Of a stretch of 34,233 bases of DNA, positions 1 through 34,233 are shown one piece after another. The stretch is from a virus. Positions within the stretch are counted from its first letter, which is position 1. Each line of letters begins with the position of its first letter. The notes below the pieces were generated by a model. That model was not told where the DNA came from. It searched no databases and saw only the letters and a program-made list of their open reading frames with translations. Position numbers and translations under genes: made by a program. The stretch covers positions 1 through 34,233 of IMG/VR virus record IMGVR_UViG_3300042465_001531; one strand, 5' to 3'.

Positions 1-3000
1 CGAGCAAGCAACGCAGGGCGGAAACCGATGGCTTGCGCAAGAATCTGACCAGTGGAAACTAAATTGGGGTCAAGCACAGTCTGCCCCTTCATGTCTTTCA
101 AACCGTCGTTGGCCATTTTGTTCGCCAACAGCAAGTTACGGATAACCGCTGGGGTCGCCTTTTCCATCATCTTCTGATAGTCGCCAACTGCATAGGCATC
201 AAACGCATCAGCAATAGAAAGCCCAACACCAACCGCAGGGCCAGCTTTCTCAATCATGTACAGCTTTGTGGCCTCGTTCATGGTTTTGGATTCTTTAACA
301 TCCCTACCAGTCAAATCGTTCAAGCCAATGCGCTCGGCAATCGCCAATCCTGTAAGGGCATTGAGTGGGCCGGTTTCCAAAATCTCGCTAACCGGAACAC
401 CGCCAATCATCACCTCACCCAACTTCTCGGGCAGGAACACAGTGCGGAACCAAGTCTCAGAGTCTATGTTTTTGAGGTCTTCCGGCCAATCTTCGTCGTC
501 TTGCAAGTCACGGAAAGCTGCGGCAATCACGCCAAGGAATGGGAAGGGGAGACCAGCCAAACCAGCAAGGCTACCCGCTGTCAGGTAAATACCGAAGAAC
601 TTAATAGCCGCAGCTTTCTTGCCTTCTTTGTTCAAGAACGGCATCATTTTCTTAAAGTTTGTAGCAAGTAACAGCGCAGTGTGCAACGGGAACATCTTGA
701 ACTGCAACGCCACTTTGCCGATGCCCTGTTGCATGAAGCGGGGACGGTTGGTAATGTCGTAGTTGGCCAAAGCCTCGTTCACGTCGGACACAGCTTGATT
801 GATAGCCGCATCAGGTGTCAGCCCACGGCGAACGCCCAAACGGTAAGAGGCCAAGAACACTGCCTCACGGGTCAAACGCTCAGTGTTGTGCATCAGACTG
901 CCGACCAACAAATCAGCCGCTTCTTTGCCGAGTTCCTTGGTTTTGCCCAGCATGGTTGAAGCTTCCCGGGTTGGGGTACTTCTGTATCCGTAGACTTCGG
1001 AGGAGTAGGTGGACTGAACAACTCCACGCTGCATCATTTCACGAATAGCATTGCGCTCGTCTTCGGGCAACTTGGTGTTGTTGGCAAGACTTGGTGCAAC
1101 CAAGGAAGTTGTACCGTCAGCGTTCTCACGAATCACGCTGTACTGATTCATCAACGCGATCATTTTGCCAAGCTCTTTTGCGGCGGCGGTGATGTTGTTG
1201 TGGTTTGCGCCAAGCACAGGCAGGCCAGCAATATAAATACTGGCTGGCTGAATCAAAGCTGAAGCCGCACTGGACAGATACCAGAAGTACGAGACCTTGT
1301 TTGCCACGCCTGCGATCACATCGCCAAGACCTTCGCTGGGGCCAGTCAGCGCCATGTCCACTCGTTTTTGCATCTCTTCAACAAACGGTGACAGGTTTGA
1401 ACGCATCTTGGTTGCGTCTCTTGCAGCCGACAAAGAATTGCGCAGCAAGGGGGCGTACTTCAACTTGGCCAACTGGATTGAAGTCTTGGTTGCTGTAGTA
1501 GCCACATTGCGGAGCACGTCGGTGCTGAAACCAGCGCGGTCTTTACGATGGATGAACTGACTGCGAAAGCTCTGCTCAGGCATGGTGTTGAGGTACACCT
1601 GATAGATAGCATCTTTCAACGCTTCTTTAGCTTCAGCAGAACCAAGGTCTTCTTTGTCGATTGCGTCAAAGATTTGAGTCAGCATGGCACTGGAGTTTTG
1701 GCTCGCTGTGCGCAGAGTCTTTACGTTCTCACCTTTGTCAAACTTACCGCTGGTGTACAGGTCTTCTAAATCTGTGCGGCGTTCGGCTGCAAGCTCCGAT
1801 GCTTTTTGGTCACGTTCAGCAATCGTTTCAAACATGTAGAACGCTTGCTTGGTTTCCTTGCCAACTTTCTCCTCTACGCGCAACCAGAAATCCCCACGGC
1901 GAACCAATGGGAAGTAGGGGCGAATACGTGCGCCGGTCTCAAAGGTTTTGCGCAAGACATTGATGAGGTTCTTTTTCCCCTCGGGGCTCATGCCTTGGAT
2001 GTTGTTGATCTGTTGATCGAGCAAATCAGAGTACAAGTCAACCATGTCTTCGTAGTACTGCTTGAGCATACGGTACATGCGCTGGCCCTTTTCACCGAGT
2101 GCTTTCCATTGGGCATCTAGCTCAGGACTACGTTCGGTGGCTTTGGGGTCAGAAGGGTCAACTTGGGCAATCGTCGTTTCATACACAAAGTTTTCAAACT
2201 GGGTACGGAACTTCTTGGCACTGCGGAACAGCGGGTTTAACTCTTCTTTGAGTGAAGCCACAATCTTCTGCGCACCGGTTTGCAACGACTGGGACATGCC
2301 CATCATCTGTTGCATTTGTTTGTCGGTGTCTTTTAAAGAATCAATACCTGACCAATCGGCTAAGAAAGTAGCCGTAGGCAACGCCACCAATTTTTGGATA
2401 GCGTCGTATGACATGTTCTTCCACTTGCTTGCAACCAAAGCTTGGAGAATACTCAGCACCAGACGAGGGTCACGGGCCAACTGCATGGCCTCAATATCTT
2501 CGCCTTCTTCACCCTGCCGAGACACACGAACTTTCTCTGCGGCAATCTTTGCGTCTTTCTTCAGCTCGGCGGCAGACCGGATTGGGTCACCAAACTCATT
2601 CTCGCCTTCAGACTTGAGTTGGGAAGAAACCTCTGTTGTATCTGCACCTGCTCGTTCCGCAGCAATCTCTGCTCGCATATCGGCAGTCAGGCGAGACTTG
2701 AGCATCTTGTCGGTGATGGTGATTACATCTGCAAGGGCGCTGGTGTGCATTGCCCCCATGTTGAAGAACTGCCGCACGTTGTTGACGAACCGAGTGAACA
2801 GCGGCTGTTTAATAGCGCCTTCGGTTTCCATCAAGAACTTCTGGAAGCGGGGGTGAGACATTGCATAGGCAACAAACTCACGGGGGTCGCCAAAGATATC
2901 GGACACCACCAGCTCACCCATGAACTCTGGCAATGTGCCTGCGTCGAGCATTTCCTTTACGCGCTTCAGGGTCAGGTCCATAGTGCCCTGCAAGGCATCA

Positions 3001-6000
3001 AACGATTTCACCAAATCAGACTTGAGGTCTTTGCCTGCTCTGATGGCTCCGTCGGCCATAGCTATTTTTTCATTAAGTGCGGCGTGCAGCATCTCGTGCA
3101 GCACAGTGACGTTGTTCACGCCTTGGTTGGGGCCTCCAGTTGCGCCACGAACAAAGACAAAGCGTTCTCCAGTAGCCACAGTGCGCAAGAACATGCCACG
3201 AGATTCATTCCAGTCGGCCTCTACGCCTCCTTCAGTAATCTGAGGGGGTAACGGTGCGCCTTCTTCAATTACTTGGAACTTCACGTTCTTTACAAACGGC
3301 AGCAGACGAGCGGCCAAGAATCTTTGGAACGCGTTACCAGTCTTGATGACGTGCCGCAGTGCTTGCTGGCCAGTGGTCATCTTGCTGAATCTAGTATCGG
3401 CTCGGCCAACTTTGACCTCAGTCGTAGCTTTAGATACTTGGGCAGCGATGCCCTTCTTGACGTTCTCAAGTTCTGCGGGGGTAATGGCTGGGTTTTTCAA
3501 CAGCTCATTTACGCGATCCCCGAGTTTGGTTCCTTTGAGCGAACGAGACAGCAGCACCAAGGATTTAATTGCTTGGATTTTGCCGACACGTTTATCTGTT
3601 TGGGCGGCAGACAAAGCTTCGTCTGAACCGATAGTCTCTTCGTCTATAGGAGCAAGTGCTTCGTTGAGGGCGGCTTCAGTGGCATCGACAGTTTTTACAT
3701 TCTGCTTGTAGTCTTTGCGTTGCTGTTTGCGGCGCTCATCGCTGGCAGCTTTTTGCTCTGGGGTTTGACGAGCACCCTTTGGCCCACGTTTACCCTTTGG
3801 CGCTTCTTCAGTAGGCAGAGTAGTTATATCCCCGACGGCGTCAGCAACGTCATCAGAAATTTCAGCTTCTTCAGCAATTACATCGTCTGACTTGGTAATG
3901 GATTCAACGGGGGCTGCTTCTTGTCCTTGCGTTTCTGCTTGGACGGCTTCAGTGGTTTCAGTGCCAACTTGGTCTCCTCTAGTTTTGGCTCTTTCGGCAT
4001 CAAGCGCGTCAATCTGCGCAATAATTTCGTCAAACTCCGCATTTTTAGCTTGGCGTTGTTTTTCTGCCTCATTTATCTCGTCAAGGTATTCAGACCCACC
4101 CTTACCTTCGTAAATCCCTTTGTTGCGCAGTTTTTCTTGCTCGTCAAATAAGTCATTCCCTTGTTGTTGGACTTCATCCAACTTAGCCATAAGCGCATCA
4201 CGTTTATCAAAGTACTCAAGAGTGCTCAATGGTTTTGGTTGGGTGGTTTGTTCAAACGGGTCAACTATTGCAACGGGCTGTGTTGCTTCTCCTGTAGCAG
4301 CCCCTGCAACATCCTGTCCAGCAGGAACCATTCCACTTGGCTCAGCGATTCCAACTCCTCCGGGGGCGGTGTCTGCACTGGGCTGTCCAGCCACTGGAAC
4401 GCCTGCTCCACTTGGCTCGGTGATAGTCGGTCTAACATTTACGGCTCCTTCTGCTTCTGCAAGTGCGTCCGCTCTACGTTCTTCCATGATCTGCACAGGG
4501 GCAAGATTCATCGCCTCGACAGGCTCCATGCCTTGGTCAATAAGTTCTTTGGCGCGTTGTTGAACTTCATCCTCAGTTGGCTCAGTGACCAACTCAGCAA
4601 TTTTTTTCTTGCGTTTTTCCAGTACTTGCTTCACTGCGATACGGTTTGCGCTGTCAATGGGCTGTCCACTTTCTACCAGCCGCGCAATGATTTTTGTAGT
4701 TTCGGCTTTCTCTTCATCGTCAAAGGGCCGAGGTGGTTCCGCGCCTTCATCCGGAGCAGTGGCAGCAATCAGCGCAGCATCATCAAGTGCGGGTTCTTTA
4801 GAAGGAGCTTTGCCTTCGGGCACGAGGAACCCTTTTGACCGAGCGATCTGCTCAGCAGAAGGAATGAACGCCGCCTGCTTCTCCAGTTGCGCAGATTCGC
4901 GCAGATTGGCCTTGACATCTAACGGGGCTGACACGCCCTCGGCCAAAGCTTCTAACAATACATCGACGGGCTTGTTATCCCCAGTAGCTTTTTGCGCAAC
5001 AAACTCACCACCTGCACCGCTACCCATCTGCATGGAAAGCTCTTTGGCGTAAGCGGCGGCAGTAGCTTTTTTGGCCGCAACGCCTGTTAATTTACCCGCA
5101 GCGATCAAATCTTTTGCGGGTTTTAAGAACCGCCCGGCCAAGCCCATAGAGATAGCACCAAAACCGCCAACAATCAATCCACGTTTTGCACCTTTGCTTT
5201 TGATCTCCTCCATGATTTTGGGGTCGTTCAAAGCATTGGACACCGCATTTGGGTCAAGCAAATCAACGCCTTTATCTTGGAGCACATCGGTTATTACTGC
5301 GCCGTATTCCATACCGCCAGAAGACACCCCAGCTAAAACAGCCCCGGGGATACCGCCAGCTATATAGGCGGGGGCCATCATGGGTAAAGACGTAGCCACC
5401 GACTCAATCAACATAGTTGTAGTGGCACGAGGGTTTGTAAACAAAGCCACCGCAGCATCGCCGTAAGTTTTAGCCTTCCCAATTTCTTCCATCTGCGCCC
5501 GAGTTTCAGAGTCTGGCATTGCAGCGGCTCGGCGTTTTGCATTTGCGGCAATAACTCGTCCAGCTTGGTCTGGCTCCATACCGCCTGTTTGGAGCAATAG
5601 CCCCGTGGCTGTGTCGCCAAGGTTTGCATCAACACGCTTGAACAAGTTGGCTGTGCCCTGCAACCAGCCGGGTTCCTCGCTTGCTTTGATTTCTCCAGTC
5701 GGTGGCATTGCGCCTTTGGAGACTGGGCCGGTGGTTTGTTTAAAGTAGTCACTGCCACGTTGCTGGCCACGAGCAATAATTTCTTCCCAAGGCACGCCCA
5801 TCTTGGTGAACGCAGCTTTGATTTCTTCGCGGTCTGCGCCCTCTTCCAACAAGTTGATTGCGTCATTGACCGCCTCATCACGGTTCTTGTACGCGGGTGG
5901 GGCGCTAGTGTCTACGGGCGCAGGTGCAGGTTTACGGCGTGGAACATATCCCGCCATACCTTGTGGAGTGGTGCCTGTAGTAGAGGGAGCCGCAGGGATT

Positions 6001-6098
6001 GGCTGCGGTTCATCTATTGGGGTAAACGAAGTAAATGTGGGTGCAGATTGAGGTTCGGCTTCTTCAATTGGGGTGAAGGAGGTAAAGGTTTGTGCCAT
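1..6098 (-). CDS. Giant polyvalent (PLxRFG-type) putative ejection protein, 3' end outside window
   Basis: One frame stays open from an ATG at 6098 to the left edge (2032 codons, no stop seen), so the C-terminus is missing. The start follows the previous stop by 11 nt with a GGGTGAT-like ribosome site. Visible parts: a duplicated TFTSFTPI at residues 4-11 and 21-28; hydrophobic Gly/Ala-rich stretches near 229-261 and 305-325; a charged, probably coiled-coil region near 625-710; an HEMLH zinc-metallopeptidase-type motif at 1001-1005 with a possible third ligand Glu1074 in GDPREF; a PLVRRG motif at 1397-1402 after PYF; and a FPLH segment (1803-1806) followed by a hydrophobic stretch near 1825-1860. 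PLxRFG domains are known from large polyvalent proteins of phages and conjugative elements, thought to enter the cell with the DNA. The position after two ejection-like genes matches the place of T7 gp16. That role is inference. The canonical Phe of PLxRFG is Arg here. Confidence 0.85.
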   Translation of the reverse strand, partial: MAQTFTSFTPIEEAEPQSAPTFTSFTPIDEPQPIPAAPSTTGTTPQGMAGYVPRRKPAPAPVDTSAPPAYKNRDEAVNDAINLLEEGADREEIKAAFTKMGVPWEEIIARGQQRGSDYFKQTTGPVSKGAMPPTGEIKASEEPGWLQGTANLFKRVDANLGDTATGLLLQTGGMEPDQAGRVIAANAKRRAAAMPDSETRAQMEEIGKAKTYGDAAVALFTNPRATTTMLIESVATSLPMMAPAYIAGGIPGAVLAGVSSGGMEYGAVITDVLQDKGVDLLDPNAVSNALNDPKIMEEIKSKGAKRGLIVGGFGAISMGLAGRFLKPAKDLIAAGKLTGVAAKKATAAAYAKELSMQMGSGAGGEFVAQKATGDNKPVDVLLEALAEGVSAPLDVKANLRESAQLEKQAAFIPSAEQIARSKGFLVPEGKAPSKEPALDDAALIAATAPDEGAEPPRPFDDEEKAETTKIIARLVESGQPIDSANRIAVKQVLEKRKKKIAELVTEPTEDEVQQRAKELIDQGMEPVEAMNLAPVQIMEERRADALAEAEGAVNVRPTITEPSGAGVPVAGQPSADTAPGGVGIAEPSGMVPAGQDVAGAATGEATQPVAIVDPFEQTTQPKPLSTLEYFDKRDALMAKLDEVQQQGNDLFDEQEKLRNKGIYEGKGGSEYLDEINEAEKQRQAKNAEFDEIIAQIDALDAERAKTRGDQVGTETTEAVQAETQGQEAAPVESITKSDDVIAEEAEISDDVADAVGDITTLPTEEAPKGKRGPKGARQTPEQKAASDERRKQQRKDYKQNVKTVDATEAALNEALAPIDEETIGSDEALSAAQTDKRVGKIQAIKSLVLLSRSLKGTKLGDRVNELLKNPAITPAELENVKKGIAAQVSKATTEVKVGRADTRFSKMTTGQQALRHVIKTGNAFQRFLAARLLPFVKNVKFQVIEEGAPLPPQITEGGVEADWNESRGMFLRTVATGERFVFVRGATGGPNQGVNNVTVLHEMLHAALNEKIAMADGAIRAGKDLKSDLVKSFDALQGTMDLTLKRVKEMLDAGTLPEFMGELVVSDIFGDPREFVAYAMSHPRFQKFLMETEGAIKQPLFTRFVNNVRQFFNMGAMHTSALADVITITDKMLKSRLTADMRAEIAAERAGADTTEVSSQLKSEGENEFGDPIRSAAELKKDAKIAAEKVRVSRQGEEGEDIEAMQLARDPRLVLSILQALVASKWKNMSYDAIQKLVALPTATFLADWSGIDSLKDTDKQMQQMMGMSQSLQTGAQKIVASLKEELNPLFRSAKKFRTQFENFVYETTIAQVDPSDPKATERSPELDAQWKALGEKGQRMYRMLKQYYEDMVDLYSDLLDQQINNIQGMSPEGKKNLINVLRKTFETGARIRPYFPLVRRGDFWLRVEEKVGKETKQAFYMFETIAERDQKASELAAERRTDLEDLYTSGKFDKGENVKTLRTASQNSSAMLTQIFDAIDKEDLGSAEAKEALKDAIYQVYLNTMPEQSFRSQFIHRKDRAGFSTDVLRNVATTATKTSIQLAKLKYAPLLRNSLSAARDATKMRSNLSPFVEEMQKRVDMALTGPSEGLGDVIAGVANKVSYFWYLSSAASALIQPASIYIAGLPVLGANHNNITAAAKELGKMIALMNQYSVIRENADGTTSLVAPSLANNTKLPEDERNAIREMMQRGVVQSTYSSEVYGYRSTPTREASTMLGKTKELGKEAADLLVGSLMHNTERLTREAVFLASYRLGVRRGLTPDAAINQAVSDVNEALANYDITNRPRFMQQGIGKVALQFKMFPLHTALLLATNFKKMMPFLNKEGKKAAAIKFFGIYLTAGSLAGLAGLPFPFLGVIAAAFRDLQDDEDWPEDLKNIDSETWFRTVFLPEKLGEVMIGGVPVSEILETGPLNALTGLAIAERIGLNDLTGRDVKESKTMNEATKLYMIEKAGPAVGVGLSIADAFDAYAVGDYQKMMEKATPAVIRNLLLANKMANDGLKDMKGQTVLDPNLVSTGQILAQAIGFRPALLA

Positions 6099-6109
6099 AT
6101 ATCACCCGC

Positions 6110-8344
6110 TTAATTTGCATACCCGATCACTTTACCATCCTTAAGTACTTCTGTTCCTTTGCCCTGTACAAATTTACCCGTGGTTGTGCCGAGCGGCAGT
6201 ACCGATTTAGCCGCAGGCGCGGGTGTAGGTGCAGCAGTTGGCGCGGCTGCTTTGGTCGGGTCGTAGTCACGGATAAACGCCTCACTAGCGGCTTTTTCTG
6301 ATCCATGCTTGGTAACCATAGCGTTCCAATCCTTCTTGCGTGTGCGAGACATTTTGAGCTCATTAAGAGCTTTCAACGCTTCTCTGCGGGTTGGCTCATC
6401 AATTGCTCCCTCAGCAAGTTCTGCTTTAGTTGGGCCAACATCGGAAGTCTTGGTGCGATCTACAGCGCGGCGCAAGGCAATGACTCGTTTTTCATTCGCT
6501 GGGGTTGGGTCGTTTTCAAATTTAACTTCCGCATCGGCCAACTGCTCGTTGATCTTGAGCGGCTTAGGCCCACCACCTGTACCAGTTCCCTTAACAGGCT
6601 TGGTAGCTTGAGCAAATTTGCCAGCAACAGCCGCCAAAGCTTGAGATTTTTTGATGCCAAATTGTTGCGCGGCATCGTGGTCTTTACGTGCTTGGTCGGC
6701 GGCAGAGATAGCATCACGAGTCAAACCCATACGTTCTTTACGTTGCGCGTCTTCTAAGTTCATGCGCATACTCATCATGGACCGTTTCTGAGCTTTGTCA
6801 GCTTGGAGGGCTTGGCCGTATGCACCAGCAAACGCACTGCCAGCAGCGCCTAACCCACGAATTGCGTTACCGCCTTGTAGCATTGCACCAGCGGCTTGAA
6901 GCGCGGCAATCCCTTTGGCTTGGTTTAAACCTTTGGCATCCTCGGCTTCCATATTCTTCAGTCGGGTTTCGTAGTCGGCATAAGGGCTGGGGCCAGCACC
7001 ATCTTCCAATGCTTTACGGCGCTTGGTAATAGCGTCGTTGTACTGAGTGTCCGTCATTGGGGTGTACTGGGCGTTAGCCACCCGAGCCATGAGCGCGGGA
7101 AACATACTGGTGACTTGCTTATACGCAGCAGGGTTACCTTCAGTTGCGCCCATCAAACTGGCTAAATCCATTGAGGAAGCATCTTCATCTTCGTCGTCCA
7201 CCAGACCTCGGTTTGCAAAAGCCACAATGCCACCACCCGCCATCATTGCTTCTTGCTGTTCAGGTTCAATCTGGTCAAACGCACTGCCAAGACCCGCAGT
7301 CAAAGATTTAGACTGGGCAAGCTCAGCCAATCGAGCGTCAATCATCTCGACTGTTTGTACGTCTCTGCGGTTTAAGGCGGCTTCTTTGGCTTGCCGAAGT
7401 TGCTCGGGGCTCAGCTTGCTGATGATGTTTTCTACATTGTCTTGACTGGTTACCCCGCCGTCTGCATACGACTGAGCCAAACCACCTTCCGCGCCTTTCG
7501 CTAACTGACTCAAGCCATAAGCACCCATACCCAATGAACCAAGCGTTTGCAGCCCAGAAGGACCAGCTTGGTAAATGGAAGAAGTTGACTGCTGACCCAA
7601 CGGCAAGCCGCGAATCATGTCGGACATAAAGCCCAACTGTTTGTACGGTTGGTTTTGTTGGTTTATGAAGTCTTGATACGCCATGTCCAGCGGACGCTGA
7701 GCTTGCTGCTGTTGGAGCGCACCCATTTGCCCTTGCATTTGCGCAAGTCCAGACTGTTGAGTGACACCTTGACGGAATTGATTTGCAGCTTGGTCATACG
7801 CAGCTTGTGAGCCACGGGCTTGAATATCCCCCATTTGTTGGGAAAGATTGCGCTCACGCTCAGCTTGCATAATTGCATCGCGGCTACCGCCAAATGCACC
7901 TCGTTGAACTGCCCCAGCAGCTTGCTGTTGGCCCATGATTCCTGATTGCCGCGCCGCTTCTTGCTTTTGAATGTCCACCACATTCTGCATGTAGGGCGAC
8001 ATGTACGAGCCGATATTTTTCTGAAACGCTTCGGGGCCAGCATCTAACCCAGCCATAGTGCCAAATGCCTGCTGCTGCATAGGTTGGAACCCAGCAATGC
8101 GTTCTCCACCGTACTGCTTGTACGGGTTCTGACTTGGGTCACTGAGCGCCGCAGTTTTTGCAAGGGTGTCTTTTGCGTAGCCACGAGCCCAGTCTGGCAA
8201 TTCGCTAATACCAGTCTGAGTTGTTTCTGCGGGTGGAGCAGAGCTGCCGCCGCCGCCGTAGATGCGACCACCGGGTTTTACACGGGTGGCTGATTCGCCA
8301 AATGGTTCGCCAAAAGCTTCAAGTTGTCTACGGGAGTAATTCAT
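6110..8344 (-). CDS. Putative internal virion (ejection) protein, 744 aa
   Basis: Long Gln/Ala/Gly-rich, mostly helical-looking protein with no enzyme motif that I recognise. Residues around 120-220 are very Gln-rich (QQQAAGAVQRG, LQQQQAQRP) and would form extended helices. The centre carries two glycine motifs, SYADGGVTS and MAGGGIVAFANRG, which recur in other proteins of this operon. The C-terminal third is charged, then Ala/Pro-rich. The ATG overlaps the stop of the GNAT gene (ATGA at 8341-8344), so translation is probably coupled. Size, composition and location between the tail nozzle region and the giant protein fit an internal core or ejection protein like those that follow the nozzle in T7-like phages. 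No sequence match to T7 gp14 or gp15 is claimed. Confidence 0.85.
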   Translation of the reverse strand: MNYSRRQLEAFGEPFGESATRVKPGGRIYGGGGSSAPPAETTQTGISELPDWARGYAKDTLAKTAALSDPSQNPYKQYGGERIAGFQPMQQQAFGTMAGLDAGPEAFQKNIGSYMSPYMQNVVDIQKQEAARQSGIMGQQQAAGAVQRGAFGGSRDAIMQAERERNLSQQMGDIQARGSQAAYDQAANQFRQGVTQQSGLAQMQGQMGALQQQQAQRPLDMAYQDFINQQNQPYKQLGFMSDMIRGLPLGQQSTSSIYQAGPSGLQTLGSLGMGAYGLSQLAKGAEGGLAQSYADGGVTSQDNVENIISKLSPEQLRQAKEAALNRRDVQTVEMIDARLAELAQSKSLTAGLGSAFDQIEPEQQEAMMAGGGIVAFANRGLVDDEDEDASSMDLASLMGATEGNPAAYKQVTSMFPALMARVANAQYTPMTDTQYNDAITKRRKALEDGAGPSPYADYETRLKNMEAEDAKGLNQAKGIAALQAAGAMLQGGNAIRGLGAAGSAFAGAYGQALQADKAQKRSMMSMRMNLEDAQRKERMGLTRDAISAADQARKDHDAAQQFGIKKSQALAAVAGKFAQATKPVKGTGTGGGPKPLKINEQLADAEVKFENDPTPANEKRVIALRRAVDRTKTSDVGPTKAELAEGAIDEPTRREALKALNELKMSRTRKKDWNAMVTKHGSEKAASEAFIRDYDPTKAAAPTAAPTPAPAAKSVLPLGTTTGKFVQGKGTEVLKDGKVIGYAN

Positions 8345-8805
8345 ACAGGCTCCGTGCTCAGTATCTTGGTAAAAAGTTTGTCGGTGTGCTTGTACCCAAG
8401 GTACTCAAACAACCGAGAGTTATCCAAATGGATTTTGGTGTGCATGATGATTCTGTTCACACCAGCTTTTTTGAGCACGTCTTCTGCGTACTGGAATAAT
8501 CGTATTCCTATACGGCCCTGACGGAATTCTTTCTTGACGAAATACAGGTCTTCAAAGGCTGTTTTGCAAGACCTGTAGTGTAAATGCGGTTGCACAATAA
8601 AGATAGCGTACCCGATCAGTTTGCCGTCATTACGGCAAGTGATGCACCTGAGCATGTCAGCTACAACCAGTCGGCCATACCCCTCGTAGTCCGGCAGCAA
8701 GGGGAAGTCCTTGGTCACACAAAGTTCTTCGTAGTGCTCAGGTATCAACAACTTCAACTCCTCGATGAATGTGGAGGGGTCTTCATTTGCGTACTCTACC
8801 GTCAT
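8341..8805 (-). CDS. GNAT-fold N-acetyltransferase, T7 gp13-like position
   Basis: 154 residues with a GNAT layout: a central strand pair (DGKLIGYAIFIV), then LYFVKKEFRQGRIGIRLFQY matching the acetyl-CoA-binding loop and helix (Q/RxxGxG/A type, near residues 87-106), then a C-terminal NSRLFEYLGYK segment typical of the last GNAT motif. The ATG overlaps the stop of the preceding gene (ATGA at 8802-8805) and the stop overlaps the next start in the same way. A GNAT-like protein (gp13) also sits among the internal virion protein genes of T7-like phages, where it is involved in virion morphogenesis, so a virion-assembly role is as likely as acetylation of a host target. The substrate cannot be read from the sequence. 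Confidence 0.85.
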   Translation of the reverse strand: MTVEYANEDPSTFIEELKLLIPEHYEELCVTKDFPLLPDYEGYGRLVVADMLRCITCRNDGKLIGYAIFIVQPHLHYRSCKTAFEDLYFVKKEFRQGRIGIRLFQYAEDVLKKAGVNRIIMHTKIHLDNSRLFEYLGYKHTDKLFTKILSTEPV

Positions 8806-10343
8806 GCGGGCAGCAGCCTATCGGCGCGGCTGTTTTTGGCAACTTTACCTTTGCCGATGGATTTCTTACGCGCCTTCTGAACTCTGTCCATCATGGCATA
8901 CAGCTTACGTGCGCCAGCCTCAGTCGAGCCATTGCCCAACTCAGAGACGATACGCGCAGGTACAACAAACTCGCCGTCGGCCAAACGCGCAGGTTGCTTT
9001 TTGCCAATCATGGCTGGGATGGAATCAGACACGCCATCACCGGGGCCACGAAGCAGTCGGCCACCGTCAGAGTAGTCGCCGAGGTGAGAAGCCGCAGAAG
9101 ACAGACCGCCGCGAGCAAATTGTGCTTGGGGTGCAGGGGTGGTACGTTGTTCTTGGCCGGTGTATGGGTCAACTGACACATCTTGACTGCCAGCAATGAT
9201 GTTTTGAGGGTTGGGGGATTGGTACGGCGTTGCATACCCACTCCTACTGATGTCAGCCATTGGGTAGCCGGTGTTTGCCCCAATAGCGTTCAGATTGGAC
9301 ATGGTTTCCACAGGGCCACCGCCTGCAAAACCGTAGATGTTCTTGGCTTCTTCGTCGCTGATTTTGGTGTAAGTAGGGGCAAAGTACTTTTGCTCCCGAC
9401 CGCCAGAGTCTGCGGTGGGTAAGGGGCTGGTGGGGTTTGCAGAATAAGAGTACCGCTGGCCCATATCTGCATCGCCTTTGTACCCGGGTGCTGCTTTATC
9501 GTCGGGCATCAACGCAGGTGCAATCATGCCTGCGGTTTGATAAGGATGCGCAGTAGCGTAATTCATCAGATTTTCACCGGTAAACCCGCGCTGCATGTTT
9601 GCCATGTTGCCGGAGAATGTCGGTTTTGGCGCTGTACCTTGGAACCCCTCTTCAAAAGGAGTATATGGCTTACCGCCGTACATGTGGCCTTCCATATTCA
9701 CTGTTGCCAAATCCGGCTGTGCCGCCGCTGTTACAGGCGGTGTTACAGGTGGTGTTACAGGGTTAACGCTCGGGGCATAGTTTGTGCCCGGCATACTGGT
9801 AATTTGAGTTGGGTTGAACGACGCATTGGCTGGCAATGCGTTAGAAATGATCGGACTTGCTCCCGCAACTGGAGTGGCAATCGGGGCAGTAAGTGCGGCT
9901 TCGGGTATGGCAGCGGCGGCGGCATCAGGTACAACAGCGGCGGCAGCATCAGGTAGCGCACCAGCAATACTCGCGGCTTCGGCAGCGCCAGCGCCCATCA
10001 AACTTGCCCCCAACCCAGCACCGCCGTATGCGCCCAAACCAGCCATCAAACCTTTTTTCAAGCTGCCGGTCATCAAAGTAGTACCACCGCCAACCAACCC
10101 TGCGGCCATCATTGGGCCAACACCGGGGATCATCATCAGACCCGCTCCGGCAATCATGGGCAGGAGTTTTGACAAGAAGCCCGCTTCGGGCAAGCCAGTT
10201 TGAGGGTTAATACTTAGAGACCCGCCGTGGGCCATTGCCAAGTCATTCAGGCTTTTTACTTCCCCACGAGACATGTGGACGAGCGTATTGTCAGGACCTC
10301 GGCCTTGACTAGAAAGGTGTTGGGCAGCAGCGTGCAGGCTCAT
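8802..10343 (-). CDS. Putative internal virion protein with C-terminal GDGVSDSIPA/GEFVVPA module, 513 aa
   Basis: The ATG at 10343 has an AGAGG ribosome site six bases upstream. The N-terminus (GRGPDNTLVHMSRGEV, then AMAHGGSLSINPQTGLPEAGF) is a type I recall from environmental podovirus proteins. It is followed by a hydrophobic Gly/Ala/Met-rich stretch (about 58-125) with probable membrane-inserting helices, an Ala/Pro low-complexity region, and a C-terminal module with FAGGGPVE, FARGGLSS, GDGVSDSIPAMIGKKQPARL, ADGEFVVPARIVSELGNGS and a basic tail. The family has no assigned function that I know. Hydrophobic Gly-zipper-like helices next to the nozzle gene and before a second large Gln-rich protein suggest a channel-forming ejection protein; this is inference. 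Confidence 0.82.
   Translation of the reverse strand: MSLHAAAQHLSSQGRGPDNTLVHMSRGEVKSLNDLAMAHGGSLSINPQTGLPEAGFLSKLLPMIAGAGLMMIPGVGPMMAAGLVGGGTTLMTGSLKKGLMAGLGAYGGAGLGASLMGAGAAEAASIAGALPDAAAAVVPDAAAAAIPEAALTAPIATPVAGASPIISNALPANASFNPTQITSMPGTNYAPSVNPVTPPVTPPVTAAAQPDLATVNMEGHMYGGKPYTPFEEGFQGTAPKPTFSGNMANMQRGFTGENLMNYATAHPYQTAGMIAPALMPDDKAAPGYKGDADMGQRYSYSANPTSPLPTADSGGREQKYFAPTYTKISDEEAKNIYGFAGGGPVETMSNLNAIGANTGYPMADISRSGYATPYQSPNPQNIIAGSQDVSVDPYTGQEQRTTPAPQAQFARGGLSSAASHLGDYSDGGRLLRGPGDGVSDSIPAMIGKKQPARLADGEFVVPARIVSELGNGSTEAGARKLYAMMDRVQKARKKSIGKGKVAKNSRADRLLPA
9728..9763. repeat. Three tandem 12-bp repeats (Pro-Val-Thr linker)
   Basis: The unit is ggtgttacaggt with minor variation, three times in a row. 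It lies inside the 513-aa protein gene and encodes a PPVT-type linker on the minus strand, so it could vary in copy number without breaking the frame. Confidence 0.85.
9911..9955. repeat. Two 21-bp near-identical units 24 bp apart (Pro-Asp-Ala rich)
   Basis: cagcggcggcggcatcaggta at 9911-9931 and cagcggcggcagcatcaggta at 9935-9955 differ at one base. They encode a duplicated PDAAAA-type linker in the 513-aa protein. The in-frame 24-bp spacing suggests a slippage duplication. Confidence 0.8.
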
Positions 10344-10382
10344 TTTTGCCTCTTTAAACGGGGGTTGGTTGATACTATCATG

Positions 10383-11087
10383 TCAAGGCGGTGGGAACAA
10401 GGCCGAAACAAATGTTATTGACCCAATAGCAGAGGGCACTGCGGGGTACGGCATGGGGGTTGTTTGGGCTGCGCGGTAGTCAATATACAAGCCTGTTGCA
10501 CCACCGGAAGTGGCGGCTTGGTTTGTGCCCCACCAAAGACCAACTGTATCGCCAGCGTCTAGAGCGAATACCACTTCAGAATATCCGCATACGAATGTTG
10601 GAACCCCTGCACTTTTACGCGCAGCCACGGTAAAAACTGTTGATGAGCTTGCCACGTCCTCAGCAGATGTACTGCCATTTATCCGCAACCAGACTACTGC
10701 ATCATGGGCGACGTTGTCGTTGTTGGCAAACTGAAGGCTATAGGTTATTTTGTAAATACCAGAAACATTTGCTGTGGCAGTGTTACCTACATTTAGGGTG
10801 AACTGATTGCCGTCTTCAAGCGTGTCCCATGTAATGATTGTTGGCGTGTTGGCCGCTGTTGCGTATTGAATTCCATTATCGGCTGCGGCAATAAAAGGAA
10901 ACTGCAAAAGCGCACCGCCAGAATCGCTCGTAAACAACTGTAAAAAATTGCGGATTTGATTGAAGTAAAGACGCAGGGCGTTTGAATACTGCTCTTGATA
11001 TTGAGCGTCGTACTGCATGGGAGCCGCCAACAGGCGCGGCTCTTGAGGTGCAATAAGCGGTTGGGTTTTAAATTGCGGGAGTGACAT
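10383..11087 (-). CDS. C1q/TNF-like trimeric virion protein, 234 aa
   Basis: The first 60 residues are charged and Gln-rich (QYDAQYQEQYSNALRLYFNQ, then IRNFLQLF) and look like an attachment helix. Residues about 60-205 form a jelly-roll of the C1q/TNF type: NVSGIYKITYSLQF is the typical central strand motif, followed by AVVWLRINGS and a late VVFALDAGDTVGLWW strand. Such domains form trimers at the tips of phage fibres or on virion surfaces. The ATG overlaps the nozzle gene's stop (TAATG at 11087-11089), suggesting coupled synthesis. It could be a nozzle-associated fibre or appendage. The gene is followed by a 39-base gap with the ribosome site of the next gene. Confidence 0.8.
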   Translation of the reverse strand: MSLPQFKTQPLIAPQEPRLLAAPMQYDAQYQEQYSNALRLYFNQIRNFLQLFTSDSGGALLQFPFIAAADNGIQYATAANTPTIITWDTLEDGNQFTLNVGNTATANVSGIYKITYSLQFANNDNVAHDAVVWLRINGSTSAEDVASSSTVFTVAARKSAGVPTFVCGYSEVVFALDAGDTVGLWWGTNQAATSGGATGLYIDYRAAQTTPMPYPAVPSAIGSITFVSALFPPP

Positions 11088-13399
11088 TATCGACGTCCAT
11101 CTGGGCGAACGTCAATGCGGGGGGAGCCAAGCTGCCACGCCACACCGAGGTCGTTGGAACTAATTCTGAACGCCATCTGCCGTCCGCGCACCCGCACATA
11201 GACTTGCTGAGTGAATTCCTGCACTGTGTACGTCGGCACACTTGTGTAGTTTTGGGCGCTGGTAACCGTGGGGCTATCCGTTGAGCCGTAGTTTGTACCG
11301 GGGAACTGTCGTGGGCGTACAGAGAAATCCAATGATGGGTTGTTCACAGTGGAGCCGTCAAACGTCACATCGGGAATAACACGAGTAACAAGCCCAAAAT
11401 TGTGCCCATCACCAATGTCAAAGTCAGAGGACTGAACATAAGCTTCAATAGGTAACAGAGTACCCGGCGTAGTTGCGCCATCATCATTGCCTGTCTCTTG
11501 GTAAATCAAAGTGCCGTTTGAGTTTTTATACCCGGCGGACATAGGCACTTGACGCAACGGACTATCAAGCCAGCAAGACCGTTCCATCTTGCCGTAGTAC
11601 CAAGTACGCTCAAGGTGATTGAAGATGATGTAGCGATCAACTTTTTCGTTTGGATTGGCCAAAGTACCCGTACCATCTGTACCGGTGATTGAGCAATAGA
11701 ACCACCAAATTTCGTTGTAGCCCTCGTTGGTGCTGGCGAAGAATTGATACCCTTGAACCAAGTTAATGTCATCAAACACATACTGACGCAATGCGCAGGG
11801 GAGTGTTTCTACACGGCCTGAGTACATATAGAACTTGTCCGTGCCCATCCAGTAGGTGATGTTGTTTACCGTAGTCACGGCGTTTGGCCCAGTCATAGAG
11901 ATGTTGTCGCCCATCAACTGGAAGCCCCACACATAAGGTGGGCCGAGGTACTGCATGGAATAAATTGCCGAATCCGTGTAAACCAAGATTTCTTGGCGCG
12001 TCTGCATGGCGGTCACAATTTGAGAGCCATGACTTAAACGATAACTGCCCGCTTGGTTTGTAACCGCTGGAGCCCAAATGTCTGGGCGCTCTTGGTCAGA
12101 CCAACGAATCAACATTGGGTCTTGTGTGTTGGCGCTGGCAGTTCCGGGGTAGTCGTTAACACCAAACGCCAAAACAAAACGAGAAGCGTCGGATATGGTG
12201 ACAAAATTCACCACCGAGGGACAGGAAGTATCTGGAGTAAAAGAACCCGTTGACGTGGTCACCGCAACGCTTGGGCCAAGCAACTGAGCGCGATCAAATG
12301 TAGTCGGCGTAGCGTTGTTTGCCCAGTAGTACATAGGCCCACCGCGAGGGGCAAAAATTAAATCTTGCCCAAAGTTTGCTTGGCTCCACAGACGTAATTG
12401 TTGGCCAACACCTGCACTAGCTGATGCCTCACCCCAACCAGTAAAGCTTGTTGATTGAACAACCGCTGCGCCATCTGCATGAGTAGTAGCCGCACCTGAG
12501 CCCGGCGTACCATCAACCCCGCGAGTACAGCCTGTGAACGTAGTGCTTGTAGTCCCGGTGTATGTAATTGTTTCTGAGTCAATCAACAGTGTGCCAGTGG
12601 GCGTAGAAAACCCTGTAGTAGAAGTCACAGTTACCGTGGTATTGGAATTGGACAGCGTCCCGCCAGCCACCGCAGTGGTGGGCGTACCAATAACAACACC
12701 ACCCCAAGTACCAGCACCCCAGCCTACGTTTTGGGTAAAGATTTCATTACCTGAGTTAATCTGATAAGTGAATGTCGCAGTAACCGCCGATGTGCCACTG
12801 CTTGTTGCAGTACCCGTAACAACCACCGAGTACGTATTGGTTGAGATGTAAGTGATCTGGCGCTCGCCATTGATATTGGCCGCAGGTACACCGTTTACAG
12901 CGCCGGAAGTGGCGGAGATTGACACAAAGTCGCCCGTCTGAGAACCGTGCCCGGGGTCGTTGACCACTAAGGTTGTTTTGCCGCCAATGTTGGTAGCGGT
13001 GTCGGTGGTAAACGCATTGGATACAGTAGCGCGAGTTAGCCTAATTGGGGTTATGTCATAAAAAGAACCGTTTACACCGTTTTGTACGTAATACTTTAAG
13101 TTTGTACCAACCGCCAATAAATTGTAGGCTGCTAAATTCAACCAATTCCATAGGGCGCGACAAGTGCCCCAGAACGTGCCGGTTGTTGGTATAGCGGAGG
13201 CTGTCGTGCCCCCAGAAGTAAAAGTGCCTATGGGGGTTGTGGGAGTTTCAACACCTGTATCAACAACCCAGCCACCAATCTTTTCGGGGTAGCCAGAACG
13301 GAAACGCACTTTATCGGACTCAAACCAACCGCCTTCGTTGGCAAGCGTTGTACTCTCTCGGTTAACGCCGGGTCTGAATTGCAGTTTCTGTAATGGCAT
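11087..13399 (-). CDS. Tail tube/nozzle protein (P22 gp10 / T7 gp12 functional class), 770 aa
   Basis: The start RFRPGVNRESTTLANEGGWF, then KVRFRSGYPEKIGGW and WLNLAAYNLLAVGTN are characteristic of podoviral nozzle or 'stabilisation' proteins that cap the tail below the adaptor ring. The core is beta-rich with propeller-like repeats (DPMLIRWSDQERPDIWAP; QEILVYTDSAIYSM). Two accessory beta modules are inserted: about 130-210 (GHGSQTGDFVSI ... NTYSVVVTG) and about 247-316 (TVTVTSTTGF ... IDSETITY ... CTRGVDGT). Both have relatives in other proteins of this operon. The ATG has a GAGGGTG site five bases upstream. The gene lies between the endolysin and ejection-protein genes. Confidence 0.85.
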   Translation of the reverse strand: MPLQKLQFRPGVNRESTTLANEGGWFESDKVRFRSGYPEKIGGWVVDTGVETPTTPIGTFTSGGTTASAIPTTGTFWGTCRALWNWLNLAAYNLLAVGTNLKYYVQNGVNGSFYDITPIRLTRATVSNAFTTDTATNIGGKTTLVVNDPGHGSQTGDFVSISATSGAVNGVPAANINGERQITYISTNTYSVVVTGTATSSGTSAVTATFTYQINSGNEIFTQNVGWGAGTWGGVVIGTPTTAVAGGTLSNSNTTVTVTSTTGFSTPTGTLLIDSETITYTGTTSTTFTGCTRGVDGTPGSGAATTHADGAAVVQSTSFTGWGEASASAGVGQQLRLWSQANFGQDLIFAPRGGPMYYWANNATPTTFDRAQLLGPSVAVTTSTGSFTPDTSCPSVVNFVTISDASRFVLAFGVNDYPGTASANTQDPMLIRWSDQERPDIWAPAVTNQAGSYRLSHGSQIVTAMQTRQEILVYTDSAIYSMQYLGPPYVWGFQLMGDNISMTGPNAVTTVNNITYWMGTDKFYMYSGRVETLPCALRQYVFDDINLVQGYQFFASTNEGYNEIWWFYCSITGTDGTGTLANPNEKVDRYIIFNHLERTWYYGKMERSCWLDSPLRQVPMSAGYKNSNGTLIYQETGNDDGATTPGTLLPIEAYVQSSDFDIGDGHNFGLVTRVIPDVTFDGSTVNNPSLDFSVRPRQFPGTNYGSTDSPTVTSAQNYTSVPTYTVQEFTQQVYVRVRGRQMAFRISSNDLGVAWQLGSPRIDVRPDGRR

Positions 13400-13411
13400 A
13401 ACACCCTCGAT

Positions 13412-13876
13412 TTAGGCTACAAGACCTTGAAGATACTGTGTTTTACCAGCCACTTTTGTAGCGGTCAACTCCTGCATTTTCAGGTTGCTTGGGTCATAAG
13501 AGACATGCACCCAGCCACTGTCAGGGATGCCGGGGGTGTAGAACTCAAGAATGAGTTGGGTGTATTCTAGGTTATCCATGATCCATTGAGCAAGCTCTGC
13601 GTTCGCCACTCCGGGTATCTCAATATCGGCTGCTCGGCCAAGGCAATGGTCTGAGGTCTTCGATCCTCCCACCGCAGCATTACTTTCTGGACTGCGGAAC
13701 CCAGAGTTCACCTTGACACCCTTGCCAAAGTGGTCGCGCACAGGCTGGAGAACCTTCTCACAGAGCAAGCGCAGGTTCTCTGTCTCGGCTTCGCCGGGTG
13801 TATTGTCAAAGCCCATGCGCAGGGCGGTCTCGGATTTGGTCAGCTCATGCAGGCTGAAGTTGGCGGTCAGATTCAT
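13412..13876 (-). CDS. Endolysin, M15-type D-Ala-D-Ala peptidase
   Basis: 154 residues. The N-terminal NFSLHELTKSETALRMG is typical of phage M15A peptidases. The zinc site is visible as SDHCLGRAADIEI (His77 and Asp84) and GWVHVSY (His124), the usual HxxxxxxD...H triad of Peptidase_M15. VNSGFRSPESNAAVGGS is the conserved approach loop. The predicted role is cutting peptidoglycan cross-links during lysis. There is no signal peptide, so export would depend on the holin. The start overlaps the Rz-like stop (ATGA at 13873-13876). It is the last gene of the lysis cassette and is followed directly by the tail nozzle gene. Confidence 0.93.
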   Translation of the reverse strand: MNLTANFSLHELTKSETALRMGFDNTPGEAETENLRLLCEKVLQPVRDHFGKGVKVNSGFRSPESNAAVGGSKTSDHCLGRAADIEIPGVANAELAQWIMDNLEYTQLILEFYTPGIPDSGWVHVSYDPSNLKMQELTATKVAGKTQYLQGLVA

Positions 13877-14340
13877 TTGATACCTTTCTGTGATTCAAGG
13901 GCTTGGTTGTACAAATTGATGCAAGAGTTGAGCTTTTCGATGGCTCTATTACCCTCGTCTGTTATTGCGAAAAGAGCTTTTCCAAACGCTGGGTCAAGTT
14001 CGGCTCGTGCTTCTCCTGCACTATCTCCGGCGGGAGCGGGGGTATCTGGGGAGGCTGGTACGGGGCAGGTCGTTTTGACAGGAACCCGCAACCTGAGAGC
14101 ACCAGAGTCAATAGCAGCATCGCGCTCTTTTGCGGCAAGTTTGGCTTTTTCATTTGTCTTCCTCAGTGCGTCAGCAGTTGTGGTTACGGCAGCAGTCAGA
14201 GCCTTCTCTTTGGCCCGGGCTTCGGTGTTCAGTCGGTCAACCTCGACCTGTTGGGCTTCCTTCTCAACATGCTTGCCGTAGAAATACCCGCCACCGAATG
14301 TCAGCAGCAGGGCAATCAATCCAGAGAGCAGGTTACGCAT
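13873..14340 (-). CDS. Rz: i-spanin (Rz-like)
   Basis: 155 residues starting with MRNLLSG. The ATG overlaps the last eight bases of the holin candidate (ATGCGTAA) and is preceded by GGAAAG. Residues 1-21 form a single N-terminal membrane segment (LIALLLTFGGGYFYG). A long charged, Ala-rich helical region (about 24-85) and further periplasmic residues follow, including two Cys (92 and 140). This is the topology of Rz-type inner-membrane spanins, which span the periplasm and bind an outer-membrane lipoprotein. The identification is strengthened by the Rz1 gene nested inside it in the +1 frame. I prefer this start over an upstream one at 14361, because it fits the ribosome site and puts the membrane segment at the N-terminus. 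Confidence 0.9.
   Translation of the reverse strand: MRNLLSGLIALLLTFGGGYFYGKHVEKEAQQVEVDRLNTEARAKEKALTAAVTTTADALRKTNEKAKLAAKERDAAIDSGALRLRVPVKTTCPVPASPDTPAPAGDSAGEARAELDPAFGKALFAITDEGNRAIEKLNSCINLYNQALESQKGIK
13962..14153 (-). CDS. Rz1: o-spanin lipoprotein (Rz1-like), nested in Rz
   Basis: 63 residues wholly inside the Rz gene in the +1 frame. The start codon has a GAGGAAG ribosome site seven bases upstream. The protein has a basic N-terminus (MKKPNLPQK), a hydrophobic core and the lipobox LVLSGC, giving signal peptidase II cleavage before Cys22. The mature chain is about 42 residues and proline-rich (RPAPYQPPQIPPLPP), the classic Rz1 signature. It should be anchored in the outer membrane and join Rz to fuse the two membranes at the end of lysis. 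Embedding in Rz is the lambda arrangement. A chance open frame would not be expected to combine ribosome site, lipobox and proline-rich mature chain. Confidence 0.92.
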   Translation of the reverse strand: MKKPNLPQKSAMLLLTLVLSGCGFLSKRPAPYQPPQIPPLPPEIVQEKHEPNLTQRLEKLFSQ

Positions 14341-14662
14341 CGCTGGTCTTTCCACGGACATAGGCTTGAGCCGCCATAAACGCCACGACGATTGTTCCCA
14401 TAGCCGCGCAGTAGGTGGTAGCCAAGCCGTTCAGGGCGTTGACCTTCTCCAAAGACACAAGGCTAGAAGCCAAGAAAGCAATCAAAGCAGGTGGGGCAAT
14501 AATTGCAAACCAAGACATGACACGTTGCTGGTCAGCCATCTTGTCCATGTTCTCAATCATCAGCATACGCTCAGACCGAGCCAGCTCTGCGTCCGTCACC
14601 ACGCCGTCGTGGTCGGTGTCAAACTGGTTGTAGGTGGAGTCTTTTTCAAGTTGTTTACTCAT
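14333..14662 (-). CDS. Holin candidate with EF-hand loop, 109 aa
   Basis: The start MSKQLEKDS is chosen over 14677 because AAGGAA lies six bases upstream and the ATG overlaps the previous stop (ATGAGTAA). Residues about 15-26 form a canonical EF-hand calcium loop (DTDHDGVVTDAE: Asp at 1, 3 and 5, Gly at 6, Glu at 12). A short charged helix (MIENMDKMADQQRVM) follows, then two hydrophobic segments (WFAIIAPPALIAFLASSLV and ATTYCAAMGTIVVAFMAAQA) and a short polar tail. Two membrane segments, small size and a position just before Rz/Rz1 and the endolysin support a holin role. I know similar EF-hand/two-TM proteins only as uncharacterised phage proteins. Calcium binding is predicted, not shown. Confidence 0.82.
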   Translation of the reverse strand: MSKQLEKDSTYNQFDTDHDGVVTDAELARSERMLMIENMDKMADQQRVMSWFAIIAPPALIAFLASSLVSLEKVNALNGLATTYCAAMGTIVVAFMAAQAYVRGKTSDA

Positions 14663-14831
14663 CTTTTTTCCTTTCAATTTCGCGTTTCAATTCTTGCACT
14701 TGGCGCTCAAGTTTTTCAGTTTTCTCCAGATTCTTTTCAGCCCTTTTGCTGACTGTCAGATTGTCCAGATACACCATTGCCATCAGCGGTAGAAGCAGGG
14801 CGACCAACACACATGCGGCAATCCATCCCAT
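14655..14831 (-). CDS. Small membrane protein with C-terminal coiled coil, 58 aa
   Basis: MGWIAACVL start, TGATG overlap with the stop of the preceding gene at 14831-14833. Residues 3-21 form a membrane helix (WIAACVLVALLLPLMAMVY). Residues 25-58 form a highly charged coiled coil (EKNLEKTEKLERQVQELKRE). It lies in the lysis cassette, so it could be an antiholin, an accessory holin or a small inner-membrane spanin-like protein. An alternative upstream ATG at 14954 (99 aa) has a good GGAGAGG site but would overlap the previous gene by 124 bases, so I prefer the short form. Confidence 0.65.
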   Translation of the reverse strand: MGWIAACVLVALLLPLMAMVYLDNLTVSKRAEKNLEKTEKLERQVQELKREIERKKDE

Positions 14832-15556
14832 CACGCTTTCCCCAAACGACTTACGAACAGGAACCACAGCCACAGGTAAAGGAGGAATAGGAAAGTCGCT
14901 ACGAGATACGCTGACTTTTGCTGGAGGTCTCTTTTTGCTTCCCGCCGTTGCCATTGCTTGTACCTCTCCTGCGCTTCTTCCTTCAGCCTTGCCTTCTCCT
15001 GCTCCTCCTGTATGACACCTCGCATCTCAAACACTTTGGAGTACAGCGCACCCATTTCGGGCGGTGACTGATACACCATCATTTCCCTGATCGTCACTTC
15101 CAATGCTGCCATCTGGTCAATTGCCATAACTCGGTTGAGCGCGGCTTCCATCAGGTTGGCGTTGGGGTCGTAGACGTTCTGGCTCTTTTCTTCCTCTTCT
15201 CTTATGTGTGCAGCGAGCTGTTCTTGGAGCTTGAAGAACTCCGTGAGCTGACTGACGACATCTGCCATGACCTTTGTTTCGTCAACGTAGGCTTTCTTTT
15301 TCGCCACAGGCTTGGCCTTGGCTGCTGGCTTTCCTTGAGCTGGCGCTCCATCTCCGCTTTTATCTTGAAAAAGTTTTCCAAAGAACGCAACAACTGGCCC
15401 CAAGAATCCTTGAATCTCTTGTACCGCACCAGCCACTTCGTCATAAGTCTCTTTGACTTCAACAAAAGTTTCCTTGGCCTGCTTGTATAACTCACAGCCT
15501 TCCTTGATGGCGGCGACGCAAGCATTGGCAGCAAAGAGGATGCTGATCGGATCAAT
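14831..15556 (-). CDS. Tail-anchored membrane protein with probable ATT start, 241 aa
   Basis: The frame begins just after an in-frame TAA (15562-15560). The first codons read GAA ATT GAT CCG ATC. Translation from ATT at 15556 gives (M)DPISILFAANACVAAIKEG, and AAGGAG lies six bases upstream, overlapping the previous stop. No ATG, GTG or TTG lies in frame before GTG at 15436, which would delete 40 conserved-looking residues. The protein has an amphipathic start, an Ala/Lys/Pro linker, a long charged helical middle (LMEAALNRVMAIDQMAALEV) and one C-terminal membrane helix (about 214-236, LVATFLFLLYLWLWFLFV) with a tiny tail. I recall similar proteins in environmental phages, without assigned function. 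Its place upstream of the holin candidate suggests a lysis-control or membrane role. Confidence 0.8.
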   Translation of the reverse strand: MDPISILFAANACVAAIKEGCELYKQAKETFVEVKETYDEVAGAVQEIQGFLGPVVAFFGKLFQDKSGDGAPAQGKPAAKAKPVAKKKAYVDETKVMADVVSQLTEFFKLQEQLAAHIREEEEKSQNVYDPNANLMEAALNRVMAIDQMAALEVTIREMMVYQSPPEMGALYSKVFEMRGVIQEEQEKARLKEEAQERYKQWQRREAKRDLQQKSAYLVATFLFLLYLWLWFLFVSRLGKA

Positions 15557-15566
15557 TTCTTACTCC

Positions 15567-18500
15567 TTAAACTGCGTTGCCAAAAGCAAACGAGTTTTCA
15601 GCCCATGCTGCAAATACGTAGCGGCCACCACTTACATTGGCCAAAGTAGCGGAACGAATCTTGAACCCGTTGGAGAGGAAGTCAACTGCCACCGTGCTGG
15701 TATCCGCAGCATTCGCCAAATCAGCATACAAGGTGTTGCTGCCTACGTTGATTGGGGAGCGAGTGGAGTCCCACATGAACCAATTGGAAGTGCTGTCAAC
15801 GCGCTTGACCAATATCATTTTTGGCTTGAAACCGCAGTCTACAAAGGGGCCGTCGGCAGAGCCGTTGCCAAGGTACACGCTATACATTGATTGCCCAGAT
15901 ACGGTGGCGAATGTGTAGGCTACGTATGTGACCCCAGAACCATTAGTAAGCGCGGAAGTGCCAACTGTAAAGTCGGTAGTTGTTGGAGACGTGTTGTTCC
16001 ATACAGTTGTACCAGCGGTGTACCCAGCGGTGGAATTCAGCGATAAATACCCGCCTTGCGGGGAACTTGCAGCTTGGTCTTTATGGTAAACAGTCCAAGC
16101 ATTTGCCGCGCTTCTGGCTTTTACAATTATGAACGCTATAGGGTTCTGATCCCCCGTTGTTTGCGCCCGCACAAGAGCCGCCGCAGTAGCGTTACCCGTA
16201 TAAGTGGTAATACAAATCCCCAGCGGGTTGAACTGATTTACTACCGCAAGGTTAGTAGAAACCGCCGTCTGGGTTTTAGTTTGGCCGGTTCCCATCCTCC
16301 ATTGCCACGCCAAGTAAGTAGCTGACGCAGTATTTACACGGGCTAAGCTACCGACAGTAAACCCAGTACTGCTAAACGCAGTGACACCCGTAGCTTGAGT
16401 GGTTTCTGCGGCGGCGGAGTTAACAATCAACTCTTTTGTTGTCCCGCGAGACGAGTCATAGATTACGTTATCAGTCGCTCCGCTGATGCCCTTTATCCAC
16501 ACCAAGTCCCCGTAAGTGTTGCTGTTGTTAACTGTGTTGGTTACAGCCAAAGAACTGCCTGTACCCGTATAAACCGTAGCGGCTACGCTGTTTGCGGAAT
16601 TCAACGCCCTAAATTGCACTTGGTTTAACCACGTAAGAGTGTTAAGAACTTCTCTGGGATACGTATTTACCGATGTATTTGGGTAGACGAAAGGCCGCTG
16701 CCCAAAGTTGATATTGCAAGATGAGGTCACGCTTGTAGAAGAGTTGCCAACCACGGGCACGTAGTACCAAGAGTTGCCTGTGGCGGGAATCATTGAGGAG
16801 TACGCAACGCCCAACGCAGTACCGTTCTTGTAAAAAATTATAGAAGAGCCTGCGACTTCAACCCCAATAACATCTCCGACTGTGGCTGACGCACCAAAAG
16901 GTTCGGATAGGTTGTTGTTTACTTTGGTACCGGTTGCGGAATCATATACATAGCCTCTAGGACTAAAGCCCGGATAAGACGCAGTTACATCATTGATTTG
17001 GATGATTCCAATTTGTAGTGTGCCCGCAGTGATCGTTACCTCAAAATACGCGTTTGAACGCAAGCCATAGCTTCCGCCAACCGTTGAGACGCTTATGGTA
17101 AATTGCATTGACCCAACAGCCCGAGAATAATTTGCACTGCCCGGAGCGGAATAGCTTAAGTTGCCGTTTGTCAATGTACCAAGTGGAGCGACAGATTTGG
17201 CCAGTGGGTTCAACACTGAGTAGTTTCCACGCCCATAAGCCCCGTCGTAATACGCCACTGGAACATCAAGCATTGAGTCATACGTTGCACCGGTCGTTAT
17301 GCTGATATTGTTGGGCGTCCAGTTGTTACCGTTACCGCTGTAGTCTTTACCAATGGTCGTTGCTGTTACACCGCTGTTGTCGCTGAAATTGATGTAAAAG
17401 CCGTTTGCGCCGTATGTACCATCGTACCGAATAGGTTGCCACTGACTGGTGATTGGGGCCGAAAACCCGAAGCTAGATGGCGTCAGAGCTTGGCCATCAA
17501 CAAAATTGATCTCAGTGAGATAGCCATCAAAATAGTTGGTGGTGTTTGCCGCGCCTATCTGGTGGGCAATAGCAGTATTGAATACCGTATTGGCCGTTGT
17601 TCCTGTACCTGCAACATTGCCGTTTACATACAGAGTCTGGGCAGCGCCGTTCTGCGTGTAAACAATGTGATACCAAGCGGAAGGGTCACGATATACCGCA
17701 GTGGTTGTAACTGCTGTAGTGCCAGCAAGCGTCAAAACAAGTTGATCGCCTGAGTTAAACCCAAAGTTGGTTGTGGTGCTTGCCCCAAACAAATACGAGG
17801 TTGTTCCCAACGCGCCGCGCTTCACCCAGCCAGACCAAGTAAAGATAGTTGAAGATGTCGGTGCACCAAATGTGTCGCTCAAATAAGCGGATGCTGAAGA
17901 GCGCAAGCGAACACTGCGGCTAATCGTGTAGGGTGGGCCAACAAGTTTTTTAATGTAGTTAGAAAAGCCTCCTGTCGAGGCTGTTAACGCAGGACTCGCA
18001 GTCGCTATCGACCCGGAAGCAAAAGTACCCGCTCCCGCTATCACCGTTATTAAAGAACCCGTTGTTGCAGTAATAGGCTTAAGCGCATTGCTGTACTGGG
18101 AAACAAATTGCGCGTCTGTTTGGTACTGCCCAAACAGGCTACCATCGGCGGGTATTTTGTAAAACTGCCACGCATTTCCATTTCCAGAAAGAGTTGCAGT
18201 TTCAGCAAGTGTAGTGTTGCCAACCAAATACACTGATTGCCCAACTGCCGCCACCCCCCTGAACGCTGAACTGTTGATGCCGGGGAAAGTTGTTACCCCC
18301 GAGTTATTAAAGCATCTCGCCCATACTACAGTTCCTGTAGAAGTTAGTTTAATTAAAAGCGGCACCCCGTAAGGCCCATCCTGATTGGCATACGCTGCTT
18401 GGCCTAATAAGTACACGTTCCCAAAAAGGTCGCAAGTAGAAGAATACAGAACATTCATAACGTACTGTGATATGTACGTTTGGAATACGCAGTTGCCAGA

Positions 18501-19361
18501 TGTATCAAATTTTAATATAGTGGGGTTAAACAACGACGCACTTCCTGCACCGATAATGTATATGTTGTTGAACTGGTCAATGCTTAAAACTTGAATAGAG
18601 TTATTTTGTCGTGAAAAATTTGTATTATTAACCCCATTAAAAACTTTTTGCCATTGAAGAGTTCCACTGCTATTGTATTTAAAAAGACCGTAATAATAAT
18701 TGCCGCTAAAATTACCCAAAATTTGCCCAAGACAATAAATATTTCCCGCTGAATCTAAAATCATGTTTACCCCTCCAACGAAGGAAGTAGCATCGGCAGG
18801 AAATACATTGGTCGGCCAAGTTACAGTTTGAGCCCATTGCGCAGTGCCACTGCTGTTGTATTTAACAACCGTGCAATTGTCTAATAATAGATACACGTTA
18901 TCGCTAGAGTCAACTGCCAACTCAGAGGCGCTGTTTGACGCTACGGAATTAACTATTGTAGAAACTTGAGCAGCTATATTGCCGTTGCTTGCATCAATCT
19001 TCAAATACCCAGTTTTATTTCCAGATGCAAAGTCGATTACAGTGGTATATACGTACCCGTTTGCATAGACCGCTCTAGACCCATAAGTGGTTGTAGAATT
19101 ACTTGTACCGGCGTAATTTTTTTGCCAAACAGTATTGCCAAAGCTATCGACTTTAAGTGCTACAACATTAATGTTAGCGTTGGATGTCCCCGCCAGCCCT
19201 ACAAAATAAGTATTTCCTTGGGGGTCTTCTGCCGCTTGTCTTAATATAGAAGTGCCTTGCGTTGTCGTGCCAAGAAGGTGCCCCATGTAAAACGCGCCGG
19301 ACACCCCATTGGAAGATAGGGCTCTTGCATTTGCTGCACCGGATGTAATTATGGTTGGCAT
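15567..19361 (-). CDS. Giant tail fibre/adhesin: beta-propeller, LamG-like and SPRY-like domains, 1264 aa
   Basis: The start MPTIITSGA at 19361 is seven bases after the previous stop. Residues about 40-400 hold at least five repeats of the form D..GN.Y..G...KY...G...W (DSSDNVYLLL, DSAGNIYCLGQ, DQFNNIYIIG, DLFGNVYLLGQ), resembling the SBBP beta-propeller repeat. Residues 482-635 resemble a LamG/concanavalin jelly-roll (VRLRSSASAYLSDTF ... WYHIVYTQNGAAQTLYVNG ... FDGYLTEINFVDG). Residues about 770-895 resemble a SPRY sandwich (AYFEVTITAG ... GVEVAGSSIIFYKNGTALG). Residues 945-1264 hold two fibre modules with WIKGISGATDNVIYDSSRG and GPFVDCGFKPKMILVKRVD, like a domain I know from phage fibres (DUF7483-type). 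The likely role is binding host surface glycans or proteins. It is the last and largest of the fibre genes. Confidence 0.85.
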   Translation of the reverse strand: MPTIITSGAANARALSSNGVSGAFYMGHLLGTTTQGTSILRQAAEDPQGNTYFVGLAGTSNANINVVALKVDSFGNTVWQKNYAGTSNSTTTYGSRAVYANGYVYTTVIDFASGNKTGYLKIDASNGNIAAQVSTIVNSVASNSASELAVDSSDNVYLLLDNCTVVKYNSSGTAQWAQTVTWPTNVFPADATSFVGGVNMILDSAGNIYCLGQILGNFSGNYYYGLFKYNSSGTLQWQKVFNGVNNTNFSRQNNSIQVLSIDQFNNIYIIGAGSASLFNPTILKFDTSGNCVFQTYISQYVMNVLYSSTCDLFGNVYLLGQAAYANQDGPYGVPLLIKLTSTGTVVWARCFNNSGVTTFPGINSSAFRGVAAVGQSVYLVGNTTLAETATLSGNGNAWQFYKIPADGSLFGQYQTDAQFVSQYSNALKPITATTGSLITVIAGAGTFASGSIATASPALTASTGGFSNYIKKLVGPPYTISRSVRLRSSASAYLSDTFGAPTSSTIFTWSGWVKRGALGTTSYLFGASTTTNFGFNSGDQLVLTLAGTTAVTTTAVYRDPSAWYHIVYTQNGAAQTLYVNGNVAGTGTTANTVFNTAIAHQIGAANTTNYFDGYLTEINFVDGQALTPSSFGFSAPITSQWQPIRYDGTYGANGFYINFSDNSGVTATTIGKDYSGNGNNWTPNNISITTGATYDSMLDVPVAYYDGAYGRGNYSVLNPLAKSVAPLGTLTNGNLSYSAPGSANYSRAVGSMQFTISVSTVGGSYGLRSNAYFEVTITAGTLQIGIIQINDVTASYPGFSPRGYVYDSATGTKVNNNLSEPFGASATVGDVIGVEVAGSSIIFYKNGTALGVAYSSMIPATGNSWYYVPVVGNSSTSVTSSCNINFGQRPFVYPNTSVNTYPREVLNTLTWLNQVQFRALNSANSVAATVYTGTGSSLAVTNTVNNSNTYGDLVWIKGISGATDNVIYDSSRGTTKELIVNSAAAETTQATGVTAFSSTGFTVGSLARVNTASATYLAWQWRMGTGQTKTQTAVSTNLAVVNQFNPLGICITTYTGNATAAALVRAQTTGDQNPIAFIIVKARSAANAWTVYHKDQAASSPQGGYLSLNSTAGYTAGTTVWNNTSPTTTDFTVGTSALTNGSGVTYVAYTFATVSGQSMYSVYLGNGSADGPFVDCGFKPKMILVKRVDSTSNWFMWDSTRSPINVGSNTLYADLANAADTSTVAVDFLSNGFKIRSATLANVSGGRYVFAAWAENSFAFGNAV

Positions 19362-19368
19362 ATCAATC

Positions 19369-20214
19369 TCACTTAAACGAAGTTTGTGTGGCCAAAACGG
19401 TGAATGCGGCAGAGCCGGTTTTGATGATGGTGTAAGTGTAAGAGTCAATACCGCTTGGAGTACCAGCAATCCACGCCACACCGTTGGTGTACTTCGGCGT
19501 CACAGATACGCCGTCGATGGTGATTACATTGTTGTAGTACGCAGTCGTGCCTTGGGTCACCAAGAACGCCAAGGTGATGGTCTGACCCGTAGCCATGACC
19601 GTATTCAAGCTGGTGCCGCTGGAGCCCCGGAAGTTCACCGTCCAGTTTGCCGAAGCATTGGATGTGTAGTAGATGATGGACTGGGTGGTCACGTCGTAGT
19701 TGATCGTGCCAGTTGCCGCAGTTGCTGAGATGGTGGTCGGCTCGGCGATGTTGGGGATTACCGAGGACAAGCTGGCGGCTGTGCCGGACGCAGTGAGGTT
19801 GGCAACCGTAAGAGCGGAGATGTAGTTCAGCCCTGTGATGACATCCGTGCCGTTGTTGACCAGAATCTGCTTTGCCCCAGCGGGTACAGACACACCGGTC
19901 TGGCCGTTGACTTTGACAGTGACTGCGCTGGCCGTGGAGTTGAAGATGAAGTACAGCTTGCGCTTGGCTGGGACTTCTACCGTACCACCACCAGTTCCCG
20001 AGAATTGAATGAACATGTTCCGAGCTACGCCAGACGCGCCGTCAGGGATGGTGATGACGTCGGTACCGCCCGAGCAGGAATACGTCACGTAGCCAGAAAT
20101 GGCGTCCTCAATCAGTGTGCCCAGATTGACGTTGGTGGTGTTGCCCCAAGCGCCTGCTTGGTCGCCTGAGCCAATGAGCTGGATGCCCAGATTTGGTGAA
20201 TACGTACTGCTCAT
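19369..20214 (-). CDS. Tail fibre-like protein, 281 aa
   Basis: AAGGAG lies seven bases before the ATG. The N-terminal region (SSTYSPNLGIQLIGSGDQAG, WGNTTNVNLGTLIEDAISGY) is a recurring start of fibre proteins in environmental phages. The rest is beta-rich, with Thr/Ser/Val/Gly repeats and a middle segment (FIFNSTASAVTVKVNGQTGV) like those that wrap triple-beta shafts. The C-terminal half (NWTVNFRGSSGTSLNTVMAT, GQTITLAFLVTQGTTAYYNN) looks like a compact head domain. No enzyme motif is visible. The location inside a run of fibre genes supports a virion-surface role. Confidence 0.8.
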   Translation of the reverse strand: MSSTYSPNLGIQLIGSGDQAGAWGNTTNVNLGTLIEDAISGYVTYSCSGGTDVITIPDGASGVARNMFIQFSGTGGGTVEVPAKRKLYFIFNSTASAVTVKVNGQTGVSVPAGAKQILVNNGTDVITGLNYISALTVANLTASGTAASLSSVIPNIAEPTTISATAATGTINYDVTTQSIIYYTSNASANWTVNFRGSSGTSLNTVMATGQTITLAFLVTQGTTAYYNNVITIDGVSVTPKYTNGVAWIAGTPSGIDSYTYTIIKTGSAAFTVLATQTSFK

Positions 20215-20223
20215 GGGAACTCC

Positions 20224-20490
20224 TTATTTGATGATGTTCACTATACGGCTATTGTCCTCCAAAGCAACAAATTCGTGGCTTTGGTCTGTAGGAAAGTCAA
20301 TGACTGCCCCGGCGCTGTACTCGGCTTCCCACTCATTACCATGCGCCTTGATCTTGCCCCGGGCCACGATGGTAATGTGGGCATTCCCACCGCTATGGGT
20401 GTGCATAGGCAGCATGTCCCCCACCTTCTCAAAGGTGTAAACCACGCCGGAGAGTTTTCCAGTGCTGAGCGAGGTACTAAGCAATGACAT
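20224..20490 (-). CDS. Single-domain cupin among tail fibre genes, 88 aa
   Basis: A compact cupin barrel: VGDMLPMHTHSGGNAHIT supplies His30, His32 and His38, and GAVIDFPTDQSHEFVALED supplies the second motif with His72. The usual metal-binding Glu of motif 1 is absent. The start MSLLSTSLSTG is chosen at 20490. In-frame upstream alternatives (ATG at 20499, TTG at 20505) exist, and none has a clear ribosome site. The gene overlaps the end of the preceding gene by 14 bases. It may be a metal- or sugar-binding fibre accessory, or an enzyme modifying a surface sugar. Confidence 0.75.
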   Translation of the reverse strand: MSLLSTSLSTGKLSGVVYTFEKVGDMLPMHTHSGGNAHITIVARGKIKAHGNEWEAEYSAGAVIDFPTDQSHEFVALEDNSRIVNIIK

Positions 20491-20734
20491 CTGGAGCATC
20501 GCCAATTACATTGGAGACTGTATCAATTGGCGCAGTCGATTGTGGGGGCTCAACAAATTGCTCGCCTACATACTTCCAGCCTATACCCATCATTGACCAA
20601 GACCCAGAAACACCTTCCGTTGGGAACTCCACTGCCAAGTGTGTATCCGTTGAAGGCCAAGTGTCGCCATCCGCTACGAAGATGATGTTCTCAATCACTT
20701 CTGTTTCTCTATTGATAATTGCCCAATTTGCCAT
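20477..20734 (-). CDS. Small tail fibre-associated protein, 85 aa
   Basis: The pattern MANWAIINRETEVIENIIFV, Pro/Trp in the middle and GIGWKYVGEQFVEPPQ near the C-terminus resembles short proteins that follow tail fibre genes and are thought to act in fibre assembly or cap the fibre. GAGGA lies seven bases before the ATG. It follows the polyglycine fibre gene directly, so it may be that protein's partner. A chaperone role is inference. Confidence 0.7.
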   Translation of the reverse strand: MANWAIINRETEVIENIIFVADGDTWPSTDTHLAVEFPTEGVSGSWSMMGIGWKYVGEQFVEPPQSTAPIDTVSNVIGDAPDVIA

Positions 20735-20743
20735 TTTTTATCC

Positions 20744-21766
20744 TCAGTAAAAGAACAAAGTAACCCGGCCTGCTGCTCCTGCGCCACCAGTAGTGTTAAC
20801 CACAGCCGCTGAGCCCCCTCCACCGCCCGGTACAGTGCCGTTACCAGCAGCGCCAGACCCTAAAGCACCACCATTGCCGCCATAAAGTGATATTGCGTTT
20901 GCGGCACCAGTGCCAATCGTATTTCCTCCTGCGCCACCAAAAAGAGCATCCCCTTGCGCAACTGAACTTTGGGCACCAGCGCCACCGTTATAAGCGCCGC
21001 CGGGTCTACCTGTTGACAAAGCATTCGGAAGTTGCCCACCCGCAGCTAACGGGCCTCCACCACCCCCTACGCTTTCGCAATTGAAAGGGCGACCGCCACC
21101 GCCACCGCCAAATGCTTGAATGGCAGTTCTACCGTTGTAAGCTGTATTCAAATTTACTTGTGATGTCCCGCCCACCCCGCCAATTTGGGTGTCGTTAACT
21201 GTGCCAGCAGCGCCACCAGTACCAACAGTCACGGACAGCGGAAACGTCAAATAAGATTTAGGTACAGTAACTGTGTTGTAACCACCGCCACCACCGCCAT
21301 TACCGGGATTGCCTCTGCTTGAGCCACCACCGCCACCCCACAGTTGTATTGTTACAAATGTGTAAGAACTTCCGGGATCAGCATAGCTTGCATTTGAAGA
21401 TGCAAAGGTTACGAGCAACGGTGTTGGCGGAGTTGCAGTTGATGCAATAGTGATTGAACCCGCGCCGTTGGTAATGGAAATGCCGGTGCCTTGAGTTAAG
21501 GTGGCGCGTGTGAACCCCGTGCCGTTGCCGATATCCAATGCGCCGTTTGCGGGGGTTGTAGCTAAACCTGTACCGCCCTGTGCAACGGATAGAGGGGTTG
21601 TTAACCCGGACATAGAAGTGATGTCGGAGTTTGCACCTTTCAAAGCAAATGGGGCGGCTCCAGTAGTGGTTACGCCTGTTCCACCATCAGCCACGGCGAG
21701 TGGCGTCAGTGTTAGATCAATTGCTGGGGATGTGATCCCTGTGGAACCATCAATAATTACACTCAT
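20744..21766 (-). CDS. Polyglycine-rich tail fibre adhesin, 340 aa
   Basis: The N-terminal part has fibre-shaft repeats LAVADGGTGVTTTGAAP and LSVAQGGTGLATTP, the GGTG type common in phage long tail fibres. Residues about 140-340 are dominated by Gly runs (LWGGGGGSSRGNPGNGGGGGG, AFGGGGGGRPFN, SVGGGGGPLAAGGQ, VPGGGGGSAAV) ending in VTLFFY. This resembles Gly-rich fibre-tip adhesins in which stacked polyglycine II helices form the receptor-binding part, with variable loops between Gly runs. AAGGAG lies six bases upstream and the ATG overlaps the previous stop (ATGA at 21763-21766). The loops are the likely specificity determinants. Confidence 0.85.
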   Translation of the reverse strand: MSVIIDGSTGITSPAIDLTLTPLAVADGGTGVTTTGAAPFALKGANSDITSMSGLTTPLSVAQGGTGLATTPANGALDIGNGTGFTRATLTQGTGISITNGAGSITIASTATPPTPLLVTFASSNASYADPGSSYTFVTIQLWGGGGGSSRGNPGNGGGGGGYNTVTVPKSYLTFPLSVTVGTGGAAGTVNDTQIGGVGGTSQVNLNTAYNGRTAIQAFGGGGGGRPFNCESVGGGGGPLAAGGQLPNALSTGRPGGAYNGGAGAQSSVAQGDALFGGAGGNTIGTGAANAISLYGGNGGALGSGAAGNGTVPGGGGGSAAVVNTTGGAGAAGRVTLFFY

Positions 21767-22041
21767 GTCAACTCCTTGCGAACGGACAACAAAGGCTGCG
21801 TCGATAGCTCGTAGGATTTAGCCACTTCGTTTCTGAAGGATTCAACCGCCGCGCCTGTGTGTCGTTGTTGTTGGCTGTTTTCTACCAAAAGCACTGGGAG
21901 CCATGTAACAGCACAGCCCCACTCATCCACATCTTGGCCTGTGTTCGGGTTCATCCCGCGCATCTGCGTGAACCAAGAGCACTTGATTCCGACACAATCT
22001 TCTTTGATGAGTGGGCAGAAATTACCGGGTTTGAGTTGCAT
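21763..22041 (-). CDS. Conserved cysteine-containing phage protein, 92 aa
   Basis: Four cysteines (9, 16, 21 and 43) in FCPLIKEDCVGIKCSWF and EWGCAVTWLPVLLVEN could bind a metal or form disulfides. QQQRHTGAAVESFRNEVAKS follows. I recall the same pattern as a common uncharacterised protein of environmental phages and prophages. The ATG begins one base after the previous stop. The location between a collar-type fibre and a polyglycine fibre suggests a fibre accessory, but nothing in the sequence shows the function. Confidence 0.75.
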   Translation of the reverse strand: MQLKPGNFCPLIKEDCVGIKCSWFTQMRGMNPNTGQDVDEWGCAVTWLPVLLVENSQQQRHTGAAVESFRNEVAKSYELSTQPLLSVRKELT

Positions 22042-22042
22042 A

Positions 22043-22702
22043 TCAGTTCTTTACACAAATAATCAGATCAATGTACTGCACAGCAAAGTCCATAGCAGTA
22101 CCCGTAAAGCTACCCGTGAAGGTATGGTTGTGTGATGCTGAAGCACCCGCCGCCACTGAATTTTGAATTGATATTCCAGTTGAAGCGGCGGCTGTTGTTT
22201 GAGTTCCGGCAGTACCAGCGTTACCTGTGCCGTCTGCCACCGTTGGCGTGCTTGTGACATCAGTGGTTCGCAATGCAAATGTGTGGGAATGCGTTGGGTC
22301 TGTGACTGCGTGGGTGTGCGCCGGAACGCCTGATTGCGCGGCGGTCAATGTTGTTCCGCCAACAGTACCAGAAACAGTACCAGCCGGAGTTCTGCTTGTA
22401 AACACCGATGTAAACGCAGTCGTACCGCCCGTACCGCCTCCAGTACCAGACACTACGCGCAATGCTTTGTCGTTCTGTGTCGTGACTTGTGTCCAGCCTG
22501 TCGGCGCAGCAGCTTGGTAAAACAACAAAACTGTGCCTGCGGCAAATGCTCCTGCACCAACTGGGGTGTTTACAAACGTCACAACTTGCGCCGCGCTCAC
22601 AGTCATAGCCGTTACGCCACCTGTTTGTAATTCAAGAACGCCAGACGTATCCGCGCTTTGTACCAAACCGCCGCTTGTGGATGCGTTAATTATGGTTGTC
22701 AT
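22043..22702 (-). CDS. Tail collar-type fibre with HxH motifs, 219 aa
   Basis: After a short N-terminal shaft, residues 55-72 (AGTVLLFYQAAAPTGWTQ) match the tail-collar domain start (GxI..w....P.GW). Three HxH pairs follow: His129/131, His138/140 and His191/193. They end in a C-terminal strand pair FAVQYIDLIICVK typical of collar domains. In T4 gp12 and gp37, HxH motifs from three chains hold metal ions along the fibre tip, so a trimeric metal-bearing receptor-binding tip is likely. The ATG overlaps the XkdW-like stop (ATGA at 22699-22702). Confidence 0.88.
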   Translation of the reverse strand: MTTIINASTSGGLVQSADTSGVLELQTGGVTAMTVSAAQVVTFVNTPVGAGAFAAGTVLLFYQAAAPTGWTQVTTQNDKALRVVSGTGGGTGGTTAFTSVFTSRTPAGTVSGTVGGTTLTAAQSGVPAHTHAVTDPTHSHTFALRTTDVTSTPTVADGTGNAGTAGTQTTAAASTGISIQNSVAAGASASHNHTFTGSFTGTAMDFAVQYIDLIICVKN

Positions 22703-22863
22703 GCTAGTTGTTCCTCAGTAGGGCGTGGCAGTGTTGGATGATTCCATTCCTTGATGTAGTCACCGTTGCCATCAGAGTCGTTCTGCAAGCGGATGTTGAT
22801 GTCAAAGTCTTGTTGAGTCAGCGCGGGGTACAGCGCCATGATCTTGTCGTATAGTGTCATCAT
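22699..22863 (-). CDS. XkdW-like small tail-associated protein, 54 aa
   Basis: Translation from 22863 gives MMTLYDKIMALYPALTQQDF, then IRLQNDSDGNGDYIKEWNHP and a PRPTEEQLA end. This is the pattern of XkdW-type phage proteins (short, acidic, with LYPALT and WNHP). The ATG overlaps the stop of the C1q-like gene (ATGA at 22860-22863) and the stop overlaps the collar fibre start (ATGA at 22699-22702). It is probably a fibre chaperone or an attached C-terminal part, by position. Confidence 0.85.
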   Translation of the reverse strand: MMTLYDKIMALYPALTQQDFDINIRLQNDSDGNGDYIKEWNHPTLPRPTEEQLA

Positions 22864-23372
22864 GCGCCCCTTACCATTGATGCTTGGAAATATGTTAAAT
22901 CTGTAGCGGATGCAATAACTGGCGATGTTCCAATTATAAAAGCGTATGCTTCAATGTAATCAGTAGAACCATTCAAATACACTAAACAAGTTACTTCGCT
23001 CTGGGTACTGCTTGCTGTAGAAAACACTCTTTTATATACTGTTCCATTTTTATAAATAGCCGCTTGTGTGTTTGATGTTGTTGTATCTGGTGCAACTGCA
23101 AACTGAACTTGGTAATATCCAGCCACAGTAGGTGTAAATGTAGAAGAAGCAAAATTACTATTGGTATCAAATTCTTCGGTTTGAAAAGTAACTTTTGTAA
23201 ATGTAGTTGTAGTAATACTCTGCGTTGCGCTTTTATAAGCACTAAACGCAGGGCCATTTATAGACATTGTTCCGGTTGTTGCTGGCAAAGTCACAGTCAC
23301 AGTCCCAGCAATGGCTGGTGCGCTCAATGCAACGCTTCCCGATGTATCGCCTTGAATGACAACTGAACTCAT
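22860..23372 (-). CDS. C1q-like trimeric fibre tip protein, 170 aa
   Basis: Residues 1-40 (MSSVVIQGDTSGSVALSAPA, then VTVTLPATTGTM) form a short shaft. From about 41 there is a C1q/TNF jelly-roll: GPAFSAYKSATQSITTTTFT, KVTFQTEEFDTNSNF, FTPTVAGYYQVQFAV (the hallmark GxYxVxF strand), AAIYKNGTVYK and a C-terminal YFQASMVRG. The start is placed at 23372, where the ATG overlaps the previous stop (ATGA); another start at 23384 would add four residues. Likely a trimeric receptor-binding head on or beside the 628-aa fibre. Confidence 0.85.
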   Translation of the reverse strand: MSSVVIQGDTSGSVALSAPAIAGTVTVTLPATTGTMSINGPAFSAYKSATQSITTTTFTKVTFQTEEFDTNSNFASSTFTPTVAGYYQVQFAVAPDTTTSNTQAAIYKNGTVYKRVFSTASSTQSEVTCLVYLNGSTDYIEAYAFIIGTSPVIASATDLTYFQASMVRGA

Positions 23373-25255
23373 AACACCACCCATTTAGAACCGGGGTTAA
23401 CCGTGATTGTTACCCCTGACGAGATGGTAAGGGGACCTGTTGACATAGCGCTATATCCACCGGGTATAGTGGTAGACGTTGCAATTGTTAAGCTGTTGAG
23501 AAAGTAACCGCCACCTGCTGTAACAATCGTTGCCTGCAACTCGCCCGTACTTGGCTTGTACAAATACCGTGAATTACTTGTGTAAATTGTTGTTGGGGTT
23601 CCAGTTGTTGCCGCCGCAAACAGTGGATATTCAAATGTTGCAGTGGCTGTGTCGTTTGATATTGCTGCTCCGCCGCCGCCTGCCGCCGCCCATGTTGGGG
23701 CACCAGAACCATTGGAAGTCAATACCTCTCCTGCGGTGCCTGCGGAAGTAAACCCGTAAGCTGTCCCCGTTCCATAGGCTACTGCGCCAGCAGTGGGGGT
23801 TGCAGTTGCGTTTGTGCCGCCATTGGCAATTGGAAGCGTTCCGTCAACATGCGTCGCCAATCCAATCTTGCCGTAGCTAGGGGCAGCCCCAACACCGCCA
23901 GAAATCAGTGCATTACCAACTGCTACGTCTGCGAGTTTGGCGAGCGACGTGGTTGTGTCGGCGTAAACAAGGTCTCCCACAGCGTAAGAGGCGAAGCCAG
24001 TACCACCGTAAACGGGGCCAATAGCAGTAGCGTTCCAAGTGCCAGCAGCAAGAGTACCGACCCCAGTAATGCCCGTATAGCTTCCCGACAACCGTGAAGT
24101 GCCAAGCGTACCCGTTGTGATATTTGAAGCATCGGTTGTGTCCGTTGTTGCTGAAGCCGCCAAGCCTGAGACTGCGCCTGATGCTATGGCGATACCTGTA
24201 TTTGTGACCGATGTAACTTGGCCTTGTGCGTTGGTGACAAAGACTGGGACTGATGATGCTGAGCCATATGTGCCAGCAGTACCGGTGTTGGCAATGTTGA
24301 ATGTGTAGGATGGAGATTCGCTTAAACCCGTCCCAGCGGTGTAGGTGATGGGGGCGGAAAACTGCTGGAAAACAATCGCTGTTGTGCCAATCGTTATGGG
24401 GGGAGCAGTTTGCTGCACCCAAGCTGTGTTTACGTTAGCTGTTCCGCTAGTGACAAGAAAGAAGTCTCCCTCATCAATCTGGTTAACTCCAGTGCCAACA
24501 GTGTCAAAGTCGGTTGCACGGGTAAGAATAAAGGGCGCACCCGGCGATGAATTGCCTGCTTGACTGAGCGTGTAAACGCCATTGTGTGCTTGGTTTGCTT
24601 GGTTCTTAATTAGAACCCGCTCTCCATTATCCGCAGGAGAAGTGAATGTGTAGCTATCAACTGTTAAAGCGCCGTTACTATTCCCAGTCAGCGTTGCGCC
24701 AACACCAGATGTGCCGTTGTTGTATGTACATGCAGGTAACGCTGCGGTAGTTGCATAGGCCACGGCTTCATGAAAATGGATACCCGAGGCAATCGCATCC
24801 GCATACGCCTTGTTGACGATGTCTGTGTTGTTGGTTGGCGTTGTTGAAACTGTGCCGGATGTAATATTCGCCGTTGTAATGTTTGCAGTGCTCGCACCCA
24901 GTGTGCCAATGTCTAACAAAGTCACAGCAGACCCTGCTGCGTCTAAATACACCGCCCTTTCCGCTGGGTACGTACAAAACACATTTTTTGTTCCAGCGGC
25001 AAAATTAACCAAGCTGCCAGAATTGCTGGACTCAAAAACAGTGGTGCGGCTTAACGTTGTGCCCGAAGCTGTGTACGTGCCAATACCTACTTCCCACTCC
25101 CCTGTAGTTGGATCAACAATTGCGTAATATGTAGCGTTACCGTCGCCAATAATTGCAAAAGTCTGAAAACCCAAAACAGCGCCACCAAGCGTAAGAGTGC
25201 CAGTGCCAGTTGTAGTGGTGCTTTCTTGAACTCTATCTTTGACTACGAGTGCCAT
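23369..25255 (-). CDS. Long tail fibre protein, 628 aa
   Basis: The N-terminal module (about 1-105: MALVVKDRVQESTTTTGTGT, GDGNATYYAIVDPTTGEWEV, LSRTTVFESSNSG, AERAVYLD) is the common virion-attachment part of many phage fibre proteins. A second module (about 150-300) contains SGIHFHEAVAYATTAALP, GERVLIKNQANQAHNGVYTL and LTRATDFDT. Residues about 300-560 are a beta-repeat shaft with TGLSESPSYTFNIANTGTAG, YGGTGFASYAVGD and IANGGTN. The C-terminal part (STTIPGGYSAMSTGPLTISS) ends in a short beta-prism-like motif. AAGG precedes the ATG. It is probably the main fibre, with the following C1q-like gene providing a head domain or partner. Confidence 0.88.
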   Translation of the reverse strand: MALVVKDRVQESTTTTGTGTLTLGGAVLGFQTFAIIGDGNATYYAIVDPTTGEWEVGIGTYTASGTTLSRTTVFESSNSGSLVNFAAGTKNVFCTYPAERAVYLDAAGSAVTLLDIGTLGASTANITTANITSGTVSTTPTNNTDIVNKAYADAIASGIHFHEAVAYATTAALPACTYNNGTSGVGATLTGNSNGALTVDSYTFTSPADNGERVLIKNQANQAHNGVYTLSQAGNSSPGAPFILTRATDFDTVGTGVNQIDEGDFFLVTSGTANVNTAWVQQTAPPITIGTTAIVFQQFSAPITYTAGTGLSESPSYTFNIANTGTAGTYGSASSVPVFVTNAQGQVTSVTNTGIAIASGAVSGLAASATTDTTDASNITTGTLGTSRLSGSYTGITGVGTLAAGTWNATAIGPVYGGTGFASYAVGDLVYADTTTSLAKLADVAVGNALISGGVGAAPSYGKIGLATHVDGTLPIANGGTNATATPTAGAVAYGTGTAYGFTSAGTAGEVLTSNGSGAPTWAAAGGGGAAISNDTATATFEYPLFAAATTGTPTTIYTSNSRYLYKPSTGELQATIVTAGGGYFLNSLTIATSTTIPGGYSAMSTGPLTISSGVTITVNPGSKWVVL

Positions 25256-25259
25256 TTGG

Positions 25260-26180
25260 TCAACCTTGCGTTTTGATTACTTGCCATGTGTCGGTCTGCC
25301 CGTCATAGACTACTGTCCAGCCGGGGGTTTGAGCAGCATTGATGGTCTGCCATGCTTGTGCTTGAGCTGTCCCAGTCGTAGCCCAAGTCGTTGTTTGTGA
25401 GGCGTTGATATTGCCCCAGTCAGCCGTTTGCGCATCGTTGATGATCTCCCAAAGCAGTCTTGCGATGATTTGATCTGCGGCTACCGCACCTTCGGTAATG
25501 GTAGCAAAAAGGACTGCGTTTGCAAAGATGGTGTCAATGACTGCGGCGGATTCATTTATCGCGGCGTTGAAGATAGACGGGGCCACCAAAGCACTGTCCA
25601 CCCCTGTCGTGGATTCAGTGATAAATACTTGAATAGACGCAGTAGAGTCGATCTGGTCAGATGCGGCGGCTGTTTCCGCTACGCTGGAAAATATTACATG
25701 CTGGGTGTCGGCAAAGTCAGCCGCTGCCGCCGTCTCCAAAATGGTTGCCAAGAACGCAGCAAAGGCCGAAACAGCGTCCGAAGCTGTTGCAGATTCAGAT
25801 ACATTGACCGCCCAATCCGCAGAAGCCGCCGTAGTATCTGAGGCGGCTGCACTCTCGTCCACACTAGCGGGCATTGTGTTGGTGGCCGTTACAGAATCAG
25901 TGGCTACCGCTGATTCGTTCACTATGCTGTTCAGATTGCCCAAGGCTGAAACGGTGTCCGCTCCAGTTGCCAGCTCAGCAATTGCCGCACCGAAGATGGC
26001 CGCAATCACAGCTACCGCTTCAGAGGCGGCGGCGGATTCAGAAATTAAAGGAGCAAATGCAGCTTGGGCTGCGACTACTTCTGAGGCAGTGGCGGACTCC
26101 GCAATTTCGCCAGTAAGAGACCTTCCCGCGCCGGGTAATGCGGCGAAGGGGGTTTCAGCGAATGCGGATGTTCCAAACAC
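25260..26180 (-). CDS. Two-tier repeat protein (about 20-aa ESAxASD repeats, then 11-aa QTxxW repeats), 306 aa
   Basis: The start codon is GTG at 26180, because an in-frame TGA lies directly before it. The N-terminus is MFGTSAFAETPFAALPGAGR. About eleven repeats of 19-23 residues follow, each beginning [S/A/N/D/T]E(S/T/L)AxAxD and ending in a hydrophobic stretch (SESAAASEAVAVIAAIF, DESAAASDTTAASADWAV, SESATASDAVSAFAAFLATI). The last part switches to about five 11-residue repeats of the type NAxQTxxWxxI (NASQTTTWATT, NAAQTPGWTVV, YDGQTDTWQVI). The regular period suggests a solenoid or trimeric coiled shaft. I recall similar ESAxASD repeats in phage virion proteins with no known structure. Position suggests a fibre or appendage. 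Confidence 0.8.
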   Translation of the reverse strand: MFGTSAFAETPFAALPGAGRSLTGEIAESATASEVVAAQAAFAPLISESAAASEAVAVIAAIFGAAIAELATGADTVSALGNLNSIVNESAVATDSVTATNTMPASVDESAAASDTTAASADWAVNVSESATASDAVSAFAAFLATILETAAAADFADTQHVIFSSVAETAAASDQIDSTASIQVFITESTTGVDSALVAPSIFNAAINESAAVIDTIFANAVLFATITEGAVAADQIIARLLWEIINDAQTADWGNINASQTTTWATTGTAQAQAWQTINAAQTPGWTVVYDGQTDTWQVIKTQG

Positions 26181-26183
26181 TCA

Positions 26184-26759
26184 TTAAGCAGCGTCGAGGC
26201 TGAACGTGTAGGTCACATTCAAAGTGTCGCCGGACACAACTGTGCGGTCACCGGGAGCCTGAAAGTCAGACTCGGAGAACAAAACGCCTGAAGTGCCGCT
26301 GGATACGGTAGCCAAAAACGCGCCAGCTACAACGCCGCCAGCACCAGAAATAACGAACTGCGAGGGTGCAGCAGAGTTACTGATAACCGAAGGGTCTGCG
26401 GTTGTGGCCGTGCCAAAAGTTACTGCCTTGCGTGAACCAGCATAGTCGGTAAATTCAGTCCATGCTTTGGAGGCCAATGTATCGGCGGCGGCAAAGGTTG
26501 TGCCTGAGCCGGGGCCAGTAATCAAGCCAAGGTACAGAAGGGCTGAATAGGTTGCACCCTTGAAGTATTGGGTGTTCATGTCTTGCAAACCCTCGTTCAC
26601 AACCAAGTTGGGTTCAGAGGTAGACCATTTCAGGTTGCCATCTTTGTCAAAACATTGGACGTGAAACACGCCGCCTGCCCGCGCCCCAGAATCGGCTCCA
26701 GTACGAGCGACGAAACCCGCGCTTACGGTGTCTGTTGAAGTTGCTTTTTCGTTAAACAT
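26184..26759 (-). CDS. Structural protein of the tail/fibre region, 191 aa
   Basis: AAGGAG lies five bases before the ATG. The protein has a short disordered N-terminus, then GVFHVQCFDKDGNLKWSTSE, PNLVVNEGLQDMNTQYFKGA, LYLGLITGPGSG and a C-terminal GDTLNVTYTFSLDAA. This resembles a beta-rich family I know from environmental phages as an uncharacterised virion protein. Its neighbours (a 140-aa protein of similar style, then the repeat protein) suggest a tail-appendage role. No enzyme motif is visible. Confidence 0.75.
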   Translation of the reverse strand: MFNEKATSTDTVSAGFVARTGADSGARAGGVFHVQCFDKDGNLKWSTSEPNLVVNEGLQDMNTQYFKGATYSALLYLGLITGPGSGTTFAAADTLASKAWTEFTDYAGSRKAVTFGTATTADPSVISNSAAPSQFVISGAGGVVAGAFLATVSSGTSGVLFSESDFQAPGDRTVVSGDTLNVTYTFSLDAA

Positions 26760-26768
26760 GGTCGCTCC

Positions 26769-27191
26769 TTATACAAGCCTGATGAGTGCTGATGTGCTGG
26801 TGTTGGCAGGCATCGTTACGGTGAAAGTTGAAGTTGAAGTTTTGTCGTTACCAAAGTCCAGAACGCAAACTGCGTCCCCGGTGGTATTGTTGTAGATCAA
26901 TGCACCGCGAGCAGTGATTACTCCAGTCCAAGCTGGTGCTGCAAACGTGACGTACACAACACTACCAGCCGCCGTCGTAGCAGTAGAAACAGTGGCGGCA
27001 ATTACTTGCCCGGTAGCCACATAGTCTCCGCCCGAAGCCTCGCCTGTGGATGTGTATCCGGTGGTGGTTTCGTCAAGCGTTGCGGCGTTTGTGTACAGAG
27101 CCAGCTTGAAAGCATCAGATGAGAAATCCATCGTGCCGTTCATCAAGGCTGTACGCAGGGTGTTGCAGGAGTAGTTCCCAGTAAAGGCCAT
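26769..27191 (-). CDS. Structural protein, 140 aa
   Basis: The start MAFTGNYSCNTLRTALMNGT at 27191 overlaps the previous stop (TGATG). DAFKLALYTNAATLDETTTG, a TGEASGGDYVATGQVI segment and a late ARGALIYNNTTGDAVCVLDF strand give a compact beta domain ending in FTVTMPANTSTSALIRLV. I recall this as a widespread but uncharacterised protein of environmental phages, usually just after a head-tail adaptor gene. It could be a head-tail or fibre-attachment component. Confidence 0.78.
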   Translation of the reverse strand: MAFTGNYSCNTLRTALMNGTMDFSSDAFKLALYTNAATLDETTTGYTSTGEASGGDYVATGQVIAATVSTATTAAGSVVYVTFAAPAWTGVITARGALIYNNTTGDAVCVLDFGNDKTSTSTFTVTMPANTSTSALIRLV

Positions 27192-27919
27192 CAACGCACT
27201 CCGTTATTCTGGGCCAGAGGAGGAACTCTGAACTGGCCGCTTCGGTATGCGTCGCTACGCTCCAGACCATCACCCAGACGTTGCGCCAATGCAAGAGCCT
27301 CTTTGTACTTTCCGTCGTACAAAGCAATGATGTCTGTCTCACCCTTCATGAAGGTGTATGCCTCAACCAGTGAGCCGTACAACAGCACGGAGTCAAAGTT
27401 GTCGCCCAGCCATGTCTGGCCCGATGCAGCAACGGTGATTGACTCGGGATAGTAGTAATAGTGAAGCTCGACGTTGTAAGTTGTATCAGGTGTTGGGCCA
27501 AGAATGAAGCTCAGCTCGTTGGTAATCGCCGGAATAAGCGAGTCAGTTGTAGTTGGGCCAAACAAGGCATAGTACTTGGGGGTGGCAGTATCAGTGGCTT
27601 TGGGGTACGCCTGACGGATGAAGTTCACATCCTTGTTCAGCAAAAACTCTTGACCATCCACAGTCTCAACAGCCAACGAATATGTTGCCAAAAAATCTGC
27701 TGGGCACGACAAGTATTTGTTGCCGCTTGATGTAACACCCGTCACGTTTTTACGCAACGATGGAAACTGAACCGTGTTGTAGATGCGCTGCTCAGCTTGC
27801 GTGATAAAGGTGTTCAACTGCGTCGTTGAAGACACAGTTGCTCCAGTGGCAAGAAACGTATCCGGGAACGTATTCTCGGTGTACGACTGAATTGCAGCGA
27901 TCAACTCGGTATAGGTCAT
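27191..27919 (-). CDS. Head-tail adaptor protein, SU10 type, 242 aa
   Basis: TYTELIAAIQSYTENTFPDT, then FITQAEQRIYNTVQFPSLRK, YLSCPADFLATYSLAVET and a C-terminal helical part (LLYGSLVEAYTFMKGETDII, YKEALALAQRLGDGLERSDA YRSG in two pieces) match adaptor or tail-connector proteins of the type found in phage SU10 and many environmental podoviruses. Such proteins form a ring between portal and tail. The gene overlaps its upstream neighbour by ATGA (27916-27919). Confidence 0.83.
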   Translation of the reverse strand: MTYTELIAAIQSYTENTFPDTFLATGATVSSTTQLNTFITQAEQRIYNTVQFPSLRKNVTGVTSSGNKYLSCPADFLATYSLAVETVDGQEFLLNKDVNFIRQAYPKATDTATPKYYALFGPTTTDSLIPAITNELSFILGPTPDTTYNVELHYYYYPESITVAASGQTWLGDNFDSVLLYGSLVEAYTFMKGETDIIALYDGKYKEALALAQRLGDGLERSDAYRSGQFRVPPLAQNNGVR

Positions 27920-28173
27920 GCCATCGGGCCCCGGGCCATCAAGCCTTTAGTCGCCGCGCCCGTGCCACGGATTTTGATGCCGCTGGTCTTGGTCTCAGGG
28001 TAGTTGCCCTTGCTGATACCGCCAACAGACATGTTCATCTGATTCACGCGAGCAGCGCCAGTCTCTGTCGGAACGACAGGCTTGACTACCTTGCCCTTCA
28101 TGGTGTGTGGCTCCGCATAGACGCTGGCTGGGCCAACTTCCTTGCCGCCTTTTTTCATGCTGAACTTTGCCAT
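27916..28173 (-). CDS. Small basic AxGG-type protein, 85 aa
   Basis: MAKFSMKKGGKEVGPASVYA, followed by KGKVVKPVVPTETGAARVNQ, a GGISKGNYPETKTSGIKIRG segment and a GAATKGLMARGPMA end. It is Gly/Lys/Arg-rich and low in hydrophobics, hence probably disordered and positively charged. GGAGG lies six bases before the ATG. It begins one base after the previous stop. It belongs with the run of small basic proteins in this operon by composition and by the KKGGK motif. The function is unknown. Confidence 0.75.
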   Translation of the reverse strand: MAKFSMKKGGKEVGPASVYAEPHTMKGKVVKPVVPTETGAARVNQMNMSVGGISKGNYPETKTSGIKIRGTGAATKGLMARGPMA

Positions 28174-28174
28174 A

Positions 28175-28339
28175 TTAGCCTCCGCGAGCGCCGCCGCGCT
28201 GATTCATTGCACGGGCAACATTGCGGCCATACTTGCGCATGGATTCGCCTGTAACGCCACCTTTGGCCATTTTGTGCATACGCTTTTCGTGAGATTTGAC
28301 CTCTTTGCTGGCGATGCGTTTAACTGCTTTCGTGTCCAT
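28175..28339 (-). CDS. Small basic protein with MAKGG motif, 54 aa
   Basis: Translation of the minus strand gives MDTKAVKRIASKEVKSHEKR, MHKMAKGGVTGESMRKYGRN and VARAMNQRGGARGG. AAGGAG lies six bases before the ATG, overlapping the previous stop. It is strongly basic with a helical first half and a Gly/Arg-rich end. The pattern (AVKxHE...MH...KMAKGG...MRKYGRNxAR) is one I recall from many environmental phages, always uncharacterised. Its charge and size suggest nucleic acid or capsid-interior binding, but this is a guess. Confidence 0.82.
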   Translation of the reverse strand: MDTKAVKRIASKEVKSHEKRMHKMAKGGVTGESMRKYGRNVARAMNQRGGARGG

Positions 28340-28348
28340 ATCGACTCC

Positions 28349-28777
28349 TTATGTCGTCACAACCGTAACTGTACCAAGTTCCACAGTTAAAACCAAATTA
28401 TTTGGAGTCAATGTGGCATCAAAAAATGAAGAACCTCCTACGGGATTCCACCCCCATTGGAAGATTCGACTCCCCGCCTCGTTGGTACCTGTGCCATCCG
28501 GCCCAGTCCCACCGTTCACGTTAATCTGCAACCCACTGTTGCCTGACAAAAGATAGCTTCGATCTGGGCGGGGGTTACGCAAACCTTGAGGGTCATCCAC
28601 CGGGAACATACCCAGTTGCAATTGGGGTTGGTCAGGGTCCCAGCACTCGGGACACACCAACAGCTCGTAGTTCTTGGTCTTGATGATTTCTTTGCGCAAA
28701 ACCTTGAGCTTGAACCGCTGGTCGCAACGGTCACACTGAGCAATCGCCCATTTACCGCTGGCAAACCTATTCCCCAT
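28349..28777 (-). CDS. Zinc-ribbon virion-region protein, 142 aa
   Basis: Two CxxC pairs (Cys15/Cys18 in AQCDRCDQRF and Cys42/Cys45 in LVCPECWDP) form a zinc ribbon in the N-terminal 50 residues, with KLKVLRKEIIKTKNYEL between them. The C-terminal half is Gly/Asn-rich, then beta strands (NNLVLTVELGTVTVVTT). The start overlaps the previous stop (TAATG at 28777-28779). The location between adaptor-like genes suggests a virion-assembly or DNA-contact role. It is not obviously an HNH nuclease, because no His-Asn-His motif is visible. Confidence 0.8.
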   Translation of the reverse strand: MGNRFASGKWAIAQCDRCDQRFKLKVLRKEIIKTKNYELLVCPECWDPDQPQLQLGMFPVDDPQGLRNPRPDRSYLLSGNSGLQINVNGGTGPDGTGTNEAGSRIFQWGWNPVGGSSFFDATLTPNNLVLTVELGTVTVVTT

Positions 28778-29244
28778 TACACAATTCTCCCTTTGGTCTT
28801 ACCACGACTGGCAATACCATCGGCTCGGCGGGAGGCGGTCATGCCGCCCTTTTTCATACCTGTGCCAGCCACGCCGGTAGGGTTTGAACTGTCGGCTTTT
28901 ACATCCCCGGCCATGTCTTCGTAGTCATCTTTGACTGCGGCTTTTTTGGGTTTGTCCTCGCTGGTTGCGGCTTTTGCGCCAGCCCCGGCTGCGGCTGTAC
29001 CTGCGGCTCTGGCCAATGTTCTGCTCACAGCTCGATCTGCGGCTAGTTCAACGGATTTTTTGGCCGCGCCTTTGGCTTTAGTTGGGGGAGCGGTTATTTT
29101 CTTGATGTCGTCCATTAAGCTGGCGTTGCTTTTAAACGAAGGCATTCCGCTCCATTTAGTACCGCTGACCCCAGCACCGCCACCTCCACCGCCGCCTTCA
29201 AGCGGTACTAAATCGTCACCGCGTCTTGTTTTGTTCTTAGCCAT
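28777..29244 (-). CDS. Basic protein ending in the RADGIASRGKTKG motif, 155 aa
   Basis: A low-complexity N-terminus with a run of seven Gly (EGGGGGGGAG), then Lys/Ala-rich helices (TKAKGAAKKSVELAADRAVS), an acidic patch (DDYEDMAGDV) and the C-terminal MKKGGMTASRRADGIASRGK motif at residues 130-149, which recurs in two upstream neighbours. The ATG overlaps the adaptor-like gene's stop (TAATG at 29244-29246). There is no enzyme motif. The function is unknown. Confidence 0.78.
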   Translation of the reverse strand: MAKNKTRRGDDLVPLEGGGGGGGAGVSGTKWSGMPSFKSNASLMDDIKKITAPPTKAKGAAKKSVELAADRAVSRTLARAAGTAAAGAGAKAATSEDKPKKAAVKDDYEDMAGDVKADSSNPTGVAGTGMKKGGMTASRRADGIASRGKTKGRIV

Positions 29245-30173
29245 TATGTACCTCCAATATATTGCTGTCTGGGCACGAACCGGATCGCGGCTTTCTCGTG
29301 ATCTTCATACGCTGCCAGTTCCCAAGCCTCGTCATACTGGGCCTTCAAAAACTGAAGACGTTCAGCGCCTTGAGGAATCTTGCCCGCAATGTAGTACGAC
29401 AGCCCAGCCACCATACAAGGCACAAAACGGAAGGGCACGTCCATCACGTTCACACCGCCACCAGCGTCTTGGGTGCGGCGCAGTCGCCAGTACACGAATT
29501 GGTACGGCTGCGAATTGTCTGGAGTTGGCCAAACGGTCACGGCTGGCAGGTTTTGAACGGAGACATTCGCCCCAGTCAGGTGGGCTGCTGCTGTGGTGCC
29601 ATTCTGCCCACGGAAGCAATTATTGAGCGTATTACCGTCGATATAACCATAATTGATGGTTTCTGAGCCTATCTGCACAAAGCCTAAAGCAGGCATACCA
29701 GCAGTAGAAGTCACTGTGATTGTGGTGGCGGTAGAGGAAATGCCGCCATTCAACGTGGTAATCGGGGCCGCAGTCTGACCATCCAGCCGCTGTATCCACA
29801 CCTGAATTGGGCGGGCCTGCTGAAGTTTGTTAGGGAGAGTAGCGTAGGTAGAAACACTAATCCGGGTGATGGTCAAGTCAGCCTGATTGGAAGTGTTGTT
29901 GGCTTGCGTGCGGATGACGTGTTCAATCAAGTCCACGGTGTCGTTGGGCAAGGCATACGTGCTTTGTCCGGGAACCAAGTCAATGACCCCCGTCTCAATC
30001 GTCCACATGTTGATGCCACGGTTGGCCCACTCAGCGAACATGATGTTGAGGCTACGGCGTGCAGTACGCAGGTCATAGCCCGTGCGCAGCTCACTCCCAG
30101 CGCGTTCAAACGCTTCCTCGACGAGTTCAGTCAGGTCGAGGTTGAATGATGTGGAGCCGGAGGTAACTGCCAT
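29244..30173 (-). CDS. Head-tail adaptor-like protein with inserted beta domain, 309 aa
   Basis: The N-terminal helices (LDLTELVEEAFERAGSELRT, RTARRSLNIMFAEWANRGIN) and NMWTIETGVIDLVPGQSTYA, then LPNDTVDLIEHVIR, match podoviral adaptor proteins (P22 gp4-like or T7 tail tubular A-like class) that form a ring under the portal. The C-terminal part (FVPCMVAGLSYYIAGKIPQG, LKAQYDEAWELAAYEDHEKA) completes the helical core. Residues about 139-206 (ATTITVTSTAGM ... IGSETINYGY ... CFRGQNGT) are an extra beta module, also found in the tail nozzle protein. The ATG overlaps the previous stop (TAATG at 30173-30175). Confidence 0.82.
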   Translation of the reverse strand: MAVTSGSTSFNLDLTELVEEAFERAGSELRTGYDLRTARRSLNIMFAEWANRGINMWTIETGVIDLVPGQSTYALPNDTVDLIEHVIRTQANNTSNQADLTITRISVSTYATLPNKLQQARPIQVWIQRLDGQTAAPITTLNGGISSTATTITVTSTAGMPALGFVQIGSETINYGYIDGNTLNNCFRGQNGTTAAAHLTGANVSVQNLPAVTVWPTPDNSQPYQFVYWRLRRTQDAGGGVNVMDVPFRFVPCMVAGLSYYIAGKIPQGAERLQFLKAQYDEAWELAAYEDHEKAAIRFVPRQQYIGGT

Positions 30174-30418
30174 TATTTTGCCGCCCGCATGTTGTCAATC
30201 AGATTTGGGTAAGGGCGACCAGCAGCTTTTGCCGCTGCCTTTGCCCGTGCTTTTTTGGCTGGAGATAACACCTTGTGCTTTTTAGCAGGGTTGGGTTTAT
30301 CCCAAACTTCCCCGCCTTTGGCGTACTCGGTGAAGTCAGTGTTATCCCGGCGTGCCTTACGTTTGGCCCCGGGCATTTTGGAGGGGCGTACAGCCCCCAT
30401 GCCACGAGAGGCCATCAT
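30173..30418 (-). CDS. Small basic protein with YAKGGEVW motif, 81 aa
   Basis: The start MMASRGMG at 30418 overlaps the previous stop (ATGA); a second ATG three bases later is an alternative. The protein is very basic: PSKMPGAKRKARRDNTDFTE, YAKGGEVWDKPNPAKKHKV, then LSPAKKARAKAAAKAAGRPY and PNLIDNMRAAK. The C-terminal GRPYPNLIDN signature is one I recall from many environmental phage proteins of unknown role. Its repeated Lys/Ala helix suggests contact with DNA or an acidic surface. Confidence 0.8.
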   Translation of the reverse strand: MMASRGMGAVRPSKMPGAKRKARRDNTDFTEYAKGGEVWDKPNPAKKHKVLSPAKKARAKAAAKAAGRPYPNLIDNMRAAK

Positions 30419-30657
30419 TTGATAATCGTCCCACGAGTTTTGCCACGTTGGGCGCAACCATCGGCACGGCTAGAAGCTGAACCACCTGCGGCGAACTTCT
30501 TGCCCATGTCCTTTTTGGTGGTGGGCGCTTCAGCAGCTTTGGCAGCGGCTTTTTTGTCGGCAAGTTCTTGGGCAATATCGGGCGGCATCGGGGCATCAGT
30601 ACCGCCGGTCTTAGCCTCTTTGCGGTACTTTTCTGCCTTCTTGTCGTCTTCAGTCAT
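30415..30657 (-). CDS. Small protein with FAAGGSASSRADGCAQRGKTRG motif, 80 aa
   Basis: The start MTEDDKKAEK at 30657 is chosen over 30684 because AAGGAG lies seven bases upstream and overlap with the previous gene is avoided. The first 50 residues are charged and helical (ELADKKAAAKAAEAP). Residues 55-76 carry the shared motif, FAAGGSASSRADG followed by CAQRGKTRG, with an unusual Cys. The tail is TIIK. The gene stop overlaps the next start (ATGA at 30415-30418). The function is unknown. Confidence 0.82.
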   Translation of the reverse strand: MTEDDKKAEKYRKEAKTGGTDAPMPPDIAQELADKKAAAKAAEAPTTKKDMGKKFAAGGSASSRADGCAQRGKTRGTIIK

Positions 30658-30667
30658 GAGTGGCTCC

Positions 30668-31153
30668 TTAGCAGGCTTTGCCACCGTTTTTCATGCCTTT
30701 GTTACCGGGCATGGAAATCATTTTGCCTTTGGTTTTGCCTTTGACAGCTACACCATCGCGGCTGGGGGCTGCGGTTTTAACTGCGCCCATCTTGCTGGCA
30801 GTCATGCCGCCTTTGGCCATTTTCTTTGTCTTCATTTCGGACTCCTCGTGTTTAATCATTGATGCGGGTGCGCCCTTCTTTTTCATGAAGGACACTTCTT
30901 TTTTAACCATTGCTTTTGACTCAGCCATCTTGCCTCCTTTTGCGAACAACTCGTTCTTACCTTGTTTGGTTTTTGGCTTGTTGATTTTTTGCAAATCAGC
31001 TCTGGTGCCAGAACCCTTACCAAACTTTATACCTTTGCTGGTTTCACTGAACTCTTTGCCCACAGCTTTAGGTACTCCAACTTTCTTCGCAAACGCTGGG
31101 TTGTGCGCCACAGCATCCATGAATTTTTTTTGTTTATCACTTACTGCTGGCAT
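30668..31153 (-). CDS. Basic protein with repeated AKGG motifs, 161 aa
   Basis: MPAVSDKQKKFMDAVAHNPA resembles the start of a group of short phage proteins (DUF3008-like, MPAxSxxQxxxM). FAKGGKM is at 70-76, MAKGGMTAS at 112-120, SRDGVAVKGKTKG at 131-143, and the end is NGGKAC. Lys makes up a large share of residues. ATG at 31153 is preferred, with GGGGA six bases upstream and a TGATG overlap with the previous stop; ATG at 31156 is possible. The sequence looks like several copies of the short motif fused. The function is unknown. Confidence 0.82.
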   Translation of the reverse strand: MPAVSDKQKKFMDAVAHNPAFAKKVGVPKAVGKEFSETSKGIKFGKGSGTRADLQKINKPKTKQGKNELFAKGGKMAESKAMVKKEVSFMKKKGAPASMIKHEESEMKTKKMAKGGMTASKMGAVKTAAPSRDGVAVKGKTKGKMISMPGNKGMKNGGKAC

Positions 31154-31392
31154 CATTTCCCCGCTTGAAGGAGTCGGTCAATTTTTTCTTCAAGTTTGTT
31201 GAAGCGTTGGTCAATGTGGTCAGTAACTCTTGCAACTTCTGCTTTAGTAGCTGTATCACGGGCAATCTCCTCGCGTGTGATGTTTAAGAGTCGCTCAATC
31301 CGTTTGACATCCTCGAATCTCTCGCGGATGAAGAACCATACCGCGCCCATGACGAGCGACAGGCCCGCAGACCAAATGGTGTTGATGTCCAT
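31153..31392 (-). CDS. Small membrane-anchored coiled-coil protein, 79 aa
   Basis: An N-terminal membrane helix (TIWSAGLSLVMGAVWFFI) is followed by charged helices (RFEDVKRIERLLNITREEIA; VARVTDHIDQRFNKLEEKID). It starts one base after the previous stop. Membrane helix plus coiled coil is the topology of small phage lysis or membrane accessory proteins, but this gene lies in the head region, far from the lysis cassette. A membrane-tethering role during assembly is possible. The function is unknown. Confidence 0.78.
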   Translation of the reverse strand: MDINTIWSAGLSLVMGAVWFFIRERFEDVKRIERLLNITREEIARDTATKAEVARVTDHIDQRFNKLEEKIDRLLQAGK

Positions 31393-31393
31393 T

Positions 31394-31648
31394 TCAGCAC
31401 TTCCATCTGGCCAAAGATGCGGCCTTGCGTGTAGGTTTGCCCTTCTCGTCCTTCATGGGGCCGGGCATACCTGACATACGGGCACAGAACGACTTCTTGC
31501 GGGGGCCACCTTGGGGCTGTGGGGCCTTCAGGTTACTGCCCGTTGCGGCGTTGTACTTAGCACGGCCTTTGGCGGTCAAACCCGCCCCCTTGGAGACAGG
31601 CAGCTTTTCGCCACGTCCAACTGCGAGGGAGGGGTTTTTCTTAGCCAT
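31394..31648 (-). CDS. Conserved small phage protein (DUF6321-like), 84 aa
   Basis: MAKKNPSLAVGRGEKLPVSK, then GAGLTAKGRAKYNAATGSNL, KAPQPQGGPRKKSFCARMSG and MPGPMKDEKGKPTRKAASLA match a conserved short phage protein I know as a domain of unknown function (DUF6321 from memory, unchecked). The GLTAKGRAKYNxATGxNLK and SFCARMSGM motifs are very clear. The ATG overlaps the previous stop by eight bases (ATGGCTAA), so the short form is preferred to an upstream start at 31756. It is strongly basic and could bind DNA. Confidence 0.85.
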   Translation of the reverse strand: MAKKNPSLAVGRGEKLPVSKGAGLTAKGRAKYNAATGSNLKAPQPQGGPRKKSFCARMSGMPGPMKDEKGKPTRKAASLARWKC

Positions 31649-32114
31649 AGAACACCGTAATATGCGTGTTAGCGCCAAGGAAAAGACGTATGCCATTGTG
31701 AGCCAGAACACCTTCACCGGGAATTGGTACGCTGTAACCTGTTTGATTTGAAGCATCCAATTGCAACAGCACGTCGTTCCACACTGTTACATTTCCACTT
31801 GCTGCGCCCGAGTTGGCAACAGTCACAGTAAACGTGTTTACCCCTGTCACGGTTACTTGGTATGGGTTGTCTGCCAAATCCCAATCCAAATACACCCACT
31901 GACCTGTACTTAACCCATGATTTGCAGAGGTAATAGTAGCTGTTGTGGTTGCCCGAGCATACGTACCTGTGATGGAAGTGTCATCCACTAAAACAGTGTA
32001 CTCAGTAGCGCCGGAAAACGGAAAAACGACCGCACCTTTAAGGCGGGTGCGGTACGGAACCATTAGGCCAGAAACGCCGCCATGTTGTGATTTAACGTCG
32101 TATTGCATACCCAT
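31641..32114 (-). CDS. Beta-rich structural protein, 157 aa
   Basis: The start MGMQYDVKSQ has AGGAG seven bases upstream, just after a terminator hairpin. Residues about 56-112 (TTATITSANHGLSTGQWVYL, then GVNTFTVTVANSGAASGNVT) form a beta module that resembles one inside the tail nozzle protein (near its residues 130-210). The C-terminal part, VPIPGEGVLAHNGIRLFLGA, is compact. Between head genes and small basic proteins, it is probably a capsid-decoration or vertex protein. The function is unknown. Confidence 0.78.
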   Translation of the reverse strand: MGMQYDVKSQHGGVSGLMVPYRTRLKGAVVFPFSGATEYTVLVDDTSITGTYARATTTATITSANHGLSTGQWVYLDWDLADNPYQVTVTGVNTFTVTVANSGAASGNVTVWNDVLLQLDASNQTGYSVPIPGEGVLAHNGIRLFLGANTHITVFYG

Positions 32115-32131
32115 AATCAATCTCCTAGTTC

Positions 32132-32155
32132 AAAAACTGGGGGCCGAAGCCCCCG
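32132..32155 (-). terminator. Intrinsic terminator with UUCG tetraloop
   Basis: On the minus strand GGGGGC, loop TTCG and GCCCCC form a six-pair GC stem closed by C(UUCG)G, followed by AG and five T. It follows the gene ending at 32163 and precedes the ribosome site of the 157-aa gene, so it should reduce expression of genes further left. Confidence 0.88.
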
Positions 32156-32162
32156 AGATCAA

Positions 32163-32627
32163 TTAGACGTTTTGTTGGCCAACCAGAGGATCAGTCACGA
32201 AGTAGGTGATGATGCCGGTCACAGTGCCTGCGCCTGAAGTGTTGTCAGTCACAGTCACATAGGACAACTCGGTCAGAGCTGCGCCAGTCACGACAGAGCC
32301 GATGTCGGTTGTACCAACAGCAACAGTCAAGCCAGAGGCGATGTAGTTGTTGTCAGCAGTGCCGGAGGTGTAGCCAGTAGCGCCCAGATCAAAAGTGCCA
32401 GAGCCAGTCTCAGCGGTGATGCTGACGGACAACACGACTGCGCCAGAGGGCAGGATCAGGGAAGGAGCGCCAGAAGCGGAAGAAACTTTGACTTGTGTGC
32501 CAGCAGTGGCAGGAGAAGCGTCAGCAATGTAGAACTGAGCAGCCATAACGCCGGAGCCACAATATGCGGTGCGAGTTTGATCGCCGCCGCCCGAACGCCA
32601 AATACTTTGGGTGGTTGAGAGTGCCAT
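32163..32627 (-). CDS. Small structural protein after the capsid gene, 154 aa
   Basis: The start MALSTTQSIWRSGGG at 32627 is chosen over an upstream one at 32747 because AAGGA lies seven bases before it and the upstream extension has no ribosome site. The protein is Thr/Gly/Val/Ser-rich and beta-like (LILPSGAVVLSVSITAETG; AALTELSYVTVTDNTSGAGT). A terminator on each side isolates it from both neighbours. Its place directly after the major capsid gene suggests a decoration or capsid-stabilising protein. No family is recognised with certainty. Confidence 0.8.
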   Translation of the reverse strand: MALSTTQSIWRSGGGDQTRTAYCGSGVMAAQFYIADASPATAGTQVKVSSASGAPSLILPSGAVVLSVSITAETGSGTFDLGATGYTSGTADNNYIASGLTVAVGTTDIGSVVTGAALTELSYVTVTDNTSGAGTVTGIITYFVTDPLVGQQNV

Positions 32628-32728
32628 TTGAATTGTCCTTACGTACAAGATCAGCGCATCAATCGGTACGTCGTCTGCCGGGTCAGTATGATGCGCCGGG
32701 TTACCCCGGGCTAGGTGCAATATACACC
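32628..32728. other. Intergenic stretch after the capsid terminator
   Basis: About 100 bases between the capsid terminator and the 154-aa gene, one of the few real gaps in the window. It holds the AAGGA ribosome site next to the gene and several ACCCGG repeats. A promoter could lie here, to feed the gene behind the terminator, but I see no sigma70-like pair of boxes. Confidence 0.5.
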
Positions 32729-32757
32729 AAAAGAAAAGGGGGCACAAGGCCCCCTTT
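32729..32757 (-). terminator. Intrinsic terminator after major capsid gene
   Basis: On the minus strand, AAAGGGGGC, a five-base loop and GCCCCCTTT form a nine-pair stem, followed by a T-rich tract (TTTTCTTTT overlapping the stem end). It lies about 10 bases after the capsid stop. It should cap the high-level capsid transcript, with partial read-through to the genes beyond. Confidence 0.88.
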
Positions 32758-32765
32758 CCGGTTTA

Positions 32766-33677
32766 TCAGGCTGAGCCTGAAGAACCCCACATACCCAATG
32801 GGTCAGACCAGCCGAAGCTATAACGCTCACGGGCTTTGTAACGCACGTTACCGGTGTCGAAGTCGCCGTCCATGCTGTTTTGCAGCGGGGTGCGGACGAA
32901 GTGCTTCATACCGTTAGGCACGTCAGTGGTCAGATACCAACCATTGGTGTCGGTCAAGAAGTGATTGACGGTGTAGCCTTCTGGCACAGCGCCGTTGTTC
33001 TTGATAGCGTTGATGTCGTTGTCGTTTGTACCAACGCGCAACTCGGTTTCGAGCAAGCGGGTAGCGACGAACATCAGGCTAGGTGGAACAATCAACTTCT
33101 TGGGTTTAGCAGCGATCAACAAGCCACGCTCGTCTGTCCAAGCGGCGATCTGAATGACAGCGGCTTCCAAAGAAGTCTCATTCAAGTCAGCTTGAGTAGC
33201 AGGAGTGTTGCTGTTAACGCCACCAGAAACCAAAGGATGGTTTGCGTTGAACAAGGAAACGCCGTCGCCACCGGGGTAGCTATTGCTGAAACCGTTGTTG
33301 ATGACCGCAGCAGCTTTCACCTGTTTGGTGTAAGACATCGCACGGGCCAAAGACTTGGTATAGCGGGCAGACAACGAGTCATACAAGTTATCTTCCACTG
33401 CTTCTTCAGTGATGGAGAAGCCCAAAGCGATGGTTTCGTGGGTGTAGCGGGTTGACCATGCTTCTTGTGCATTGTCATAGGAGATGGCAGAGCCCTCATT
33501 CTTGACAGGTGCGGCAGAGAAGCCGGACAGTTTGGTTTCTTCTTCGAAGGAACGCTCAGAAGTCTCAGATTCGTAGATTTCTTTGTGTTCTTCACCGTAA
33601 CGAGCGTACTCCATACCGAACAAGGCGTTCAGGCCGGGGAGCAACTCTTTCAGCAGTTGTGCGCGTGAAATAGCCAT
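32766..33677 (-). CDS. Major capsid protein (HK97 fold, Mu gpT-like), 303 aa
   Basis: The N-terminus MAISRAQLLKELLPGLNALF, then ARYGEEHKEIYESETSERSF, EEETKLSGFSAAPVKNEGSA and ITEEAVEDNLYDSLSARYTK are typical of Mu gpT-type major head subunits. The later GVSLFNANHPL and LLIAAKPKKLIVPPSLMFVA segments are standard for this capsid family, and the C-terminus HFVRTPLQNSMDGDFDTGNV, then ARERYSFGWSDPLGMWG, completes the fold. There is no obvious protease or scaffold domain. AAGGAGC lies eight bases before the ATG. A strong terminator follows, as often seen for the most highly expressed late gene. Confidence 0.93.
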   Translation of the reverse strand: MAISRAQLLKELLPGLNALFGMEYARYGEEHKEIYESETSERSFEEETKLSGFSAAPVKNEGSAISYDNAQEAWSTRYTHETIALGFSITEEAVEDNLYDSLSARYTKSLARAMSYTKQVKAAAVINNGFSNSYPGGDGVSLFNANHPLVSGGVNSNTPATQADLNETSLEAAVIQIAAWTDERGLLIAAKPKKLIVPPSLMFVATRLLETELRVGTNDNDINAIKNNGAVPEGYTVNHFLTDTNGWYLTTDVPNGMKHFVRTPLQNSMDGDFDTGNVRYKARERYSFGWSDPLGMWGSSGSA

Positions 33678-33691
33678 GATTTAGCTCCTTA

Positions 33692-34233
33692 TTAGGCAAT
33701 GCCAAGTGGGTTGAGGTACATGTGACCGCCGTTAGTAACACCTTCAGCATTGATGCTTGGGGCATTGAACTTGACGATAACTTCAGGATACAGCGTGGTG
33801 CCGCCGGAAACATAAGCGGTGTCAGGGACAACGTCGATGATTCGCAAAGGCAAAGTGGCTGTCACGTCGGTGTTATCCAACATAGCATCACGAGAGTTAC
33901 CAGTAGCGGTAACGCCAGTGTTTTGAACCAACGCTGCATTGTTGCCAATGGCTGCGTATTCAATGCCGGAAACGACGGTAGTGCCAGACACAGACACAAT
34001 TTTGAACAATTGGTCAGGATCATCACCGATATAAGCGGTAATGTATGTGCCAGTTGGCGCGGTTGTGTTAGCAGGGAAGTACTGCGAGAAGATGACTTGG
34101 CCTTGAGCGTTCACGTATGAACAACCCAAGAACACGCCAGCAAAACCCGTGGCGGGTGCAGTGCTAGTTTCAGTGGTGTTGACGATGGTACCAGTGGTTG
34201 TCAGTTTGACAGGGTCACCGTAGAAAATGCTGG
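33692..34233 (-). CDS. Virion structural protein upstream of capsid gene, 5' end outside window
   Basis: The frame is open from the right edge, so the start is missing. The visible chain begins SIFYGDPVKLTTTGTIVN and continues FAGVFLGCSYVNAQGQVIFS, YFPANTTAPTGTYITAYIGD and DPDQLFKIVSVSGT, ending GHMYLNPLGIA. It is a beta-rich chain of about 180 visible residues, of the kind that accompanies the capsid gene in many environmental phages (capsid decoration or a head vertex/stabilising protein). The stop is 14 bases before the capsid start. An internal GTG at 34135 is not the likely start, because the frame is open and coherent upstream of it. Confidence 0.8.
   Translation of the reverse strand, partial: SIFYGDPVKLTTTGTIVNTTETSTAPATGFAGVFLGCSYVNAQGQVIFSQYFPANTTAPTGTYITAYIGDDPDQLFKIVSVSGTTVVSGIEYAAIGNNAALVQNTGVTATGNSRDAMLDNTDVTATLPLRIIDVVPDTAYVSGGTTLYPEVIVKFNAPSINAEGVTNGGHMYLNPLGIA

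Follow-up and report, generated by a model that had tools for sequence, protein, structure and literature searches.

A conserved overprinted gene within the gene for a giant PLxRFG-type polyvalent protein of an environmental phage

The giant gene and its late operon

The window analysed here is an entire virus record of 34,233 bases, at the left end of which the minus strand carries a series of late genes in the order virion structural protein, P234, E513, GNAT, E744 and, last, a giant gene. The features of this region are:

3..6098, minus strand: gene for the giant PLxRFG polyvalent protein, 2032 codons, truncated at its 3' end where the contig stops
6110..8344, minus strand: E744, candidate ejection protein directly upstream of the giant (phrog_4287, DNA ejection protein, E 7e-6)
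8341..8805, minus strand: GNAT acetyltransferase
8802..10343, minus strand: E513, second candidate ejection protein
11087..13399, minus strand: virion structural (stabilization type) protein (phrog_3287, E 5e-56)

As a preliminary description of this DNA had stated, the frame of the giant runs without a stop from the ATG at 6098 to the left edge (2032 codons). Since the window is the whole virus record, there is no sequence to the left of position 1, and the stop was located through two complete orthologues in other IMG/VR contigs, L002 (2125 aa, 72% identity) and L003 (2195 aa, 70% identity), the existence of which excludes a chance open frame. By alignment with these orthologues, about 93 residues are missing from the C-terminus of the giant, which agrees with the earlier claim of more than 2032 codons and gives a full length of about 2125 residues. 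In the orthologue loci, the stop is followed by convergent replication genes (DUF927, SNF2, PDDEXK, DNA polymerase A).

The giant had also been described as following two candidate ejection proteins and as a possible structural part of the ejection apparatus. The placement is correct, the giant being the last late gene, directly behind the conserved E513 and E744, and the structural role is supported by this late position together with homologues annotated as virion structural. The Epa33 homologue, which has the same core, is annotated 'structural protein 5', and a homologue with this core in phage H66 is described as structural (as reported in PMC5217972). In most cultured relatives the giant homologue is the last late gene. 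In Skulduggery, CRP-901, Parlo, JC1 and CRP-5, too, a GNAT gene is found a short distance ahead of the last large gene of the late region. The virion structural protein at 11087..13399 has homologues in DSL-LC04 and HTVC023P; E513 matched no family in the libraries searched. Purified JC1 virions yielded 51 unique peptides of gp69 (PMC9144972), but the JC1/Bcep22 virion proteomics was rejected as evidence for the giant, because JC1 gp69 occupies the same position without sharing the PLxRFG core and is therefore an analogue only. A kinship of the core with the short last-slot proteins of DSL-LC04, CRP-901, HTVC023P and ct2os315 was likewise considered and found no sequence support.

Family membership and modular architecture of the giant

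PLxRFG giants are a known kind of phage protein, presumed to pass into the host together with the DNA of the phage. The parts recognised in the giant of the window are, from its N-terminus:

5964..6098, minus strand: N-terminal tag with two tandem FTSFTPI(E/D)E copies, residues 1-45, predicted disordered
4809..5723, minus strand: helical N-module rich in glycine and alanine, residues 126-430, modelled with low confidence
3894..4262, minus strand: cassette slot, residues 613-735, exchanged wholesale among close relatives
3978..4223, minus strand: antiparallel coiled-coil hairpin, the slot content in the window, residues 626-707
2649..3401, minus strand: zincin-like metallopeptidase domain, residues 900-1150
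3084..3098, minus strand: HEMLH motif, residues 1001-1005
2877-2879, minus strand: E1074, third-ligand candidate of the zincin-like domain
1971..2315, minus strand: LPD39-like segment, residues 1262-1376, below the Pfam cut-off
12..1919, minus strand: PLxRFG / tail-700 core, residues 1394-2029 (NF032893 match)
1893..1910, minus strand: PLVRRG, residues 1397-1402, the counterpart of PLxRFG with Arg for Phe

The assignment to the PLxRFG type, which had been proposed earlier, is well founded: the NCBIfam model NF032893 matches residues 1394-2029 with 317.7 bits against a cut-off of 100, the orthologue L002 aligns to the end of that model (679/681), and phrog_10089 matches the giant with E 7e-52. 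In tblastn searches 177 phage records matched, at residues of about 1290-2032, and the best 40 of these did so in the C-terminal third only, with 24-28% identity. The literal PLxRFG motif is absent from the giant and is represented at the aligned position by PLVRRG, with the Arg for the canonical Phe that had been pointed out before; PYFPLVRRGD aligns with PYFPLARFGD of the cultured phages ZX1 and Skulduggery. The family is defined by its profile, not by the Phe residue, and because R, E, Y, V, Q and F all occur at this position in related IMG/VR loci (RRG, REG, RYG, RVG, RQG, RFG), the Arg substitution lies within the spread of the family. The LPD39 model (PF18858) scores 18.7 bits in the giant and 18.5-21.2 in its orthologues, short of the gathering cut-off of 27, and a Pfam search found no helicase or methylase domains in the giant. 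The hydrophobic segments claimed earlier reduce to one, at residues 1844-1862, no other passing a Kyte-Doolittle mean of 1.6. The structure model of the core is of modest confidence (pLDDT 65). A fold search of the N-terminal half and the core against the PDB returned nothing below E 0.5; against BFVD, the core matched relatives of the polyvalent type and also, though weakly, internal virion protein D from the Roseobacter phages CRP-5 and CRP-4, a resemblance that was not backed by sequence profile comparison.

The N-terminus of the giant, in which a short aromatic peptide is repeated in tandem, is self-similar with a z of 7.5 over shuffles. Most N-termini of 38 non-redundant relatives are also self-similar beyond shuffles, 24 of them at p <=0.02 and with recognisable repeats, the tag peptides being lineage-specific (FTSFTPIEE, DFSAELFGEPAPA, DYAALAKQFGG, WSVVSETP, WTPPSDA, TFSFEEA and others). 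Several relatives have in place of the repeat tag a small N-terminal domain, which is found as well at the start of an unrelated protein, the 505-aa last-slot protein of ct2os315; in the loci searched, the only carrier of the same repeat tags besides giants was a 1241-aa last-slot-type protein of L008. The N-module is common to some relatives only. In the cassette slot, near relatives are 10-18% identical, compared to 54-86% in the flanks, and the slot holds GNAT-like, ART-like or coiled-coil content or no domain, names that were given largely by inspection and with weak Pfam support; one larger relative has a GHKL ATPase in the slot. The coiled coil noted in the preliminary description is the antiparallel helical hairpin of residues 626-707. 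The further proposal of that description, that the giant carries effectors, is supported by the slot, the content of which varies among close relatives; the cassette of the window is a coiled coil only, so that the term effector is taken from the relatives. The exchangeable cassette and the lineage-varying tags suggest that loading is modular and that phages can fit different effectors into it.

The metallopeptidase-like motif reported earlier is present as HEMLH, in a region with a structure model of good confidence, and H1001, E1002, H1005 and E1074 are nearly invariant in 21 relatives. The zincin-like domain is homologous to a segment of the Parlo protein (2e-15), had no PDB or Pfam match, and is the only candidate enzyme in the giant of the window. 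In some members of the family (e.g. L043, L049, L054) neither an HExxH motif nor a corresponding domain was seen, and the mechanism proposed below therefore does not depend on the zincin. A zincin-like domain, a PLxRFG core and a variable cassette are combined in one product of a late operon. This is the composition of a phage polyvalent protein as described by Iyer et al. 2017, in which at least two domains with unrelated activities, here putative ones, share a large polypeptide whose gene lies close to virion genes. Judged from its sequence, the giant is a PLxRFG-type polyvalent protein, and a compact one, since no helicase and methylase domains were found, unlike in ZX1.

A gene nested in the +1 frame

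Directly upstream of the cassette slot, codons 554-612 of the giant are covered by a second open reading frame:

4445..4450, minus strand: Shine-Dalgarno-like AAGGAG, 6 nt before the nested ATG
4265..4438, minus strand: nested overlapping gene, 57 codons and TAG, in the +1 frame relative to the giant: MLDRLSPSQVEQAFQWLDSPVQTPPPEELESLSQVEWFLLDRMLQGLLQEKQHSPLQ

The nested gene extends from the ATG at 4438, which is preceded by an in-frame TAA, to the TAG at 4265, and the cassette slot starts directly after this stop. Its predicted product (example peptide, LSPSQVEQAFQWLDSPVQTPPPEELESLSQVEWFLLDR) is acidic (net charge -6) and has no hydrophobic segment, and by inspection a PPP break separates two probable amphipathic helices. 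The preliminary description had missed this conserved frame, which lies within the giant's own coordinates.

Interpretation of the 64-residue stretch before the slot as a conserved linker of the giant was overturned by the DNA alignment, in which conservation follows the +1 frame. Residues 552-621 of the giant are predicted to be disordered, and the second gene in the other frame accounts for a segment that is apparently conserved yet disordered. The nested gene is encoded in all 60 sequences that contain the stretch, window included, as 44 distinct proteins of 55-59 aa, with ATG, GTG or TTG starts in 58 and ATA in two; its amino acids and length are conserved even between copies of only about 40% identity. 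Between the window and L002, differences at host codon positions 1, 2 and 3 number 18, 6 and 3 in the nested region and 201, 124 and 494 in the peptidase and core (Fisher p 1.7e-7). When the whole giant gene was scanned in 57-codon windows in four pairs, third-minus-first-position divergence was lowest at residues 553-609, which correspond to the nested gene, and this whole-gene scan revealed no other nested frame and no inverted signal away from it. Redraws of synonymous codons that preserved the host amino acids left the frame open in 15% of cases on average (42% for the window), compared to 44/44 observed. A start codon is found in 42 of the 44 distinct relatives (background 9%) and a Shine-Dalgarno-like element before 38 of the 44 starts (background 8%), counts that are non-independent through relatedness; the codon-position inversion holds also within single pairs. 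Codon-periodic conservation in the alternative frame and a conserved start, stop and Shine-Dalgarno site, by which overlapping genes are recognised, are thus all present, and it is nearly certain that the nested frame is protein-coding.

When the nested protein served as query in a separate search, 86 relatives were obtained, of which 80 were kept; all nested-gene phages are metagenomic contigs. In 79 of the 80 loci the copy lies wholly inside a long host open reading frame, to which its own frame always has the same offset; the eightieth is truncated where the available sequence ends. No free-standing copies were found in viral contigs, reference genomes or cultured phages. The PLxRFG core was seen in 64 hosts. 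Four others (L119, L120, L122, L153) have a host frame that is complete at the 3' end and lacks this core, LPD38 taking its place at the C-terminus in L119 and L153; a zincin-like domain is present in all four, and E744 and E513 are present too in L119, L120 and L122. Where the flank is long enough, an E744 homologue lies upstream of the host gene in 37 of 37 nested-bearing loci, and E513 homologues are found in 38 loci. The nested gene stays in place while the parts around it, from the N-terminal tag through the cassette to the C-terminal core, are exchanged. Because the nested protein has no match in PHROGs, Pfam or NCBIfam, its proposed function rests on context. On the sequences at hand, it is the product of an undescribed gene that is conserved in dozens of related environmental phages.

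Interpretation and comparison with known systems

We consider it likely that the locus as a whole is explained by a packaged and ejected PLxRFG giant together with an independent nested gene, perhaps for a co-produced partner. The giant, of about 2125 aa, would be a podophage protein made late with the tail and ejection genes, packaged in the virion and then ejected with the DNA. Its disordered N-terminal repeat tag would direct virion loading and would be followed by the helical N-module, the disordered stretch, the exchangeable cassette, the zincin-like peptidase and the PLxRFG core. The cassette may be a payload or a spacer, here a coiled coil; the peptidase may act in self-processing or release; and the C-terminal core could be part of the ejection machinery or conduit. 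Codons 554-612 would serve both as the disordered stretch of the giant and as an independent +1-frame gene with its own Shine-Dalgarno site, the 57-residue acidic helical product of which may be a partner of the ejection module in assembly or loading. It is quite conceivable, although we would not call it probable, that the nested protein founds a new overprinted phage gene family, with the role of a loading adaptor or chaperone of the module formed by E513, E744 and the giant; on the same tentative footing, synthesis of such a partner from inside the giant's gene might couple its amount and place of production to those of the giant.

The giant could alternatively be an intracellular late protein, involved in antirestriction or host takeover and made after infection rather than carried in the virion, as its best PHROG match is filed under 'DarB-like antirestriction' in the moron/host takeover category; this is quite improbable in view of the late position behind ejection-type genes, the structural annotation of homologues and the typical encoding of phage polyvalent proteins near virion genes, as stated in PMC5512222. 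A different explanation concerns the conserved stretch, which would be a DNA-level element, either a recombination anchor for the cassette or an RNA structure, with the other frame open by chance. The stretch does border exactly on the 5' side of the exchanged cassette, where an anchor for homologous recombination would be useful, but an anchor would show no codon periodicity, whereas the changes concentrate at the third position of the nested codons and the nested amino acids, length, start, stop and Shine-Dalgarno site are all kept; we therefore hold this explanation to be extremely unlikely. The nested stretch may serve as a recombination anchor in addition to its coding role.

The nested protein might also be an immunity protein or antitoxin that prevents the effector cassette or the peptidase of the giant from acting in the cell in which it is made, being small and acidic like many inhibitors and encoded right at the cassette, with which it would be made. 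An inhibitor should co-vary with its target, yet the nested gene stays conserved across changes of the cassette, and giants that lack HExxH, as well as giants with a different C-terminus, still carry it, so that this role appears improbable. Overprinted viral proteins are often accessory, and it is conceivable, though rather doubtful, that the nested protein has an accessory function, in transcription or anti-defence, and was overprinted by chance with no functional link to the giant. Overprinting is a common viral route to new proteins according to a systematic review (PMC8227390), but among the 80 loci the nested gene never occurs outside the giant gene, and it is accompanied by E744 wherever the sequence suffices. 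Maintenance of the nested gene through changes of tag, cassette and core, together with its association with E744, thus argues for the reading that we prefer, a partner of the shared module, and not an antitoxin to one effector.

Giant polyvalent proteins have been studied for the effectors that they carry, and the nested gene would offer a small entry point for experiments on the loading or handling of such giants. Gene callers would miss genes inside giants, and the three family libraries (PHROG, Pfam, NCBIfam) contain no nested family.

The giants of ZX1, Skulduggery, Parlo and PEp14 (Lastavirus, Skulduggeryvirus, Parlovirus, Pavtokvirus) share with that of the window a core of about 650-700 aa at 24-28% identity, the PYFPLxRxG motif and the slot behind ejection-type late genes. 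They are 3700-4900 aa long, compared to about 2125 in the window; the ZX1 giant has a transglycosylase N-terminus and helicase-methylase domains that the window's giant lacks, Skulduggery and ZX1 have Phe in the motif where the window has Arg, and the nested gene was not found in any of the four. The polyvalent proteins of Iyer et al. 2017 are, like the giant, large, modular and encoded near virion genes, and they contain zincins, to which the zincin-like domain of the giant may correspond; no internal out-of-frame gene was found in the part of that work considered here (PMC5512222); the giant's match to LPD39 of that set is below the cut-off. The Epa33 giant (F116-like, Hollowayvirus) resembles that of the window in its PLxRFG core, N-terminal tandem repeat (KPWEEF twice), HExxH and structural annotation, but has 3799 aa and neither the linker nor the nested gene. 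In Synechococcus phage MinM2, the corresponding slot behind the homologues of E744 and E513 is taken by an LPD38-type giant, which has LPD38 where the window has the PLxRFG core and in which no nested gene was detected. The 'DarB-like' family of Bcep22 gp75 and JC1 gp69 is marked by a helicase-methylase region and a C-terminus common to its members; the window's giant does not belong to it, as Pfam finds no helicase or methylase there and JC1 gp69 does not share its C-terminal core.

A known analogy for the arrangement itself is Rz1, a small gene of the late operon that is nested wholly inside Rz in a different frame, an arrangement annotated also in PEp14 and JC1. Rz1 is a lipoprotein of known function, to which the nested protein of the window, having no hydrophobic segment, is unrelated. 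The PLxRFG giant is thus an already known kind of protein, and what is new here is the conserved gene overprinted within it.

Repeat tags and a small domain at the N-termini of the giants

The PLxRFG giant of the window, like those of its relatives (L002, L003 and L025-L099), starts with a short aromatic, often acidic peptide in two to four tandem copies.

Window 5964-6098, minus strand: N-terminal tandem-repeat tag of the giant

The repeated peptide varies by lineage: near relatives of ~72% overall identity carry unlike tags (FTSFTPIEE versus DFSAELFGEPAPA), and the window's tag is also present in the distant giants of L043 and L049. The cultured phage Epa33 likewise has an N-terminal tandem repeat, KPWEEF, twice. 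Several PLxRFG giants have in common a small N-terminal domain, MPVYEFQGKHYELSETDPSVAKSKI, that also occurs in the last late protein of ct2os315.

L012 22581-24098: last late protein of ct2os315, 505 aa

The body of this protein is unrelated to the giants; the common domain suggests an exchangeable loading tag.

Variant giants in two relatives

L090 2424-11045: giant of 2873 aa
L024 1-6282: giant gene broken by a frameshift

The L090 giant contains a GHKL ATPase domain (HATPase_c_3) between the linker and the peptidase. The frameshift in L024 lies close to where the peptidase domain ends; it yields ORFs of 1097 and 1057 aa and is either an assembly error or a natural split. The nested gene is intact.

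Genes upstream of the giant

Window 15567-19481, minus strand: tail fibre/structural ORF, 1304 aa, GTG start at 19481
Window 19369-20214, minus strand: ORF of 281 aa
Window 8341-8805, minus strand: GNAT acetyltransferase gene between the ejection-type genes

The 1304-aa and 281-aa ORFs overlap by 113 bases, and the true start of the former probably lies further inside than GTG 19481; its first ~40 residues (VWRGLLVLQAVLTLTLT...) have a non-native look. The GNAT acetyltransferase is possibly a modifier of virion proteins, and many podophages with a large last late gene have GNAT genes at a similar late position.
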